The notes below the pieces were generated by a model that did no database searches, was not told the DNA's origin, and worked only from the letters and a program-made list of their open reading frames with translations. Below, piece by piece: positions 1 through 64,000 of a stretch of DNA of 64,000 nt (its first letter is position 1; each line of letters opens with the position of its first letter). The position numbers and the translations under genes were made by a program. The DNA is from Mycoplana rhizolycopersici (GTDB taxonomy: Bacteria > Pseudomonadota > Alphaproteobacteria > Rhizobiales > Rhizobiaceae): assembly GCF_013378445.1 (NCBI RefSeq), contig NZ_JABXYK010000008.1:124001-188000 (forward strand), read 5' to 3'.

Positions 1-1
1 C

Positions 2-739
2 GACCTGACGCGCAAGAAGGTGGCGCTGCATGCCGTGCGCGGCCTGATGACGGCGATCGTCATGATCAGCTTCGTCACGGCGCTTTCGGTGATGGAGCTC
101 GCCGATGCGCTGGCGATCTTCTTCGTCGAGCCGATCATCCTGACGATCCTCGGCGCGATCTTCCTCAAGGAGACCATCGGCTGGCGTCGCTACACGGCCT
201 GCGCGGTCGGCTTCATGGGCGCCCTGCTCGTCATCCAGCCGAGCCTTCAGGAGGTCGGCCCGGTGGCGCTTCTGCCGATCGTCTCGGCCTTCTGTCTGGC
301 CATATTCTTCCTGATCACCCGCATGGCCGCACAGAGCGAGGACCCGTGGTCGATGCAACTGCACACCGGCCTGTGGGGCGCAGGCTTCACTGTGATCGCG
401 CTCGCGGCAGGCGTCCATTTCGGCTGGCCGATGTTCACCGCCGTGATGCCGCAGGGCGATACCGTGATCTACATCGTCGGTGCCGGCATCGCAGCAACGA
501 TCTCCGGCATCTTCGGCGCCTATGCCTACCGCCATGCGCCGGCCTCGGTGCTGGCTCCGCTGCAATATCTGGAAATTGTTTCGGCAACAGTGCTCGGCTG
601 GTGGGTCTTCGGCGACCTGCCCGATGCGCTCAAATGGTTCGGCATCGGCATCATCATCGGCTCCGGCCTCTATGTGATCTGGCGGGAGCACAGGCTGCGC
701 AGGCGGGCGATGCAGCCGCCACCGCTGCCGATTGTCTGA
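2..739 (+). CDS. DMT-family (EamA) transporter, 5'-truncated by window edge
   Basis: This is an integral membrane permease of the drug/metabolite transporter superfamily. The reading frame is open to base 2, so the true start lies outside the window; a GTG at 20 is only an internal candidate. The visible ~245 residues contain about seven to eight hydrophobic segments and the end of an EamA repeat ('FFVEPIILTILGAIFLKE'), then a second EamA repeat ending in 'GIGIIIGSGLYVIWREH'. Family members are about 300 residues with ten membrane spans, so roughly the first 50-60 residues are missing. The substrate cannot be read from sequence; members export amino acids, metabolites or drugs. A gap of about 170 bp separates it from the next gene, so co-transcription is uncertain. 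Confidence 0.85.
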   Translation, partial: DLTRKKVALHAVRGLMTAIVMISFVTALSVMELADALAIFFVEPIILTILGAIFLKETIGWRRYTACAVGFMGALLVIQPSLQEVGPVALLPIVSAFCLAIFFLITRMAAQSEDPWSMQLHTGLWGAGFTVIALAAGVHFGWPMFTAVMPQGDTVIYIVGAGIAATISGIFGAYAYRHAPASVLAPLQYLEIVSATVLGWWVFGDLPDALKWFGIGIIIGSGLYVIWREHRLRRRAMQPPPLPIV

Positions 740-911
740 GGAGCAGCAGTTGTCCGGCGAGAATTGAGAAATGCCAGGCGGTTAGTCCGGACGCTCATCA
801 ACTCATGCCGCCATGGCGCTATCGCCGGCCGGCCAACTTTGGTATCCAGAACGCCCGTGCCGGCAGCAAGAAGCCGAAAAGGTCCCTCCGGCGCCGGCGA
901 GGAGGATACCC

Positions 912-2108
912 ATGGACGTGAAGACCCTGCCGCTCTCCGGCATCCGTGTCATCGAACTTGCGCGCGTGCTTGCTGGCCCCTGGGCGGGCCAGATGCTGGC
1001 CGATCTCGGCGCCGACGTGATCAAGGTCGAAAACCCCGACGGCGGCGACGACACCCGTGCCTGGGGCCCGCCCTTCGTCACCGGCAGAGACGGCGAGAAC
1101 CTCTCCTCTGCCTACTACCATTCGACCAACCGCAACAAGCGCGCGATCACGCTGGATTTCCGCTCGGCGGAGGACCTCGAGGTCGCCCGCCGGCTCGTTC
1201 GCACCGCCGACGTGGTCATCGAGAACTTCAAGGTCGGCGGGCTTGAGAAATACGGGCTCGACTACAAGAGCCTTGCAGCCGAAAATCCCAGGCTCGTCTA
1301 TTGCGCCATCACCGGCTTCGGGCAGGACGGGCCATATGCCGCCCGGGCGGGGTACGACTATATCGTCCAGGGCATGTCCGGTTTTATGTCGGTGACCGGT
1401 GCGCCGGATGGCGAGCCGATGAAGGCCGGCGTCGCCATTGCCGACATCTTTACCGGCATCTATTCAGTGGCCGCCATTCAGGCCGCCCTGATCTACGCCA
1501 TGCGGACCGGCAAGGGCCAGCAGATCGACATGGCCCTGCTCGACGTGCAGTCCGCCGTCATGGCGAACCAGAACATGAACTACCTCGTGTCGGGCGTCGC
1601 CCCCACCCGGCTCGGGAACGCCCACCCGAACATCACCCCCTACGAGGTGATCGAGACGGCCGACGGCCACATCATCCTTGCGGTCGGAAACGACGGGCAA
1701 TTCCAGCGTTTTTGCGCGATCCTCGGCCGCGAAGACCTGCCGGCAGACGAGCGCTTCTCCACCAACAAGTCCCGCGTCAAACATCGGGCTGACCTGCGCC
1801 CGCTGATCCTGGAGCAGAGCCGCAACTGGACCAAGGCCGACCTGCTTTCCGCCTGCGAACGCAACGGCGTGCCGGCCGGCCCGATCAACTCGATCGCCGA
1901 AACCTTCGACGACCCCCAGATCAAGGCGCGGGGCATGCGGCTGGATCTTGCCGACAGCGAAGGCAACACCATACCCGGCGTGCGCACCCCGATCGTCTTC
2001 TCCGAAACGCCGCTGTTCTACAACCGTCCGAGCCCGCGTCTCGGCGAACATTCGGCCGAGATCCTCGCCGAACTCGAAGCCATCGAAGAAAAAAGGAAGT
2101 CTGCATGA
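912..2108 (+). CDS. CaiB/BaiF-type class III CoA-transferase
   Basis: This cytoplasmic enzyme should move CoA between carboxylic acids. The start at 912 was chosen because a strong GAGGAGG ribosome site precedes it; the frame is open further upstream without a better site. The N-terminus shows the family signature 'GIRVIELARVLAGPWAGQML' (residues 10-29) and 'ADVIKVENP'. Asp178, in 'KAGVAIADIFTG', sits where the catalytic aspartate of formyl-CoA transferase lies. Length (398 aa) is normal. It overlaps the following ThDP enzyme by four bases (ATGA), so the two are translationally coupled and probably act in one pathway. The pair recalls frc/oxc of oxalate catabolism, but the partner does not look like oxalyl-CoA decarboxylase. 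The substrate is unknown. Confidence 0.9.
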   Translation: MDVKTLPLSGIRVIELARVLAGPWAGQMLADLGADVIKVENPDGGDDTRAWGPPFVTGRDGENLSSAYYHSTNRNKRAITLDFRSAEDLEVARRLVRTADVVIENFKVGGLEKYGLDYKSLAAENPRLVYCAITGFGQDGPYAARAGYDYIVQGMSGFMSVTGAPDGEPMKAGVAIADIFTGIYSVAAIQAALIYAMRTGKGQQIDMALLDVQSAVMANQNMNYLVSGVAPTRLGNAHPNITPYEVIETADGHIILAVGNDGQFQRFCAILGREDLPADERFSTNKSRVKHRADLRPLILEQSRNWTKADLLSACERNGVPAGPINSIAETFDDPQIKARGMRLDLADSEGNTIPGVRTPIVFSETPLFYNRPSPRLGEHSAEILAELEAIEEKRKSA

Positions 2109-3805
2109 ACGCGCCCGTGACGCATGGTTCGCCTGAGGCTTCCGGCGGCATCGCCCCCAGGACGGGCGGTCAACTCATCGTCGATGCGCTCGTCGCAAAC
2201 GGCGTGAAGCGCCTCTCCTGCGTGCCCGGAGAGAGCTTCCTCGCCGTGCTCGACGCGCTGCACGACACCGATATCGACGTCGTCGTCTGCCGCCAGGAAG
2301 GCGGCGCGGCAATGATGGCGGACTGCTGGGGCCGGCTGACCGGCGAGCCGGGTATCTGCATGGTCACCCGCGGCCCCGGCGCCACCAATGCTTCCGCCGG
2401 CCTGCACATCGCCCGGCAGGATTCGGTGCCGATGATCCTGTTCATCGGCCAGGTCCAGCGCGAAGCCCGCGAGCGCGAGGCGTTCCAGGAGATCGAATAC
2501 CGCCGCGCCTTTACCGAGGTCGCCAAATGGGTGGCCGAGATCGACGATGCGCGCCGAATCCCGGAATTCGTCACCCGCGCCTTTGCGGTCGCGACCTCTG
2601 GAAGGCCCGGTCCGGTCGTCGTGGTGCTGCCGGAGGACATGTTGACCGACACGGTGGAGGCGGTGGCAGCAAGGCCCTACGTTCCCGTCGAGGCCCATCC
2701 CGGCCCAGCGCAGCTCGAAACGTTCAGGGACCTGCTGGGAAAGGCGGAGCGACCGATCGCCATCCTCGGCGGGACGCGTTGGACGGAAGAGAGCGTCGCA
2801 GCCTTCACCGCCTTCGCCGAGCGCTTCGCCCTGCCTGTCGCCTGTTCCTTCCGCCGGCAGATGCTGTTCGACCACCTGCATCCGAACTATGCCGGCGATT
2901 CCGGCGTCGCCATCAATCCGGCGCTGGCAGACGAGATTCGCGAGGCCGATTTCGTCCTCCTGCTGGGTGACCGCTACTCGGAAATGCCCTCTTCCAGATA
3001 TACGCTGCTGAGCGTGCCCTACCCGCAGCAGACGCTGGTGCACGTGCACCCCGATCCTTCCGAGTTGGGCCGCGTCTATCGGCCCGAGCTTGCGATTTGC
3101 GCAAGCCCGGCGGATTTCGTGGCGGCCCTTGCCGGCCTCTCGCCCGCTGCACCGCCGCGCTGGACGGAGCGGACTAAGGCGATGCACGCGACCTACCGCA
3201 CCTGGTCGACGCCTCCCGTCACCGGACCCGGCGACGTCCACATGGGGCCGATCATGGCCTGGCTCGAAGAAAATGTGCCTGACGATGCGATCTTCACCAA
3301 CGGCGCCGGCAACTATGCCGTCTGGGTGCACCGCTTTCACCGCTATCGCCGCTTCGGCACGGAGGCGGCGCCAACGTCCGGCTCGATGGGTTACGGCCTG
3401 CCGGCGGCCGTTGCGGCCAAGACGCTTCATCCGCAACGCGAGGTCGTCTGCTTTGCCGGCGACGGCTGCTTCCTGATGCACGGGCAGGAATTCGCCACCG
3501 CCGTCCGCTACAACCTCCCGATCATCGCGATCGTGATCAACAACGGCATGTACGGCACAATCCGGATGCATCAGGAGCGTGAATACCCCGGACGCGTCAG
3601 CGCCACCGGCCTCACCAATCCCGATTTCGCAGCCCTGGCCGTCTCCTATGGCGGCCATGGCGAGGTGGTGGCGAAGACGGAGGAGTTCGCGCCCGCATTC
3701 CTGCGCGCGCGCGAGAGCGGCAAGCCTGCCATCATCGAGGTGAAGCTCGATCCCGAAGCGATCACGCCCGCGCGCACGCTCTCGCAGATCAGGGACGGCC
3801 GCTAG
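2105..3805 (+). CDS. Thiamine-diphosphate-dependent enzyme, acetolactate-synthase-like
   Basis: A 566-aa ThDP enzyme with the usual three domains: an N-terminal pyrimidine-binding domain, a central domain and a C-terminal diphosphate-binding domain. Glu65 in 'VVVCRQEGGAAMMADCWG' is the conserved cofactor-activating glutamate. 'FAGDGCFLMHGQEF' (GDG at about residue 452) followed by 'IVINNGMYG' is the Mg-ThDP motif. The family includes acetolactate synthases, sulfoacetaldehyde acetyltransferase and benzoylformate decarboxylase; no regulatory-subunit gene is adjacent, which argues against a biosynthetic acetolactate synthase. The ATGA overlap with the CoA-transferase suggests a joint role on a 2-oxo acid or acyl-CoA. 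The exact reaction is not assignable. Confidence 0.88.
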   Translation: MNAPVTHGSPEASGGIAPRTGGQLIVDALVANGVKRLSCVPGESFLAVLDALHDTDIDVVVCRQEGGAAMMADCWGRLTGEPGICMVTRGPGATNASAGLHIARQDSVPMILFIGQVQREAREREAFQEIEYRRAFTEVAKWVAEIDDARRIPEFVTRAFAVATSGRPGPVVVVLPEDMLTDTVEAVAARPYVPVEAHPGPAQLETFRDLLGKAERPIAILGGTRWTEESVAAFTAFAERFALPVACSFRRQMLFDHLHPNYAGDSGVAINPALADEIREADFVLLLGDRYSEMPSSRYTLLSVPYPQQTLVHVHPDPSELGRVYRPELAICASPADFVAALAGLSPAAPPRWTERTKAMHATYRTWSTPPVTGPGDVHMGPIMAWLEENVPDDAIFTNGAGNYAVWVHRFHRYRRFGTEAAPTSGSMGYGLPAAVAAKTLHPQREVVCFAGDGCFLMHGQEFATAVRYNLPIIAIVINNGMYGTIRMHQEREYPGRVSATGLTNPDFAALAVSYGGHGEVVAKTEEFAPAFLRARESGKPAIIEVKLDPEAITPARTLSQIRDGR

Positions 3806-3849
3806 AGCATTTCCAGCAGAGGCGGAAGTGTTGCATGAGTATGATATCC

Positions 3850-3977
3850 CCCGCTTCCGTCATTCCGGCCACGGTGCCGGAATCCAGCCGCCTTGCGCCC
3901 GCAAGGCGAAAAGATTAGTGCGATCAAAGACTTGATCGCACTGGTTCCCGGCTCAAGGCCGGGAAGACGGAAGCGGG
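3850..3977. repeat. RIME-like palindromic intergenic element with 12-bp terminal inverted repeats
   Basis: The element is bounded by CCCGCTTCCGTC and its exact reverse complement GACGGAAGCGGG. Inside lie four stem-loops: ATTCCGGC/GCCGGAAT, CCTTGCG/CGCAAGG, a perfect 11-bp stem AGTGCGATCAA/TTGATCGCACT at 3917-3942, and CCCGGC/GCCGGG. Related elements occur at 29995-30107 and 59731-59844. The layout resembles rhizobial RIME or Brucella Bru-RS mosaic repeats; family membership is inferred, not computed. Confidence 0.65.
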
Positions 3978-4085
3978 TAGCATCTTTAATCACGACCAAG
4001 ATCGAGACCGTCTAGCAAAGCGACCTCTTAAAGTGACCTCTGAATGTCGTGTACTATGGGCCCAGACTGCCGTCCCGGGACCACG

Positions 4086-4424
4086 TCAGCCGCGCAGGTG
4101 CTGCGTCTGGCCGTAGATGTTGGTGGAACGTGCGCCGGAGCGGCAGTAGCCCAGCATCGGCCGCGGCAACTCGTCCAGCGCGTCGACCATGTCGCGAACG
4201 GCGTCCGCCGTCACGCCCATGGTGCCGACCGGAATGTGGCGGATATCGAGGCCCAGCTCGCCAGCCCGCGCCGCAATCGCTGCGAATTCCGGCTGGTCGG
4301 GGCTTTCATGGTCGGGCCGGTGGCACACGATCGACTTGAAGCCCATCGCCTTGATCTCGTCCAGATCCTCGACGCTGATCTGCCCGGAGACCGAGTATTC
4401 GTCGTTGACCGCGCGAATGTCCAT
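4086..4424 (-). CDS. DUF442/TIGR01244-family protein (rhodanese/phosphatase-like)
   Basis: A 112-aa protein of the DUF442 family, usually annotated as a sulfur transferase or phosphatase; the same fold forms the N-terminal part of the Blh/BLH persulfide-handling proteins. The 'CRSGARS' loop carries the presumed nucleophilic cysteine and matches the rhodanese consensus CRxGx[RT]. 'GFKSIVCHRPDHES' and 'IPVGTMG' are also typical of the family. Start at 4424 with GGAAGGG about 12 bp upstream. It is co-directional with, and about 70 bp downstream of, the sugar-epimerase-like gene. A role in sulfide or persulfide detoxification is inferred only from the family. Confidence 0.8.
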   Translation of the reverse strand: MDIRAVNDEYSVSGQISVEDLDEIKAMGFKSIVCHRPDHESPDQPEFAAIAARAGELGLDIRHIPVGTMGVTADAVRDMVDALDELPRPMLGYCRSGARSTNIYGQTQHLRG

Positions 4425-4497
4425 GATGCGTGCCCTTCCTGAGTTCTGCTGGCGTCCGATGTAGGCTCGCCCGCGCCGGACGTCAATTGCGCCCGGT

Positions 4498-5352
4498 TCA
4501 GCGCAGTTCGAAGGAAAGACCGTAGTCGACCGTCTCTCCGGGTGCGAAATCCTTCATCTCGCCGGATGCGATCAGTTCTTCGCGACCCGCCAGCCGGTGC
4601 GACACCGGCTCCAGCCCCATCACGTGGCAGCCGGGCGACTGGTTGCGCCAGACCTGCAGGTAGGGCAGCGTATCGACGCGGAAGCGCAGATGCAGGCTGC
4701 GCCCGCCGAGTGCCGCGATCGGGCCGATTGCAACCTCCGCCCATCCATGCTTTGCGCTCTCCGATGCGGAAACGCAGAAGATCCGCATGTCGCCCTCGCC
4801 AAACCGCCACGGCAGGCTGCCGCCCTCCAGCATCGCTCCGGTCAGCCGGGTTCCGTCATCGAACAGCCGGGTATTGAAATTGATGTGGTACATCGCGACC
4901 GGCGGCCAGCCGCGGTTGCCCGTATTCGCCACCTTGTCGTCGAGCGTGATATGGCCGGTCTTGCGATCGGCCCGCCACAGCCGCGTCATCTCCGCCGTCT
5001 CGCCATTTGCGAGCGCTACCGGAATACGCGCCGAACACACGACCTCGCCCTCGTCCTCCTCGAACAGGATGTCCTTGGCCGGATGCGACGACAGCGAGCC
5101 GTGCAACGGATAGCGCCGCCCGTCGGCCGCGCCCTCCACCGGCTCCGGATGACGGATGTGATCCGGGCCACAGGTGAACATGAAGCCCGGCAGCGCCCTG
5201 TCTATCCGCGGATCGCCGTCCGAGGGGATGGCCGAACCGGGCGCCAGATTGACGCCGCGGAAGACCGCCTCCCTGAGATCAAGGGCCGACCTGGGATCAA
5301 GCGCGATATCGAAACTGTGCACGCCGTTTTCGGCGGTCAGGGCGAGGGTCAT
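4498..5352 (-). CDS. Aldose 1-epimerase / DUF4432-family protein
   Basis: A 284-aa protein of the galactose-mutarotase-like fold (DUF4432 branch). Seen: 'TCGPDHIRHPEP', 'YPLHGSLSSHPA' (central His), 'MYHINFNTRLFDDGTRL' and 'VMGLEPVSH', which are the conserved blocks of this branch. Members bind or epimerise sugars at the anomeric carbon; the substrate here is unknown. The start at 5352 is preceded by GGGAGA. The short stretch 'RHPEPVEG' looks like translation of a short palindromic repeat inserted in frame and may be a lineage-specific loop. No sugar operon surrounds the gene. Confidence 0.75.
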   Translation of the reverse strand: MTLALTAENGVHSFDIALDPRSALDLREAVFRGVNLAPGSAIPSDGDPRIDRALPGFMFTCGPDHIRHPEPVEGAADGRRYPLHGSLSSHPAKDILFEEDEGEVVCSARIPVALANGETAEMTRLWRADRKTGHITLDDKVANTGNRGWPPVAMYHINFNTRLFDDGTRLTGAMLEGGSLPWRFGEGDMRIFCVSASESAKHGWAEVAIGPIAALGGRSLHLRFRVDTLPYLQVWRNQSPGCHVMGLEPVSHRLAGREELIASGEMKDFAPGETVDYGLSFELR

Positions 5353-5623
5353 GTCTTCTCCCGGAATCGTCTTTTGCGGCGATGCTAGCCCACCCCGGGC
5401 AAATCCGATACCGCTTTCGCCCTGTTGCGCCCCTCATCGGGAACACGTCGCAGCGGCGACGCGTTGTGGCTCCCATGCAGGGTGATGTCGGCGACAAGGA
5501 TGGTCTGGCGGGACGGGCGATGCAAATGTTAGTAGTCCGTTAACCGTCATTTCACTTTTTCCATATTAAGGTCGAAATTGAGTGCGACGTCCCCAAAATT
5601 AGCGCTGACGACAGGTTGATTCC

Positions 5624-7057
5624 GTGAATTCCGTTTTGAAAACAAGCATTTCTCTGCTTACGCTCGCAGCGGTCCTCGCTGCCGCCCCCGCCAGCGCCCA
5701 GAGCGTCTACGGGGAACGCCGCGAACGGATGGTCCTCGTCACGCCGGAAGGCGATCTTCTGGACTACATCCCTGCAGACGGCAGCGTCCGCGCCGCCCGC
5801 GACGGCCAGGGACGGCGCGTCTATATCGATGCCTGGGGCAACATCGTCGCGACCGCGATGCCGGCCGAGCGCTATTTCGCGCGCGGCGAACGGCGCGACT
5901 TCCGCCGCGACCGCTACCGCCAGGTTGAAGGCTTTCCGGAGACCTCCCCGGACTATTTTCCGCCGGCTCCGGGCAGCGGCGATTTCGGCGACGATCTGAC
6001 GACCGGATCCGTGCCCGACTATCGGGATCGCACTCCGGGCGCCGTCGATCGCTCGACGTTGTCCGAACCCATGCCCGGTGAAGCCTATCCGCAAGCCGAG
6101 TACCCGCCGGACGGCGGCAACGACATGGCGTCCCTGCCGGAAGCGCCCTTCGGCGGGCAGTCGGACTTCGTGCCCGGCCCACGCTTTCCGTCCGCAACCC
6201 CGATCGGCAAGAAGTCGTCGGCCGAGGTGACGGCACTCCAGGTGTTTCTGGATCGCGAAGGCTTCTCCCCCGGCGTCATCGACGGCAAGAAGGGCTCGAA
6301 CGTCACCAAGGCCATCGAAGCCTGGCAGGTCGCGACCGGCGAAACGCTCGATCCCAACGACACCGAGGCAATCGTCGAACGGCTGCGCATGAACGGTGGC
6401 TTGCCCTTTATCACCTATGAAATCACGCCCGCGGACGCCGCCGGCCCCTATGTCGCCTCCATTCCGGAAGACTACGCGCACAAGGCCGCACTCCCCGCCC
6501 TCTCCTTCACCTCCACCACGGAAATGCTCGCCGAGCGCTTCCACATGGACGAGGCATATCTGAAGGAGATGAACCCCGGCGTGGACTTCTCCATCCCCGG
6601 CACCATCGTCAAGGTGATCAATGTCGGCGAGCCGAAGAAGGGCAAGGTTGCAAAGATCCTGGCCGACAAGGGCCGAAAGCAGGTGCTCGCCTATGACGAG
6701 GCCGGCACGCTCATTGCCGCCTATCCCGCCAGCATCGGTTCGGCCGACACGCCCTCGCCATCCGGCACGGTGACGGTGGAGCGCATCGCCCTCAATCCGA
6801 ACTACACCTACAATCCGAAGATCAATTTCCAGCAGGGTGCCAACGACAAGGTGCTGACCCTGCAGCCCGGCCCCAACGGCCCGGTCGGCACGGTCTGGAT
6901 CGCACTGTCGAAGCCGACCTACGGCATCCACGGCACGCCGGAACCTTCCAAGATCGGCAAGACGCAGAGCCACGGCTGCATCCGCCTGACCAACTGGGAT
7001 GCGACCGAACTTGCCAAGATGACATCGAAGGGCGTGACCGTCGAGTTCGTCGACTGA
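5624..7057 (+). CDS. Periplasmic L,D-transpeptidase with peptidoglycan-binding domain
   Basis: A 477-aa exported YkuD-family enzyme that forms 3-3 (or protein-peptidoglycan) cross-links in the cell wall. The start is GTG at 5624. Residues 1-25 form a signal peptide ending 'AAAPASAQ'. A proline-rich, low-complexity region follows to about residue 185. Then come a PG_binding_1-type domain ('VTALQVFLDREGFSPGVIDG'), a LysM-like stretch and the C-terminal YkuD domain. The catalytic signature 'HGTPEPSKIG' followed by 'SHGCIRLTN' puts the nucleophile at Cys452. Rhizobiales use 3-3 cross-links heavily and carry many such paralogues. It stands alone between divergent and convergent neighbours. Confidence 0.92.
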   Translation: MNSVLKTSISLLTLAAVLAAAPASAQSVYGERRERMVLVTPEGDLLDYIPADGSVRAARDGQGRRVYIDAWGNIVATAMPAERYFARGERRDFRRDRYRQVEGFPETSPDYFPPAPGSGDFGDDLTTGSVPDYRDRTPGAVDRSTLSEPMPGEAYPQAEYPPDGGNDMASLPEAPFGGQSDFVPGPRFPSATPIGKKSSAEVTALQVFLDREGFSPGVIDGKKGSNVTKAIEAWQVATGETLDPNDTEAIVERLRMNGGLPFITYEITPADAAGPYVASIPEDYAHKAALPALSFTSTTEMLAERFHMDEAYLKEMNPGVDFSIPGTIVKVINVGEPKKGKVAKILADKGRKQVLAYDEAGTLIAAYPASIGSADTPSPSGTVTVERIALNPNYTYNPKINFQQGANDKVLTLQPGPNGPVGTVWIALSKPTYGIHGTPEPSKIGKTQSHGCIRLTNWDATELAKMTSKGVTVEFVD

Positions 7058-7093
7058 CGATCACGGAGATCGCTGAAGACGAGAAAGACGGTC

Positions 7094-7465
7094 TCAAATC
7101 CAGATGTCGTTTTGCGCTGTGCGGTCACCGCCAGCATGACCAGTGTTGAGAACGCCGCGCGGCTCGATGAGCAGGAGGTGAACTTCTTTCTCTGCGAAAG
7201 GCTTGTGTTCGACGCCTTTGGGAACAACGAACATTTCGCCGGGACCTATTGAAACGGCACCATCGCGAAAATCAATCCGTAGCTGACCGCGCAGAACGAT
7301 GAATGTTTCGTCCGTATCGGTATGGTCATGCCAGATGAAATCTCCCTCGATACGCACGACCTTGAACTGGTAGTCATTCATTTCCGCAATGACACGCGGC
7401 TGCCAGAGATCCGTAATCTTTGCGAACTTTTCCGAAAAATTGATGGCTTGGTGTGTTTTCTTCAT
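7094..7465 (-). CDS. Small cupin-domain protein
   Basis: A 123-aa single-domain cupin. The open frame runs to 7519, but I place the start at 7465 ('MKKTHQAINF') because GGAG lies at the right distance and the longer N-terminus looks non-coding. The metal-binding cupin motif 1 is visible ('WHDHTDTDETFIVLRG', His-x-His...Glu), and motif 2 as 'GPGEMFVVPKGVEHKPFA'. Such proteins bind a divalent metal and may act as small isomerases, dioxygenases or sensors. It lies 75 bp downstream of a co-directional AraC regulator that may control it. Confidence 0.8.
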   Translation of the reverse strand: MKKTHQAINFSEKFAKITDLWQPRVIAEMNDYQFKVVRIEGDFIWHDHTDTDETFIVLRGQLRIDFRDGAVSIGPGEMFVVPKGVEHKPFAEKEVHLLLIEPRGVLNTGHAGGDRTAQNDIWI

Positions 7466-7539
7466 TTTGTCTTGCTCCATTGTCGAATGAGCAAAACTAG
7501 AGATTTCCGCCACTCCCATCTTGAACGATCGTGCAGCTC

Positions 7540-8385
7540 TCAGGCGTGGACCAGCTTTCTCCAGCGGGCGGGCGTCATGCCGAAGGCATTACGGAAATGC
7601 CTCGTAAAGTGCGCCTGATCGGCAAATCCGGCATCCAGGGCCGCCTGGACCAGCGGCTGCCCCTCGATGATTGCGACCTTGGCCCGATCAAGCCGGCGCA
7701 GGATCAGGTAACGGTAGGGACTGGTGCCGAACAGTGCCCTGAAATCGCGCGATAGCTTCCATCTGTCCCGCCCCGTAACCCGCTCCAGTTGCGCCAGGGA
7801 AACCGCCTCTCCTGCGACGTCTCGGATAAACTCGCGGGCCGTATCCGCAGCCCGATAGTCAAGCGGCGCGAAGTTTCGCGCGCCAGAGGGTGATGCGGCC
7901 GCTTGCAAGGCGTGAGCAAGATCGAAAACGGCATCATCGTATTGAAGCGCTTCCATCGGCTCGGACATATGAGCGACAATGCCGTCGATCGCCTTCAGCA
8001 GTCGTGGGTCGTCCGACACGCCTCCAGCAATGAACGGAAGCGACCTGCACCCCCCGAGAGCTTTTTGCACGAGCGCCGGATCCAGATAGATCATCCTGTA
8101 GTGAAAACCGTCCTCGGTCCCTGCTTGTCCGTCGTGCAGTTCGTCAGGATGCAGAACGATCGCGTTGCCGGGAAAGCCGTCACTGACCTGTCCCCTGTAA
8201 TGGAACCGCTGGACGCCGGAAATCGTGCGCCCGATGGCGTAGGTATCATGACGGTGCGGCTCATAGGCTTGGCCGGAGAAAAACGCTTCGATGCGTTCGC
8301 ACCCGTCCATGCCGGAGGCAAGACTGATCCAGCCAGCGGCGACACCGGCCGACAATTCCTCGACTGCGCCCGCTCCCGCATCCAA
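7540..8385 (-). CDS. AraC-family transcriptional regulator
   Basis: A 281-aa one-component regulator with an N-terminal cupin-like sensing domain ('YEPHRHDTYAIGRTISGVQR', typical arm and beta-barrel) and a C-terminal double-HTH domain (about residues 180-280, 'LGVRD-like' helices and 'DAGFADQAHFTRHFRNAFG'). The start appears to be TTG at 8385, preceded at 8 nt by GGAGGG; the first in-frame ATG (8310) would cut into the sensor domain. The ligand is unknown. The small cupin gene lies directly downstream. Confidence 0.87.
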   Translation of the reverse strand: MDAGAGAVEELSAGVAAGWISLASGMDGCERIEAFFSGQAYEPHRHDTYAIGRTISGVQRFHYRGQVSDGFPGNAIVLHPDELHDGQAGTEDGFHYRMIYLDPALVQKALGGCRSLPFIAGGVSDDPRLLKAIDGIVAHMSEPMEALQYDDAVFDLAHALQAAASPSGARNFAPLDYRAADTAREFIRDVAGEAVSLAQLERVTGRDRWKLSRDFRALFGTSPYRYLILRRLDRAKVAIIEGQPLVQAALDAGFADQAHFTRHFRNAFGMTPARWRKLVHA

Positions 8386-8635
8386 GCGACTATCCCTCCA
8401 TCAAAGCCGGAATACTTCCCGCTAAAGCGGCGGTTTTACGACTGAAGCTTGCAACGTCGCGAAATAGGCAGTTCCGTGACAGGCAAGCAGAATGCGTCAC
8501 GACGATATTCTCGGCAAGCTAACCGCCCATGCCGGAATGGAATTCGACATCCATATCCGTCGGATTCTTCATTTCAGTTGGGAGCTGGCCATAGGAGCCG
8601 TGCTTTTCGCCTCCGTAGTCTGAAGCATCGAGGGA

Positions 8636-8664
8636 GGAAGACGGCGCGGCTGGCGCCGTCTTCC
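8636..8664 (-). terminator. Hairpin downstream of the chemoreceptor gene
   Basis: A perfect 12-bp stem GGAAGACGGCGC / GCGCCGTCTTCC with a 5-nt loop lies 9 bp beyond the stop of the minus-strand chemoreceptor gene. No T-run follows, so it may act as a 3' stabiliser or a Rho-assisted terminator. Confidence 0.55.
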
Positions 8665-8672
8665 GAACCCCG

Positions 8673-10196
8673 TCACGCGGCGCGGACGTAGCCGTTGGAG
8701 GGTGCTGCGACCGCCTGGCCGCTGGTGCGGAAGGCGCTGAGCTGGGTCGCGATCGAGGCCGCCTCCTGCGTCAGCGCCTGGCTGGCTGCATTGGCCTGCT
8801 CCACCATCGAAGCATTCTGCTGGGTGATCTGGTCCATGGCGTTGATCGCCTGGTTGACGGCCTGCAGGCCGGTGGCCTGCTCGGCCGTGCTGGCGCGGAT
8901 CGCCGAGAAGACCGAGCTGACTTCCACCACCTGGGTGACGATCTGGCGGAGCGACTGGGCGACTTCGTTGACCGAGCGCACGCCGTCTTCGACCTGGCCG
9001 TGCGACTTGGCGATCAGGTCCTGAATGTCCTTTGCGGCATCGGCGCAACGCTGAGCCAGCGCCCGCACCTCGGATGCGACGACCGCAAAGCCGCGGCCCG
9101 CCTCGCCGGCACGCGCCGCCTCGATACCGGCATTCAGCGCCAAAAGGTTGGTCTGGAAGGCGATCTCGTCGATGACTTCGATGATGTTGGCGATGCTGGC
9201 CGACGACTGCTGGATCTCCTGCATGGCGGAGATCGCCTGCTCGACGACCTCGCCGCTGCGTTCGGCATTGCCGCGTGCGGCGACGACGAGCGTGTTGGCC
9301 TCGTTGGCGCTCTGTGCCGTCTGGCGCACCGTCGTCGTGACTTCCTCGACCGCGGCGGCCGTTTCCTCGAGATTGGCCGCCTGCCGCTCGGTGCGCTTGG
9401 CAAGATCGTCGGACGCGGCCGCGATTTCGCGGACGCTGACGTTGATCGAACCTGCGCCGGCATTGATGCCGCTGATGGCGGCAGAGAGCGCGGAGATGGC
9501 ATGGTTGAAGTCGCTGCGAAGCGATTCGTAGGCTTCCGGCAGGCCGCCCTCGATGCGCGCCGTCAGATCACCGTCTGCAATGCGCTTCAACGCGGCACCG
9601 AAGCTGTCGCTGACGATCCGCCGCTCCTCGCCAACCGTCTTTTCCTGCACCGCCTGCTGCTTGGACACATCCGAGGCATCCATGTAGACCGAGATGGAAA
9701 GATCCATGTCGAGGAATACGGCCTTGATCAGCGCGGACAGGCGCGCCGCGGCTTCCGCAGCGCTGGTCTCCGAGCGCGAGAAGAGGCCGGCCTTCGGCCA
9801 CATCTCCCTCAGGGCAACCGTCAGAAGATGCTCGACGATCAATGCATAGCCGCCGATGTACCAGCGCGGCTCCAGCCCGATACGGGCATGGATCTTTCCG
9901 ATCGAAAGGACCTTGGCGGCGTATCCCGCGTTGAAGTCCGCGTTCCAGATGCTGCCCCAATGACCGAGCTGCGCGTTCTTCGCATGGTTTATGTGCGCAT
10001 CGTTGGAGAACAGGTGGCTGACCTCCGGGCTCTTGCGGACCACGGTGTAGAACCGGTCGAGCGCGGGCGCGAGCTCACGCTCGAGGAAGGGTTTGAGCGA
10101 GCGCAGGTCCTTCAGGGCCTTCGCATCGAGCGCGAGGTATTCGAGACGACGCGCGAGGTCGGCATTGTTGCCGGTGGAGGAAGCGGCTGCGCTCAT
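8673..10196 (-). CDS. Globin-coupled methyl-accepting chemotaxis protein (HemAT-like)
   Basis: A 507-aa soluble chemoreceptor. Residues about 15-170 form a protoglobin sensor domain; '[20 protein letters not shown]' contains the presumed proximal haem ligand His103, as in HemAT. A HAMP-like segment follows ('[20 protein letters not shown]', about 205-225), then the MCP signalling domain (about 255-480) with the hairpin-tip sequence '[20 protein letters not shown]'. There are no membrane spans, so it signals from the cytoplasm, sensing O2 or another gas, to CheA/CheW. The ATG at 10196 has GGAAAG upstream. No che genes are adjacent, so it is an orphan receptor. The C-terminus lacks an obvious CheR-binding pentapeptide. 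Confidence 0.93.
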
Positions 10197-10506
10197 GGAT
10201 CTTTCCGTGCTTAGGGGCTTGGCGATAGATTGCCCATTTTTCCGGAAACCCCGCCCCTTCCGGGCACGGTGTCATTCGCGCGATTCATGGCGCTTCGACA
10301 GGGGAAACGTGCCTGTCTGAAAAGTGGCAGTCGTCAATCTTAGTACTCCCGCGATGGTAAATTCTTCCTTTAGCAAATCCATTCATGCCGCGCTCCGGCA
10401 TGCGCGTTTGGTCGCAGCCTCCGCTTCCGCACGCATGCAAGCCCAAACGCCTCCGTCACCCGTGGTGACGAAGGCGTTTAAAGCGCGGATGGACGCTGTG
10501 CCGCCC
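10197..10506. other. Intergenic region upstream of the chemoreceptor
   Basis: A 310-bp gap holding the presumed promoter of the minus-strand chemoreceptor and the downstream hairpin of the parA-like gene (10445-10479). No convincing coding region; the plus-strand frames here are antisense to the parA-like gene. Confidence 0.5.
10445..10479 (-). terminator. Hairpin terminator candidate after the first parA-like gene
   Basis: A 16-bp stem with one mismatch (AAACGCCTCCGTCACC / GGTGACGAAGGCGTTT) and a 3-nt loop lies 27 bp past the stop of the minus-strand parA-like gene. On that strand the stem ends in GGCGTTT, giving a short T-tract. Confidence 0.6.
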
Positions 10507-11220
10507 TCAGGCGGCGCGTGCGTTGTGCCGGACGGAACTGCGCGTCCCGGTGGAGCGCCGGACGGGAACGCGGCGCAGGACTTCCTCGGCGAAGAGCCGT
10601 GCATTCTCGCGCGCCTTGTCGAGGTTGGATATGCGCTGCGGATCCATCGATCGCAGCGTGCCTCCACAGTCGAAGATCTCACGAAACGCGACCCGCTCGG
10701 AGATCGGCGTGTCGAGGACGGCCACGCCGCGCTCGGCAAGCAGTTGCTTGATGGCGGCCATGGCACGCGTGGTGACGACGGTGCTCATTCTGGTCAGCAC
10801 GACGGAATGGTCGATCCGTACACCCGCGCGCTGATCCATCTGCTGCAGCAGTTCGAGGATCTGCGCACCGCCGCGCGCATCCATCGCACAACCCTGGATG
10901 GGGATCATCACGTGGTCGGAAAGGCCGATCGCAGTCGCAACCAGCGCATCGCGGGTACCCGCCAGGTCGACGATGAAATAGTCGGTGGTATCGCGGTTCT
11001 CGCGGATGTGCGACTGCAGCGATCCCATCGAAACCTCGGAGATGACGCTCAGGTTGCGCTGCACGCCAGAGACTTCATACCAGCTGGTGATCCAGCGTTG
11101 CGGATCGGCGTCCAGAATGGTGACGCGGTAGCCTTGGGCCGCCAGTTCGGTGGCGAGTATCAATGCTGCTGTTGTCTTGCCCGCTCCACCCTTTGCGTTG
11201 GCGAATGTGATTACCGGCAT
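10507..11220 (-). CDS. ParA/MinD-family ATPase (VirC1-like), downstream member of a tandem pair
   Basis: A 237-aa cytoplasmic P-loop ATPase with the deviant Walker A box 'KGGAGKTT' (signature Lys10, P-loop Lys15) directly after the start. Walker A' 'ILDADPQRW' and Walker B '[11 protein letters not shown]' follow. The start was placed at 11220, with GAGGAA just upstream, rather than at the longer open frame. In Rhizobiaceae, short ParA-like proteins of this kind (for example VirC1) act in DNA or protein positioning rather than in repABC replication; no parB, repB or centromere-like repeat is visible. It is a paralogue of the next gene upstream: both share '[18 protein letters not shown]' and 'ITER/ISER' blocks. 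Confidence 0.85.
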
Positions 11221-11393
11221 TTCGAATTCCTCATGTAAGCGGCACGAGCCCCTCATCGCTCTGCAAAAGGCGCGAAGCGGGATGGCGCCCTGTTAACCAA
11301 TCTTTCAGAACATGGTTAACGATTTGCAAACGGAGGATACGCCTGCGTTGACGGTCCGGGAAAGCCGCATTCGGGAGATCGAGATCAGTCACC

Positions 11394-12119
11394 TCAGCCG
11401 CGGCCGCCGGCAGCGTGCTGGTAGCACATCCGGGCGAAGGGCCCTGCAGCTTTACGCCCGCCGATTTCCACGCGCGCCATGACGTCGCGGACGAAGGCCT
11501 GCATGTTGCCCCGGGCCTTTTCGAGACTGCTCCGCCGCGCTTCATTCAGCGTGTAGAGCGTGCCGGAATGCTCGAACATCTCACGATAGGCCCCTCGCTC
11601 CGTGATCGGCGTTTCGATCATCGCCATGCCCCGGAGCAGCAGAAGGTCGCGCACCTTGCGCAGCGACCGCGTCGTGACCAGCGGGTTGACGCGCGAGAGC
11701 ACGACGGCACGGTTGATCCTGCCGCGCGCATTGGCCTCGATGTACTGGATCAGTTCGATCACCTGCATGGCGCCCGCAGCATCCATCGCGCTGCCCTGCA
11801 CCGGTACGAGAACGAGGTCGCAAAGGCCGAGCGTCAAGGCCAGCAGCACGTCGCGCGCGCCCGAAAGGTCCACGATCACGTCGCAGCCCGGCCTGTGCAG
11901 CCGCCTGAGATATTCCGGCAGGGTGGCGGGCGTGGCGTCCGTGATCGCGAATATGCGCCCGTCACCGCATCTGTCCGCCCAGCCGGCCGCAAGCCGCAGC
12001 GGATCGCAGTCTATGATGACGACTTCCGAACCGGAACGCGCGAGTTCCGTTGCCAGCAACACCGCTGCCGTCGTCTTGCCCGAACCGCCCTTTGCATTTG
12101 CTACAGCTATGACCGCCAT
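11394..12119 (-). CDS. ParA/MinD-family ATPase, upstream member of a tandem pair
   Basis: A 241-aa ATPase with Walker A 'KGGSGKTT', 'VIIDCDPLRL' and 'CDVIVDLSGARD'. The start at 12119 is preceded by GGAAGG; the open frame reaches 12245, but the extra residues are unlikely to be translated. It shares the same architecture and many positions with the gene that begins 173 bp downstream on the same strand, pointing to a local duplication. The C-terminal tail differs ('GGRKAAGPFARMCYQHAAGG'). Function is unknown; positioning of a cellular cargo or of replicon DNA is the family role. No partner protein is encoded nearby. Confidence 0.85.
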   Translation of the reverse strand: MAVIAVANAKGGSGKTTAAVLLATELARSGSEVVIIDCDPLRLAAGWADRCGDGRIFAITDATPATLPEYLRRLHRPGCDVIVDLSGARDVLLALTLGLCDLVLVPVQGSAMDAAGAMQVIELIQYIEANARGRINRAVVLSRVNPLVTTRSLRKVRDLLLLRGMAMIETPITERGAYREMFEHSGTLYTLNEARRSSLEKARGNMQAFVRDVMARVEIGGRKAAGPFARMCYQHAAGGRG

Positions 12120-12300
12120 CGGCCTTCCAACACCGGCATGCCCTGCCCGGGCCGCATGCCCTACCCCGTAGAAGGCTGCGCCAACGTTCCTAACGAGTGG
12201 TAAAGAAGGCGAAGTTTTGTGCCGGCGAGACGCGGCGTGCCACACGGCGGCCGCACATCGCGCAGGCCGTAGTCACCGGCCAGTTGCAGATCCGAGAACG

Positions 12301-12332
12301 CGAAGACCCGGCGCACGCGCACCGGGTCTTCG
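12301..12332 (-). terminator. Hairpin downstream of the Fe-alcohol dehydrogenase gene
   Basis: A perfect 11-bp stem CGAAGACCCGG / CCGGGTCTTCG with a 10-nt loop lies 23 bp past the stop of the minus-strand dehydrogenase gene, in the gap before the parA-like pair. It probably ends the glutamine-synthetase/aldehyde-dehydrogenase/alcohol-dehydrogenase transcript. Confidence 0.6.
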
Positions 12333-12354
12333 TCTTGTCGCTCGCCGTTCGGTC

Positions 12355-13500
12355 TCAGATGCACTCTGCGAAGAGCTTCTTCGCGGCATCGAGGGTCAGT
12401 TCGACCGGGTTTCCGCCTGCAGTCGGATCGACGATCGCCATGGCAGCCATTTCATCGATCCGGTCGGTGCCTACGCCAAGCGCAGACAGCTTGTCGGGAA
12501 CGCCGAGTTCGGTACGCAACTGCAGGACGTAGTCGTAGAACCCGTCGAACCCGCCCGAAATACCGAGATAGGCGGCGGCTGCCGCGATCTTGCCTTCGAT
12601 GGCCGGCCGGTTGAAGCGCAGCACCGGCGGCATCACGACCGCATTGGTCATGCCGTGATGGGTGTTGTAGATGGCGCCCACCGGATGCGACAGCGAGTGG
12701 ATTGCGCCGAGCCCCTTCTGGAAGGCGACCGCGCCCATTGCGGCCGCCGACATCATGTTGGCGCGCGCCTCGATGTCGCTGCCGTCCGCATAGGCCCGCG
12801 GAAGATATTCCTTCACCAGCCGCAAGCCTTCCAGTGCGATGCCCTGGCTCATCGGGTGATAGAACGGCGAGGAGTAGGCCTCCAGGCAATGGGCGAAGGC
12901 GTCCATGCCGGTGCCCGCCGTGATCACCTTGGGCATTCCGACCGTCAGCTCCGGATCGCAGATCGTCACGGCCGGCAAAAACTTCGGGTGGAAGATCACC
13001 TTCTTCGTGTGGGTCTCGGAATTGGTGATCACCGAGGCGCGCCCGACTTCCGAACCGGTGCCGGCCGTCGTCGGCACGGCGACGATCGGAGCGATGCCCT
13101 CGACGGAGGCGCGTGTCCACCAGTCGCCGATATCCTCGAAATCCCAGACCGGCCGCGTCTGCCCTGCCATGAAGGCGACCGCCTTGCCGAGATCGAGGCC
13201 CGAGCCGCCCCCGAAGGCGACGACGCCGTCATGGCCGCCGTCGCGGAACGCCTTGACGCCGGCCTCGAGGTTCTTGTCGTTCGGGTTCGGATCGACGTCG
13301 GCAAAGATCGCCCGGCCGAGACCGGCAGCGTCGAGAATGTCGAGCGCGTTTTGCGTGATCGCCATCGGCGCCAGGCCGCGGTCGGTGATCAGCAACGGCT
13401 TCTTCATGCCGACCGCCTTGCAGTGGTCGGCAAGTTCCTTGATGCGCCCCGCGCCAAACTTTATGGCGGTCGGATAGCTCCAGTTAGCAGTGATCGTCAT
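12355..13500 (-). CDS. Iron-containing (group III) alcohol dehydrogenase
   Basis: A 381-aa NAD(P)-dependent dehydrogenase. Seen: the nucleotide-binding 'FGGGSGLDLGKAVA', the family block 'VPTTAGTGSEV', and the metal ligands in 'GTGMDAFAHCLEAY' (Asp and His), 'GAIHSLSHPVGA' and 'NTHHGMTNAVVMP' (His residues). The start at 13500 overlaps the stop of the aldehyde dehydrogenase by four bases (ATGA), so translation is coupled. Together the two could take an alcohol to a carboxylate. The context with a glutamine-synthetase-like enzyme suggests an amino-alcohol or polyamine substrate; that is inference. Confidence 0.9.
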   Translation of the reverse strand: MTITANWSYPTAIKFGAGRIKELADHCKAVGMKKPLLITDRGLAPMAITQNALDILDAAGLGRAIFADVDPNPNDKNLEAGVKAFRDGGHDGVVAFGGGSGLDLGKAVAFMAGQTRPVWDFEDIGDWWTRASVEGIAPIVAVPTTAGTGSEVGRASVITNSETHTKKVIFHPKFLPAVTICDPELTVGMPKVITAGTGMDAFAHCLEAYSSPFYHPMSQGIALEGLRLVKEYLPRAYADGSDIEARANMMSAAAMGAVAFQKGLGAIHSLSHPVGAIYNTHHGMTNAVVMPPVLRFNRPAIEGKIAAAAAYLGISGGFDGFYDYVLQLRTELGVPDKLSALGVGTDRIDEMAAMAIVDPTAGGNPVELTLDAAKKLFAECI

Positions 13501-14882
13501 GCGAGTGCTTTCCTGAGGTGATAGGACTTCGGACGGGTGAGATTGTGGAAGCCGATGACGGAGAGCGAGCCGCCGCGGCCGGTCTCCTTGACACCGGTCC
13601 AGCACAGCGCCGGATCGAGATAATCGGCGCGATTCATGAACACGGTGCCGGTCTCAAGCTCACCGCCGAGGCGCGCGGCACGCTCGGCGTCCTGCGTCCA
13701 GAGCGAGACGGTCAGGCCGTACTTGCAGTCGTTCATCAGCTTGAGCGCTTCCTCGTCGCTCTTCACCTTCATGATGCCGACGGCGGGCCCGAAGGTCTCT
13801 TCCGTCATGAACTCCATGGAATGGTCCACATCGACAAGGACCTGCGGAGCGATATAGGCGCCGCCATCATCGGCCGGAAACAGCTTGGGATCGACCAGAG
13901 CCTTCGCGCCGCGCGAGACCGCGTCGGCGATCTGCGCCCGAACCGTCGCCGCAAAGCGCTTGTTCGCCATCGGCCCAAGTGTGGTTTCCGTGTCCAGCGG
14001 ATTGCCGAGCTTGTAGTTGGAGACCCACGCGACCGACTTCTCGACGAACGCGTCATAGAGCTTCTCGTTGACGTAGACCCGCTCGATACCGCAGCAGCAC
14101 TGGCCGGAATTGTAGGTGGCGCCGTCCATCAGCGTGTCGACGGCGGCGTCCAGATCCGCGTCTTCCATCACGTAGCCCGGGTCCTTGCCGCCCAATTCGA
14201 GCCCGACGGGCGTAAACGTGCCGGCAGCGGCGCGCTCGATCGCACGTCCGCCCTCCACCGAGCCGGTGAAGTTGATGAAATCGAAGCTGTTCGCCGCAAT
14301 CAGCGCCGAGGTGGTGTCATGGTCGAGGAAGATGTTCTGGAATACGTCCTCCGGTACGCCGGCCTCGACGAAGGCCCGCACCAGCCGCTCGCCGACGAGC
14401 AGCGTCTGCGCGGCATGCTTGATGATCACCGTGTTGCCGGCCATCAGCGCCGGCGCGATCGTGTTGATCGCGGTCATATAGGGATAGTTCCACGGCGCGA
14501 TGACGAAGACGACGCCATGCGCTTCGCGCTCGATGCGACGCTCGAAGCGGTCGCTATTTTCGATGATGATCGGCGCCAGCGAGGAATGGGCGATTTCGGC
14601 GACATAGTTGGAGCGCTCGTTGAAGCCCTTGAATTCGCCGCCGTAGCGCACCGGACGGCCCATCTGCCAGGCAAGTTCCGGCACGATCTCGTCGGCCATC
14701 TCGTTCAACCGGGCGACGCCCTTGAGCACCAGTTGCACGCGGTCTTCCAGCGGCCGGCGTGCCCAGGCCTTCTGCGCCTTGCGGGCGCGGGCGACGACGT
14801 CCTTCGCCTTGTCCAGCGGCAGCGCCTCGCGCTCGGCGTAAACCGAGCCGTCGATGGGAGATATGCATTTGATCACGGTCAT
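13497..14882 (-). CDS. NAD(P)-dependent aldehyde dehydrogenase
   Basis: A 461-aa ALDH-superfamily enzyme. Active-site elements: 'APWNYP' (oxyanion Asn132), 'NFTGSVEGGRAI' (dinucleotide site), 'ELGGKDP' (general base Glu229) and 'NSGQCCCGIERVYV' with catalytic Cys263 in an unusual run of three cysteines. The start at 14882 ('MTVIKCISPIDGSVY') was chosen over the longer open frame, whose extra residues come from a RIME-like repeat. It sits downstream of a PuuA-like glutamine synthetase, 205 bp away across a repeat, and is coupled to an alcohol dehydrogenase. By analogy with the Puu pathway it may oxidise a gamma-glutamyl-amino-aldehyde. Confidence 0.9.
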   Translation of the reverse strand: MTVIKCISPIDGSVYAEREALPLDKAKDVVARARKAQKAWARRPLEDRVQLVLKGVARLNEMADEIVPELAWQMGRPVRYGGEFKGFNERSNYVAEIAHSSLAPIIIENSDRFERRIEREAHGVVFVIAPWNYPYMTAINTIAPALMAGNTVIIKHAAQTLLVGERLVRAFVEAGVPEDVFQNIFLDHDTTSALIAANSFDFINFTGSVEGGRAIERAAAGTFTPVGLELGGKDPGYVMEDADLDAAVDTLMDGATYNSGQCCCGIERVYVNEKLYDAFVEKSVAWVSNYKLGNPLDTETTLGPMANKRFAATVRAQIADAVSRGAKALVDPKLFPADDGGAYIAPQVLVDVDHSMEFMTEETFGPAVGIMKVKSDEEALKLMNDCKYGLTVSLWTQDAERAARLGGELETGTVFMNRADYLDPALCWTGVKETGRGGSLSVIGFHNLTRPKSYHLRKALA

Positions 14883-14930
14883 GATCGGTTTCCTGTTGGT
14901 TCTATCGGAATTCTGGTTTTGACGCTCCGG

Positions 14931-15070
14931 CTGCCCCTCATCCGGCCTGTCGGCCACCTTCTCCCCGCAAGCGTGGAGAAGGAAATATGCCGCACCGCTT
15001 TCCTGGACCAGCACCCGTTCGCAGGCCAGGTCCTCTCTCCCCTTTGCAGGGAGAGGGTTAGGGTGAGGGG
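14931..15070. repeat. Pair of inverted palindromic repeats (family A)
   Basis: 14931-14982 is one copy of the CCCCTCATCC...ACCTTCTCCCC palindromic unit. 15031-15070 is a diverged, inverted copy (CTCTCTCCCC...GGTGAGGGG). They lie between the glutamine-synthetase-like and aldehyde dehydrogenase genes. Similar units occur at 26961, 36349, 48026 and 49755. Confidence 0.65.
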
Positions 15071-15087
15071 CAAATCCCGCGCCGTTA

Positions 15088-16458
15088 TTACGCCCTCTCG
15101 AAGCCGCGCGCCACTTCCCAATCCGTCACACGGCGGTCGTATTCCTCCTGCTCCCACTCCGCAGCGCGCGTATAGTGGTCGATAACCTCCTCGCCGAAAG
15201 CCTCGCGCAGCATTTTCGACGTCGTCATGAATTCGGTCGCCTCGCGCAGGGTCTTGGGGATCTCGCGAATGCCCTGGCCGCCATAGGCATCGCCGACGAA
15301 GGGCGCCTCGAGCTCCAGATTGCCCTCGATCCCGGCAATGCCCGCCGCAAGCAGCGCCGCCATGGCAAGATAGGGGTTGAGGTCGGAGCCGCCGACGCGG
15401 CATTCGATGCGGATCGCCTTCGTGTTCTCGCCGCAGAGCCGGTAGCCGGCCGTGCGGTTGTCCTTGCTCCAGACAGCCTTGGTCGGCGCGAACGTGCCGG
15501 CCATGAAGCGCTTGTAGGAATTGATGTAGGGGGCGAGGAAATAGGTGATCTCGCTGGCATGGTTGAGCAGACCGGCGACATAGCTGCGCATCATCTCCGA
15601 CATGCCGTACTTGGCCTCGGGATCGTGGAATTTGGAGGTCTTGCCGTCCAGGCTCCAGAGCGACTGGTGCAAGTGCGACGACGATCCGGCCGCGTTGTAA
15701 TGCCATTTGGCGAGGAAGGTGATCGCCTTGCCCCGCTGCCAGGCGATCTCCTTGCAGCCGTTCTTGATGATGACATGCCGGTCGGCCATGGTCAGCGCGT
15801 CGGCATAGCGCACGTTGATCTCCTCCTGGCCGGCCGAGGCCTCACCCTTGGAGTTCTCGACCGGAATGCCCGCCCCCTGCAGGCCATTGCGAATGGCCCG
15901 CATCACGTCCTCTTCCTTGGTCGTCTGGAAGATGTGGTAATCCTCGTTGTAGCCGCTGACGAGCCGCAGGTCGCGGTAGCCGCTCTCGCGGGCGTCGTCA
16001 TAGGTCTGGTCGAAGAGGAAGAATTCCAGCTCGCTCGCCATGTAGGCCTTCAGCCCCATCGCCTCCAGCCGCTTGACCTGCCGCTTCAGGATCGCCCGCG
16101 GCGAATGCGGAACCTCCTTGTGCGTGTGGTGGTCGAGCACGTCGCAGAGCACCAGCGCCGTCCCCTCAAGCCACGGAATGCGCCTCAGCGTCGAAAGGTC
16201 CGGCTTCATCGTGTAGTCGCCGTAGCCGGAAGCCCAGCTCGTCGAGCGATAGCCCGACACCGTCTCCATCTCCATGTCGGTCGCAAGCAGGTAGTTGCAG
16301 CTGTGCGTTTCCTCATAGGCGCCGTCGACGAAGAACTGGGCATGGAAGCGCTTGCCCATCAGCCGTCCCTGCATATCGACCTGGCATGCCAGCACGGTAT
16401 CGATGCGGCCCTCGGCGACATCCTTCTTCAGTTCTTCCAGCGAATAGCCTGCGCTCAT
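15088..16458 (-). CDS. Glutamine-synthetase-family ligase (PuuA-like gamma-glutamyl amine synthetase)
   Basis: A 456-aa GS-fold ligase that should join glutamate to an amine using ATP. Seen: the beta-grasp N-terminal domain (1-105), then the catalytic domain with 'ELEFFLFD' (metal Glu), 'EASAGQEEINVRYADA' (metal/substrate), 'AGSSSHLHQSLW' (nucleotide loop) and 'RIECRVGGSDLNPYLAMAA' (Arg/Glu flap). Its length and the GSSSH variant match PuuA/IpuC-type gamma-glutamylation enzymes rather than housekeeping GlnA. Downstream aldehyde and alcohol dehydrogenases and an upstream formylglutamate-hydrolase-like gene, all on the same strand, suggest a gamma-glutamylated amine pathway. True glutamine synthesis cannot be excluded. 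Confidence 0.87.
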   Translation of the reverse strand: MSAGYSLEELKKDVAEGRIDTVLACQVDMQGRLMGKRFHAQFFVDGAYEETHSCNYLLATDMEMETVSGYRSTSWASGYGDYTMKPDLSTLRRIPWLEGTALVLCDVLDHHTHKEVPHSPRAILKRQVKRLEAMGLKAYMASELEFFLFDQTYDDARESGYRDLRLVSGYNEDYHIFQTTKEEDVMRAIRNGLQGAGIPVENSKGEASAGQEEINVRYADALTMADRHVIIKNGCKEIAWQRGKAITFLAKWHYNAAGSSSHLHQSLWSLDGKTSKFHDPEAKYGMSEMMRSYVAGLLNHASEITYFLAPYINSYKRFMAGTFAPTKAVWSKDNRTAGYRLCGENTKAIRIECRVGGSDLNPYLAMAALLAAGIAGIEGNLELEAPFVGDAYGGQGIREIPKTLREATEFMTTSKMLREAFGEEVIDHYTRAAEWEQEEYDRRVTDWEVARGFERA

Positions 16459-16653
16459 GATTTAAGCCCTGTTAACGGATTGCAGCCGCCCCTCCGGCGA
16501 CCGGTAAGAAGGAGGCCGAACGCGCGGCCCCCGCTCGAAAATGCCCCTCAGACCTCACCGTCCACCCTTTCTGCGGGATGCCGGGAACCCAAGGCCTGCG
16601 CCCCATGACCGTCATGGGCGGTACTCCGCGGCATGCCACTCCCCGAGGCCTCG

Positions 16654-17421
16654 TTATTTTGCTGATGCCGGTGCCATGCTTTCCAGCAGCAGTCCCGTCA
16701 GATAGTCAGCCATGACCCCCTGGCTGGTGTCGTCCTGAATGAGGTCGTTGCGGACCTCGATCATCACGTTGAGCAGGCCGTTGGCCAGCCCGTGCACCTT
16801 CAGCGTATGCGTGACGCCGTCCTGCGGACCGTAGGGTTCGTTGCGGCGCGTGGCAAACAGCCCGGAGCGCCCGGCGGCTTCAAGCATCAGATCGGCCAGC
16901 CTTGCGTCCTCGTCGTGCAGAATGCCGACCTCGACCTGACGCGGCTTGCCGAAATAGATCGGCGTGAAGCTGTGAACGGTGACGAGGACCGGCGCCCTGC
17001 CTGCCGCGATGCGCTCGCGGACAAGGGCGGCGATGCGGTCGCGGAAAGGAAAGTATAGCGATTCGGCGCGCTCCAATCGAGCGGCGTCGCTAAGGGCCTG
17101 ATTGCCCGGTACGGGATAGATCTCACTCGTCTCCGGCATCGCGCCCGGTGCTTCCGGCGGTCTGTTGCAATCATAGGCCAGGCGCGAAAAACGCTGGTGG
17201 ATCAACGTGGCGTCGAGGCTGCGGGACATGATGCGGGCGACCGCGAGCGCACCCGGATCCCAGGCAATGTGGCTTTCCAGCGCTTCCACTGACAGGCCAA
17301 GCGTGCCGAGCCGCTCCGGCATGAGCCTGGAGGCGTGCTCGCAGACCAGCACGAACCGGCTGCGGCCCTCGGCGTTTTCGACGATGACAGGGTCGCCTTC
17401 CCGAGCTGATAACATTCCCAT
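16654..17421 (-). CDS. N-formylglutamate amidohydrolase family protein
   Basis: A 255-aa hydrolase of the N-formylglutamate deformylase family (HutG-like fold). Seen: 'LVCEHASRLMPE', 'SHIAWDPGALAVARIMSRSL', 'DCNRPPEAPGAM' and 'VTVHSFTPIYFGKPR', the conserved blocks with probable metal and substrate residues. The open frame extends far upstream antisense to the regulator; I take the ATG at 17421, preceded by GAGGGG. Next to a PuuA-like ligase it may cleave a gamma-glutamyl or formyl amide, but the only known family activity is N-formylglutamate hydrolysis. The 170-bp divergent gap to the RpiR regulator carries an inverted repeat. Confidence 0.83.
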   Translation of the reverse strand: MGMLSAREGDPVIVENAEGRSRFVLVCEHASRLMPERLGTLGLSVEALESHIAWDPGALAVARIMSRSLDATLIHQRFSRLAYDCNRPPEAPGAMPETSEIYPVPGNQALSDAARLERAESLYFPFRDRIAALVRERIAAGRAPVLVTVHSFTPIYFGKPRQVEVGILHDEDARLADLMLEAAGRSGLFATRRNEPYGPQDGVTHTLKVHGLANGLLNVMIEVRNDLIQDDTSQGVMADYLTGLLLESMAPASAK

Positions 17422-17454
17422 GCAGCCGGTCCCCTCGATCGGCCAATCATATTT

Positions 17455-17472
17455 GTGAAGAGAATTCTTCAC
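17455..17472. promoter_or_regulatory. Inverted repeat, candidate RpiR operator
   Basis: GTGAAGA-N4-TCTTCAC is a perfect 7-bp inverted repeat in the divergent promoter region between the formylglutamate-hydrolase-like gene and the RpiR regulator. A further half-site, TCTTCA, lies about 40 bp downstream. MurR/RpiR proteins bind dyad sites, so autoregulation plus control of both flanks is plausible. Confidence 0.5.
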
Positions 17473-17592
17473 GTCGCTCCAGTTGTCAACGGGGACAGAA
17501 ACTATCTCTTCAAAAAAACGTTTGACACCAATTGTGACAGCGATGTTTAATTTCACCGGAAGCCGACAGAGAGCGGCAGGCAGGGGAAAATC

Positions 17593-18471
17593 GTGACGTT
17601 GAATCAGGCATCCATGACGGTGTCCGACGTGATCAACGCCCATTTCGACACGCTCACGCGCGCCGAAAAGCAGCTGGCGACATCGCTTCTGGACAACTAT
17701 CCGGTGTCCGGCCTCGGTAGCATCACCACCGTGGCTGAGAACGCCCGCGTCTCGACGCCGACCGTCGCACGCATGGTGCAGAAGCTCGGCTATCGCGGCT
17801 TCCCCGATTTCCAGTCGCACCTGCACCATGAACTGGAGGCGACGCTTTCCAACCCCATCGCCAAGCACGACCGCTGGGCAGCGAACGCCCCGGGCACCCA
17901 CATTCTCAACCGGTTTGCCGATGCGATCATGGGCAACCTGCGCCAGACCTTGTCGCAGCTCGATCTGGCCGATTTCGACGGCGCCACGGCGCTGATCGCC
18001 AATCGCAAGCGCAACATCTATATCGTCGGCGGCCGCATCACCAAGGCTCTGGCGGACTACCTCTTCACCCACCTCCAGGTCGTCCGGCCAAACGTCACCC
18101 AGCTTTCGCCCATCCCGAGCGCCTGGCCGCAATATGTCCTGAACATGAAGCCCGGCGACGTTGTCGTCATATTCGATATCCGCCGCTACGAGCACGAGAT
18201 GGAGACCTTCGCCCGGATCGCGCGCGAACGGGGCGTGGAGATCGTCCTGTTCACGGACCAGTGGGCTTCGCCGATCGCAAAGCTCGCCGCGCACGTCTTC
18301 CGCATCCATATCGAGGCGCCTTCCGCCTGGGACTCCTCCGTGGTCACGCTGTTCGTCGTCGAGGCGCTGATCGAAGCAGCACAAAGCGCCAACTGGAGCG
18401 AGACCAAGGAAAGAATGAGAACGCTGGAGGAACTGGTTGCCGCAAGCCGTCTCTTTCGCAAACCGGGATGA
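17593..18471 (+). CDS. MurR/RpiR-family transcriptional regulator
   Basis: A 292-aa regulator with an N-terminal HTH_6 domain (residues 8-85, 'RVSTPTVARMVQKLGYRGFP') and a C-terminal SIS sugar-isomerase-like ligand domain (about 125-255, 'RKRNIYIVGGRITKALADYL'). The start is GTG at 17593, with AGGGG 7 nt upstream. SIS-domain regulators usually sense phosphosugars, but many rhizobial members control amine or amino-acid uptake loci. It is followed by an ABC importer about 130 bp downstream, on the same strand, and is divergent from the formylglutamate-hydrolase-like gene. Confidence 0.9.
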   Translation: MTLNQASMTVSDVINAHFDTLTRAEKQLATSLLDNYPVSGLGSITTVAENARVSTPTVARMVQKLGYRGFPDFQSHLHHELEATLSNPIAKHDRWAANAPGTHILNRFADAIMGNLRQTLSQLDLADFDGATALIANRKRNIYIVGGRITKALADYLFTHLQVVRPNVTQLSPIPSAWPQYVLNMKPGDVVVIFDIRRYEHEMETFARIARERGVEIVLFTDQWASPIAKLAAHVFRIHIEAPSAWDSSVVTLFVVEALIEAAQSANWSETKERMRTLEELVAASRLFRKPG

Positions 18472-18554
18472 TCCTGCCGCCGCGTTAACCAGAATCATCA
18501 GTGATCGGGAAAAGCATTTAAATACTGTCACATAAGCTTCATGCCGCACCAGTA

Positions 18555-18573
18555 TCAGCTTCGCCGAAGCTGA
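18555..18573. promoter_or_regulatory. Perfect palindrome in the leader of the ABC importer
   Basis: TCAGCTTCG-C-CGAAGCTGA, with 9-bp arms, lies 26 bp upstream of the binding-protein start. It could be an operator or a 5'-UTR hairpin that stabilises the mRNA; sequence alone does not decide. Confidence 0.45.
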
Positions 18574-18598
18574 CTGACACACACAAAGGAGAACACCC

Positions 18599-19705
18599 GT
18601 GATGTCACGCACCCGCCGCCTGCTATCGCTCTCCACCGCGATCCTGGTCGCTACCACCGCTATAGCCGCTGCCGAGCCGAGCGCCGAACTGGTCGAAGCC
18701 GCCAAGAAGGAAGGTATGCTCACCACGATCGCGCTGCCCCACAGCTGGTGCGGCTATGGCGACGTCATCGCCAGCTTCAAGGCAAAGTATCCGGAAATCC
18801 AGGTCAACGAACTGAACCCCGACGCCGGCTCGGCGGACGAAGTCGAAGCCATCAAGGCCAACAAGGACAACAAGGGCCCGCAGGCGCCCGACGTTGTTGA
18901 CGTCGGCCTCGCCTTCGGTCCGCAGATGAAGGCCGAAGGCCTGCTGCAGCCCTACAAGGTCTCCACCTGGGACGAGATTCCGGACACGATCAAGGACGCC
19001 GAGGGCTACTGGTACGGCGACTACTACGGCGTTCTGTCGTTCATCGTGAACAAGGACCTCGTCAAGAACACGCCGGCCGACTGGGCCGACCTGCTCAAGC
19101 CGGAATATGCCGCGCAGGTCGCGCTTGCCGGTGATCCCCGCGCTTCGAACCAGGCAATTCTCGGCGTTCTCGCCGCCGGCCTGTCGAAGGGCGCCAAGCC
19201 GGGCGAGGAATCCGGTAAGGCCGGTCTGGAATACTTCGCCGAGCTGAACAAGGCTGGCAACTTCGTTCCGGTCATCGCCAAGGCCGGCACGATTGCCCAG
19301 GGCGCAACCCCGATCGCGATCGCCTGGGACTACAACGCTCTCGCCTGGCGCGACGAACTGAAGGACAACCCGCCGGTCGAGGTCGTCGTTCCGAAGTCCG
19401 GCGTCCTTGCCGGCGTTTATGTCCAGGGCATTTCCGCCTACGCCCCGCATCCGAACGCCGCCAAGCTGTGGATGGAGCACCTCTATTCGGACGAAGGCCA
19501 GAACCTGTGGCTGAAGGGCTACTGCCACCCGGCTCGCTTCAACGCCATGGTCAAGGCCGGCAAGGTCCCGCAGGAACTGATCGACGCCCTGCCCCCGGCA
19601 GAAAGCTATGAAGCGGCCGTCTTCCCGACCGTAGAAGAGCAGAACGCCAACAAGGCTTCGGTCACCGGCGGCTGGGACGGCGTCGTCGGCGCAAACGTCC
19701 AGTAA
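18599..19705 (+). CDS. ABC transporter periplasmic substrate-binding protein
   Basis: A 368-aa exported solute-binding protein (SBP_bac_6/polyamine-iron-thiamine-type fold). Residues 1-26 are a signal peptide ending 'ATTAIAAA'. The mature part shows 'DVVDVGLAFGPQMKAEGLLQ', 'YYGVLSFIVNKDLVKN' and 'GWDGVVGANVQ' at the C-terminus. Start GTG 18599, or ATG 18602 one codon later; AAGGAG lies 7-10 nt upstream. It heads a complete importer (binding protein, two permeases, ATPase) but is separated from the permeases by a very strong hairpin, which usually leaves the binding protein in excess. The substrate is unknown; context suggests an amine or amino-acid derivative. Confidence 0.9.
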   Translation: MMSRTRRLLSLSTAILVATTAIAAAEPSAELVEAAKKEGMLTTIALPHSWCGYGDVIASFKAKYPEIQVNELNPDAGSADEVEAIKANKDNKGPQAPDVVDVGLAFGPQMKAEGLLQPYKVSTWDEIPDTIKDAEGYWYGDYYGVLSFIVNKDLVKNTPADWADLLKPEYAAQVALAGDPRASNQAILGVLAAGLSKGAKPGEESGKAGLEYFAELNKAGNFVPVIAKAGTIAQGATPIAIAWDYNALAWRDELKDNPPVEVVVPKSGVLAGVYVQGISAYAPHPNAAKLWMEHLYSDEGQNLWLKGYCHPARFNAMVKAGKVPQELIDALPPAESYEAAVFPTVEEQNANKASVTGGWDGVVGANVQ

Positions 19706-19721
19706 AGTGAACCCGTGATCA

Positions 19722-19755
19722 CAAGCCCCGGCCCGAACCTTCGGGCCGGGGCTTG
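19722..19755 (+). terminator. Strong 16-bp hairpin between binding protein and permease genes
   Basis: CAAGCCCCGGCCCGAA-CC-TTCGGGCCGGGGCTTG is a perfect 16-bp stem with a 2-nt loop, 17 bp after the binding-protein stop. Few T residues follow, so it probably acts as a partial terminator and 3' exonuclease block that raises binding-protein mRNA over permease mRNA. Confidence 0.75.
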
Positions 19756-19822
19756 TCATTCCCATTGCCGCCGCCTTAATTTGGCCGGAATTGAAATCGG
19801 CCCTCCCAAGCGATCCAGGACG

Positions 19823-20698
19823 ATGAACCGAGCCCTCCATACGCTACGCCAGCGACTTCCGCTTACATGGTTGGGCCTGATGCCCTTCGTGATCTTCGTC
19901 CTGATGTTCCTGGTGCTGCCGACGATGCATATCGTCATCGGCGCCTTCCAGACGCGTGACGGCACCTTCACGCTCCAGAACATCATAGACCTGAACACCG
20001 GGACAATCCCGTCGAGCTACTGGATCTCCGTCAAGATCTCCGTGGCTTCGGCAGCCCTCGGCAGCCTGATAGGCTTTGCGATGGCGGCTGCGGTCGTCTT
20101 CGAAGCGGTCCCCCGCTGGATCAAGTCTCCGCTTCTGACATTTTCCGGCGTCGCATCGAACTTTGCCGGCGTGCCGCTTGCTTTCGCCTTTCTCGCCACG
20201 TTTGGGCCAGTCGGCCTCGTGACCCTGTTCCTCCGCAACAATTTCGGCATCGTGCTGCAGCGCGACTTCGGCTTCAATATCCTGAGCTTCTGGGGGCTGA
20301 CGGTCACCTATCTGTTCTTCCAGATTCCGCTGATGATCCTGATCATCGCACCCGCTCTCGAGGGCCTTCGCCGCGAGTGGCGCGAGGCGGCATCGATCCT
20401 GGGCGCGACGGGCCTGCAATACTGGCGCATGGTCGCACTGCCGATCCTGTTTCCCTCGCTGCTCGGCACGTTTGCCCTCTTGTTCGCCAATGCCTTCGGC
20501 GCCGTCGCCACCGCCATCGCGCTTACGGGCTCGAGCCTCAACATCGTGCCCATTCAGCTCTTCGCACAGATCAGGGGCGACGTTCTCGGAAACCCGAACC
20601 TCGGCTACGCCATGGCCTTCGGCATGATCGTCATCACGGCTGTTGCCAATGTCCTCTACATCTGGCTCCGCATGCGCGCTGAGAGGTGGCTGAAATGA
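19823..20698 (+). CDS. ABC transporter permease
   Basis: A 291-aa inner-membrane subunit with six predicted spans and the BPD_transp_1 EAA loop 'EWREAASILGATGLQYWRMV' that docks the ATPase. The start at 19823 ('MNRALHTLRQRLP') with AGGA upstream was preferred to the longer open frame, which covers the hairpin. It overlaps the second permease by four bases (ATGA). It belongs with the importer starting at 18599. Confidence 0.9.
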   Translation: MNRALHTLRQRLPLTWLGLMPFVIFVLMFLVLPTMHIVIGAFQTRDGTFTLQNIIDLNTGTIPSSYWISVKISVASAALGSLIGFAMAAAVVFEAVPRWIKSPLLTFSGVASNFAGVPLAFAFLATFGPVGLVTLFLRNNFGIVLQRDFGFNILSFWGLTVTYLFFQIPLMILIIAPALEGLRREWREAASILGATGLQYWRMVALPILFPSLLGTFALLFANAFGAVATAIALTGSSLNIVPIQLFAQIRGDVLGNPNLGYAMAFGMIVITAVANVLYIWLRMRAERWLK

Positions 20699-21486
20699 GT
20701 GTCTGGGCACGCATCGCCGGCTGGGCGGCACTGATCTTCGGCCTGCTATACTTCTTCGTCCCGCTCGGCGGACTGTTCGAGTTTTCGCTGAGGGCCCGGC
20801 GTGGCGTCTACAGCTTCGACGCCTATGCTCGCGTTCTCGCCGATCCGCAGTTCCAGGCAACGTTCACATACTCCGTCGTCATGGCTCTGGTGACGATCGC
20901 CATCGGGATCCTGATCGTCGTACCGACCGCTTTCTGGGTGCGGCTGAAGATGCCGTGGGCAAGACCCTATGTCGAATTCCTGACGCTGCTGCCGCTGGTC
21001 ATTCCGGCCATCGTCATCGTCTTCGGCTACATCCGCCTGTACAACACCTCCAGTTGGTTGCCGCTGACCGGCTCGACACTTGGCACCAACATTCTGCTGG
21101 CCTTCGGCTATACCATTCTTGCCCTGCCCTACATGTATCGCGCCGTCGACACGGGCCTGCGCACAATCGACGTCGCCACGCTGACCGAAGCCGCACAAAG
21201 CCTCGGCGCTGGCTGGGCGACCATTCTCGGCCGCATCATCCTGCCGAACGTCATCGCCGCCGTCCTCTCGGGCGCCTTCCTGACCTTCGCGATCGTCATC
21301 GGCGAATTCACCCTGGCCGCTCTTCTCGACCGGCCGGCTTTCGGACCCTATTTGCAGCGCATCGGCGCCAACAAGGCCTATGAGCCCTTTGCGCTCTCTG
21401 TGATCGCATTCGCCATAACCTGGGGCTGCCTTGCGCTGATCCAGCTCGTATCCCGCTTCCAGAAAACCGCGCCCGCAAAGGCCTGA
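20695..21486 (+). CDS. ABC transporter permease
   Basis: A 263-aa inner-membrane subunit, six spans, with the EAA-type loop 'TEAAQSLGAGWATILGRIIL' and the conserved 'FLTFAIVIGEFTLAALLD' segment typical of PotC-like permeases. The start at 20695 lies inside the ATGA overlap with the upstream permease. It pairs with that permease as a heterodimer and passes directly to the ATPase gene 13 bp later. Confidence 0.9.
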   Translation: MSVWARIAGWAALIFGLLYFFVPLGGLFEFSLRARRGVYSFDAYARVLADPQFQATFTYSVVMALVTIAIGILIVVPTAFWVRLKMPWARPYVEFLTLLPLVIPAIVIVFGYIRLYNTSSWLPLTGSTLGTNILLAFGYTILALPYMYRAVDTGLRTIDVATLTEAAQSLGAGWATILGRIILPNVIAAVLSGAFLTFAIVIGEFTLAALLDRPAFGPYLQRIGANKAYEPFALSVIAFAITWGCLALIQLVSRFQKTAPAKA

Positions 21487-21499
21487 GGACACTATCCAT

Positions 21500-22561
21500 A
21501 TGACGTTTCTCTCACTCAGCCATATCCAGAAGTCCTTCGGGCAGGTGCAGGTCGTTAGTGATTTCAACATGGAGATCGAGAAAGGGGAGTTCGTCTCCTT
21601 CCTTGGCCCGTCCGGCTGCGGCAAGACGACGGTGCTGCGCATGATCGCAGGCTTCGAAACGCCGAGCGGCGGCACGATCACGGTGGCGGGCAAGGACCAG
21701 TCCGGCCTGAAGCCGAACCAGCGCAACATCGGCATGGTGTTCCAGGCCTATGCGCTCTTCCCCAACATGAACGTGTTCGACAACGTCGCGTTCGGCCTCA
21801 AGGTCGCCGGCCGTTCGAAGCCCGAGATCGAGGCACGGGTGAAGGAGATGCTTGGACTGATCAAACTCGAGCATCTTGCAGAACGCTTTCCCTACCAGCT
21901 CTCCGGCGGCCAGCAGCAGCGCGTGGCGCTTGCGCGCGCGCTGGCGCCCAAGCCTCAGGTCCTCCTGCTGGACGAGCCGCTCTCGGCGCTCGACGCCAAG
22001 ATCCGCGTTTCGCTGCGTGAGGAAATCCGCATGATCCAGCAGCAACTCGGCATCACCACCGTCTTCGTCACCCACGACCAGGAGGAAGCGCTGTCGATCT
22101 CGGACCGGATCGTGGTGATGAATGCGGGCGCCGCCGACCAGATCGGCGCGCCGGCCGAAATCTACAATCGCCCCGCCACCCGTTTCGTCGCCTCCTTCGT
22201 CGGCACGCTCAACCTGATCGAGGCCAAGGTGATCGATCCGGTGGCAAACCGCATTTCGATCGGCGACCAGGGCGTCACGCTGCGCGAGCCGCTCGGCCCG
22301 GTCAAGGCCGGCGACACGGTATCGTTGGCCCTGCGTCCGGAGGCCGGCTCCATTGCAGAAGGCGCGAAGGGCGATACGGCGCTTGCCGGCGAAGTCGTCA
22401 GCAGCAACTTCCTGGGCTCGGTCGTGCGCACGCGCATGCGCGTCGGCGCCAGCGTCATATCCTTCGACATGTTCAACAGCCCCGGCCTCAGGCCGCCCGC
22501 CGTCGGCGAGACGGTGACGCTGCGCTTCACCGCAAGCGACCTGCTGATCATTCGCGACTGA
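21500..22561 (+). CDS. ABC transporter ATP-binding protein (PotA-like)
   Basis: A 353-aa ATPase that powers the importer. Walker A 'GPSGCGKTT' (about residues 37-45), Q-loop 'MVFQAYALFPNM', signature '[15 protein letters not shown]', Walker B 'VLLLDEPLSALD' and H-loop 'VTHDQEEAL' are all intact. A C-terminal TOBE domain (about 275-350) follows, as in PotA/FbpC. This intact ATPase could in principle serve the PotD-type importer further downstream, whose own ATPase gene is frameshifted. Confidence 0.93.
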   Translation: MTFLSLSHIQKSFGQVQVVSDFNMEIEKGEFVSFLGPSGCGKTTVLRMIAGFETPSGGTITVAGKDQSGLKPNQRNIGMVFQAYALFPNMNVFDNVAFGLKVAGRSKPEIEARVKEMLGLIKLEHLAERFPYQLSGGQQQRVALARALAPKPQVLLLDEPLSALDAKIRVSLREEIRMIQQQLGITTVFVTHDQEEALSISDRIVVMNAGAADQIGAPAEIYNRPATRFVASFVGTLNLIEAKVIDPVANRISIGDQGVTLREPLGPVKAGDTVSLALRPEAGSIAEGAKGDTALAGEVVSSNFLGSVVRTRMRVGASVISFDMFNSPGLRPPAVGETVTLRFTASDLLIIRD

Positions 22562-22682
22562 CGATACGGCGTGAGCGAAACGGCATTTTTCCAATCGCTG
22601 CCAGGTTGGAAAAAATCTGTCGCACCTCGTGTGGATTTCGTCGCTTGTGCATTTGATCCGCCGAAGCCGGCCATGTAGTGTC

Positions 22683-22850
22683 GGGATGTTCTCAGGGCGG
22701 GGTGGAATTCCCCACCGGCGGTATCGGACGGTCGAGGCGAATATCACTTCGATGCTCCGGAGCCCGCGAGCGCCTTCGACCTCCGTCGAAGGGTCAGCAG
22801 ATCCGGTGAGACGCCGGAGCCGACGGTCAATAGTCCGGATGAAAGAGAGC
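22683..22850 (+). ncRNA. FMN riboswitch (RFN element)
   Basis: All conserved blocks of the RFN aptamer are present in order: 'TTCTCAGGGCGGGGTG', 'ATTCCCCACCGGCGGT', 'AGCCCGCGAGCG', 'GATCCGGTGAGA', 'GCCGGAGCCGACGGT', 'ATAGTCCGGATGAAAGAGAG'. The variable arm between the third and fourth blocks holds a short hairpin. It lies about 70 nt upstream of the ribH2-like gene. The segment after the aptamer contains GC-rich pairing with the AAGGGG ribosome site at about 22909, consistent with FMN-dependent blocking of translation, as in other Proteobacteria. Confidence 0.95.
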
Positions 22851-22917
22851 AAGCAGGCGGGCCATCGGCCAGGCTTTGGCGTGTCCGTCCTGCGTGTTCG
22901 CCCAAGGGGATCATTGA

Positions 22918-23421
<504 letters not shown>

Positions 23422-23427
23422 TGCAGG

Positions 23428-23462
23428 ACGCCCGCGCGAAACCTTCCTCCCGCGGGCGTTTC
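23428..23462 (+). terminator. Rho-independent terminator after ribH2
   Basis: The 9-bp stem ACGCCCGCG / CGCGGGCGT with a 14-nt loop is followed by a short T-tract, directly after the ribH2 stop. This supports a monocistronic riboswitch-ribH2 transcript. Confidence 0.7.
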
Positions 23463-23627
23463 CGGCGCCGCTCCTCAAGCGCCTGAAGGTCTGGAATCAA
23501 ACTGCCAGCCTTCACAGGCAACAGCCTGGAATGACTCGACAATTTGGAGACAAGCCGGACCGCATTAAACGGGCGGACGCCTGAAGCATGCGTTGTCGCA
23601 AGCCCTGCGCACGCTCGCGCGACTGCT

Positions 23628-24428
23628 TTAAGCCTCCAGGCTCTTCAGATAGACCGACAGCAGTTGCATCTGCGAGGAAATCCCGAGCTTGCGGTAGACG
23701 TTCCGACGATGGACCTTCACCGTGCCGGTGGAAATCGCCAGCGTCAGGCCGATCGATTCCGACGAGAAGCCCTGCAGCACCAGCTCGACGATCGCCGCTT
23801 CCCGATCCGTCAGATTGAGCTTCCGCCAGATCCGGTCAGCCGCGTTGGCAGGCTCGCGACGGCGTCTGCTGCTCCCCTTCGCAAGCGTATCGAAGCGGCG
23901 GGACAGCTGGGGCCACGCCATCCCCACGAAAGCCTCCACGAACGGCGCGGCGTCGGCAAGAAGCGAGAACTCGCCTGCCGGAAAGGTGCCACTTCGCTCG
24001 CGCCGCATCAGGGACAGCACCACCGTCACGCCGTCCGGACGCGCGACGAAGAAACCTGTCTCCTCGGCAAGCTTCGTCTGCGAATAGTAGGTGCGATAGT
24101 ATTCGGAGGAAAAGAACCGGTCCGGGGCCAGTTCGCGCATCCGAAACACGCCGGTCTTGCCCGATCGCGCCGCATGGTAGAACGGATCCAGCAGAAAGGG
24201 TCCCGCCTGGTACAGGCTGACGAAGACCTCGTGGTCCTGCGGCCCGAAGGTGCTGAAGAGATCGATCGGCCGCTCCTTGCCCCGATAGGCGAAGATCACG
24301 ACATCGTCAAAACGCACCAGCGCACGCATCGTCTTCATGAACAGCATGCCGGCGTCGGAATCCGTCATGCCGCTTTGGCCGAGGCAATCGGCGAGAGCCT
24401 GGAAGAGCGATGCAAAATCGACCCGCAT
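23628..24428 (-). CDS. LuxR-family transcriptional regulator
   Basis: A 266-aa regulator with a C-terminal LuxR/GerE HTH ('LNLTDREAAIVELVLQGFSS' and 'STGTVKVHRRNVYRKLGISS', about 200-255). The N-terminal ~190 residues carry no receiver or recognisable autoinducer domain and probably sense a small molecule. The start at 24428 ('MRVDFASLFQALADCLG') was chosen because the longer open frame runs through the divergent promoter. It is transcribed divergently from the PotD-type ABC operon, about 200 bp away, and likely controls it. Confidence 0.87.
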   Translation of the reverse strand: MRVDFASLFQALADCLGQSGMTDSDAGMLFMKTMRALVRFDDVVIFAYRGKERPIDLFSTFGPQDHEVFVSLYQAGPFLLDPFYHAARSGKTGVFRMRELAPDRFFSSEYYRTYYSQTKLAEETGFFVARPDGVTVVLSLMRRERSGTFPAGEFSLLADAAPFVEAFVGMAWPQLSRRFDTLAKGSSRRRREPANAADRIWRKLNLTDREAAIVELVLQGFSSESIGLTLAISTGTVKVHRRNVYRKLGISSQMQLLSVYLKSLEA

Positions 24429-24631
24429 GATTGCCCGGCTACTCCCTGTCCCGCGTCGGGCCCCGCCAATCTCGACGGGACGGATATACTCCTTCCACAG
24501 CAGCAAAAGCGAGAAAATACCTCCCACGGGGTATATACCTGAGCCCCTGTTCCTGACTAGCATCGGAACCAACACAGCGGCAAAGGCGGCCCAAGACCGC
24601 CGGCATAACCAACAGACCGCAGGGAACAGAC

Positions 24632-25719
24632 GTGACATCGGTTGCAAACGACATCGAGTTCCGTTCGGTGAGCAAGCGCTATGGCGCCGTCACCGCCGTC
24701 TCGGACATCAATCTCGCCGTACCGAAGGGCGCTTTCGTCGCCCTTCTCGGCCCTTCCGGCTGCGGCAAGACGACATGCCTGCGCATGATCGGCGGCTTTG
24801 AGCACCCCAGCGAGGGCGAGGTCTTCGTCGGCGGCGCTGCGATGAACGGTGTGCCCGCCTACCGCCGGCCGGTGAACATGGTTTTCCAGCAATACGCGCT
24901 CTTTCCGCATTTCGATGTGGAGAACAACGTCGCCTACGGCCTGAAACAGCTGCGCCCGCGGCTTTCCAAGGCGGAGATCGCCCGCCGCGTCGGCGAGGCG
25001 CTGGAGATGGTGCGCCTCGGCGGCTATGCCGCACGCCGCATCCACGAACTGTCCGGCGGCCAGCAGCAACGCGTGGCGCTGGCGCGTGCGCTCGTCAACA
25101 AGCCCTCCGTGCTGCTGCTCGACGAGCCCTAGCAGCCCTCGACAAGAAGCTGCGCACCGCCATGCAGTTCGAACTGCAAAGCCTGCAGCGCGACCTCGGC
25201 ATCACCTTCGTCCTCGTCACCCACGACCAGGAAGAGGCGCTGTCGATGAGCGATCTCGTCTGCGTGATGAATGCCGGCCGCGTGCGCCAGCTCGCCTCGC
25301 CGAAGGAAATCTACGACCGTCCCGCCGATCTCTTCGTCGCCGATTTCGTCGGCAAGACGAACCGGCTCACAGCGACCGTCGATCCGGCCAATGCCAGCGT
25401 GACGCTTGCGAACGGCAGGACGCTCGCGACCGCAAAGGCGCGCGACCTCAAGGCCGGCGCCGCGGTGGTGGCGCTGCGGCCGGAGGTCGTCCGGCTGACG
25501 CGGCCGTCGGGCAAGTCCAACGGCGCGCTGCTGGAAGGGACGGTGACGCACCGCATCTTCCTCGGCTCTTCGGCCGAATACTCCATCTCCGTGCCGGGAC
25601 TGGGCGACCTGCTCGTCACCGCCGAACGGCACGGCACCGAAGACAGCGACCTCGTCGAGCCCGGCGAGACGGTCGCGATGAATTTCGATCCCGGGCAAGC
25701 GCATATCTTTCCGGCCTGA
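24632..25719 (+). pseudogene. ABC transporter ATP-binding protein (PotA-like), disrupted by a one-base frameshift
   Basis: The N-terminal frame (24632-25132) has Walker A 'GPSGCGKTT', Q-loop '[12 protein letters not shown]', signature '[15 protein letters not shown]' and Walker B 'VLLLDEP', then meets TAG at 25130. In the -1 frame the sequence continues perfectly as 'LAALDKKLR', '[18 protein letters not shown]' and a TOBE domain to 25719. The join lies in the C-run at 25127-25129, where one C appears to be missing. The total length (about 362 aa when repaired) is normal, and both halves are otherwise undamaged, so the change is recent or a sequencing error. It heads an ABC operon that would lack its own ATPase. 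Confidence 0.85.
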
Positions 25720-25758
25720 GGGGAACGGGCCGCCCAATTAAAAGAAGGGAACAGTGTC

Positions 25759-26922
25759 ATGACGAAATGGTACAGAGAGAATGCTCCGATCAGCGCCGAA
25801 CGCCTGATGGACGAGCTGATGCGCGTCAAGCGCGGCTCGGTCAGCCGCCGGCACTTCCTCGGCGTCACCGGTCTCGGCCTCGCCGCAGCCGTCATCGGCG
25901 GCCGCCAGCCGGGCGTCTTCGGTTCGCCCGCCTACGCCCAGGACCTCGGCTCGACCATGTCGCTCGCCACCTGGCCGAACTATCACGACCCGGCAACCTT
26001 CGAGGCCTTCACCGAAAAGACCGGCGTCGCCGTCGAGGTCAACGTGTTCGGCTCCAATGAGGAGATGCTGGCCAAGCTCCAGGCCGGCGGCACCGGCTGG
26101 GACCTGTTCGTGCCCACCAACTACACGATCTCCACCTATGCCGGCCTCGGCCTGATCGACCCGCTCGACCTTGCCCAGGTGCCGAACTTCGACCCGAAGA
26201 CCCAGAACACCCGCTTCACCGCCGAGGGCACGGTCGACGGCAAGGTCTATGCGCTGCCCAAGAACTGGGGCACGACCGGCATCGCCTTCAACTCCGGCAA
26301 GATCAAGACGCCGATCACCAGCTGGAAGGAGTTCTTCGACGTCGCCATGGCCGAAGGCGACGGCCGCGCCATGGTGCACGACTACCAGCTGACCACCATC
26401 GGCAACGCACTGGTGGCGCTCGGCTATTCCTTCAACTCGATAAAGCCGGAGGAATTGGCCAAGGCCGAGGAACTGCTGATCAGGGTCAAGCCGCATCTCT
26501 ATGCCATCAACAGCGACTACCAGCCCTCGATGCGCGCCACCGACGCCTGGATGACCATGTGCTGGACCAATGACGGCGCCCAGCTCAATCGCGACATGCC
26601 CGAGATCCGGTTCGTGCTCGGCAAGGACGGCGGCGAGATCTGGTCGGACTTCTATGCGATCCCGAAGAGTGCGGCCAACAAGCCGGCCGGCTATGCGCTG
26701 CTGAACTTCCTGATGGATCCGGCCGTCGCGGTGAAGGAGCACATCGCCAATGGCGCGCCGACCACCGACAGCCGCGTCATGGCCCTGCTGCCGCCGGAGA
26801 TCACCTCCAACAAGATCGTCTATCCGGACGAGGCCTCGCTGACCCCGCTCGAATTCGGCGCCGCCGTGACGCTGACCGACCCGGCGCGCGCGGAACTGAT
26901 GGCGCGGTTCAAGTCTGCGTGA
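25759..26922 (+). CDS. Spermidine/putrescine-type ABC substrate-binding protein (PotD-like), Tat-exported
   Basis: A 387-aa periplasmic binding protein. The N-terminus has a twin-arginine signal ('SRRHFLGVTGLGLAAA', about residues 31-46) with cleavage near 'AYAQD'. The mature domain shows PotD/PotF-like blocks 'LATWPNYHDPATFEAF', 'GWDLFVPTNYTISTYAGLGL' and 'VYALPKNWGTTGIAFN'. It follows the frameshifted ATPase by about 40 bp and is separated from its permeases by 518 bp of repeats. Tat export implies the protein folds before secretion. The ligand class (polyamine or other cation) is inferred from the fold. Confidence 0.9.
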   Translation: MTKWYRENAPISAERLMDELMRVKRGSVSRRHFLGVTGLGLAAAVIGGRQPGVFGSPAYAQDLGSTMSLATWPNYHDPATFEAFTEKTGVAVEVNVFGSNEEMLAKLQAGGTGWDLFVPTNYTISTYAGLGLIDPLDLAQVPNFDPKTQNTRFTAEGTVDGKVYALPKNWGTTGIAFNSGKIKTPITSWKEFFDVAMAEGDGRAMVHDYQLTTIGNALVALGYSFNSIKPEELAKAEELLIRVKPHLYAINSDYQPSMRATDAWMTMCWTNDGAQLNRDMPEIRFVLGKDGGEIWSDFYAIPKSAANKPAGYALLNFLMDPAVAVKEHIANGAPTTDSRVMALLPPEITSNKIVYPDEASLTPLEFGAAVTLTDPARAELMARFKSA

Positions 26923-27440
26923 TGCGATGAGCAGCGGCGTCCGCGGTCACAACCTGCGCAGCCCCTCATCCGCCTGCCGGCACCTTCTCCCCGCGAGCGG
27001 GGAGAAGGACGATCGAAGCGCCGCCCTGTCCATATCGCAGCGTAGGAGCTGACCCGAATGCTCCCACACCGCTCGTGGGCACAGGCATCGGAACGGCCTC
27101 AGGGCATCTTTCCGGCGGACCTTCAAGCGAGAGGGCCTGACGCCTCCTCGATCGGGGCAGCCCGCCGCGGTGAACTCCTTCTCCCCGCCTGCGGGGAGAA
27201 GGTGGCGGCAGCCGGATGAGGGGCAGCGCCGATGTCGCCCTTCAGCGCCGCCGAACGCGAAATATACGCTAGCGGCCTGCGCCATGCGGGCACAGGCCCT
27301 GCAAACCGGCCCTGCAACCCGGCCCTGCAACGCGGCGCGGCGACCACGACGATAACGACACCGGCGGACACCTCCGCCCGTGCCATCCCTGAAGCCGCCG
27401 TACAGGCAACCACGCATCACGCCGAACCCGGAAAGCATTC
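26923..27440. repeat. Repeat-rich intergenic region inside the PotD-type operon
   Basis: This 518-bp gap holds an inverted pair of family A palindromic units (26961-27008 and 27177-27224) and a tandem array of three 13-bp units beginning GGCCCTGCAA (27295-27333). No coding region is convincing. It splits the binding-protein gene from its permeases and may end or process the transcript. Confidence 0.65.
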
Positions 27441-28307
27441 ATGCCCCTGGCCCCGAAAACGAAACGCAACCTCGTCACGACCGCGCTGCTGGCGCCGTCG
27501 GGCCTGTGGCTGTTCGTCTTCCTCGTGCTGCCCTTCGCAGCCATGGTGATCTTTTCCTTCGGCGAGCGGGCGCCGGCCGGCGGCTACCAGCCTGCCTTTA
27601 CGCTGGCCCAGTATGCGAACCTTCCCGCCCGCGCCGCTGCCTTCTGGAACACGCTGATCCTCGCCCCCGTCGGCGCCTTCGTCTGCCTGCTCGTCGCCTA
27701 TCCGGCCGCCTATTTTCTCGCCGTGAAGGCCGACCCGCGCTACCGGCTGATGCTGGTCTCGCTCGTGGTCGTGCCGTTCTGGACCAGCCTGCTCGTGCGC
27801 ACCTATGCCTGGATGTACATCCTCGGCTCGCGCGGCATCCCGAACCTGCTGTCGATGATCGGCATCGAGGACGTGCGGATGCTGAACACGCCGGGCGCCG
27901 TGCTGCTCGGCATCGTCTACGGCTACCTGCCGCTGATGATCATGCCGATCTATGTCAGCCTGGAAAAGCTGGACCGCCGCCTGCTGGAGGCCTCCGCTGA
28001 CCTCGGCGCCAAGCCGGTCTCGACCTTCTTCTCCGTCACCCTGCCGCTGTCGCTGCCGGGCGTGATGACCGGCGTGGCGCTCGTCACCATCCTGCTTCTT
28101 GGCGAATACCTGATCCCGCAGTTGCTGGGCGGCGGCAAGGTGTTCTTCATCGGCAACGCGCTGGTCGATCTGTTCCTGCAATCACGCAACTGGCCGTTCG
28201 GCTCGGCGATCGCCGTCACGCTTGTGCTCGTCGTCGTCGTCATCCTGATGGTGGCGATGCGGATCGCCTGGCGGATCTCCGGCTCCAGACAGGTGGATCT
28301 CGTCTGA
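27441..28307 (+). CDS. ABC transporter permease (PotB-like)
   Basis: A 288-aa inner-membrane subunit with six spans and the EAA loop 'EASADLGAKPVSTFFSVTLP'. The 'SLVVVPFWTSLLVRTYAWM' block is characteristic of PotB-type polyamine permeases. ATG at 27441 with GGAAAG upstream. Its stop overlaps the start of the next permease (TGATG), so the two are coupled. Confidence 0.9.
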   Translation: MPLAPKTKRNLVTTALLAPSGLWLFVFLVLPFAAMVIFSFGERAPAGGYQPAFTLAQYANLPARAAAFWNTLILAPVGAFVCLLVAYPAAYFLAVKADPRYRLMLVSLVVVPFWTSLLVRTYAWMYILGSRGIPNLLSMIGIEDVRMLNTPGAVLLGIVYGYLPLMIMPIYVSLEKLDRRLLEASADLGAKPVSTFFSVTLPLSLPGVMTGVALVTILLLGEYLIPQLLGGGKVFFIGNALVDLFLQSRNWPFGSAIAVTLVLVVVVILMVAMRIAWRISGSRQVDLV

Positions 28308-29125
28308 TGCGCGCCCTGATGACCGCAGTCTACGTCTTCCTCTATGCGCCGATCGCGCTGGTGGTGCTGTTTTCCTTCAATGCCGGCCGTAGCGCCAGCG
28401 AGTTCACCGGCTTCTCGCTGCAATGGTATGGCAAGGCGCTGGGAAACACCTTCCTGATCACCGCCCTGCAGAACAGCCTGATCATCGCGTTTACCAGCGC
28501 CATCCTCGCCGCCGTCTTCGGCACGATGGCCGCACTCGGCATGCAGCGGCTCGGTCCGCGAATGCGCGCCGTCTTCGAGGGGCTGATGGCGGCGGCGATC
28601 GTCGTGCCCGGCGTCGTCATCGGGATTGCCACGCTCGTCGCCCTCGTCGCCGTCTTCGGCGCGATCAACCCGGCAATCGCAAGCCTCTGGCCAGGCGAAC
28701 GCCCGCCGCAGTTCGGCCTCGGCTACGGCTCGATCATCGCAGCCCACGGCCTCTTCACCATGGCGCTGGTGGCCATGATCGTGAAGGCCCGGATCGCAAG
28801 CCTCGGTCGCGACATCGTCGAGGCCTCGGCCGATCTCTACGCCACGCCCTGGACGACCTTCCACCAGATCGTGCTGCCGCAGATCCTGCCCTCGGTGCTG
28901 GCCGGCTTCCTGCTCGCCTTCACCTTCTCCTTCGACGATTTCATCGTCGCCTTCTTCGTCGCAGGCTCGAAGACGACGTTGCCGATCTACGTCTTCGCCT
29001 CGATCCGCCGCGGCGTGACGCCGGAGATCAACGCGGTGGCGACCATGGTGCTGGTCGCCTCGCTCATACTCATTCTCGCCGCACGGGTGCTGATGCGCGA
29101 GAGGAAGACAAAGAGCACCGAATAG
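28307..29125 (+). CDS. ABC transporter permease (PotC-like)
   Basis: A 272-aa inner-membrane subunit, six spans. Seen: 'LFSFNAGRSASEFTGFSLQW' near the N-terminus and the EAA loop 'EASADLYATPWTTFHQIVLP', then 'FTFSFDDFIVAFFVAG', the hallmark segment of PotC/PotI permeases. It is coupled to the upstream permease by a one-base overlap and followed 23 bp later by an SDR gene probably in the same operon. Confidence 0.9.
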   Translation: MRALMTAVYVFLYAPIALVVLFSFNAGRSASEFTGFSLQWYGKALGNTFLITALQNSLIIAFTSAILAAVFGTMAALGMQRLGPRMRAVFEGLMAAAIVVPGVVIGIATLVALVAVFGAINPAIASLWPGERPPQFGLGYGSIIAAHGLFTMALVAMIVKARIASLGRDIVEASADLYATPWTTFHQIVLPQILPSVLAGFLLAFTFSFDDFIVAFFVAGSKTTLPIYVFASIRRGVTPEINAVATMVLVASLILILAARVLMRERKTKSTE

Positions 29126-29148
29126 ACAGTCACTGGGGAGTGAGAAAG

Positions 29149-29910
29149 ATGATCCTGAAGGAACAGGTCGCCATCGTCACCGGTGGCGGCTCCGGCATCG
29201 GCCGCGCAGGTGCCGAGATCATGGCGCGCGAGGGCGCCATCGTCGTCGTGACCGACCGTGACGCGGCGGGTGCCGCGGAAACCGTTGGTCGCATCACGTC
29301 CGCCGGTGGCCGCGCCGAGGCCGCGATCCTCGACGTTACCGACGACGACGCCGTCGCGGCAATGGTCGAAGGCATCCTCGGACGCTTCCGCCGCATCGAC
29401 ATCCTCCACAACCACGCCGGCGCGCAGGTGGAGGGCGACCTGGAGCAGGTGGCGATCGACGGCTTCGACCGGTCCTGGAACCTGAACGTGCGCGCCCATT
29501 TCATCGCCGCCCGGCTGGTCGCGCCAGCGATGAAGCGGCAAGGCAAGGGCGTCATCCTCAACACGTCCTCGTCCTCCGGCATCCTCTACGACCGCGAGAT
29601 GATCGCCTACACGACGACCAAGCACGCCGTGATCGCCATGACGAAGCAGATGGCCGGCGACTACGCCCGCTTCGGCATCCGCGTCAATGCGCTCTGCCCG
29701 GGATGGGTCGACACCCCCTTCAACGCCCCCTTCATCGCGCAGATGGGCGGTCGCGACGCGATCGAGGCCTATGTCCGCGACAAGGTCCCGATGGGCCGCT
29801 GGGCGGATGTTGCCGAGATCGCCGAGCCGATCCTCTTCCTCGTCTCCGACCGCTCCAGCTACATGACCGGCCAGGCGCTGGTGGTCGATGGCGGGGAGAC
29901 GGTGGTGTGA
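29149..29910 (+). CDS. Short-chain dehydrogenase/reductase
   Basis: A 253-aa classical SDR. The cofactor motif is 'TGGGSGIGRA' (about residues 12-21). 'HNHAG' replaces the usual NNAG. The Ser in 'NTSSSSGILYD' and the 'YTTTK' motif give the Ser-Tyr-Lys triad, and 'CPGWVDTPF' is the usual loop. The C-terminus 'MTGQALVVDGGETVV' is intact. The acidic residue after the second strand ('VVVTDRDAAG') suggests NAD(H). It ends the PotD-type ABC operon, so it probably acts on the imported compound or a breakdown product. The start at 29149 has GGGGAG upstream. Confidence 0.9.
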   Translation: MILKEQVAIVTGGGSGIGRAGAEIMAREGAIVVVTDRDAAGAAETVGRITSAGGRAEAAILDVTDDDAVAAMVEGILGRFRRIDILHNHAGAQVEGDLEQVAIDGFDRSWNLNVRAHFIAARLVAPAMKRQGKGVILNTSSSSGILYDREMIAYTTTKHAVIAMTKQMAGDYARFGIRVNALCPGWVDTPFNAPFIAQMGGRDAIEAYVRDKVPMGRWADVAEIAEPILFLVSDRSSYMTGQALVVDGGETVV

Positions 29911-29994
29911 GGGCGGTACTCCGGTAGGTGGCACGCCACGCCGTGGCAGAGTGCTGTCTGCGTTCCGACATATGTCGCCGGAACGCCCCTCCTC

Positions 29995-30107
29995 CCGTCA
30001 TGCCGGACTTGATCCGGCATCCAGCCGCGCAAGTCCTTGCGCGATAAAGCACTTTTTGCGTCGCGGACGCGACGCTGCTGGACCCCGGATCAAGTCCGGG
30101 GTGACGG
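29995..30107. repeat. RIME-like palindromic element (family B)
   Basis: Bounded by CCGTCA and TGACGG. Contains a CCGGACTTGATCCGG stem-loop on the left, GCGCAAGTCCTTGCGC in the middle, TCGCGGACGCGA next to it and CCCCGGATCAAGTCCGGGG on the right. The same element recurs at 59731-59844, and a variant at 3850-3977. A hairpin GCGTTCCG/CGGAACGC at 29960-29986 precedes it and may end the SDR transcript. Confidence 0.7.
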
Positions 30108-30199
30108 AGAAAATAGACAGCGGTATCCAACAGTCATCCGTCCGACAGGCGCAGGGCCGGGCCTTCCGCAATTCCCTTCCCTTGCCTGCGCACTGGATC

Positions 30200-30829
30200 C
30201 TAAGCCACAATCAGCATCAGCCCCGTCCCTACGAGCACCGCCGTCCAGACCAGATCGACGTTGATCCAGCCGCTGCGCAGGATGCCGAGCCCGACGAAGC
30301 GGTAGACGGCGAAGGCGGCGGCCGCGGTGGCGGCCAGCATGGCGGCCGTGTGCACGCCGACCGCGGCGAGCGCCGTTGCCGCAGACGCGCTAGCATCGAT
30401 GCCGGCAAGCGGCCCATCCGTGACGCAGAGCGGCATCAGCGCCGGCAGCGCCATCAGGCCCGCGCCATGCGCCGTCGCCATCAGGAACGACCAGACCGCG
30501 AGCCCGGCAAGGCCGGTCGTCATGCCGATCCGAACACGGCGCCGGTGTCCGTAGAGCAGATGAATGGCCGCCCAGCCGATCAGCATCGCCCCGGTGACAG
30601 TGCGCAATATCGCCGGGTCGACCACCAGCCCCGCCATGATCAGCACGCCCGCCACCACGGCAATCGAGGCCGCATGCCCGATCGCGATCGCCGGTACCGC
30701 ACGCGCAACCGCGACCGCACTGCCGCGATGCACGCCCAGCGCCACGGCGAACAGCCAGCCCATCGCCGGGTTGAGGCCATGGAAGGCCCCGAGCCCCGCA
30801 AGCATCAGCCATGGCCAGAGCGTGTCCAT
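30200..30829 (-). CDS. Polytopic membrane protein of unknown function
   Basis: A 209-aa protein with about six hydrophobic segments and several conserved-looking histidines: 'GAFHGLNPAMGWLFAVALG' near the N-terminus, 'GHAASIAVV', 'IHLLYGHRRRVRIGM' and 'FLMATAHGAGLMALPALMP'. I do not recognise a named family. The His/Asn-containing helices could bind a metal or a small molecule. The start at 30829 with GAGG upstream was preferred over the long open frame reaching 31123. It lies 166 bp downstream of the SBP56/methanethiol oxidase gene on the same strand and may be its partner. Confidence 0.7.
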   Translation of the reverse strand: MDTLWPWLMLAGLGAFHGLNPAMGWLFAVALGVHRGSAVAVARAVPAIAIGHAASIAVVAGVLIMAGLVVDPAILRTVTGAMLIGWAAIHLLYGHRRRVRIGMTTGLAGLAVWSFLMATAHGAGLMALPALMPLCVTDGPLAGIDASASAATALAAVGVHTAAMLAATAAAAFAVYRFVGLGILRSGWINVDLVWTAVLVGTGLMLIVA

Positions 30830-30995
30830 GATCGCCTCATCTCGTTTCGTCCCGTCCCGGCGCCTCATCCGTGCAGGCGTCGCTTCCTGCAGGATCATGC
30901 GGTCCGTCAGGTCTCCTCCGCGTTGCCTTCGAACCCTCGAGACTTCTGCCGACGGCAACAGGGACTGGAGCGGTCGCCACCCGGCATTCCCACGC

Positions 30996-32402
30996 TCACG
31001 GATAGCAGTAGGAATCCGACGAGCAGTCGCCGCCCTGCAGGCGGACCTGGTGCGGCCGGTGCGACTTCGGCCATTCAACGAAGAACTTTTCATCGAAGGC
31101 GATGCCGCCCTCCGGCTTGGCATCGAGCTTCACCATCCAGCCGTCGATGCCTTCCGGATAGAACTGCTCGTCGATCGCGCCATACAGCGAGTTGGTGAAA
31201 TAGACGCGCCTGCCGTCGCGGCTGACCTCCACCATCTGCGGCCCGCCGTTGAGCGCACCGTTCTTCGCCCCCGGGTGGCTGGCGCGCGAAACGATCCCGC
31301 CGATCCGCACCTTGCCCGTCTGCTTCGGCCTGAACGGATCGGAGACATCGAACTGGAGGAGGTCTCCCGTGCCCCAGCAGGAGACGTAGAGGAAGCGGTC
31401 GTCCATGGAGAGGTCGATGTCGGTGACGAGCGGCGGCACCGCGCCAAAACCTTTAAGCATCGGCGGCAGCACGTCCGGATCGGCTGGCTCCGCCGGGATG
31501 TCGATCACCTTCGTCACCGCCCATTTGTCGCCGTCGCGATGCCAGACCCAGATGGAGGAGGAAAGATCCTCCAGGCACACGACCGCGTTGACGAAACCGT
31601 AGGCCTTGGTCGGGTCATGGGCGGGGCGGAGCTCGAAGACGAGCTGGTACTTGTCGCCGAAATCGATCGTCTGCAAGTGCTTGCGCTTGTGCAGGTCCCA
31701 GAAATGCAGGCGCTTTCCGTATTTCGCACCGAGCAGGATTTCCGGCACGAGTCCGTTCTCGAACGTGTCCGGTGTGCCCCATTCGCTGGTCACCAGCGTA
31801 TCGTGGCCGAGGTGCCACCAGACGTCGTAGGAGAGTTGTTGCGGCCCGCGGTCCATTTCCCAGCGGCCCCGCACCTCGAAGGTCTCGTGGTCCATCAGGA
31901 ACACACCGCCGGGCGCCTTGCCTTCGGCATTGCCGAGGGCTGCGACATAGATCCCTTCCGGCCCGCAATGGACCGTGTGCGGCCGCGTATAGCCGGCCCG
32001 CTCGGCGACTTCCGGCGGCTCCACCACCTTGGCGATCGTCGGCCGCCGGGCGTCCGGCTTGGTGTCGACGATATGGATGCGCGAGGATTTCAGCCCCGGC
32101 ACGACGAGATAGCGCCGCTCGGCATGCGGATGCGGCGCGTTCGGGCACAGGCAGGACGAACAGGCGTTCCAGCCGAAATGGTGCAGTTCGTCGCCGACAT
32201 TCGGCATAGCCAGCGAATGCACGATCTTGCCATAGGTCGCAGACTTGGGATCGACGTCGACGACGGCGAGTTCGTCCGGTACCTGCCGCGTCGGATCGAA
32301 GGCTGCGACATAGGCGAGCGTTTCGGGCTCCGCTTTCATCGCCATGCGCGGTGACGGATAGAAGCTCGGATCGGGTTTCCAGGTTCCCAATGGATTTGCC
32401 AT
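30996..32402 (-). CDS. Selenium-binding protein 56 family / methanethiol oxidase
   Basis: A 468-aa SBP56-family protein. Bacterial members (MtoX) oxidise methanethiol to formaldehyde, H2S and H2O2 using copper. Seen: 'WNACSSCLCPN' (conserved CxxC-type site), 'RPHTVHCGPEGIYVAALGN', 'WWHLGHDTLVTSEWGTP' and 'TDIDLSMDDRFLYVSCWGTG', with many His and Asp residues of the beta-propeller, and the typical C-terminus 'HQVRLQGGDCSSDSYCYP'. No signal peptide is seen at the chosen start, whereas some MtoX proteins are periplasmic. The ATG at 32402 has AGGAG upstream. Neither mauG-like nor SCO1-like mto partners are adjacent. Confidence 0.88.
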   Translation of the reverse strand: MANPLGTWKPDPSFYPSPRMAMKAEPETLAYVAAFDPTRQVPDELAVVDVDPKSATYGKIVHSLAMPNVGDELHHFGWNACSSCLCPNAPHPHAERRYLVVPGLKSSRIHIVDTKPDARRPTIAKVVEPPEVAERAGYTRPHTVHCGPEGIYVAALGNAEGKAPGGVFLMDHETFEVRGRWEMDRGPQQLSYDVWWHLGHDTLVTSEWGTPDTFENGLVPEILLGAKYGKRLHFWDLHKRKHLQTIDFGDKYQLVFELRPAHDPTKAYGFVNAVVCLEDLSSSIWVWHRDGDKWAVTKVIDIPAEPADPDVLPPMLKGFGAVPPLVTDIDLSMDDRFLYVSCWGTGDLLQFDVSDPFRPKQTGKVRIGGIVSRASHPGAKNGALNGGPQMVEVSRDGRRVYFTNSLYGAIDEQFYPEGIDGWMVKLDAKPEGGIAFDEKFFVEWPKSHRPHQVRLQGGDCSSDSYCYP

Positions 32403-32880
32403 GTGAAGTGCTCCTGCGTTGCTGGACGACTTCATATGCGTGCCGCGCCGTTGGCCGGCGCATTGGCTGAGAGGGGGCGATGTCCGCCATGGCCGGCGAA
32501 GGATCGGCCGGGACGCCGGCGCCGCATACGGACCTGCCGGATCTTCGTCCCCATCCCCGTATCCTGCCAGAGAATGCAGCAAATGTGCAGCCGTTTCTGT
32601 TGCACGCCCATACGGAGGGACAACCACCAGGCAGCGCGCGGCAACCGGATGCGCAAGGCCGCGCATTCGCGGCATGAAAAAGCGAGGCGAAGTGCGACGC
32701 AGGCGCAACGATCCATCCGATGGCGGGCGACGGATATCGACGCCATGCGCGCGTACTTCCTTCCCGCCTCCCAGTTCGGTCGCCTCCCAGTCTGGTCGCA
32801 TCCAAGGCATGTCTCCGCCGAGTCATGTCCCGCCGAGCCATCCGCCGGCCTTGCCTGACGCGTTCGCCGATCGCGAAGTC
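32403..32880. other. Intergenic region upstream of the SBP56 gene
   Basis: A 478-bp stretch with no convincing gene; overlapping frames have no ribosome sites and look like GC-driven noise. It should contain the promoter of the minus-strand SBP56 gene. A short tandem duplication, CGCCTCCCAGT-N4 repeated, lies at about 32766-32797. Confidence 0.5.
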
Positions 32881-33591
32881 CTATTGCGTCGCCGGCCCCA
32901 CCAGCACGCCCACGGTTGCCTTGCCGTCAGTGAAATAGCGGTCGCCGCCGCCGTTGCGGCCGTCCTGCGTCGGACCGACGCCATCGATCTCGTAGGTGGA
33001 GGTCAGCTGGCCGGCGGTCTGCAGGTCGCCGATCACGAGGTTGCGCTCGGCGTCGACATCCGGGCCGATATGGTGGGTGATCTGGCCGGTGTCGTGGCTG
33101 AGGCCCACGCCACGGTCGAAGCTTGCGGAACCGAGCCAAAGCGGCCGCCCGTCCTCGCCCGTTTGCTCGGTCTGCCAGAAACGGACATGGTTGCGCTGGT
33201 CGGCGCTCTTGCCCACCGGCTTCTCGAAGGCGAGATCCTGCTTGCGGCCCTCGAACAGTAGCGTGCTCACCGGCGCGTCGAGATCCGGCCGGTCGAGCAC
33301 GACGGAAAGGCCGATGTCGATCGAGGAGCGCAGCGTGATCCTGTCGGCCGGGTCCCAATGGGCCGCGGCAAAGGCGCGGATCACCTCTTCCTTTGTCCCG
33401 ACCAGCCCGACATTGATCGGATCGCCGGGAATGTCGTCGGGGGTGACGGTGACCATGCTGTCGAGGCTGCCGATCTTTTTCGCATCCCGGAAGATCCAGA
33501 TCTCCGGCAACACGAAATAGGCGACGAACAGGTAGAGGCCCAGAAGCACCGTAATGCTGCCCACCGCCAGATGCGATTTTTTCCGGATCAT
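32881..33591 (-). CDS. LssY-C-domain membrane-anchored protein
   Basis: A 236-aa protein with one N-terminal membrane span (about residues 9-30, 'VGSITVLLGLYLFVAYFVLP') and a large outer or periplasmic domain. The body resembles the LssY C-terminal domain family: 'PGDPINVGLVGTKEEVIRAF', 'AAHWDPADRITLRSSIDIGL', 'RNHVRFWQTE' and 'SASFDRGVGLSHDTGQITHH'. Biochemical function is unknown for the family. The start at 33591 ('MIRKKSHLAVG') was chosen over a longer frame. It is monocistronic by context. Confidence 0.75.
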   Translation of the reverse strand: MIRKKSHLAVGSITVLLGLYLFVAYFVLPEIWIFRDAKKIGSLDSMVTVTPDDIPGDPINVGLVGTKEEVIRAFAAAHWDPADRITLRSSIDIGLSVVLDRPDLDAPVSTLLFEGRKQDLAFEKPVGKSADQRNHVRFWQTEQTGEDGRPLWLGSASFDRGVGLSHDTGQITHHIGPDVDAERNLVIGDLQTAGQLTSTYEIDGVGPTQDGRNGGGDRYFTDGKATVGVLVGPATQ

Positions 33592-33915
33592 GCTCCCGTC
33601 CCCCTCGCACGCCGCGCACCGCACGGGCGGCAGCCGCAAAGACTAGCACAGGGTTTGCGGGATGGCAGCAGGGGCAATACCGACCCACGAGGAGCAAATA
33701 GCGATACCTGGGAATCTGCTATCTATACCTCGAGATACCACCACGGACCGCACGTATAATTGCGATCCGACTTGGCCGGCGACACCCTAATACTCCGAGC
33801 AGAACACCTCTGCTTGCACGGTAAATGAAAAGCGCACGCCCCAGGTCTTCCTCCCCTGCCTATACCAGGACGGACGCATGGACCGGCGGATAACGACAGA
33901 TCGAAGGAAACGGCA
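33592..33915. other. Intergenic region with a consensus -10 box
   Basis: A 324-bp divergent gap that is AT-richer than its surroundings. A perfect TATAAT lies at 33755-33760, about 155 bp upstream of the plus-strand gene at 33916, without a clear -35 partner. GATACC-containing short repeats cluster at 33700-33740. No gene is visible. Confidence 0.4.
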
Positions 33916-34467
33916 ATGAAAGTTCTGACCGACAAAATTCTCTCCCAATCCGCCTACTCGCACGAGATCGACATCGCCCTTGAAAAGGTCGATATCGCCG
34001 ATTGGCTCTTCAACCTGCCGGAAGCGGAATATCAACGCTGCTGCCCACCCGATCATATAGCTTGCGGCGCCACATTCACCGATAACGGCCGCCGGATGTC
34101 GATCAATGTTGAGAAGATCGGCACGGGCCTGGTCATCCAGCACTATGTCACAGAACAGGCGACGGCGTCCTACTGCAGGATGAACTCGATCTCCGACGTC
34201 TTCACGCCGACAGGCGACCGCACGCAGGTCAACGTCATCTGGGAACTGATCGCCGAATCGGTCAGCGCCAACCGTACGCGCTACACCAACCGTGTCACCT
34301 GCCATCCGACAGACGCCTTCATGACCTTCATCGAACAGCACGGCCAGACATTCGAGCAGGCCGCTGCCGCCCGTCAGGCCGCCGGTGGCGATCACAACAG
34401 CCGCGAAACGCCGCTTTTTGCGGAAAGCATAGCCCGCAAGGCGCGTGCTCAGGCGGCAGGCAAGTAG
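33916..34467 (+). CDS. Conserved hypothetical protein, SRPBCC-like
   Basis: A 183-aa soluble protein, start ATG 33916 with AAGGAA upstream. Seen: 'EIDIALEKVDIADWLFNLPE', 'EYQRCCPPDHIACGATFTDN' with a Cys-Cys pair, 'TQVNVIWELIAESVSANRTR' and 'CHPTDAFMTFIEQHGQTFEQ'. The alternating strand pattern and final long helix are compatible with an SRPBCC (START-like) ligand-binding fold, but this is a guess from pattern. No operon partners; a possible terminator (CCCCG...CGGGG) follows. Function unknown. Confidence 0.75.
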   Translation: MKVLTDKILSQSAYSHEIDIALEKVDIADWLFNLPEAEYQRCCPPDHIACGATFTDNGRRMSINVEKIGTGLVIQHYVTEQATASYCRMNSISDVFTPTGDRTQVNVIWELIAESVSANRTRYTNRVTCHPTDAFMTFIEQHGQTFEQAAAARQAAGGDHNSRETPLFAESIARKARAQAAGK

Positions 34468-34638
34468 GAACAGTCTCCCCCGACAAGCGGGGCGGACGCT
34501 CTCCGCCCTGCCCAGATCACGCCAAAGAAGCCGCATCGGGGCCGATCGGACGCTGCAGGCCGAGAAACACCGAAAGCGGCTTTAGCAAGGCAACTCAAGC
34601 CAATCCGCCGGTGTCAGGTCGATCGCCGGGCGTCGCCC

Positions 34639-36300
34639 TCACCCGACCGTCACATGCCCGATCCCCTTGGCCGCAATCTCGTCGAATGACTCCTCGTACC
34701 CCGCATCCGCATACCGGATCACCCCCAGCGCCGTGTCGTTCGTAAGCGCGTGGCCCAGTCTCTCCGCCGCCGCGTCCGTTCCATCGGCCACCAAGGTAAC
34801 CCCGCAGCTCGTCATGTAGCCGGCATAGCCGCCGCCGCCGGAATGGACGACGACGAGGTCGGCCATCGATGACGACAGCAGCATCGCGTCGAGCAGCGGC
34901 CAGTCGGCGATCGCGTCCGATCCGTCCTTCATCCGCTCCGTCATGATGTTGGGATGGGCCATGGCGCCGGCGTCGAGATGGTCGCGGGAAAAGGCGACAG
35001 GCCCTTGCAGTTCGCCGTCCGCCACCAGCCGGTTGACCGCCAGCGCCAGCGCCGTCCGCTCGCCGTGGCCGAGCCAGGCAATCCGCGCCGGCAGGCCTTC
35101 GAAGGGAACGTTCTCGCGCGCCAGCCGGATCCAGTTGGTGACGATGCGGTTGTCGGGATACATTTCGAGCACCAGCTCGTCGATGCGGGCGATGTCGCTC
35201 TCCTCGCCCGACAGCGCCATCCATCGGAACGGCCCGATCGCACGCGCAAACAACGGCCTGAGATAGGCCTCTGTGAAGATCGGGATATCGAAGGCGTTCT
35301 TGACCCCGCCTTCGCGCGCCTGGGTGCGGATCAGGTTGCCGTTGTCGAATACCTCCGCGCCGCGTTTCTGGAAGTCGAGCATGGCGCCGACATGCTCGAC
35401 GATCGATGCGCGGCTGGCAGCCATCAACTGCCCCTGCCCGTCCTCGCGCAGAGATTTCACCTCCGCGAGCCCCATGCCCTTCGGCACGTAACCGTAGACG
35501 AGGTCGTGCGCCGACGTCTGGTCGGTGACGATGTCGGGAACGATGCCGCGCCGGGCGATCTCGGGGTAGATCTCCGCCGCATTGCCGACGAGGCCGATCG
35601 AGGTGGCGCGCTTTTCCTTCACCGCCGCCTCGATCATGGCGAGCGCCGTATCGAGGTCGGGCGCCACATGCTCGAGATAGCCGATGCCTTTCCGCTTTTC
35701 CGCCCGCTCCGGGTCGATGTCGACGCAGAGGATCGCAGCCCCCGCCATCCGGCCGGCGAGCGGCTGCGCCCCACCCATGCCGCCGAGGCCGGCCGTCAGG
35801 ATGAAGCGGCCGGCGAGCGAGCCGGAAAAGCGCTTCTCGGCGATGCGCATGAAGATCTCGTAGGTGCCCTGGATCACCCCCTGGCTGCCGATGTACTGCC
35901 AGGCGCCCGCCGTCAGCCCGCCCCAGCAGATCAGCCCCTTGCGCTGCAACTCGTAGAACACCTCCGCCTTCGCCCACTGGCCGACGATGTTGCAGTTGGC
36001 CATGATGACGAGCGGCGCCTTCGTATGGGTCGTAAGCAGCCCCACCGGCTTGCCCGACTGGATCAGCAGCGTCTGGTCCTCCTCCATCTCGCGGAGCGCC
36101 CTGACAATCGCCCGGTGCGAGGCCCAATTGCGCGCCGCCTTGCCGAGCGCGGCGTAGACCACCAGGTTTTCGGGATCCTCGCCAACGCAGAGCACGTTCT
36201 CCAGAAGCCGCAGAAGCGCCTCCTGCCGCCAACCCTTTGCACGCAGCACCGGGCCGCCGGGGATGGGGAAATTCGGGTGGCGGGGATTGGGTCTGGGCAT
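34639..36300 (-). CDS. Urocanase-family hydratase, probable thiourocanate hydratase
   Basis: A 553-aa urocanase-fold protein. The tightly bound NAD site 'LTAGLGGMGGAQPLAGRM' (residues 168-185) and 'YIGSQGVIQGTYEIF' are intact. Classical HutU residues are not: the catalytic Cys of 'RPLFC-x-G' is Ala352 ('LFARAIGPFRW'), and 'MYGQMTAGSW' reads 'CWGGLTAGAW' (residues 125-134), losing the Gln. The 'HHGGGVGMG' loop is 'HSGGGGYAG'. Imidazole urocanate is therefore unlikely to be the substrate. In the five-gene context with a MIO-less HAL homologue, a DUF917 protein, a hydantoinase and a carbamoylase, hydration of thiourocanate is the best fit. It is the last gene of the operon, with GAGGAG before the start. 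Confidence 0.82.
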   Translation of the reverse strand: MPRPNPRHPNFPIPGGPVLRAKGWRQEALLRLLENVLCVGEDPENLVVYAALGKAARNWASHRAIVRALREMEEDQTLLIQSGKPVGLLTTHTKAPLVIMANCNIVGQWAKAEVFYELQRKGLICWGGLTAGAWQYIGSQGVIQGTYEIFMRIAEKRFSGSLAGRFILTAGLGGMGGAQPLAGRMAGAAILCVDIDPERAEKRKGIGYLEHVAPDLDTALAMIEAAVKEKRATSIGLVGNAAEIYPEIARRGIVPDIVTDQTSAHDLVYGYVPKGMGLAEVKSLREDGQGQLMAASRASIVEHVGAMLDFQKRGAEVFDNGNLIRTQAREGGVKNAFDIPIFTEAYLRPLFARAIGPFRWMALSGEESDIARIDELVLEMYPDNRIVTNWIRLARENVPFEGLPARIAWLGHGERTALALAVNRLVADGELQGPVAFSRDHLDAGAMAHPNIMTERMKDGSDAIADWPLLDAMLLSSSMADLVVVHSGGGGYAGYMTSCGVTLVADGTDAAAERLGHALTNDTALGVIRYADAGYEESFDEIAAKGIGHVTVG

Positions 36301-36348
36301 GGTGATCTCCTCGATATGGTCTCGGCCTTCTAGGACTTTTGGGCGGCA

Positions 36349-36397
36349 TGCCCCTCATCCGCCTGCCGGCACCTTCTCCCCGCGAGCGGGGAGATGG
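36349..36397. repeat. Family A palindromic unit
   Basis: A single CCCCTCATCCGCC...CTTCTCCCCGCGAGCGGGGAG unit lies between the DUF917 and hydratase genes of the proposed ergothioneine operon. Unlike four other sites in the window, no inverted partner is seen. Confidence 0.65.
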
Positions 36398-36421
36398 ACG
36401 ATTGCCGCGCCGACCTCCCCC

Positions 36422-37525
36422 TCAAGGAGAGGATGAAGGAGCCAGCGCATACCGCGCGATCTCGATCCCCATCGCCTTCTCCACCGGCGGATATACGCTC
36501 GGGTCGAGCACGCTCGATGCCAGCGGAATGACCGTCTTGGGCACGTGCAGCACGAACACCCGCATCCCCACCTGGAGCTGCCCGACGCTCAAGGGCTCGC
36601 CTTCAGGCGACAGCGTGGTGATCACGTCGGGGAAGGTCGCAAGCCGAACGCCGAACGCCCGCTCCACTGCCATGTACTCGTTCATCACATGCAGGGTGAC
36701 GGCGTCATCGCCGTTGCCGAGCGTCACCGTGCCGATGTCGAACGCTTCCTTTGTGTAGACGACCGACTTGTCGGTGATGACGCCTTCGGAAAGGATCGCC
36801 CCGCCGGTGGTCCGCACGATCGCATCGATGATCGCCGCCCCGCCCCGCGCCTCGGCCGCAAGGATCGCCTCGCCGAGTTCCAGAGCCAGCGAGATGCCGC
36901 CCAGTGCTGCGTTGGCCCGCACGTAGGATGCCCGGAGCGGATTGCGGCAGGAGGCGATGAAGCCGCCGGACTGGTCAGCGGCGGTGCGCAGCACCGGCGA
37001 GACCTTCGCCGTCGCCCCGCGCACGACGAGCTCGATGTAACGGTCCTCGGCGCGGTTGCCGCCGGCAGCCGTCTGGATCATCGGTTCGGGCGAGCCGGCC
37101 ATGCCGATCGAGCCCATGTCGCCGGTCGGGTGCGCGCGCATGTCGCCGACCGCATCCAGCACCTTGGTGCCGAGGATCGCCGACGGCAGCCAGCCGTTCA
37201 GCGTCGAGGACTTGCCGTTCTGGCCGACCATCAGCGCCGCCACCTTCTGGCCCAGCGCCTCCTGCAGCAGTTGCACCGCGCGGACATAGTCGACGCCGCG
37301 CATTTCCCAGGGGGTGGTCGAGGCCGGCGCGCCGATGGCTGCCGCCGTCGCCACCCAGTCGTCGTCGGCAAGCTCTTCGATCGACACCAGCTCCGGCCGG
37401 CCGATCGAGACCGCGGCATGACCGAGCATGCGCCCGTGGTCGGCCCAGCCGCCGCCGCCGGCCGCATAGACCGAGCCGCCGCGCACCGCCGCCTCCACGT
37501 CTTTTTCCTTTAGAATCCGCCCCAT
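36422..37525 (-). CDS. DUF917 / S-Me-THD family protein, probable thiohydantoin desulfurase
   Basis: A 367-aa protein of the DUF917 family, renamed after S-methyl-thiohydantoin desulfurase, a metalloenzyme of ergothioneine and S-methyl-ergothioneine breakdown. Seen: the glycine-rich 'SVYAAGGGGWADHGRMLGHA', 'WEMRGVDYVRAVQLLQEALG', 'HPTGDMGSIGMAGSPEPM' and 'ASCRNPLRASYVRANAALGG'. It should replace the C2 sulfur of 3-(5-oxo-2-thioxoimidazolidin-4-yl)propionate (or its S-methyl form) with oxygen, releasing a sulfur species. It shares a one-base TGATG junction with the carbamoylase gene. The assignment comes from family plus operon context; which of the two substrate forms is used is not readable. 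Confidence 0.8.
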   Translation of the reverse strand: MGRILKEKDVEAAVRGGSVYAAGGGGWADHGRMLGHAAVSIGRPELVSIEELADDDWVATAAAIGAPASTTPWEMRGVDYVRAVQLLQEALGQKVAALMVGQNGKSSTLNGWLPSAILGTKVLDAVGDMRAHPTGDMGSIGMAGSPEPMIQTAAGGNRAEDRYIELVVRGATAKVSPVLRTAADQSGGFIASCRNPLRASYVRANAALGGISLALELGEAILAAEARGGAAIIDAIVRTTGGAILSEGVITDKSVVYTKEAFDIGTVTLGNGDDAVTLHVMNEYMAVERAFGVRLATFPDVITTLSPEGEPLSVGQLQVGMRVFVLHVPKTVIPLASSVLDPSVYPPVEKAMGIEIARYALAPSSSP

Positions 37526-38805
37526 CAGCCGGCCTCCTGATTCACTTCCTGAAGTTCGCCGTCCAGCTGGACAACCGCCTGGAGCAAAACGGCCGCACCC
37601 AGCGCGATGTCGTCGTTCTCGGCGAATTCCTCCGGCGCGTGGCTGCGCCCCTCCCGGCAGGGCACGAAGATCATCGCCGCGCGCGTCGCCCGCGCCATCC
37701 AGGCGGTGTCGTGCCCGGCCCCGGATGCCATTCTCCGGTTGCTGGCGCCGGCGGTGTCACAGGCCCGCTCCAACACGGCGAGGAGCATCGGATCGGCCGG
37801 CGTCGGCGGATTGTCGGAGATGCGGCGCGGCGTGGCGATCGCAGTCCCCGTCTCGCGGGCGATCTGCTCCGCCATCTGGTCGAGCGAATTGGCGAACAAT
37901 TCCATCATCGCCCGCTCCTCGGCCCGCGCGTCGATCAGAAGCCGCGCGCGGGAGGGCACGACGTTGGCGGCGTTCGGCTCGATCGAAAATTCGCCGACGG
38001 TCGCGGTGAAATGGAACTTTCCGCCGGAAAACGATTTCGCCAGCGCCTCCACCCCCGTCACCAGCCGTGCGGCGGCGGCGAGCGCATCGGCGCGTCCGGC
38101 CATCGGCGTCGTCCCCGCATGGTCCGCCCTTCCGTCCACCACGATCTCGATGCGCGTGATGCCGGCAATTGCGGTGACGACGCCGATGTCGAACTTCTCC
38201 TCCTCCAGCACCGGCCCCTGCTCGATGTGGAGTTCGAGGAAGGCAGCAATATCGCTCCTCGGCTCGCTCGCGATCCGCGCCGGGTCGCCGCCCGCCTGGC
38301 GGATCCCTTCGCCAAGCGTCAGCCCGCCGCTCTCCCGCGCAAGCCATTCCTCAGGCAGCACGCCGGCCATGCCGCGGCTGCCGATGCAGGAGACACCGAA
38401 GATGGAGACTTCCTCGGCGAGGAAGTCGACCACTTCCAGATCGTGCTCCAGTTCAGTGCCACGGTCGGCGAGCGCGCGCGCCACCTCCAGCGCCGCGGCC
38501 ACCCCGGCGATGCCGTCGAAGCGGCCGCCATCCGGCACCGTGTCCGAATGCGAGCCGAGCATGATCGTGCCGAGCCCCGGCACCCTTCCCGGCCGCCGGC
38601 CGATAAGGTTGCCGGCGGCATCGATGCGGGTCTCCAGCCCCGCCGCGCGGAAGCGCTCGGCCAGAAAGGCGCGGCCATCCGGAAACAGCGCCGAAAACGC
38701 CCGCCGCGTATAGGGCCGGCCCGGCTCGGTGATGTCGGCAAGTCCGTCGATCACCGCGGCGATCCGCGCCGGATCGACCGGCAGGTTTGTCCGCGGCGCG
38801 CTCAT
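37525..38805 (-). CDS. M20 hydantoinase/carbamoylase family amidase, probable N-carbamoyl-L-glutamate hydrolase
   Basis: A 426-aa binuclear-metal amidohydrolase. Metal ligands are visible: His86 in 'GSHSDTVPDGGRFDG', Asp97 in the same block, Glu132 in 'FLAEEVSIFG' and His193 in 'LELHIEQGPVLEEE'. 'DHAGTTPMAGRADAL' marks the dimerisation domain, and 'SGAGHDTAWMA' near the C-terminus holds the last ligand. Family members cleave N-carbamoyl amino acids to amino acid, CO2 and NH3. The start at 38805 overlaps the hydantoinase stop by four bases. In the proposed pathway this is the final step, giving glutamate. A ureidoglycolate or beta-ureidopropionate substrate is the main alternative. Confidence 0.87.
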   Translation of the reverse strand: MSAPRTNLPVDPARIAAVIDGLADITEPGRPYTRRAFSALFPDGRAFLAERFRAAGLETRIDAAGNLIGRRPGRVPGLGTIMLGSHSDTVPDGGRFDGIAGVAAALEVARALADRGTELEHDLEVVDFLAEEVSIFGVSCIGSRGMAGVLPEEWLARESGGLTLGEGIRQAGGDPARIASEPRSDIAAFLELHIEQGPVLEEEKFDIGVVTAIAGITRIEIVVDGRADHAGTTPMAGRADALAAAARLVTGVEALAKSFSGGKFHFTATVGEFSIEPNAANVVPSRARLLIDARAEERAMMELFANSLDQMAEQIARETGTAIATPRRISDNPPTPADPMLLAVLERACDTAGASNRRMASGAGHDTAWMARATRAAMIFVPCREGRSHAPEEFAENDDIALGAAVLLQAVVQLDGELQEVNQEAG

Positions 38806-40184
38806 CGGCCGTGCTCCCCTGGCGTCAGCGTCGCCAACGGCCGCACGAAGGCGCCTGTGCCGGGCTCGGCCAGCACTTTTTTGCCATCGAAGGCGAGCCG
38901 GCCACGCAGGAATGTGCCTGCCACCCGCCACGGCAGCTTCATGCCGTTGTACGGCGACCAGCCGACGACGTTGTGGCCGCTCTCGGCGGCGTCGTAGGTG
39001 TAGGGTTCGGGCGTCAGAACGGTGATATCGGCGTCCTTGCCGGGCTCCAACGCACCCTTGACATGGTCGAGACGGAAATGCCGGGCCGGGTTGAGGCTCA
39101 TCAGTTCGGCCGCTCGCGTCAGCGGGATGCCGCGCTCCAGGGCGCCCTTGACGAACAGCGGCACCATGACCTCCAGCCCGGGCACGCCGGACGCATTGGA
39201 GAGCATGTCGGCGTTCGTCTTGCGATCCTCCGACCAGCTGACATGGTCCGTCGAGACCAGCGTAACGTTACCGTCCGCCACGTGCCGCCAGAGTTTCTCC
39301 ACCTCCGCCCGCGGGCGGATCGGCGGATTGATCTTCGCCTTGCCGCCGAGGCGGCGCACGTCGTTTTCCTCGTCGAGCGTGAGATAGTGGATGCAGCACT
39401 CGATCGTGGCGCGGTGCCCCTGCGCCCGGTAGGCGGCCGCGATCTCGTAGCCGCGGCCGAGCGAGCAGTGGACCACATGCGCCGGGCAGCCGGTCACCGC
39501 CCCCGTCTCATAAACCTGGCAGGTCGCAAGCAGTTCTGTCAGCGGCGGCCGCGACAGGCCATGCGCCCGCCAGTCGGAAATGTCGAGCGCCCTGACCTTC
39601 TCGATCGCCGCCCGCACCGCCTCGTCGTCCTCGTTATGCACGCCGGCGGTCAGCCCCGTCGGGGCGATCGCCCGGAAGCAGTCCTCCAGCAATGCGGCCG
39701 GGATACGCGGAAAGCGCTTCGGATCGGTGCCGAATGTGGAGAACTTGAAGGCTGCGACACCAGCCTCGACCATCTCGGCAATGCGCGCCGGCCCCTCATC
39801 GGGATCGATCGTGCCGTATAGGGCGAAATCGACCCGCGCCTGCTTGCCGGCATGCGCCACCTTGCGGGCGACCGCTTCGGCCGAGCAGACGAGATCGCCC
39901 TCGTCATAGGGCATGTCGACGATGCTTGTGACGCCGCCGGCCGCAGCCGACCGGGTCGACCAGACGAAATCTTCCTGGTCCTTCTGCGACAGGGAGTGCA
40001 CCTGCGCGTCGATGGCGCCGGACAGGATCATCGCGCCCTTGAGGTCGTGGCGCTCGCGAGCGTCCGGCATCGCGCCCTGCCCGACATGGACGACCTTGCC
40101 GTCGCGGACGGCGACATGCCCGCCCTCGACGATGCGGTCGGGCAGCACCACCGTCCCCTTCACCACCAGATCGAAATCGGCCAT
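38802..40184 (-). CDS. Cyclic amidohydrolase (dihydroorotase/hydantoinase superfamily), probable hydantoin-5-propionate hydrolase
   Basis: A 460-aa TIM-barrel amidohydrolase. Seen: 'GAMILSGAIDAQVHSLSQKD' (metal site, with a DxxVH variant of the usual DxHxH), 'GVAAFKFSTFG' (carboxylated Lys candidate), 'AHVVHCSLGRGYEIAA', 'STDHVSWSEDRKTN' (metal Asp region) and 'SLNPARHFRLDHVKGALEPG'. GGAGGG precedes the start, and the stop overlaps the carbamoylase start (ATGA). Hydantoinase followed by carbamoylase is a classic pair, converting a 5-substituted hydantoin to the amino acid. Hydantoin-5-propionate would give N-carbamoylglutamate. Allantoinase or dihydropyrimidinase activity is possible but the context argues against it. 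Confidence 0.85.
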   Translation of the reverse strand: MADFDLVVKGTVVLPDRIVEGGHVAVRDGKVVHVGQGAMPDARERHDLKGAMILSGAIDAQVHSLSQKDQEDFVWSTRSAAAGGVTSIVDMPYDEGDLVCSAEAVARKVAHAGKQARVDFALYGTIDPDEGPARIAEMVEAGVAAFKFSTFGTDPKRFPRIPAALLEDCFRAIAPTGLTAGVHNEDDEAVRAAIEKVRALDISDWRAHGLSRPPLTELLATCQVYETGAVTGCPAHVVHCSLGRGYEIAAAYRAQGHRATIECCIHYLTLDEENDVRRLGGKAKINPPIRPRAEVEKLWRHVADGNVTLVSTDHVSWSEDRKTNADMLSNASGVPGLEVMVPLFVKGALERGIPLTRAAELMSLNPARHFRLDHVKGALEPGKDADITVLTPEPYTYDAAESGHNVVGWSPYNGMKLPWRVAGTFLRGRLAFDGKKVLAEPGTGAFVRPLATLTPGEHGR

Positions 40185-40199
40185 CGGCTTTCCCTCCGT

Positions 40200-41735
40200 C
40201 TAGCTCAGCGCGAAGAACACGTCGAAATCGTCCATCGGCGCTGCGGCCACGAAGGAGGCGAGCGCGTCCGGGCATGCAAGGTCGCGGTCCAGCGCCTCGA
40301 TCTCGGCCGACATCAGCCGGTCCTTGCGGTAGAACGCCGTCACCTTCCGCACGCGTTCATAGACGACCGCGGCGACGCCTTCGGGACTGTCGCTCGCAAG
40401 ATCGATCGCCTGCGCCGACAGCATCCCCTCCAGCGCCGCCAGCTGGCGCAGGTCGCGCACCTGGCTCTCCATTCGCTCGACGATCAGTGGCAGGAAGGTC
40501 GCCTCCTCCTCAAGTCCGCCGGCGACGACGATCGACTGCGCCGAGATCGGCACCGCGAGCGACTGGATGCGCATGTAGAGCTCGACGGCGAGCTTGACCA
40601 GCGGCCCGAAGCCGGTGGCCGCCTCGCCGGGGGCGACGAGGTTGACCGGCAGGTTGCGGCGCACGCCGTTGGAAAGCAGCACGCAGCGGTTCAGGACGTT
40701 GCGGGCGAGATGGGCGAAGCCAGTCTGCGCCGCCTCGACATAGAGCGCGGTCGACAGCGGCAGCGAGCCGCCGGATGCCATCACGTGGTCGTCGAGCACG
40801 ACGGGGTTGTCGTCGGTCTGCGCGGTCGCCTCGACGAGGCGCTCGGCGGCGTTCATCAGCGTGTCGAGGCAGGCGCCGAACACCTGCGCGGTCATCCGCA
40901 AACTGAGCGGATCGTGGATCGCCGAAGGCTTCGGCCAGGCACAGGAGGCGGCCTGCGCCGAAAACCAGCCCCCGGCCAGCGCCTCGCCATGGCCCGCAAG
41001 CCTTGCCGCCACCCGCCAGGGATCGGAGGAGGCACCGAGCGCCAGCGACGACAAGAGCCCGGTGACCATCAGGTTTCGGATCGCCTTGGCCGCCTCGCGG
41101 GTCACGTCGGCGGCGGCCGCGTGCGCTATCGCATTGACACTGAGGGCCGCCAGCGCATCGCGCGGCTGCATGCAGAACGGTTCCAGCCCGGCACGGGCCA
41201 GCGCGACCGCCGCCGGCAGCCGCTCGCCCTCGAAGTAGGCCTCACCCTCGCCGGTGAGTACGGCCGCGACCTGTCCCATCAGTCCGATGTCGGCGCAGCC
41301 CATCGAGCCGTGCCGGCGTACCACGGGGACGACGTCGCGTTCGAGCAGGCCAAGGAATGCATCCACCAGTTCGGGGCTGCAGCCGGAATAGCCGGACAGC
41401 GCGGTGTTGATGCGGATCGCCATCGCCTTGCGCACGATCGGCAGCGAGAACGGCTCGCCGGTGCCGAAATGATGCGCCCTGACCAGGTTGTGATTGAACT
41501 CCATCAGGTCGTCGACCGTCCAGAGCTTGTCCTTCATCGAGCCGACGCCGGTGTTGGAACCATAGATCGGCAGGCCGGCCGCGAGCCGGTCGGCGATGAT
41601 CTTGCGCGAGGCGCCGATGCGGCTCATGCCGATCTCGCAGGCCATCGGCCGGCCGGCCGCACGCCCGATCGCCTCCAGCACCGCGAAGTCCAGCGGTTCG
41701 CCCGTCAGATAGAAGGTCTCGGCACTCGCCAGCAT
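40200..41735 (-). CDS. HAL-family lyase without MIO triad, probable ergothionase
   Basis: A 511-aa member of the histidine/aromatic ammonia-lyase superfamily. Conserved: 'LPIYGSNTGVGS' (Tyr58, in the position of the HAL catalytic Tyr), 'DPLSLRMTAQVFG' and 'ATAQTDDNPVVL'. The MIO-forming 'GASGD' is absent: residues 143-151 read 'GSMGCADIG'. The HAL 'LLNGTQ' is 'ALSVNA', and the Tyr of 'YSLR' is Leu. Without the MIO electrophile it should not deaminate histidine. The known non-MIO branch is ergothionase, which eliminates trimethylamine, a good leaving group, to give thiourocanate. It is the first gene of the operon, with AGGAG before ATG 41735, divergent from the double-HTH LysR regulator. Confidence 0.82.
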   Translation of the reverse strand: MLASAETFYLTGEPLDFAVLEAIGRAAGRPMACEIGMSRIGASRKIIADRLAAGLPIYGSNTGVGSMKDKLWTVDDLMEFNHNLVRAHHFGTGEPFSLPIVRKAMAIRINTALSGYSGCSPELVDAFLGLLERDVVPVVRRHGSMGCADIGLMGQVAAVLTGEGEAYFEGERLPAAVALARAGLEPFCMQPRDALAALSVNAIAHAAAADVTREAAKAIRNLMVTGLLSSLALGASSDPWRVAARLAGHGEALAGGWFSAQAASCAWPKPSAIHDPLSLRMTAQVFGACLDTLMNAAERLVEATAQTDDNPVVLDDHVMASGGSLPLSTALYVEAAQTGFAHLARNVLNRCVLLSNGVRRNLPVNLVAPGEAATGFGPLVKLAVELYMRIQSLAVPISAQSIVVAGGLEEEATFLPLIVERMESQVRDLRQLAALEGMLSAQAIDLASDSPEGVAAVVYERVRKVTAFYRKDRLMSAEIEALDRDLACPDALASFVAAAPMDDFDVFFALS

Positions 41736-41781
41736 GGAAGATCTCCTGTGGCGATCAACTCTATGCAAGACGTAGAATTCG

Positions 41782-41823
41782 GATATATCCCAATATCCGT
41801 ACGATATATGCCAATATCCGGAC
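41782..41823. promoter_or_regulatory. Two tandem 21-bp direct repeats, candidate operator of the ergothioneine operon
   Basis: Two adjacent 21-bp units (41782-41802 and 41803-41823), each with the core CCAATATCCG, match at 19 of 21 positions. They lie in the 111-bp divergent promoter between the lyase and the LysR-type gene. A 21-bp period is two helical turns, so two protein subunits would bind the same DNA face. The region is strongly AT-rich against the GC-rich background. Confidence 0.65.
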
Positions 41824-41846
41824 AAGCCGGAACCTGGAACTCGCCG

Positions 41847-43025
41847 ATGGACCTTGCCACACTCTGCCTCGTCGAGGCGGTCCTGCGCACGCGCAGCGTC
41901 CGTGCGGCTGCAAGGCTCGAAGGCCGCCCGGCCTCCAGCGCCAGTGCTGCGCTCAAGCGGATGGAAGCGGCGATTTCCCTGCCGCTCGTCCGGCGGGAGG
42001 GGACGACACTGGTGCCGACGCTCGATGCACAGGTGCGTATGGACCGGCTGACGAAAATTGCCGTCGCCGCCAGGGATCTGTTGCATGTCGTCAACCGCGA
42101 CAGCGAAGCCTCCCCACGCCTGCCGATGCCGCAGATCCCGCTTGAAGCGCTCGCCCGCCTCAGCGCCACTGTGCGCGCCGGAAGCATTCGCAGCGCAGCG
42201 CGCATGCTCAAGCTCGGCCAGCCGCAGCTGACCCGGCAACTGGCGCGGCTGGACAAGGAGATCGGCGCGCCCTTGCTCGCCCGATCCCGCAACGGCATCG
42301 CCTGCACGCCCGAAGGTCTCGCAGTGCTGCCGATCGCCGAGCGGATCTTCGAGATCTGGGCGAGCCTGTCGCAGGCCTCCGACGAACGCTTCCGCAAGAG
42401 CGCACGAACCTGGCGGCTCGGTTCGGTGATCCCCTTCGGACACGAAAGCGATATCGCGCACATGCTCGCACGGCTCGCCGCCGGCTGGCAGCGGTTGCGT
42501 CCGCGCCAGCCGCTGTTCATCGCCTCCACCACCGCCGACGAGCTCATTTCCGGCCTGCAGGCCCGCCGCTTCGACCTGGCGCTGCTGGACGTCGAGCACT
42601 ATCCGGCCGAATTCGACGGCGCACTCGTCGGCCGCTCGCCGCTGGCGCTCGCCGTCGCCCGTTCGCTGGCCGCAGGGCATGAGCAGGCCGGCGACCTCCT
42701 GCGGCGTTATCCGATCGCCGTGCCGAGCGTCAGAAGCGGCCTGCGACAGATGACCGACCTCTATCTGGCGAGCACGCTCTCGCCGGCCGAACGGGCAAGG
42801 TTGACGCTGATCGAGGTCGATTCCATCCCCGTTATCATCAACCTCGTGCGCGAGCACGGGTACCTGTCGGTCCTGCCGGAACAGTCCGTTGCCCGCATCC
42901 CAGATCCCCCCACCCTCTTCCGCCTCGAGGCGCCCTTCCAGCAGTCGCTGAGCCTCGTCTGGCCGAGGAATGTGCTGGCGCGTGAGGCGGCCGACGCCGT
43001 GATGCAGATTCTGGCGCGGATCTAG
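41847..43025 (+). CDS. LysR-type regulator with two tandem N-terminal HTH domains
   Basis: A 392-aa regulator. The C-terminal part (about 165-390) is a LysR substrate-binding-like domain ('FGHESDIAHMLARLAAGWQR', 'GLQARRFDLALLDVEHY'). Ahead of it are two HTH_1-like units. The first is residues 1-70 ('LVEAVLRTRSVRAAARLEGR' with 'ASSASAALKRMEAAISLPLV'). The second is about 95-160 ('LARLSATVRAGSIRSAARML' with 'QLTRQLARLDKEIGAPLLAR'). Ordinary LysR proteins (about 300 aa) have one. The start at 41847 leaves the 21-bp repeats in the promoter; an in-frame ATG at 41763 would make them coding. It is the likely activator of the divergent ergothioneine operon. Confidence 0.85.
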   Translation: MDLATLCLVEAVLRTRSVRAAARLEGRPASSASAALKRMEAAISLPLVRREGTTLVPTLDAQVRMDRLTKIAVAARDLLHVVNRDSEASPRLPMPQIPLEALARLSATVRAGSIRSAARMLKLGQPQLTRQLARLDKEIGAPLLARSRNGIACTPEGLAVLPIAERIFEIWASLSQASDERFRKSARTWRLGSVIPFGHESDIAHMLARLAAGWQRLRPRQPLFIASTTADELISGLQARRFDLALLDVEHYPAEFDGALVGRSPLALAVARSLAAGHEQAGDLLRRYPIAVPSVRSGLRQMTDLYLASTLSPAERARLTLIEVDSIPVIINLVREHGYLSVLPEQSVARIPDPPTLFRLEAPFQQSLSLVWPRNVLAREAADAVMQILARI

Positions 43026-43115
43026 AACGGCTTCGCCGCACCCCTCGATCAAGAAGGATGCGGCGAGAAATTGCGCATAGGCTGCCGCGAATGCCTGCGA
43101 CGCGCTTGCGCTCCG

Positions 43116-44318
43116 TCAGGCGACGGCGGCGGCCGGACGCGGCCTGATGCCGAGCATGATGCCGATGGCAGCTACGGCCAGCACGACCCCGCTTGCCGTG
43201 AACACGCCCGCAGCACCGCTGGCGTCGAAGATGAGGCCCCCGACGGCAGCCCCCATGGCGATGGCGAACTGGATCGCGGCGACGAGCAGGCCGCCGGCGC
43301 TCTCTGCCTCGTCGGGAACGGTGCGGGCAAGCCAGGTCGACCAGGCGACCGGAACCGCGCCGAACAGCAGGCCCCAGAGCGTGATGACGGCCGCGTCAAT
43401 GACCAGGGAGGCGCCGGTCGTGACCAGCACCGATGCGATCGCCGCCATCATCAGCGGCATCAGCGTCAGCGTCAGACGCAGGCTGCGACCGATCAGCAGA
43501 CCCGCGAGCAACGTGCCGACGAAATTGGCGACGCCGAAGCCGAGCAGCACGGCCGAGACGGTCTCGATACCCGCACCGACATCCGTCTCCAGGAACGGAC
43601 GCAGGTAGGTGAAGAAGGCGAAGTGGCCGCCGAACACCAGCGTTGCCGCCAGGATGCCGAGCCCCACGCTCGGCCGGGCGAGAACCTTGAGCGATGCCTT
43701 GAGGCTCGACGATCCGGTGGGCGCGAGGCTGGGCAGCGTCAGGAGCTGCATGACGAGCGTGACCGCGCCGAGCCCGGCGGCCAGCACGAACACCGTCCGC
43801 CAGCCGGCGACTTCGCCGAGATAGCTTCCGACAGGTGCTGCCACGATGGTCGCTGCGGACACGCCGCTGAAGATCATCGACAGCGCCCGCGGCACCGATG
43901 CCGCCGGCACGAGGCGCATGGTGATTGCCGTCGCCATCGCCCAGAAGCCGCCGAGCGCCACGCCCAGCAGCACCCTGCCCGTCAGGAGCAGGACCATGCC
44001 CGGAGCGAAGGCCACCATCAGGTTGGAGACGACCAGCAGGAGCGAGAAGAAGAGCATCAGGTGTCGGCGGTCGACGCGGCGGGCGAACGAGGTGATGAGC
44101 AGGCTTGCCGCCATGCCGACCACCGCCGTTGCCGTCACGGCCTGGCCGGCGGCCCCCTCGGTAATGTTCAGTTCGGCTGCGATCGGCGTCAGCAGGCTGG
44201 CGGGAAGGAATTCCGCCGTCACCAGGCCGAACACGCCGAGCGCCATGGAGACGACGGCGCCCCAGGCGGGCGCGTCGGCGGTTGCCCCGCTTTCGGAGGG
44301 ATCGAAGATGGCTTGCAT
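43116..44318 (-). CDS. MFS transporter, DHA1-type exporter
   Basis: A 400-aa permease with twelve predicted spans. Motif A-like 'ITSFARRVDRRHLMLFFSLL' lies in the loop after span 2, and 'GRVLLGVALGGFWAMATAIT' and 'VAAPVGSYLGEVAGWRTVFV' (motif C/D-like) are typical of the AraJ/SotB/YdhP group that exports sugars, arabinose or drugs by proton antiport. The start at 44318 has AAGGA upstream. It is divergent by 83 bp from an AraC regulator that presumably controls it. A link with the neighbouring ergothioneine operon is not evident from sequence. Confidence 0.9.
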   Translation of the reverse strand: MQAIFDPSESGATADAPAWGAVVSMALGVFGLVTAEFLPASLLTPIAAELNITEGAAGQAVTATAVVGMAASLLITSFARRVDRRHLMLFFSLLLVVSNLMVAFAPGMVLLLTGRVLLGVALGGFWAMATAITMRLVPAASVPRALSMIFSGVSAATIVAAPVGSYLGEVAGWRTVFVLAAGLGAVTLVMQLLTLPSLAPTGSSSLKASLKVLARPSVGLGILAATLVFGGHFAFFTYLRPFLETDVGAGIETVSAVLLGFGVANFVGTLLAGLLIGRSLRLTLTLMPLMMAAIASVLVTTGASLVIDAAVITLWGLLFGAVPVAWSTWLARTVPDEAESAGGLLVAAIQFAIAMGAAVGGLIFDASGAAGVFTASGVVLAVAAIGIMLGIRPRPAAAVA

Positions 44319-44401
44319 GAAACTAGTCCTTGAATCGTGAATGATGCAGTGCAACAAACCTAGGCTGGACGTTCCGGACGATCTATGGCACAAACGCCGT
44401 C

Positions 44402-45403
44402 ATGCTTGATCATTCGTCCGAAAACGTGCGTGCCTCGACTTCCAGCGGCACATCACCGCGCACCATCGAGCCCGACCTTGTGAGCGAGCTGCTGCTCGGC
44501 ATGCGGCTCGTCGGCCTCGACTATCGCCGTATCGAGGTGACGCCGCCCTTCGGCCTTGCGTTCGGGGAGGTCGATGGCCGCGCCCAGTTTCATTTCGTCG
44601 CGCGCGGCCCGGTCCATCTGCGCACGCCGGCCGGAATTCTCCACACGATGAACGCCGGAGACGCCGTGCTGCTGCCGCGCGGCGGAAGCCACGCCCTGCT
44701 CTCGCGCCCCGACACGAAGTGCCAGGACGTGCGCGCCCTCTCATCCGCCCCGCTTTGCAGCACCGTCAGCGCCATCAGCGCCTGCGACGGCGGGGGCGAA
44801 TGCGAGGATGAGCGCGCGATCGTCTTCAGCGGCTGCATGGAATTCGATCTCGGCGGGCTGCATCCACTGGTGGCGCTGATGCCCGAGACCATGCTGGTCG
44901 GAACACTCATCGAGCGCTATCCGGAAATCCTGCCGATGCTGGAGGCGATGGAGCGCGAGGCAAAGGGTGCGCGCGCCGGCTTCGCCGGCATTCTCGCCAG
45001 GCTCGCCGACGTCGTCGCGGCCTTCATCGTGCGCGCATGGGTCGAATGCGGCTGCGGCGACGCCACCGGCTGGATCGCCGCCCTCCGGGATCCGCGTCTG
45101 GGCCGCGTCATCGTCGCCCTCCACAACCGGCCCGGCCACGACTGGACCGTCGCCGAGCTGGCCGAGATCATGGGCGCCTCGCGCTCGGTCTTCGCGGAAC
45201 GCTTCCAGGAGGTCACAGGCATGACGCCGGTACGCTACCTGACCGAACTGCGCATGCGGCTGGCAGCGCAATGGATCGCCAAGGAACGGATGCCGATCGA
45301 GGCCGTGGCCCTGAAGCTCGGCTACGGCTCGCAGGCCGCCTTCAGCCGCGCCTTCAAGCGCATCACCGGCCACCCGCCCGGAAGCCATGCGCGGCCCCGA
45401 TAG
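44402..45403 (+). CDS. AraC-family transcriptional regulator with cupin_6 sensor domain
   Basis: A 333-aa regulator. An N-terminal cupin-type domain (about 25-210) includes 'AQFHFVARGPVHLRTPAGIL' and 'NAGDAVLLPRGGSHALLSRP'. The C-terminal AraC domain (about 230-330) includes 'WTVAELAEIMGASRSVFAER' and 'LKLGYGSQAAFSRAFKRITG'. It is divergent from the MFS gene; this arrangement is common for regulators of exporters and redox or drug-response genes. A Cys-rich patch ('SACDGGGECEDE') lies in the sensor domain. Ligand unknown. Confidence 0.88.
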   Translation: MLDHSSENVRASTSSGTSPRTIEPDLVSELLLGMRLVGLDYRRIEVTPPFGLAFGEVDGRAQFHFVARGPVHLRTPAGILHTMNAGDAVLLPRGGSHALLSRPDTKCQDVRALSSAPLCSTVSAISACDGGGECEDERAIVFSGCMEFDLGGLHPLVALMPETMLVGTLIERYPEILPMLEAMEREAKGARAGFAGILARLADVVAAFIVRAWVECGCGDATGWIAALRDPRLGRVIVALHNRPGHDWTVAELAEIMGASRSVFAERFQEVTGMTPVRYLTELRMRLAAQWIAKERMPIEAVALKLGYGSQAAFSRAFKRITGHPPGSHARPR

Positions 45404-45476
45404 CAGTCACATATTGACACCGACGCGAGAATAGGGTTGCCTTACACTCAGGGTTGAAACCGTCGCGAGTAGGCAC

Positions 45477-45956
45477 GTGTCCGGAATTGCATCGTACCTT
45501 TTACTCACCCTGGCGTTGCTCGGATACGGGGTATCGACCGGAAGCGATGCGCTGACTTTGGATGCGGTCACAAATGTGCCGATCGGAACGGCTGTGAGAC
45601 TTGCGGATATATCGTCCTTCAACGCCGAGGCTGTTTGCATACTCGTCCCTTACCAGGATCGTCTGCATTCCGAAGATGCGTTCGCCGCCAGAGTAAATGA
45701 CCATCTGGCCGCGAAAGGCTTTCGCGCGGACGAGGGACATTTCGCTCTGGTGTTCATAGGGAACCGGTCAATCGAGGTCGCAACTCTATCTCGCCGGCGG
45801 ATTGATACGTTGCCCATGCACATGATTTCTCCGCCAGCCGCGCAGATGCTTCCAGAGGGTTTCACCCCTCAAAGTTGCACAAGTGGCGAGGTTGCCGCGC
45901 TTGCGAAGATCAAGTTCTTGGACAGAATTTATATCGTATTCGGCGTAGTTGATTGA
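45477..45956 (+). CDS. Small hypothetical protein, possibly exported
   Basis: A 159-aa open frame starting with GTG at 45477. The first 25 residues are hydrophobic ('IASYLLLTLALLGYGVSTG'), consistent with a signal peptide or anchor. The rest is soluble, with two cysteines ('EAVCILVPYQDRLHSEDAF' and 'PEGFTPQSCTSGEVAALA'). Base composition is visibly less GC-rich than that of the neighbours, suggesting recent acquisition. No ribosome site stands out and no family is recognised. It sits alone between an AraC gene and the convergent cdhR-like gene. It could be spurious. Confidence 0.55.
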   Translation: MSGIASYLLLTLALLGYGVSTGSDALTLDAVTNVPIGTAVRLADISSFNAEAVCILVPYQDRLHSEDAFAARVNDHLAAKGFRADEGHFALVFIGNRSIEVATLSRRRIDTLPMHMISPPAAQMLPEGFTPQSCTSGEVAALAKIKFLDRIYIVFGVVD

Positions 45957-46005
45957 TGTTGGAATGATGGTCGCTGGCCAAGGGCAGGCCTCAACGCCTC
46001 CGCCC

Positions 46006-46980
46006 TCACCCCTTCCCCGCCGCCCTCAGCCGCCTTCGCGTCTCCGTCGGGCTCTCGTGGTAATGTGCGCGGTAGCTGCGGGAGAAGGCGGACGAGGAGT
46101 TGAAGCCGGTGGCGGCGGCGATGTCGGCGAATTCCAGCTTCGTCTCGATCACCTTGCGCCGCGCCGCGTTCAACCGCAGCGCAAGATAGTGCTGGTGCGG
46201 CGCAACCGCCATCGTCTCCTGGAACAGGTCCTGCAGATGGCGGGCGGAGATGCCGATGCGGCGCGCAAGGCGCGTCAGCGTCACCGGTGCCTCGACCGTC
46301 TCCTCCATCAGCCGCACCGCCTGGCTGACGCGCTGGTCGGCGACGCGCATGTTGCCGAGTGCGGGCACCTGCAGGAGGCCGCCGGTTCGCTCGTGCTCGT
46401 AGATGAACAGTCGCGAGACCTCGAGCGCGAGCGAGTAGCCCTGCCGCCTGCGGATGATCTCCAGCATCAGGTCGAGCGTCGGCAGCGAGCCGCCGCTCGT
46501 CATGCGCTTGCCGTCGATCACGTAGCGTTCGGTTAGCACCGTCACCTGCGGATAGGCGGCGGCGAAGTCCTCGCGGTCCTCCCAGTGGATCGTCACCGAA
46601 TGGCCGTCGAGCAGGCTCGCCTGCGCCAGCAGCCAGCTGCCCGATTCGATCCCCGCCATCATGACCCGGTGGCGCGCGGTGCGCGACAATTGCCGCCTGA
46701 GCGCCGGGGTAGCGCTCTTCTCCCACTGGTAGCTGGAGAGGATGAACAGCGGCACCGTCTCCTGCTCGGGCTGAAATGTCCCGTCGACGGGGACCGGGAT
46801 ACGGCTGCGCGTCTCGATCGAGGCCCCGTCTGGGGAGAAGATGCGCCAGCGATAGAGGTCCTGCCCGGAGATGCGGTTGGCGGCGCGAAGCGGTTCGATG
46901 ACGGAGGCGACGAGGATCAGGTTCGTCTCCGGCAGCACCAGAATATCCAGGTCGAGCGTCGCTGACGACGGATCGAGCAT
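46006..46980 (-). CDS. cdhR: GATase1-like AraC-family regulator, CdhR-like
   Basis: A 324-aa regulator with an N-terminal DJ-1/PfpI (GATase1-like) domain (about 10-195: 'LDILVLPETNLILVASVIEP' and 'AGIESGSWLLAQASLLDGHS') and a C-terminal AraC HTH domain (about 215-320). This architecture is that of GlxA, GbdR and CdhR. In pseudomonads CdhR activates carnitine catabolism. Here it is divergent by 116 bp from the dehydrocarnitine-cleavage gene, the same arrangement, so I infer carnitine-responsive activation of 47097-54084. GGAGG lies 9 nt before the ATG at 46980. The symbol is assigned by architecture and context. Confidence 0.85.
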   Translation of the reverse strand: MLDPSSATLDLDILVLPETNLILVASVIEPLRAANRISGQDLYRWRIFSPDGASIETRSRIPVPVDGTFQPEQETVPLFILSSYQWEKSATPALRRQLSRTARHRVMMAGIESGSWLLAQASLLDGHSVTIHWEDREDFAAAYPQVTVLTERYVIDGKRMTSGGSLPTLDLMLEIIRRRQGYSLALEVSRLFIYEHERTGGLLQVPALGNMRVADQRVSQAVRLMEETVEAPVTLTRLARRIGISARHLQDLFQETMAVAPHQHYLALRLNAARRKVIETKLEFADIAAATGFNSSSAFSRSYRAHYHESPTETRRRLRAAGKG

Positions 46981-47096
46981 GTGGCATCACCTCCGCAAGA
47001 TTGTTCCCGAAGTGTAAAGAATGGTGCCGAAATTGAAAAGCATGTGTCTTCCGCTTGGCCCGTAATGGCGTCAACGAACAATCCGGGAGAGACAAA

Positions 47097-47999
47097 ATGC
47101 CCCTGACCATGAACCGCGACGTCTTCATCACCTGCGCCGTCACCGGCTCGGGCGACACGGTCGCAAAATCGAAGCACGTGCCGATCACGCCCAAGCAGAT
47201 CGCCGAATCGGCGATCGAGGCAGCCAAGGCGGGTGCCGCGATCGTCCACTGTCACGTACGCGACCCGGAGACCGGCGCGCCCTCGCGCCGCAACGACCTC
47301 TACAAGGAAGTCACCGACCGCATCCGCCAGGCGGAGGTCGACGTGGTCCTGAACCTCACCGCCGGCATGGGCGGCGACATGATCTTCGGCGACGTCGAAA
47401 AGCCGCTGCCGCTGAAGGAACAGGGCACGGACATGGCCGGAGCCACCGAGCGCGTCTCGCACGTTGCCGAATGCCTCCCGGAAATCTGCACGCTCGATTG
47501 CGGCACGATGAACTTCTCGCTCGGCGACTACGTGATGACCAACACGCCGTCGATGCTGCGCGCGATGGCAAAGCAGATGACCGACCTCGGCGTCCGCCCC
47601 GAGATCGAGGCCTTCGACACCGGCCATCTCTGGTTCGCCAAGCAGTTGGTCGAGGAAGGCCTGATCGAGGATCCGGTGCTGATCCAGCTCTGCATGGGAA
47701 TCCCGTGGGGCGCGCCCGACGACCTCAACACCTACATGGCTATGGTCAACAACGTGCCGTCCAACTGGACCTTCTCGGCCTTTTCGATCGGCCGCAACGC
47801 GATGGCCTATCCGGCCGCGGCCGTTCTCGCCGGCGGCAACGTCCGCGTCGGGCTGGAAGACAACCTGTACATCGGCAAGGGCCAGCTTGCGACCAATGCA
47901 CAGCTCGTGGAGAAGGCGGTCAACGTCGTCGAAAGCATGGGCGCCCGCATCATCGGCCCGGCCGAGGTGCGCGAAAAGCTGAAGCTGACGAAGCGGTGA
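47097..47999 (+). CDS. cdhB: BKACE-family (DUF849) 3-dehydrocarnitine cleavage enzyme
   Basis: A 300-aa Zn-dependent beta-keto acid cleavage enzyme. It should condense 3-dehydrocarnitine with acetyl-CoA, giving acetoacetate and betainyl-CoA. Seen: the metal site 'AAIVHCHVRDPETGAPSRRN' (HxH), 'LNLTAGMGGDM', 'TLDCGTMNFS', 'LCMGIPWGAPDDLNTYMAMV' and the metal/substrate block 'NVRVGLEDNLYIGKGQLATN'. The start at 47097 has GGGAGA upstream. It lies next to the carnitine dehydrogenase-thioesterase fusion and divergent to a CdhR-like regulator, which makes the carnitine assignment strong although DUF849 members have varied substrates. Confidence 0.9.
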   Translation: MPLTMNRDVFITCAVTGSGDTVAKSKHVPITPKQIAESAIEAAKAGAAIVHCHVRDPETGAPSRRNDLYKEVTDRIRQAEVDVVLNLTAGMGGDMIFGDVEKPLPLKEQGTDMAGATERVSHVAECLPEICTLDCGTMNFSLGDYVMTNTPSMLRAMAKQMTDLGVRPEIEAFDTGHLWFAKQLVEEGLIEDPVLIQLCMGIPWGAPDDLNTYMAMVNNVPSNWTFSAFSIGRNAMAYPAAAVLAGGNVRVGLEDNLYIGKGQLATNAQLVEKAVNVVESMGARIIGPAEVREKLKLTKR

Positions 48000-48025
48000 G
48001 GATACGGACGGAGGGTGGCGTAAGT

Positions 48026-48194
48026 CCCCCTCATCCGGGCCCTTCGGGCCACCTTCTCCCCGCTGGGGAGAAGACGGTGCCCGGCGCGTCCTACGCAGCA
48101 TCCACACAGGCAGTTGAAATAGCCTCGAAGGCTGCGGCTACCTCCCTCTTCTCCCCTCGGGGAGAAGGTGGCCCGAAGGGCCCGGATGAGGGGG
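48026..48194. repeat. Inverted pair of family A units with a 36-bp perfect stem
   Basis: 48026-48061 and 48159-48194 are exact reverse complements over 36 bp, separated by 97 nt. They lie between the cdhB-like and carnitine dehydrogenase genes, so the transcript can form a long stable hairpin inside the operon. Each copy also contains its own small palindromes (GGGCCCTTCGGGCC). Confidence 0.8.
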
Positions 48195-48230
48195 CCGCAG
48201 GACACCAACCAATTTGACGGGAACGACCAT

Positions 48231-49721
48231 ATGACCAAGATCAACAAGGCAGCCTGCATCGGCGGCGGCGTCATCGGCGGGGCCTGGGCGGCCCGCTTCG
48301 TGCTCGCCGGCATCGACGTCGCCATTTTCGACCCGCACCCCGAGGCCGAGCGCATCATCGGCGAAGTGATGGCCAACGCCGAGCGCGCCTATGGCATGCT
48401 GACCATGGCGCCGCTTCCTCCGAAGGGCAAGATAACCTTCGTGAAGAGCGTTGAAGAAGCCGTCCAAGGCGCTGACTGGATTCAGGAAAGCGTTCCCGAG
48501 CGCGTCGACCTCAAACGCGGCGTGATCACCCAGATCGATGCGGCCGCCGACCCCACGGCGCTGATCGGCTCATCGACGTCAGGCATCATGCCGACCGACC
48601 TGCAGCGCGACATGAAGCATCCCGAGCGCATGTTCGTCGCCCATCCCTACAACCCCGTCTACCTGCTGCCGCTTGCCGAACTCGTCGGCGGCGAGAAGAC
48701 GGCGCGCGCGACGCTGGAGGACGCGAAGGCCAAGCTTGCGACGATCGGCATGAAGGGCGTGATCATCAACAAGGAGATCGAGGCCTTCGTCGGCGACCGG
48801 CTGCTGGAAGCCGTCTGGCGCGAAGGCCTGTGGCTGATCAAGGACGACATCTGCGACACCGAGACCCTCGACGACGTGATCCGCTATTCGTTCGGCATGC
48901 GCTGGGCGCAGATGGGCATGTTCGAGACCTACCGCATCGCCGGCGGGGAGGCCGGCATGCGCCACTTCATCGCCCAGTTCGGCCCCTGCCTGTCCTGGCC
49001 CTGGACCAAGCTCACCGACGTCGTCGACCTGACCGACGAACTGGTCGACAAGATCGCCAACCAGTCCGACGCGCAGTCCGGCGCCCGCGGCATCCGCGAG
49101 CTGGAGCGCATCCGCGACCAGAACCTCGTCGGCATCATGCATGCGCTGAAGGCCGGCGACGATGGCCGCGGCTGGGGTGCCGGCAAGCTTCTGACCGAGT
49201 TCGAGGACTATCTCTGGGCGAACGCCAAGAAGCCGGAAGTCGACCTCGGCGAGGTCAAGCCGCTGAAGATCCTGGACACCAAGGTCAGCGCCGCCTGGGT
49301 CGACTACAACGGCCACATGACCGAGCACCGCTACCTGCAGGTGTTCGGCGACACCTCCGACGGCGTGCTGCGCCTGATTGGCGTCGATCTGGAGTATGTC
49401 CGCGACGGCCACAGCTACTACACCGTCGAGACCCACATCCGCCATCTCGGTGAGGCCAAGCTCGGCGACGCGCTCTACACCACCTGCCAGATCCTGTCCT
49501 CGGACGATAAGCGCCTGCAGTTCTTCTCGACGATCTACAATGCGCAGACCAACGAGCCCGTCGCCACCGCCGAGCAGATGATGCTGCACGTGGACAGCAA
49601 GGCCGGCAAGGCCGTCGCCGCCCCGGCGCAGGTGCTGGACAAGGTGAAGGCGCTGACCGAAGCGCATGCCCGCCTGCCGGTGCCTGAGGGTGCGGGACGG
49701 CACGTGGGGCAGAAGCGCTAG
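48231..49721 (+). CDS. cdhA: L-carnitine dehydrogenase fused to a betainyl-CoA thioesterase
   Basis: A 496-aa bifunctional protein. The N-terminal part (about 1-320) is a 3-hydroxyacyl-CoA-dehydrogenase-like NAD enzyme: 'CIGGGVIGGAWAARFVLAG' (GxGxxG at 11-16), 'IQESVPERVDLKRGV', 'GSSTSGIMPTDLQRDM' and 'FVAHPYNPVYLLPLAELVGG'. The C-terminal part (about 340-496) is a hot-dog thioesterase with 'VDYNGHMTEHRYLQVFGD'. It oxidises L-carnitine to 3-dehydrocarnitine and, by inference, hydrolyses betainyl-CoA to glycine betaine, joining CdhA and CdhC in one chain as in other rhizobia. ATG 48231 follows the long inverted repeat. Confidence 0.92.
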   Translation: MTKINKAACIGGGVIGGAWAARFVLAGIDVAIFDPHPEAERIIGEVMANAERAYGMLTMAPLPPKGKITFVKSVEEAVQGADWIQESVPERVDLKRGVITQIDAAADPTALIGSSTSGIMPTDLQRDMKHPERMFVAHPYNPVYLLPLAELVGGEKTARATLEDAKAKLATIGMKGVIINKEIEAFVGDRLLEAVWREGLWLIKDDICDTETLDDVIRYSFGMRWAQMGMFETYRIAGGEAGMRHFIAQFGPCLSWPWTKLTDVVDLTDELVDKIANQSDAQSGARGIRELERIRDQNLVGIMHALKAGDDGRGWGAGKLLTEFEDYLWANAKKPEVDLGEVKPLKILDTKVSAAWVDYNGHMTEHRYLQVFGDTSDGVLRLIGVDLEYVRDGHSYYTVETHIRHLGEAKLGDALYTTCQILSSDDKRLQFFSTIYNAQTNEPVATAEQMMLHVDSKAGKAVAAPAQVLDKVKALTEAHARLPVPEGAGRHVGQKR

Positions 49722-49754
49722 CAGCGCAACGGCAGGGACGGGCTCGACGGGCCG

Positions 49755-50035
49755 CTGCCCCTCATCCGCCTGCCGGCACCTTCTCCCCGTGAACGGGGAG
49801 AAGGGACAAGCCGCAAACGACCCGTCGCTTCGCGGGAGAACGAGGCGACCGGTGCAAAAGTTGGAGAAGGAACTGGCAGACTGCCCGCGGACGGCCGCCG
49901 CGACAATCATTCGCGCCGAGCATTGGACCGGGCAACATAGCAAGCAGTGGACCGGGCAGCAGAGAACGAGGCGCCGCCGCAATTGCCTTCTCCCCGCCTG
50001 CGGGGAGAAGGTGCCGGCAGGCGGATGAGGGGCAG
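49755..50035. repeat. Inverted pair of family A units spanning an intergenic gap
   Basis: 49755-49789 and 50001-50035 are perfect reverse complements over 35 bp; each is followed or preceded by its own CTTCTCCCCG...CGGGGAGAAG palindrome. They fill most of the 353-bp gap between the carnitine dehydrogenase and acyl-CoA dehydrogenase genes. No gene is seen in the gap. Confidence 0.8.
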
Positions 50036-50074
50036 GCCAACACGCGCCGCCCTTAAAACACGAGGGAGAACACA

Positions 50075-51235
50075 ATGAACTTCGCACTGACGGACGAACA
50101 GCAGATGATCGTCGACACGGTCCGCAGCTTCGTCGAGACCGAGATCTACCCGCATGAAAACGAAGTCGAGCGGACCGGCTTCGTTCCGCCCGAACTGGGC
50201 CAGGAAATCGCCCGAAAGTGCAAGGAGATCGGCTTCTTCGGCTGCAATTTCCCGGAAGAAGTCGGCGGCGCCGGGCTCGACCACACGTCCTTCACCCTGG
50301 TCGAGCGCGAGCTCGGCCGCGGCTCGATGGCGCTGACGGTGTTTTTCGGCCGCCCCTCCGGCATCCTGATGGGCTGCAACGACGAGCAGCGCGAGAAGTA
50401 TCTGCTGCCCGCCGTGCGCGGCGACAAGTTCGATGCGCTGGCCATGACCGAGCCGGACGCCGGTTCCGACGTCCGCGGCATGAAATGCTTTGCGAAGAAG
50501 GACGGCGACGACTGGATCGTCAATGGCACCAAGCACTTCATCAGCCACGCCAATATTGCGGACTTCGTCATCGTCTTCATCGCCACCGGCGAGGAACAGA
50601 CGCCGCGCGGCCCGAAGAAGCTGATCACGAGCTTCCTCGTCGACCGCGGCACGCCCGGCTTCGAGATCCGCGACGGCTACAACTCGGTCTCGCATCGCGG
50701 CTACAAGAACTGCATCCTCACCTTCGACGACTGCCGCCTGCCATCCTCGCAGATCCTGGGCGAGGTCCATCGCGGCTTCGAGCTGGCCAACGACTGGCTC
50801 TATGCGACGCGCCTGACGGTCGCCGCCACTTCGGTCGGCCGGGCCCGCCGCGTCTTCGACTATGCGCTCTCCTATGCCGCCGAGCGCAAGCAGTTCGGCA
50901 AGCCGATCGGCGCCAACCAGGGCGTTTCCTTCAAGCTCGCCGACATGATCACCGAAATCGATGCCGCCGATCTTCTGACCCTTTCGGGCGCCTGGCGCCT
51001 CGATCAGGGCCTGCCGTCGAACCGCGAGATCGCCTCTGCCAAGGTCTATGCTACGGAAATGCTCGCCCGCGTCACCGACGAGGCGATCCAGATCTACGGC
51101 GGCATGGGCCTGATGGACGACCTGCCGCTCGCCCGCTTCTGGCGCGACGCCCGCGTCGAGCGCATCTGGGACGGCACCTCGGAGATCCAGCGCCACATCA
51201 TCAGCCGCGACCTCCTGCGACCGCTGGGAGCGTGA
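50075..51235 (+). CDS. Acyl-CoA dehydrogenase, probable gamma-butyrobetainyl/crotonobetainyl-CoA dehydrogenase
   Basis: A 386-aa flavoenzyme with the three ACAD domains. Seen: 'AMTEPDAGSDVRGMKCFAKK' (FAD/substrate loop), 'IVNGTKHFISHANIADFVIV', 'AERKQFGKPIGANQGVSFKL' and 'IQIYGGMGLMDDLPLARFWR'. At the position of the MCAD-type catalytic glutamate ('YEGT') the sequence is 'WDGT', giving Asp366. GAGGGAG precedes ATG 50075. The acyl-CoA ligase starts 7 bp after its stop and CaiD follows, so it probably desaturates gamma-butyrobetainyl-CoA to crotonobetainyl-CoA. A different acyl-CoA substrate remains possible. Confidence 0.87.
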   Translation: MNFALTDEQQMIVDTVRSFVETEIYPHENEVERTGFVPPELGQEIARKCKEIGFFGCNFPEEVGGAGLDHTSFTLVERELGRGSMALTVFFGRPSGILMGCNDEQREKYLLPAVRGDKFDALAMTEPDAGSDVRGMKCFAKKDGDDWIVNGTKHFISHANIADFVIVFIATGEEQTPRGPKKLITSFLVDRGTPGFEIRDGYNSVSHRGYKNCILTFDDCRLPSSQILGEVHRGFELANDWLYATRLTVAATSVGRARRVFDYALSYAAERKQFGKPIGANQGVSFKLADMITEIDAADLLTLSGAWRLDQGLPSNREIASAKVYATEMLARVTDEAIQIYGGMGLMDDLPLARFWRDARVERIWDGTSEIQRHIISRDLLRPLGA

Positions 51236-51242
51236 CCTGATC

Positions 51243-53297
51243 ATGACCCGCTCCCTCGACCGCCTCATCCGGCCCCGCTCCATCGCCGTCTTCGGCGGCA
51301 AGGAGGCGGGTCGCGTCATCGAACAGTGCGACAAGATGGGCTTTGCCGGCGAAATCTGGCCGGTCCATCCGACGAAGGCCGAGATCCACGGCCGCCGCTG
51401 CTACCGCTCCGTCGCCGAGCTCCCGCAAGCCCCAGATGCCTCCTTCGTCGGCGTCAACCGCAACCTGACGATCGAGATCATCCGCGACCTTGCCGCTCGC
51501 GGCGCCGGTGGCGCGGTCTGCTACGCCTCGGGCTTCCGCGAGGCGGTGACCGAGCTTGCCGACGGCGACGACCTGCAGAACGCACTCGTCGCCGCCGCCG
51601 GCGACATGCCGATCCTGGGGCCAAACTGCTACGGCTTCATCAACATGCTGGACGGCGCGCTGATGTGGCCCGACCAGCACGGCATGGTCAGGATCGAGCG
51701 TGGCGTCGCCGTGCTGACCCAGTCTTCCAACATCGCCTGCAACATCTCCATGCAGCAGCGCGGGCTGCCGCTCGCCTATATCCTGACGGCGGGCAACCAG
51801 GCGCAGACGGGCCTTTGCGACCTCGCCTGCGCCGTCCTCGAGGACCCGCGGGTCACCGCCGTCGGCCTGCACATCGAGGGCTTCGACAGCATCGAGGCGC
51901 TGGAGCGGCTTGCAAGCCGCGCCCGCGAACTGAAGAAGCCGGTGGTGACGCTGAAGGTCGGCAAGTCGGAACAGGCGCAACTCGCCACCGTCTCCCACAC
52001 CGCCTCGCTCGCCGGCAACGACGCGGTCTCATCCGCCCTCCTTTCCCGCCTCGGCATCGGCCGGGTCGAGACGCTGCCGGAACTCCTCGAGACGCTCAAG
52101 CTCCTGCACCTGCACGGCCCGCTTGACAGCTTCGACATCTCGTCGATGAGCTGCTCCGGCGGCGAGGCCTCGCTGATGGCCGACGCGGGGGTGAAGCGCA
52201 AGGTCGTCTACCGGGCGCTCCGCGAGGAGCAGCGCCTGCCCTTGCGCGAAAGTCTCGGCCAGATGGTGACGATCGCAAACCCGCTCGACTACCACACCTT
52301 CGTCTGGGGCAACCGCGAGAAGCAGACCGAGGCCTTCACCGCGATGATGCGCGGCGGCTATGCTCTCAACCTGATCGTACTGGATTTTCCGCGCCTCGAC
52401 CGCTGCGATGCGAGCGACTGGGTGACGACCTGCCATGCCGTCATCGACGCTTCGCGGGCCGCAGGCGCCCGCGCCGGCATCGTCGCCAGCATGGGCGAGA
52501 ACCTGCCCGAAGAGACGGCCCTGATGCTGATGGAAAACGGCGTCGCGCCCTTCTATGGCATCGAGGAGGCACTGGCCGCGGCGGAAGCCGCAGCGACCAT
52601 CGGCGCGATCTGGGAAAAACCCCTCCCCGCGCCGCTCCTGAACGTGGCTGCGGCAGACGGCGAGCCGATAACGCTGACCGAGCACGAAGCTAAAGAGGCG
52701 CTCGCCGCGTTCGGCCTGCCCGTGCCGGAGGGCCGCGTCGCCGAGACCGCCGGACAGGCGGCCGACGCCGCGGACGCTCTCGGCTACCCGGTTGTCCTCA
52801 AGGGGCTCGGCGTCGCCCACAAGACCGAGGCCGGCGCGGTGAAGCTCAACCTGCAGACCCGCGAAGCGGTGCTGGAAGCGGCCTCGGCCATGGCCGGCGT
52901 AGCCTCCGGCTACCTCGTCGAAAAGATGGTCGGCCGCCCTGTCGCCGAGGTCATCGTCGGAGCGATGCGCGATCCGGTCGCCGGTCCGGTGCTGACGGTC
53001 GGAGCAGGCGGAATCCTCGTGGAATTGCTGGAAGATTCGGCGATTCTGACGCTGCCGACCGATGAAACGGCGATCCGCGCGGCGATTTGCGGCCTCAAGG
53101 TCGCAAAACTGCTCCAAGGCTATCGCGGCGGCCCGCCCGGCGACGTCGACGCACTCGTCGCAGCCGTCGCATCGGCGGCATCCTATGTCGTTTCAAACGC
53201 TTCAATTGTCGATGAACTCGATATCAATCCTATCATGGTGCTTGCCAAGGGCGACGGTGTCGTCGCGGCAGACGCCCTGATCCGTCTGAGGAAGTAA
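51243..53297 (+). CDS. ADP-forming (NDP-forming) acyl-CoA synthetase, probable betaine:CoA ligase
   Basis: A 684-aa fused acetate-CoA-ligase-type enzyme. Domains in order: CoA-binding Rossmann domain (1-130, 'PRSIAVFGG'), succinyl-CoA-synthetase-like ligase domain (about 150-290), a second flavodoxin-like domain with 'VSHTASLAGND' (phospho-His candidate), and an ATP-grasp domain (about 470-684, 'GYPVVLKGLGVAHKTEAGAV', 'MVGRPVAEVIVGAMRD', 'DELDINPIMV'). It couples ATP cleavage to ADP with thioester formation. It lies between an acyl-CoA dehydrogenase and CaiD, replacing the AMP-forming CaiC of enterobacteria. The substrates inferred are gamma-butyrobetaine, crotonobetaine or carnitine. Confidence 0.87.
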   Translation: MTRSLDRLIRPRSIAVFGGKEAGRVIEQCDKMGFAGEIWPVHPTKAEIHGRRCYRSVAELPQAPDASFVGVNRNLTIEIIRDLAARGAGGAVCYASGFREAVTELADGDDLQNALVAAAGDMPILGPNCYGFINMLDGALMWPDQHGMVRIERGVAVLTQSSNIACNISMQQRGLPLAYILTAGNQAQTGLCDLACAVLEDPRVTAVGLHIEGFDSIEALERLASRARELKKPVVTLKVGKSEQAQLATVSHTASLAGNDAVSSALLSRLGIGRVETLPELLETLKLLHLHGPLDSFDISSMSCSGGEASLMADAGVKRKVVYRALREEQRLPLRESLGQMVTIANPLDYHTFVWGNREKQTEAFTAMMRGGYALNLIVLDFPRLDRCDASDWVTTCHAVIDASRAAGARAGIVASMGENLPEETALMLMENGVAPFYGIEEALAAAEAAATIGAIWEKPLPAPLLNVAAADGEPITLTEHEAKEALAAFGLPVPEGRVAETAGQAADAADALGYPVVLKGLGVAHKTEAGAVKLNLQTREAVLEAASAMAGVASGYLVEKMVGRPVAEVIVGAMRDPVAGPVLTVGAGGILVELLEDSAILTLPTDETAIRAAICGLKVAKLLQGYRGGPPGDVDALVAAVASAASYVVSNASIVDELDINPIMVLAKGDGVVAADALIRLRK

Positions 53298-53301
53298 GCC
53301 C

Positions 53302-54084
53302 ATGACCGGACCAATCCGAAAGCGCCGCGAAGGCGGCATCCTGGAAGTCACGATCGATCGCCCGAAAGCCAACGCGATCGATCTGGTGACGAGCCGCATC
53401 ATGGGAGAGATCTTCCGCGACTTCCGCGATGACGACACCTTGCGCGTCGCGATCGTCACGGGTGCGGGCGAAAAATTCTTCTGCCCGGGCTGGGACCTGA
53501 AGGCGGCGGCCGCGGGCGACGCGGTCGACGGCGACTACGGCATCGGCGGCTTCGGCGGCATGCAGGAACTGCGTGACCTCAACAAGCCGATCATCGCCGC
53601 GGTCAACGGCATCTGTTGCGGTGGGGGTCTCGAGATCGCGCTCTCCACCGACCTGATCCTCGCCGCCGAGCACGCCACCTTCGCCCTTCCCGAGATCCGC
53701 TCCGGCACCGTTGCCGACGCCGCCTCGATCAAGCTGCCGAAGCGCATCCCCTATCACATCGCCATGGACATGCTTTTGACCGGCCGCTGGCTGGACGCCG
53801 CAGAAGCGCACCGCTGGGGCTTCGTCAACGAGATCCTGCCGGCCGACAAGCTGCTCGACCGGGCCTGGGAACTGGCGAGACTTCTGGAGAGCGGGCCGCC
53901 ACTGGTTTATGCTGCGATCAAGGAAGTGGTGCGCGCCGCCGAGGGCGAGACGTTCCAGACGACGATGAACAGGATCACTCGCCGCCAGTTTCCGACGGTG
54001 GACGTCCTCTATTCGAGCGAGGACCAGCTTGAGGGCGCGCGCGCGTTCGCCGAGAAGCGAGATCCGGTGTGGAAGGGCCGCTGA
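53302..54084 (+). CDS. caiD: Crotonobetainyl-CoA hydratase (carnitinyl-CoA dehydratase)
   Basis: A 260-aa crotonase-fold enzyme that hydrates crotonobetainyl-CoA to carnitinyl-CoA. It is strikingly like E. coli CaiD: 'DRPKANAIDL' near the N-terminus, 'VTGAGEKFFCPGWDLKAAAA' (oxyanion loop), 'KPIIAAVNGICCGGGLEIAL', 'RWGFVNEILPADKL' and the same C-terminus 'AFAEKRDPVWKGR'. GAGGAAG lies before ATG 53302, 5 bp after the ligase stop. With the ligase and dehydrogenase it would convert gamma-butyrobetaine or crotonobetaine to carnitine, feeding the CdhA-CdhB route to glycine betaine. Confidence 0.92.
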   Translation: MTGPIRKRREGGILEVTIDRPKANAIDLVTSRIMGEIFRDFRDDDTLRVAIVTGAGEKFFCPGWDLKAAAAGDAVDGDYGIGGFGGMQELRDLNKPIIAAVNGICCGGGLEIALSTDLILAAEHATFALPEIRSGTVADAASIKLPKRIPYHIAMDMLLTGRWLDAAEAHRWGFVNEILPADKLLDRAWELARLLESGPPLVYAAIKEVVRAAEGETFQTTMNRITRRQFPTVDVLYSSEDQLEGARAFAEKRDPVWKGR

Positions 54085-54096
54085 GCGGTTTTTTTT
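54078..54096 (+). terminator. T8 terminator candidate after caiD
   Basis: A short GC stem (CCGC-TGA-GCGG, overlapping the caiD stop codon) is followed by eight T residues. The stem is weak, but the T-run is the longest in the region and lies exactly at the operon end. Confidence 0.5.
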
Positions 54097-54388
54097 CCAC
54101 ATCGCTATGCCCTGAAATACCATGCTCGCGCCCGCCGCGGGCATTTGCATAAGGTGCATTTATGCACAGCGAAGGAAATTTAGGACGTTACATTCGCGAC
54201 AAATTCAGTAATCTTATCAATCAGCAAGCGGTGGGAGCCGCAAAGGAAACCAAAGGAGAGTTGAATACCGACAAGGCGCCGGATCAGCGCCCCCCGCACA
54301 GCCGCCACGCGAAAAATCTTCGGCGGCAGACCAGAAATTCTACCAAGCAGAAGAAGGCCGGAACCGGCCGAACGAAGGGAACAGGGGA
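54085..54388. other. Intergenic region upstream of the peptide-type ABC operon
   Basis: A 304-bp gap with a T8 tract at its left end and an inverted repeat at 54146-54166. A 76-codon frame at 54162-54392 overlaps the next start and has no ribosome site, so I do not call it. The sequence is AT-richer than its neighbours, as expected for a promoter and leader. Confidence 0.5.
54146..54166. promoter_or_regulatory. Inverted repeat TGCATAA-N7-TTATGCA, candidate operator
   Basis: A perfect 7-bp inverted repeat with a 7-bp spacer, itself containing TGCAT, lies about 220 bp upstream of the binding-protein start. It is the clearest dyad in the promoter gap. The cognate regulator is unknown; LacI, GntR and XRE types are all possible. 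Confidence 0.45.
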
Positions 54389-55978
54389 ATGACGGACTTT
54401 ACGAACTATCTCGCTCGCCAGGTCATGCTGGGCAAGATGAACCGCCGCGAATTCATGGGCCGCGCCGCCGCCTTCGGCGTGACGCTCGCCGCCGCCGGAA
54501 CGATGTTCGACACCGCAGCGAAGGCCCAGGAACCCAAGCGCGGCGGCCATCTCAAACTCGGCCTCGAAGGCGCTGCCGCCACCGACAGCAAGGACCCCGC
54601 AAAGTCGCTCTCGCAGTTCACCTTCGTCATGGGCCGCAACTGGGGCGACATGCTCGTCGAATCCGAGCCTCTGACCGGTCAGCCGGTTCCGGCACTCGCT
54701 GAATCGTGGGAACCGTCTGCCGACGCCGCCACCTGGACCTTCAAGATCCGCCAGGGCGTCAAGTTTCACGACGGCAAGGAACTGACGGTCGACGACGTCG
54801 TCAAGACCCTGCAGCGCCACACCGACGAGAAGTCTGAGTCCGGCGCGCTTGGCGTGATGAAATCGATCAAGGAGATTAAGGCCGACGGCGGCAACCTCGT
54901 CCTCGTGCTCACCGAAGGCAATGCCGACCTGCCGCTGCTCCTGACCGACTACCATCTCGTCATCCAGCCGAATGGCGGCCTCGACGATCCGAACGCGATG
55001 ATCGGCACCGGCCCCTACAAGGTCACGAGCTTCGAGCCTGGCGTGCGCGCCACCTTCGAGAAGAATGCTGACGACTGGCGCACCGACCGCGGCTATGTCG
55101 ACACGATCGAGATGATCGCGATGAACGACGCGACCGCGCGTATCGCCGCGCTCTCGTCCGGCCAGGTCCACTACATCAACCGTGTCGATCCGAAGACCGT
55201 GGACCTGCTGAAACGCGCGCCGACCGTCGAGATCCTGAACACCTCGGGCCGCGGCCACTACGTGTTCATCATGCACTGCGACACCGCGCCCTTCGACAAC
55301 AACGACCTGCGCATGGCACTGAAATATTCCATGGACCGCGAGACGATGGTCCAGAAGATCCTCGGCGGCTATGGCAAGGTCGGCAACGACTTCCCGATCA
55401 ACGAGACCTATGCCCTCTTCCCCGAAGGCATCGAGCAACGCGCCTACGACCCCGACAAGGCCGCCTTCCACTACAAGAAGTCCGGCCACAGCGGCCCGGT
55501 GCTGCTGCGCACCTCCGACGTCGCCTTCCCGGGCGCGGTGGATGCTGCGGTCCTCTATCAGGAAAGCGCCAAGAAGGCCGGCATCGAAATCGAGGTCAAG
55601 CGCGAACCGGGCGACGGCTACTGGTCCAACGTCTGGAACGTGCAGCCCTTCTCCACCTCCTACTGGGGCGGCCGCCCGACCCAGGACCAGATGTATTCGA
55701 CGGCCTACCTGTCGACCGCCGACTGGAACGACACGCGCTTCAAGCGCGAGGACTTCGACAAGATCCTGCTGGAAGCCCGCTCCGAACTGGACGAGGCCAA
55801 GCGCAAGGATATGTACCGCACCATGGCCATGATGGTGCGTGACGAAGGCGGCGTGATCCTTCCGATGTTCAACGACTTCGTCAACGCGTCCACCAAGCAG
55901 GTCAAGGGCTACGTGCACGACATCGGCAACGACATGTCCAACGGCTATGTCGCAACCCGCGTCTGGCTTGAAGGCTGA
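54389..55978 (+). CDS. Peptide/nickel/opine-type ABC substrate-binding protein, Tat-exported
   Basis: A 529-aa SBP_bac_5 periplasmic protein. A twin-arginine-like signal ('MNRREFMGRAAAFGVTLAAA', about residues 17-36) precedes cleavage near 'AKAQEP'. The mature protein has 'WTFKIRQGVKFHDGKELTVD', 'NDATARIAALSSGQVHYI' and 'FDNNDLRMALKYSMDRE', typical of cluster C binding proteins. It is closely related throughout to the protein at 62046-63635. Its stop overlaps the permease start (TGATG). Ligands of the family include dipeptides, opines and betaine-like compounds; adjacency to the carnitine operon suggests a quaternary amine, by inference. Confidence 0.9.
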   Translation: MTDFTNYLARQVMLGKMNRREFMGRAAAFGVTLAAAGTMFDTAAKAQEPKRGGHLKLGLEGAAATDSKDPAKSLSQFTFVMGRNWGDMLVESEPLTGQPVPALAESWEPSADAATWTFKIRQGVKFHDGKELTVDDVVKTLQRHTDEKSESGALGVMKSIKEIKADGGNLVLVLTEGNADLPLLLTDYHLVIQPNGGLDDPNAMIGTGPYKVTSFEPGVRATFEKNADDWRTDRGYVDTIEMIAMNDATARIAALSSGQVHYINRVDPKTVDLLKRAPTVEILNTSGRGHYVFIMHCDTAPFDNNDLRMALKYSMDRETMVQKILGGYGKVGNDFPINETYALFPEGIEQRAYDPDKAAFHYKKSGHSGPVLLRTSDVAFPGAVDAAVLYQESAKKAGIEIEVKREPGDGYWSNVWNVQPFSTSYWGGRPTQDQMYSTAYLSTADWNDTRFKREDFDKILLEARSELDEAKRKDMYRTMAMMVRDEGGVILPMFNDFVNASTKQVKGYVHDIGNDMSNGYVATRVWLEG

Positions 55979-57108
55979 TGACGGGCGGCGGATCGACGCG
56001 CGATCCGGCTGCGACGATGGCAGGAGTTGCGGGTTCCGACCCGCAACTCTCCCTCGCCGCGGGAACGGATGCGTCCACGGGAAATCAATCTTTGAATACA
56101 GCGACATCAAATGACCAGGGCGCGCTTTCGCCCTGGGGCAAATTCGTTAGAAAAAGCCCGCTTGCGGCACTCATCCTCCAGCGGCTGGCGCTCAGCGTGG
56201 GCCTTCTCTTTGCCGTCTCGATCATGATCTTCGGCGGCGTCGAGGCCCTGCCGGGCGACTTCGCCACCACCTATCTCGGCCAGTCGGCCACCCCTCAGGC
56301 CGTCGCCAACATCCGCAAGGATCTCGGTCTCGACCAGCCCGCCACGACGCGCTACTTCCAGTGGCTCGGCGGCGCATTGCAGGGCGACTTCGGAAATTCG
56401 TGGGCGTCCCGCAACTCGGTCGGCGAACAGATCGGCAGGCGCCTCGGCAACTCTCTATTCCTCGCCTTCTTTGCAGCGATCATCTCGATCCCGCTTGCGA
56501 TCGGCCTTGGCATGCTCGCCGTGCAATTCCGCGACAGGATGGTCGACAAGGTCATCAACGTCATTTCGCTGGCGGCGATCTCGCTGCCGGAATTCTTCGT
56601 CGGCTACCTGCTGATCCTGTTCTTCGCCGTTCAGATGGGTGTCGCCACCTTCCCCGCCACCGTCTACGACAGCATGGGCCTGACCGAGCGCCTCTCGGCG
56701 ATCGCGCTTCCGACCGCCACCCTCGTCCTGGTGGTGCTGGCCCACATGATGCGCATGACGCGTGCCGCGATCCTCAATGTCATGTCGTCGGCCTATGTCG
56801 AGACGGCCGAGCTCAAGGGGCTCAGCGGCCTTCGCATCATCGCGAGGCACGCGGCCCCCAACGCCGTCGCCCCGGTCATCAACGTGGTCGCCCTGAACCT
56901 CGCCTATCTCGTCGTCGGCGTCGTCGTGGTCGAGGTCGTGTTCGTCTATCCCGGCATGGGCCAGTACATGGTCGATGCGGTGACGGTGCGTGACATGCCG
57001 GTGGTGCAGGCCTGCGGCCTGATCTTCGCCGCCTTCTACATCTTCCTGAACATGGTGGCCGACATCCTCGCCATTGTCGCCAACCCGAGACTGAGGCATC
57101 CGCGATGA
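55978..57108 (+). CDS. ABC transporter permease, DppB-like
   Basis: A 376-aa inner-membrane permease with six spans after an unusually long (~60 aa) Gly/Ser/Thr-rich N-terminus. DppB features: 'SIMIFGGVEALPGDFATTYL' at the first span, 'NIRKDLGLDQPATTRYFQWL', and the EAA loop 'VETAELKGLSGLRIIARHAA'. The first ATG (55978) overlaps the binding-protein stop; a later start near the first membrane span is possible, so the N-terminus is uncertain. Confidence 0.87.
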   Translation: MTGGGSTRDPAATMAGVAGSDPQLSLAAGTDASTGNQSLNTATSNDQGALSPWGKFVRKSPLAALILQRLALSVGLLFAVSIMIFGGVEALPGDFATTYLGQSATPQAVANIRKDLGLDQPATTRYFQWLGGALQGDFGNSWASRNSVGEQIGRRLGNSLFLAFFAAIISIPLAIGLGMLAVQFRDRMVDKVINVISLAAISLPEFFVGYLLILFFAVQMGVATFPATVYDSMGLTERLSAIALPTATLVLVVLAHMMRMTRAAILNVMSSAYVETAELKGLSGLRIIARHAAPNAVAPVINVVALNLAYLVVGVVVVEVVFVYPGMGQYMVDAVTVRDMPVVQACGLIFAAFYIFLNMVADILAIVANPRLRHPR

Positions 57109-57932
57109 GACTGCGCTCCATTCCGCTCAGCGCATGGGTCGGCATCGCGGGTATCGCGATCGCGCTGATCTGCGCCATCTTCGCACCCTGGCTCGCGCCA
57201 CATGGCGAGAGCGAGATCGTCGGCGACATCTGGTCGCCGATGGGCGGCGAGTTCCTGCTCGGCACCGACAATCTCGGCCGCGATCTCCTGTCACGGCTGA
57301 TTTACGGCGCCCGCACCACGATCTTCGTGGCGCTCGCCGCGACCATCCTGTCCTTCAGCCTCGGCATGCTGCTTTCCTTCATCGCCGCCGTCACCGGCGG
57401 GCTCATCGACCAGTTGTTCTCGCGGTTCAACGACCTGATGATGGCGATCCCGACGCTGATCTTCGCGCTCGTCGTCCTCGCCGTCCTGCCGCAGCAGCTC
57501 TGGATCCTGATCCTGGTCATGGCGGTGCTCGACAGTACCCGCGTCTACCGCATCGGCCGCGCCGTGGCGCTCGATGTGGCGGTGATGGAGTTCGTCGAGG
57601 CGGCACGCCTGCGCGGCGAAGGCACGGGCTGGATCATCTTCCGCGAGATCCTGCCGAATACGCTGTCCCCGCTGCTCGCCGAATTCGGCCTGCGCTTCGC
57701 CTTCTCGATCCTGTTCCTCTCCACCCTCTCCTTCCTCGGCCTCGGCATCCAGCCGCCCGCCGCCGACTGGGGCGGCATGGTCAAGGACAACAAGGACGGC
57801 ATCATCTTCGGCATCTCCGCAGCGCTCGTTCCGGGTGCGGCGATCGCCATCCTCACCATCTGCGTCAACCTCGTCGTCGACTGGCTGATGAAACGCACCT
57901 CGAGCCTGAAGGGAGGACGCGGCGATGCCTGA
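57105..57932 (+). CDS. ABC transporter permease, DppC-like
   Basis: A 275-aa inner-membrane permease. Seen: 'FLLGTDNLGRDLLSRLIYGA' (DppC hallmark) and the EAA loop 'EAARLRGEGTGWIIFREILP'. Six spans are predicted. It overlaps the DppB-like gene by four bases (ATGA) and the ATPase gene by eight, so the operon is fully coupled. Confidence 0.92.
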   Translation: MRLRSIPLSAWVGIAGIAIALICAIFAPWLAPHGESEIVGDIWSPMGGEFLLGTDNLGRDLLSRLIYGARTTIFVALAATILSFSLGMLLSFIAAVTGGLIDQLFSRFNDLMMAIPTLIFALVVLAVLPQQLWILILVMAVLDSTRVYRIGRAVALDVAVMEFVEAARLRGEGTGWIIFREILPNTLSPLLAEFGLRFAFSILFLSTLSFLGLGIQPPAADWGGMVKDNKDGIIFGISAALVPGAAIAILTICVNLVVDWLMKRTSSLKGGRGDA

Positions 57933-59586
57933 GCTGACAAGGACTGAACCGTCAAAGACTGGCCTGCTCTCCGTCCGCAATCTCAAGATCGAGGCGACCA
58001 GCTACCCGCCGGGCGAACCGCCGAAGACGGTCACCCTCGTCGAAGGCGTGAACTTCGACGTGCAGAAGGGCAAGGTGCTGGGCCTGATCGGCGAATCCGG
58101 CGCCGGCAAGTCCACCATCGGCCTCACCGCGCTCGCCTATGGCCGCGGCGGCGTGCGCATCACCGGCGGCGAGGTCAGGCTGAACGGCCAGGACCTCTTG
58201 CAACTCGACCATGCCGGCATCCGCAAGGTGCGCGGCGCCAAGGTCTGCTATGTCGCGCAATCTGCCGCGGCCGCCTTCAACCCCGCCCATCGGCTCGGCG
58301 AGCAGGTGATCGAGGCGACGCTGAAGCACGGCATCATGAGCCGCGCGGAGGCCGAAAAGCGTGCGCTCTATCTCTTCCGGGTGCTCGGCTTGCCCAATCC
58401 CGAGACCTTCGGCGAACGCTACCCGCACCAGGTCTCCGGCGGCCAGTTGCAGCGGGCGATGACCGCGATGGCGCTCTGCCCCAATCCGGAGCTGATCGTC
58501 TTCGACGAGCCGACGACGGCGCTCGACGTCACCACCCAGATCGACGTGCTTGCCGCGATCAAGCACGCGATCGAGGAGACACATACGGCGGCGATCTACA
58601 TTACCCATGACCTCGCCGTCGTGGCCCAGATCACCGACGACATCCTGGTGCTGCGCCACGGCAAGATGGTGGAATACGGCTCGGTCAAACAGATCATCGA
58701 GGCGCCGAAGCAGGACTATACCCGCGCGCTTGTCAACGTGCGCGGCACCGCCCGTGAAGAGGCACAAGACCAGTCGGACACGCTGCTCAAGGTCGACAAC
58801 GTCACCGCCGGTTATTCCAACGGCTTCAAGGTGCTGCAGAATGTCTCGCTGCACCTGCCGAAGGGCCAGACGCTGGCCGTCGTCGGCGAGAGCGGCTCCG
58901 GCAAGTCGACGCTGGCGCGTGTGATCACCGGCCTGCTGCCCCCGCAGGAAGGCACCGTCAGTTTCGACGGCAAGCCACTGCCGCGCGCGCTGAAGGGCCG
59001 GAAGAACGAAGAACTCCGCCGCATCCAGATGATCTACCAGATGGCCGATACCGCGATGAACCCGCGCCAGACGGTGCGCAACATCATCGGCCGGCCGCTG
59101 ACCTTCTACTTCGGCCTGCACGGCAAGCAGAAGACGGAGCGCGTGCGCGAGCTTCTCGACCAGATCGAGATGGGCGAAGGCTTCCTCGACCGCTTCCCGG
59201 CGGAGCTCTCCGGCGGGCAGAAGCAGCGCGTGGCGATTGCGCGTGCGCTCGCCGCCCGGCCCGATCTGATCCTCTGCGACGAGCCGACCTCGGCCCTCGA
59301 CCCGCTGGTGGCCGAGGGTATCCTCAAGCTTCTTCTGAAGTTGCAGGATGAGACACAGGTCTCCTACATGTTCATCACCCACGACATCGCCATCGTCCGC
59401 GCGATCGCCGACTCGGTAGCGGTGATGCACCGCGGCCGGCTGGTGCGGTTCGGACCGAAGTCGATGGTGCTCTCGCCGCCCTTCGACGACTATACCGACC
59501 TGCTGCTGAAGTCCGTCCCCGAAATGGAGATCGGCTGGCTGGAAAAGGTGCTGAAGACACGGCGGATGGAGAGCGCGGGGAACTGA
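57925..59586 (+). CDS. Dual-domain ABC transporter ATPase (DppD-DppF fusion type)
   Basis: A 553-aa protein with two complete nucleotide-binding domains. The first has '[12 protein letters not shown]', '[15 protein letters not shown]' and '[13 protein letters not shown]'. The second has '[13 protein letters not shown]', '[15 protein letters not shown]' and '[13 protein letters not shown]', with H-loops 'ITHDLAVV' and 'ITHDIAIV'. One polypeptide therefore supplies both ATPase sites of the peptide-type importer. It completes the binding-protein/permease/permease/ATPase operon. Confidence 0.93.
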
Positions 59587-60049
59587 GCTTCCGGATCACT
59601 GACGAGAACATCGCCCGCATGCAGGTCATCCCCGATCTGGAGAAGGTGGTGGCCACCGGCGGCAAGGCGGGCGCCCATGGGAGGCCCCCTCACACAAGGG
59701 TGAGGGCTCCAGGCGCCAACGCTCTACCATCCGTCATGCCGGACTTGATCCGGCATCCAGCGCGCAAGTCCTTGCGCGCAAAAAGTTTCCTTTGAGCCGC
59801 AGACGCTGCGCGGCTGGATTCCGGCTCGGCGGCCGGGATGACGGAGGAAGAGGGTCGCCGCGGCTGCCTCCACTTGCGAGGGATGCCGGCGATCCAGCAG
59901 ACCTGCCAGACCGTGCTGCTCTTGCGCGGTTCCACTTCCGACCTCGGCCGCAGTCGGGCAGGCGCGTGCCGCGGGTTTTCGCCCCCGCCACTTGCCGCCA
60001 CGCCGGCGTCCCGGCACACTCCGCATCCTGTCACGTTGCGGAGAATCCC
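59587..60049. other. Intergenic region with a RIME-like repeat and a possible gene remnant
   Basis: The first ~100 bp (59587-59690) read in one frame as coding-like sequence ('[20 protein letters not shown]' and 'VVATGGKAGAHG') with no start and no continuation, possibly a truncated gene. The family B repeat (59731-59844) follows. The remainder is leader of the dehydratase gene. Confidence 0.45.
59731..59844. repeat. RIME-like palindromic element (family B)
   Basis: The left half is nearly identical to 29995-30107: CCGTCATGCCGGACTTGATC, CGGCATCCAG, then GCGCAAGTCCTTGCGC. The right half is diverged (GCTGGATTCCGG...CCGGGATGACGG). Bounded by CCGTCA/TGACGG. Confidence 0.7.
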
Positions 60050-61039
60050 ATGAACGACGCCACCGGCCAGCGGTCCTTGCGCATCCCCACCTTCGATGAC
60101 GTGCTCGCCGCGCAAGCGCGTATCGCCGGCAAGGCGCACCGCACCCCGGTCCTCACCTCGAGAACCGCCGACGAGCAAGCCGGCGCGACCCTGTTCTTCA
60201 AGGCGGAGAACCTGCAACGCGTCGGCGCCTTCAAGTTTCGCGGCGCCTACAACGCGATCTCGGCGATTGCCCCGGACATCAGAAGGAATGGCGTCGTCGC
60301 CTATTCGTCCGGTAACCATGCACAGGCGATCGCGCATGCCGCACACCTGCTGGGCGTGCCCGCCACCATCGTGATGCCGCACGACGCGCCCGCCATCAAG
60401 GCGCAGGCAACCCGCGGCTACGGTGCGACGATCGTCTTCTACGACCGCTACACGGAAGATCGCGAGGCGATCGGCCGCCGGATCGCGGCTGAAACCGGTG
60501 CCAGCCTGATCCCGCCCTATGATCATCCAGACGTCATCGCCGGCCAGGGCACGGCGGCACTCGAACTGATCGAGGACGTCGGCCCGCTCGATGTGCTGGT
60601 GGTTCCGCTCGGCGGCGGCGGTCTGCTCGGAGGCTCTGCACTTGCAGCCTGCGCGCTTTCCCCCGATTGCGCCGTCTACGGCGTCGAGCCGGAAGCTGGC
60701 GACGACGGCCGGCAGTCGCTCGCAAAGGGCGAGGTCCTGCATATCCCGGTGCCGAAATCGATCGCCGACGGCGCCCTGTCCACCCATGTCGGCTATCACA
60801 ACTTCCCGATCCTGCAGGACAAGGTGGAAGGCATATTCACCGTCTCCGATGCGCAACTGGTCGAGACGATGCGCTTCTTCGCCGAGCGGATGAAGATCGT
60901 CGTGGAGCCGACCGGCTGCCTGGCCGCGGCAGCGGTGCTCAACGGCATTGTCCCCTGCAGCGGCAAGCGGGTCGGCGTCATCCTCAGCGGCGGCAATGTG
61001 GATGTCGCAACTTTCGCACGCCTCCTTGCTGCAGAATAG
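60050..61039 (+). CDS. PLP-dependent threonine/serine dehydratase family protein
   Basis: A 329-aa fold-type II PLP enzyme. Seen: 'VGAFKFRGAYNAISAI' (Schiff-base Lys), 'VAYSSGNHAQAIAHAAHLLG' (phosphate/substrate loop), 'VVPLGGGGLLGGSALAA' (Gly-rich PLP phosphate loop) and 'VVEPTGCLAAAAVLNG'. There is no C-terminal ACT domain, so it is a catabolic (TdcB-like) or hydroxyaspartate/ectoine-type (EutB-like) dehydratase rather than IlvA. GGAG lies just before the ATG at 60050. The neighbours are two related binding proteins, so it may deaminate an imported hydroxy amino acid. Confidence 0.87.
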   Translation: MNDATGQRSLRIPTFDDVLAAQARIAGKAHRTPVLTSRTADEQAGATLFFKAENLQRVGAFKFRGAYNAISAIAPDIRRNGVVAYSSGNHAQAIAHAAHLLGVPATIVMPHDAPAIKAQATRGYGATIVFYDRYTEDREAIGRRIAAETGASLIPPYDHPDVIAGQGTAALELIEDVGPLDVLVVPLGGGGLLGGSALAACALSPDCAVYGVEPEAGDDGRQSLAKGEVLHIPVPKSIADGALSTHVGYHNFPILQDKVEGIFTVSDAQLVETMRFFAERMKIVVEPTGCLAAAAVLNGIVPCSGKRVGVILSGGNVDVATFARLLAAE

Positions 61040-61122
61040 CGCCGGATCCTCAAGCAGCGTCCGCTTGCTCCCTCGCCATCGTCATGGTCAGTCGCCGGAT
61101 GGCCGCTCAGGCGGGCATGGCC

Positions 61123-61917
61123 TCAATAATCCGTCGGCACCGTCAGCACTTCGGCATCGGGGGTGTCGAGGAAGCTCCTGACGGTGGCGGGCAACTGCCT
61201 GGACGTGAAGGGCAGCACGCCGCAGCGTGACAGCATCTGGCGGAGGTCCGGCTCCTGGCCGATATGACGCCAGATCATCCGTGAGGCATAGGGCAGGTTT
61301 TCCTTGCGCCAGGAGACCCCCATGGTCGTACCGCGCAAGTACACGCGCTGGTGCACCTCGAATGGCATCAGGATCGTCTGGGACAGCATCGGCTGCTGGC
61401 CGACGCTGCGCTCGGCGATGAAGATGCGGTTGCGCCAGAAGGTGACCAGCCCGACATATTTCGAAAACTGGTGGATCTCGTTTACCGCGTCGTGGATGCG
61501 CTCGATCGACTTCACCCGGATCGCCCCGTCATCCTCATAAATGCGCGCGCAGGAGCAGACAACCAGCCCCGGCCAGGAAGGCGAAATATGATAGGTCTGG
61601 TAGTATCCGACATGCCGGCGGAGTGCTGCGAGGTCCCCGGGAAAGCCGTCGAGCAGCCCGCGTGCCGACGATCGGTCGCGATCAGGGCGCGTCAGCCGCG
61701 CCGCAAACAGTTTGGGCGCGAGGTCAAGGTCCTGCGGGGTTATGCCGAAGAAGGCGGCGATGCGTCCGGTATTGTGCGGCGAAGGCCGCGCCTCGCCGCT
61801 GATATAGCGGTTGAATTGCTGCCGGTTCAGCCCGATTTCGCGGCAGATCTGCGAGATCGACCGCCGTGTCGAGCAGGCGAAGCGCAGGTTTTGCGGGAAC
61901 GGGTCGGGATCTGGCAA
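61123..61917 (-). CDS. XRE-family regulator with a large unknown C-terminal domain
   Basis: A 264-aa protein. Residues about 10-60 form an XRE/Cro HTH ('SISQICREIGLNRQQFNRYI' then 'SGEARPSPHNTGRIAAFFG'). The remaining ~200 residues ('HVGYYQTYHISPSWPGLVV', 'FWRNRIFIAERSVGQQPML') are a probable ligand-sensing domain I do not recognise. I propose a TTG start at 61917, because GGAGG lies 6 nt upstream; no ATG or GTG fits. It is divergent from the second binding-protein gene, across a gap with 10-bp tandem repeats, and probably controls it. Confidence 0.8.
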   Translation of the reverse strand: MPDPDPFPQNLRFACSTRRSISQICREIGLNRQQFNRYISGEARPSPHNTGRIAAFFGITPQDLDLAPKLFAARLTRPDRDRSSARGLLDGFPGDLAALRRHVGYYQTYHISPSWPGLVVCSCARIYEDDGAIRVKSIERIHDAVNEIHQFSKYVGLVTFWRNRIFIAERSVGQQPMLSQTILMPFEVHQRVYLRGTTMGVSWRKENLPYASRMIWRHIGQEPDLRQMLSRCGVLPFTSRQLPATVRSFLDTPDAEVLTVPTDY

Positions 61918-61945
61918 GACGCACCTCCGAGAGTATGGCCGCAAC

Positions 61946-61975
61946 AGCGTAAACTAGCGTAATCTAGCATCAAGT
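61946..61975. promoter_or_regulatory. Three tandem 10-bp repeats, candidate XRE operator
   Basis: AGCGTAAACT, AGCGTAATCT and the diverged AGCATCAAGT follow each other at 10-bp spacing, one helical turn, in the 128-bp divergent promoter between the XRE regulator and the binding-protein gene. They sit about 30 bp upstream of the regulator start, suitable for autoregulation. Confidence 0.55.
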
Positions 61976-62045
61976 CGCGAAATTGTGTAGCGCATATGAA
62001 GCGATAGGTTCCCCCGTTGAAACATCCAGTTAAGGGAACTTCAGC

Positions 62046-63635
62046 ATGACCGACTTCACCAGGCGCCCCGACGGACTGATCGTCCCGACCGAGATCAATC
62101 GCCGCAGCTTCCTTGCCGGCACCGCCGCGCTCGGCATCGCCGCCGGCCTTGGCGGCACGCTGGTGGCCACGGGCGCGCATGCGCAGGAGCCGACGCGGGG
62201 GGGCCATCTGAAGCTCGGCCTCAAGGGTGGCGCCGCCACCGATGTGCTCGACCCGGCGACCTACAGCGCCTCCGTGCTCTTCGTCATCGGCCGTCTTTGG
62301 GGCGACACGCTGGTGGAGACCGATCCCAAGACCGGCGGCGCCCTGCCGTCGATCGCGGCGTCCTGGGAGCCGTCCGCGGACGCCTCGGTATGGACCTTCA
62401 AGATCCGTGACGACGTCTCCTTCCACGACGGCAAGAAAATGACGGTCGCCGACGTGGTCGCCACCCTGAAGCGCCATTCCGACGAAGGCGCCAAGTCCGG
62501 CGCACTCGGCCTGATGAAGTCGATCAAGACGATCGAGGAAAAGGCTGGCGACCTTGTCATCACGCTCAGCGAAGGCAATGCCGACCTGCCGCTGCTTCTG
62601 ACCGACTATCACCTGATCATCCAGCCGAACGGCGGCGTCGACAATCCGGCGGCCGCCGTCGGCACCGGCCCCTACAAGCTTTCAAGCTACGAGGCAGGCG
62701 TACGCGCCACCTTCGAAAAGAATGCCGCCGACTGGCGCTCCGATCGAGGCTTCGTCGATTCCGTCGAGATCATCGTGATGAACGACGCGACGGCACGCAT
62801 CGCCGCGCTTTCGTCCGGACAGGTCCACTTCATCAACAACATCGATCCGAAGACCGTGCCGCTCCTGAAGCGCGCGCCGCGCGTCGAGATCATCCGCAGC
62901 GCCGGCAAGGGGTTCTACTCGTTCCTGATGCACTGCGACACCGCCCCCTTCGACAACAACGACCTGCGGCTGGCGCTGAAGTACGCGATCGACCGCCAGG
63001 CGATCCTCGACCGCGTTCTCGGCGGCTACGGCACGCTCGGCAACGACTACCCGGTCAACGCCAACTATGCACTCGCCCCCGACGACATCGAGCAGCGCGC
63101 CTACGATCCCGACAAGGCAGCCTTCCACTTCAAGAAGTCCGGCCATGACCGTCCGGTCCTGCTGCGCACGTCCGACGCCGCCTTCGCCGGCGCAGTCGAT
63201 GCCGCCGTCATCTTCCAGGAAAGTGCCAAGAAGGCCGGCATCGAGATCGAGGTCCGCCGCGAGCCGGAGGACGGTTACTGGACCAACGTCTGGAACGTCC
63301 AGCCCTTCTGCGCCTCCTACTGGGGCGGTCGTCCGACGCAGGATTCGCGCTACTCCACCTCCTACCTCTCGACGGCGGAGTGGAACGACACCCGATTCAA
63401 GCGCGAGGACTTCGACAAGCTCCTGCTGCAGGCCCGCTCGGAACTGGATGAAGCCAAGCGCAAGGACCTCTACCGCACCATGGCGCTGATGGTCCGCGAC
63501 GAGGGCGGCCTGATCCTGCCGGTGTTCAACGACTACGTCATGGCCGCCTCGACGTCCGTGAAGGGCATCATCGACGACATCGGCAACGACATGTCGAACG
63601 GCTACATCGGCAGCCGCGCCTGGATCGCGGCATAA
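62046..63635 (+). CDS. Peptide/opine-type ABC substrate-binding protein (paralogue of 54389-55978)
   Basis: A 529-aa SBP_bac_5 protein with a twin-arginine signal ('INRRSFLAGTAALGIAAGLG') cleaved near 'AHAQEP'. It has the same length as the binding protein at 54389 and shares long identical blocks with it ('EGNADLPLLLTDYH', 'HCDTAPFDNNDLR', 'RSELDEAKRKD', 'DDIGNDMSNGY'). It has no permease or ATPase directly downstream within the window; the next gene is a CocE-type hydrolase. It may use the 55978-59586 translocator or one beyond the window. It is divergent from the XRE regulator. Confidence 0.9.
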   Translation: MTDFTRRPDGLIVPTEINRRSFLAGTAALGIAAGLGGTLVATGAHAQEPTRGGHLKLGLKGGAATDVLDPATYSASVLFVIGRLWGDTLVETDPKTGGALPSIAASWEPSADASVWTFKIRDDVSFHDGKKMTVADVVATLKRHSDEGAKSGALGLMKSIKTIEEKAGDLVITLSEGNADLPLLLTDYHLIIQPNGGVDNPAAAVGTGPYKLSSYEAGVRATFEKNAADWRSDRGFVDSVEIIVMNDATARIAALSSGQVHFINNIDPKTVPLLKRAPRVEIIRSAGKGFYSFLMHCDTAPFDNNDLRLALKYAIDRQAILDRVLGGYGTLGNDYPVNANYALAPDDIEQRAYDPDKAAFHFKKSGHDRPVLLRTSDAAFAGAVDAAVIFQESAKKAGIEIEVRREPEDGYWTNVWNVQPFCASYWGGRPTQDSRYSTSYLSTAEWNDTRFKREDFDKLLLQARSELDEAKRKDLYRTMALMVRDEGGLILPVFNDYVMAASTSVKGIIDDIGNDMSNGYIGSRAWIAA

Positions 63636-63655
63636 GGCGAAAGACGGATCGGAAA

Positions 63656-64000
63656 ATGACAATGACCGAACGAAATTTTACCGTGATCGAGAACGAGTGG
63701 ATCACGCTTGCGGACGGCACGCGGCTCGCCGCGCGCATCTGGATGCCTGATGGCGCCGAGCGTGACCCGGTGCCCGCCGTGCTCGAATTCCTGCCCTACA
63801 GGAAACGCGACGGGACCTGTGCGCGCGACGAATCCACCTATCCGGTGTTCGCTAGCGCTGGCATCGCCGGCGTGCGCGTCGATATCCGCGGCTCGGGCGA
63901 GTCCGACGGCGTCATCGACGGCGAATACACGCCGCTGGAGCTTGCCAACGCCTGCGAGCTGATCGCCTGGATCGCCGCGCAAGCCTGGTCGAACGGCGCG
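63656..64000 (+). CDS. CocE/NonD family alpha/beta-hydrolase, 3'-truncated by window edge
   Basis: The first 115 codons of a CocE/NonD-type serine hydrolase. Seen: 'WITLADGTRLAARIWMPDG', 'AVLEFLPYRKRDG' and 'AGIAGVRVDIRGSGESDG', the N-terminal strand and oxyanion Tyr region of this family, plus 'YTPLELANACELIAWIAAQ'. The nucleophile elbow lies beyond the window. The start is ATG 63656, or 63662 two codons later. It begins about 20 bp after the binding-protein stop and is probably co-transcribed, so it may hydrolyse the imported ester, amide or peptide. Confidence 0.88.
   Translation, partial: MTMTERNFTVIENEWITLADGTRLAARIWMPDGAERDPVPAVLEFLPYRKRDGTCARDESTYPVFASAGIAGVRVDIRGSGESDGVIDGEYTPLELANACELIAWIAAQAWSNGA

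Follow-up and report, generated by a model that had tools for sequence, protein, structure and literature searches.

Does a five-gene locus of Mycoplana rhizolycopersici (Rhizobiaceae), in which homologues of histidine-degrading enzymes are encoded, serve the breakdown of histidine or that of ergothioneine? We addressed this question in a 64,000-nucleotide stretch of the contig NZ_JABXYK010000008.1, hereafter referred to as the window. A five-step bacterial pathway for ergothioneine catabolism was reportedly described by Beliaeva, Leisinger and Seebeck in 2021, and the locus very probably represents a complete operon of this kind, converting ergothioneine into glutamate.

Layout and conservation of the locus

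An ORF check of the window returned all six reading frames, i.e., the five ert genes and a LysR-type gene, exactly where the preliminary description had placed them (Table 1). The genes ertA-D-E-C-B are co-directional and divergent from the LysR gene, and their families were also as claimed. The genes had further been called mostly overlapping, which was slightly generous: ertD/ertE and ertE/ertC do overlap, by 4 bp and 1 bp, respectively, but 15 bp separate ertA from ertD and 121 bp separate ertC from ertB.

Table 1. Features of the ert locus, in window coordinates.
Feature	Position	Strand	Assignment and evidence
ertA	40200..41735	-	MIO-less HAL-fold lyase, proposed ergothionase, alphaproteobacterial branch; PF00221 (aromatic amino acid lyase), 274 bits
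ertD	38802..40184	-	Hydantoin-5-propionate amidohydrolase; NF058538, 789 bits (cut-off 600)
ertE	37525..38805	-	N-carbamyl-L-glutamate amidohydrolase, M20 family; NF058540, 603 bits (cut-off 520)
ertC	36422..37525	-	Thiohydantoin desulfurase, S-Me-THD family; NF058529, 591 bits (cut-off 440)
ertB	34639..36300	-	Thiourocanate hydratase, urocanase family; NF058530, 1043 bits (cut-off 930)
LysR-type regulator gene	41847..43025	+	Two HTH domains; Pfam HTH_1 in two stretches and LysR_substrate
Proximal element copy GTACGGATATTGGGATAT	41785..41802	-	Sole exact pattern match in the host genome
Distal element copy GTCCGGATATTGGCATAT, 21 bp away	41806..41823	-	Sole one-mismatch match in the host genome

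A scan of species genomes with this ErtA branch yielded 259 stretches encoding a relative, 80 of which were examined. The conserved five-gene order is more than chance, since it was the same in 74 of the 80 named loci with this ErtA. In a sample of 297 genomes from the order, 14 had both ErtA and ErtC, 2 had only ErtA, 4 had only ErtC and 277 had neither. At the level of the phylum, 5 of 349 genomes encoded a protein above the cut-off for thiourocanate hydratase, the lowest of them at 1029 bits and the next best protein at 720.

Three further genes were considered as operon members, encoding MFS (43116-44393), AraC (44402-45403) and SBP56 (30996-32435) proteins, and were rejected, each being found in 4 of the 80 loci.

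Identity of the five enzymes

ErtA scored 218 bits with the hutH model, far under its cut-off of 539, and its closest relative in the PDB, by sequence as well as by fold, was the ergothionase from T. denticola (6s7j; a further entry is 6s7q). In Foldseek searches with a predicted structure of ErtA, 6s7j gave the best matches (rmsd 2.6-2.7, TM 0.87-0.88), and P. putida HutH followed by a small margin (rmsd 3.3-3.6, TM 0.85-0.86; E 3e-26 vs 8e-25); the structure model was weakest at the former MIO site. At that site, A142-S143-G144 of P. putida HutH (represented by the Y280F mutant entry 1gkj) aligned with C147-A148 of ErtA and a one-residue deletion that is common to ErtA and ergothionase-type proteins, which bears out the initial view of ErtA as a HAL homologue without MIO residues. 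The Tyr, His, Arg, Glu and Lys positions of the T. denticola enzyme are matched in ErtA as well, whereas its Glu142 at the former MIO site corresponds to Cys147 and its Phe326 (Phe329/326 in the ergothionase-type proteins) to Ser324.

The identity of ErtA is 28.4% to T. denticola ergothionase, 29.8% to an operon-linked protein of Burkholderia arboris and 27.7% to P. putida HutH, i.e., it is about equally far from the ergothionase-type proteins and from HutH by this measure. When ungapped columns were compared, 12 were common to ErtA and the ergothionase-type proteins against HutH and 5 to ErtA and HutH against the ergothionase-type proteins; 9 columns were common to HutH and the ergothionase-type proteins against ErtA. 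Of 21 loci in which ErtA had a match, 12 entered alignment A1; it omits L058, L059 (unread bases), L061, L063, L064, L073, L079 and L080, as well as L052, which was too remote.

For phylogeny, we used a chosen set of 56 rows without the Burkholderia HME13 and Paenibacillus enzymes. Grouping of the HAL-like protein with true HutH had been named beforehand as an outcome speaking against the proposed role; a single clade of ErtA and HutH was rejected by the AU test (p-AU 9e-13) and, judged by sequence, ErtA is not HutH. The free tree placed ErtA with T. denticola ergothionase, B. arboris L180, Rhizobiaceae L052 and L239 (support 95/92), on a branch of length 2.97. Forcing ErtA together with T. 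denticola, L180 and L052 only, to the exclusion of L239, cost 8.1 log-likelihood units (p-AU 0.115), and forcing it together with the uncharacterised MIO-less paralogues L237/L238 cost 6.4 (p-AU 0.138). A relationship of ErtA to known ergothionase is likely rather than firm in phylogenetic terms. The Burkholderia-type ErtA proteins (L180 and L052) are MIO-less and encoded beside ertB and ertC homologues, as is ErtA from the window, to which they are 28-30% identical. They carry, by eye, an N-terminal stretch resembling a signal peptide and are perhaps exported; ErtA from the window has no such stretch, so ergothioneine would need to enter the cell first. No laboratory test was found for the remote branch to which the window's ErtA belongs.

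The remoteness of ErtA from the tested ergothionase would also agree with an action on another trimethylated or thiolated histidine, e.g., hercynine, the rest of the operon serving thiourocanate from several sources. In line with this, 4 of the 18 ErtC genomes in the order sample have no ErtA of this branch, 2 of the 16 ErtA genomes have no ErtC, and the stretches retrieved around several ert clusters (e.g., L067, L068, L071 and L181 of Paracoccus aminophilus) gave no ErtA match. However, ertA is the first gene of the same operon in 74 of the 80 loci, and a hercynine lyase would give urocanate, which is not the substrate to be expected for ErtB. We consider this alternative improbable. The assignment of the first step to a proposed ergothionase is supported by the fold of ErtA and its lack of MIO, together with operon linkage and co-occurrence.

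The other four genes passed the cut-offs of NCBIfam equivalog models for ergothioneine catabolism, and the enzyme identities proposed at the outset fit the published five-step route. For ertE, the generic Zn-hydrolase model NF009531 outscored the specific one (668, cut-off 486, vs 603), and Pfam assigned the ertD product to the amidohydrolases. The S-Me-THD family of ErtC is the former DUF917, an older name also present in database records. ErtB shares 68.5% identity with 7ned, which we take to be the Paenibacillus thiourocanate hydratase (the PDB entry itself is titled urocanate hydratase), vs 50.5% with the HutU of the host. Further, ErtB has Ala in place of the HutU Cys in ‘PARICW’, presumably the catalytic residue, and ‘HSGGG’ in place of ‘HHGGG’. 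ErtB had been described as a urocanase homologue that lacks key HutU residues, and this held. Its clustering with true HutU had been named beforehand as an outcome speaking against the proposed role; by identity, it is nearer to 7ned.

The same families also make up the S-methyl ergothioneine branch, in which S-methyl thiourocanate is the substrate, and the parallel NCBIfam S-methyl models indeed matched. Nevertheless, ErtB stayed below the cut-off of the S-methyl hydratase model (735 bits vs 880) and ErtC below that of the S-methyl desulfurase model NF058532 (286 bits vs 450), while both passed the non-methyl models. The pAt cluster of Agrobacterium (L183) gave the opposite pattern, and the two sets of models therefore discriminate. 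This branch was rejected as highly improbable. Finally, the locus might be an additional operon for histidine utilisation (hut) whose enzymes have diverged, as suggested by the HAL and urocanase folds, by an ErtB score of 686 bits with the hutU model (cut-off 375) and by records named hutU or urocanate hydratase. This reading was rejected and is practically out of the question, given the rejected ErtA-HutH clade, the Cys-Ala and deletion in place of the MIO Ala-Ser-Gly of HutH, the far higher ErtB score with the thiourocanate hydratase model, the remaining three genes (desulfurase, hydantoinase and carbamoylase) and a separate hutH and hutU pair on another contig of the host genome.

Annotation as histidine degradation, which the preliminary description had anticipated, was seen in part: records do read ‘urocanate hydratase’ or ‘hutU’, but NCBIfam 20.0 gives four steps higher-scoring specific names. 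Other record names were ‘DUF917 family protein’ and ‘aromatic amino acid ammonia-lyase’. ErtA is the only one of the five steps without a specific NCBIfam 20.0 name. The NCBI annotation library seems to lack a model for this marker enzyme, since even T. denticola ergothionase was matched there by ammonia-lyase and aminomutase models only.

The LysR-type regulator and the element upstream of ertA

For 51 of the 53 loci with a LysR match, the alignment extended into the first 20 residues. The most likely start of the gene, as read from the sequence, is at 41847, since the ATG at 41808 lies inside a conserved upstream element and that at 41763 just past it. In 71 of 81 loci (expected, 0.008 per locus), the 8-mer core of this element, TGGGATAT, was present in the 260 bp upstream of ertA, and the element is accompanied by a 21-bp direct-repeat partner; when the upstream regions were compared with themselves, similarity peaked at offset 21 (71 loci). 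In the host genome, near-exact copies with no more than one mismatch were present only upstream of ertA, as a pair. No sigma-70-like promoter was found at the locus, and a limited literature search on two-headed LysR proteins gave nothing to the point. The tandem 21-bp repeats before ertA would probably be the site from which the two-headed LysR protein, encoded divergently, switches the operon.

Proposed route and its setting

Ergothioneine would first be taken up into the cytosol. EgtU is described as an ergothioneine ABC transporter (PMC9732360). A related betaine-type transporter is encoded directly after ertA in 7 of the 80 loci; its binding protein matches EgtUC (E 3e-29), but entries titled glycine betaine or osmoprotectant binding are nearer to it (4nd9, E 1e-140). 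A search of the host genome for a betaine-type binding protein, run without a positive control, found none. Polyamine-type transporter genes are located at 25759-29125 of the window, and nothing ties them to ergothioneine.

Following the published pathway, ErtA would then convert ergothioneine into thiourocanate and trimethylamine by beta-elimination. MIO may be dispensable for this step, as trimethylammonium leaves readily without it. ErtB would hydrate thiourocanate to thiohydantoin-5-propionate, ErtC would exchange sulfur for oxygen, ErtD would open the hydantoin ring and ErtE would remove the carbamoyl group, releasing L-glutamate. The overall products would be L-glutamate, trimethylamine, a reduced sulfur species, CO2 and NH3. 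One haem N-demethylase-like gene was considered for the further metabolism of trimethylamine, but it is located beside chorismate-binding and aminotransferase genes and led nowhere. The EgtD family was searched for in the host genome and not found; ergothioneine should therefore be consumed rather than made.

As this pathway is already published, the locus adds a member to a known route, which it resembles in the five enzyme families and their logical reaction order. It differs in an ErtA from a remote branch and may also differ in the divergent two-headed LysR and in the order A-D-E-C-B beside a carnitine cluster. What goes beyond the published pathway is the remote MIO-less ErtA branch, the LysR with two HTH domains and the conserved element upstream of ertA. 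A bolder reading, which we offer as a speculation with the balance against it, is that ergothionase evolved a second time, separately, as the cytosolic ErtA of Alphaproteobacteria. Starting from the HAL fold, this enzyme would have reached MIO-free trimethylamine elimination independently, usually with Cys-Ala vs the Glu-Gly/Glu-Ala of other ergothionase-type proteins, and would be switched by a two-headed LysR reading two operator copies two helical turns apart.

Plants and animals take up the antioxidant ergothioneine, whose producers are fungi and some bacteria. Soil organisms that destroy it help to set its supply, and the number of stretches encoding an ErtA relative suggests that rarity may partly be an effect of naming, at least outside the gut. 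Together, the conserved element and the two-headed LysR would constitute a compact, testable switch.

Gene content of the operon and comparison with histidine utilisation

All five frames on the minus strand, like the LysR frame that diverges from them, lie where the preliminary description had placed them, and Pfam returned the same protein families for the operon genes. The NCBIfam 20.0 models, which are finer than Pfam for these enzymes, were passed by ertB, ertC, ertD and ertE. The ertB product also exceeded the hutU cut-off (686 bits vs. 375), and the ertE product scored higher with a generic Zn-hydrolase model (668) than with the specific one. ertA passed no NCBIfam 20.0 model. All 12 ErtA proteins of our alignment matched only HAL, TAL, PAL and aminomutase models (NCBIfam, E up to 1e-20), as did the Treponema denticola ergothionase and two operon-linked proteins (E up to 1e-10). 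Since these sets match ammonia-lyase and aminomutase models only, an ergothionase model appears to be missing from the NCBIfam library.

Features of the window, with NCBIfam 20.0 scores unless stated otherwise
Feature	Position	Strand	Model	Bits (cut-off)
ertA	40200-41735	-	histidine ammonia-lyase (top, not passed)	223 (524)
ertD	38802-40184	-	hydantoin-5-propionate amidohydrolase ErtD	789 (600)
ertE	37525-38805	-	N-carbamyl-L-glutamate amidohydrolase	603 (520)
ertC	36422-37525	-	thiohydantoin desulfurase	591 (440)
ertB	34639-36300	-	thiourocanate hydratase	1043 (930)
LysR gene	41847-43025	+	HTH_1, two stretches (Pfam)	
18-bp element, copy 1	41785-41802			
18-bp element, copy 2	41806-41823			
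Carnitine-type cluster	46006-54084			
 carnitine 3-dehydrogenase				892 (592)
 GbdR-like regulator				below cut-off
 BKACE-like enzyme				below cut-off
 acyl-CoA dehydrogenase-, CoA ligase-, enoyl-CoA hydratase-like genes				
SBP56 gene	30996-32435		PF05694 (Pfam)	662
			methanethiol oxidase	105 (650)

An S-methyl ergothioneine branch was rejected, as its models fell below cut-off for the operon's proteins (NCBIfam 20.0); they do reach cut-off in a cluster on Agrobacterium pAt. A hut (histidine utilisation) operon was rejected because grouping ErtA with HutH, the clustering that the preliminary description had set against its own reading, fails the AU test (9e-13), and because ErtB is nearer to thiourocanate hydratase than to true HutU: its identity is 68.5% to 7ned, which we take to be the Paenibacillus thiourocanate hydratase (the PDB title says urocanate hydratase), vs. 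52.8% to urocanase 1x87 and 50.5% to the host HutU. The thiourocanate hydratase cut-off was exceeded in 5 of 349 genomes of the phylum (lowest 1029 bits; best other protein 720). The 5.6-Mb host genome, of which the window is G000:C8:124001-188000, carries two Lyase_aromatic and two urocanase genes (E up to 0.001), one of each in the operon and one of each on contig 4, where the HAL has the usual GSVGASGDL motif; no EgtD family member was found there. We judge the overall reading as ergothioneine catabolism to be right, with the activities predicted from sequence.

Residues, fold and phylogeny of ErtA

In line with the missing MIO residues noted previously, A142-S143-G144 of Pseudomonas putida HutH align with just two residues in ErtA, Cys147-Ala148, with Asp149 retained. 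The same site reads Glu-Gly in the T. denticola ergothionase and Glu-Ala in the operon-linked proteins of Burkholderia arboris (L180) and a Rhizobiaceae relative (L052); among ErtA proteins the Cys varies (Ala in L075, Thr in L073). Seven HutH positions with roles in that enzyme were compared. Tyr53, His83, Arg283 and Glu414 correspond to ErtA Tyr58, His88, Arg280 and Glu409, while Asn195 and Tyr280 are replaced by Ser and Leu in ErtA and ergothionase-type proteins alike; Phe329 is Phe in the latter and Ser324 in ErtA. Across ungapped columns of three ergothionase-type proteins, 12 ErtA and five HutH, 12 were common to ergothionase-type proteins and ErtA against HutH, 5 to HutH and ErtA against the ergothionase type, and 9 to HutH and the ergothionase type against ErtA. 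A leaving-group argument suggests, on mechanistic grounds, that MIO may be dispensable in ErtA.

The AlphaFold model of ErtA (pLDDT 84.9; weak stretches 60-66, 145-148 and 400-411) had ergothionase 6s7j as top fold match (rmsd 2.6-2.7, vs. 3.3-3.6 for P. putida HutH), with nearly alike E-values. In a maximum-likelihood tree of 56 chosen proteins, ErtA joined T. denticola, L180, L052 and the HAL-fold protein L239 (95/92); its own branch was very long (2.97). The AU test rejected neither a group of ErtA, T. denticola, L180 and L052 that leaves out L239 (0.115) nor one of ErtA and two other MIO-less paralogues (0.138). ErtA is therefore firmly not a HutH and plausibly an ergothionase; it may also form a lineage of its own. 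No report of this clade was found in the literature searched, whose coverage mostly leaves out subscription journals. Among the best 80 of 259 stretches, the nearest named relative was from Rhizobium subbaraonis (97%), followed at 93-95% by a Rhizobiales isolate, Mycoplana azooxidifex and Rhizobium sp. GN54.

Several HAL-fold proteins elsewhere likewise differ near the MIO site: the triplet is absent in L237 and L238 (G284; GSIGAADL, GSIGAGDL) and L239 (G253; GTLGEGDL), and L236 and L240 read GSAGYLTHNAH.

Linkage and related clusters

Linkage was analyzed around this ErtA in the best 80 of 259 stretches, all of them named loci. ertC was present in 77, ertB and ertD in 76 each, ertE in 75 and LysR in 53; all five genes occurred in the order A-D-E-C-B in 74. 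Of the remaining six, two are truncated at a contig end (L112, L140), two contain ErtA alone (L149, L156) and two have no ertD or ertE match (L129, L155). A survey of 297 genomes from the order, with ErtA counted at E up to 1e-90 and ErtC over cut-off, gave 14 with both proteins, 2 with ErtA only, 4 with ErtC only and 277 with neither (Fisher p 1e-18, kinship ignored).

The carnitine-type cluster lies close to the operon, and homologues of its GbdR-like regulator and BKACE-like enzyme occurred in 48 of these best 80 of 259 loci, hinting at a quaternary-amine island. SBP56 homologues were present in 4/80. In some relatives the ertC-ertB gap holds a small gene (L054 8928-9257, with a TfoX_N match; L055 10299-10628).

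The Agrobacterium tumefaciens pAt cluster (L183 7881-16251) contains a desulfurase and a hydratase of the S-methyl type beside a glutathione S-transferase family gene, a molybdopterin S/N-oxide reductase and an amidohydrolase, and its annotation shows no HAL-type gene there; the cluster may serve to process ergothioneine in oxidised or S-substituted form. A Microvirga ossetica plasmid (L182 8001-11834) carries desulfurase, ertD-like and ertE-like genes, with no match to urocanase-like or HAL-like genes in the stretch examined. A Deinococcus sp. KNUC1210 plasmid (L184 2524-9574) has ert-like genes, including an amidohydrolase annotated in two pieces and a HAL-fold protein with SLGESDLAP.

Uptake and regulation

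A betaine-type ABC transporter directly follows ertA in 7 of the best 80 of 259 loci, and 5 of the 74 with the complete gene order have transporter genes behind ertA. The binding protein at L079, one of these relatives' loci, matched EgtUC, the binding protein of the ergothioneine transporter EgtU (PMC9732360), at 3e-29 and glycine-betaine/osmoprotectant-titled proteins at 1e-140; a search of the host genome, run without a positive control, found no homologue. By eye, the N-terminus of the L052 and L180 ErtA resembles a signal peptide, which is absent in the window's ErtA. If these signal peptides are correct, some bacteria would shed trimethylamine outside the cytosol and take in thiourocanate, and the window's ErtA clade would depend on bringing ergothioneine into the cell, which would agree with the transporter genes that several of its operons carry.

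Of eight LysR relatives scanned, six had two HTH_1 stretches and two had one; the LysR alignment began within the first 20 residues in 51 of 53 loci with a match. The 8-mer TGGGATAT occurred within 260 bp upstream of ertA in 71 of 81 loci (expected 0.008 per locus), including L142 and L149, loci without an adjoining LysR match. The 10 loci missing it included L131 (one base changed); at L135 and L150, also among them, the sequence is TTTAGGATAT. Compared with the sequence upstream of it, the 18-bp element showed its highest similarity at a 21 bp offset (mean 9.0/18; next best 6.4; offsets 12-30, 71 loci). Its two copies are the only ones in the host genome with at most one mismatch; three more sites carry two mismatches, about as many as the reversed pattern gives as a control (4 in total). 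LysR is predicted to bind both copies. The search for a sigma-70-like promoter at the operon found none, and terminator-like sites showed no excess over shuffles.

The ergothioneine catabolic pathway, reportedly reconstituted in a 2021 study, is itself already known, and the operon as such is therefore of moderate interest only. A bench test would be worthwhile for ErtA, remote as it is, and for its conserved switch.
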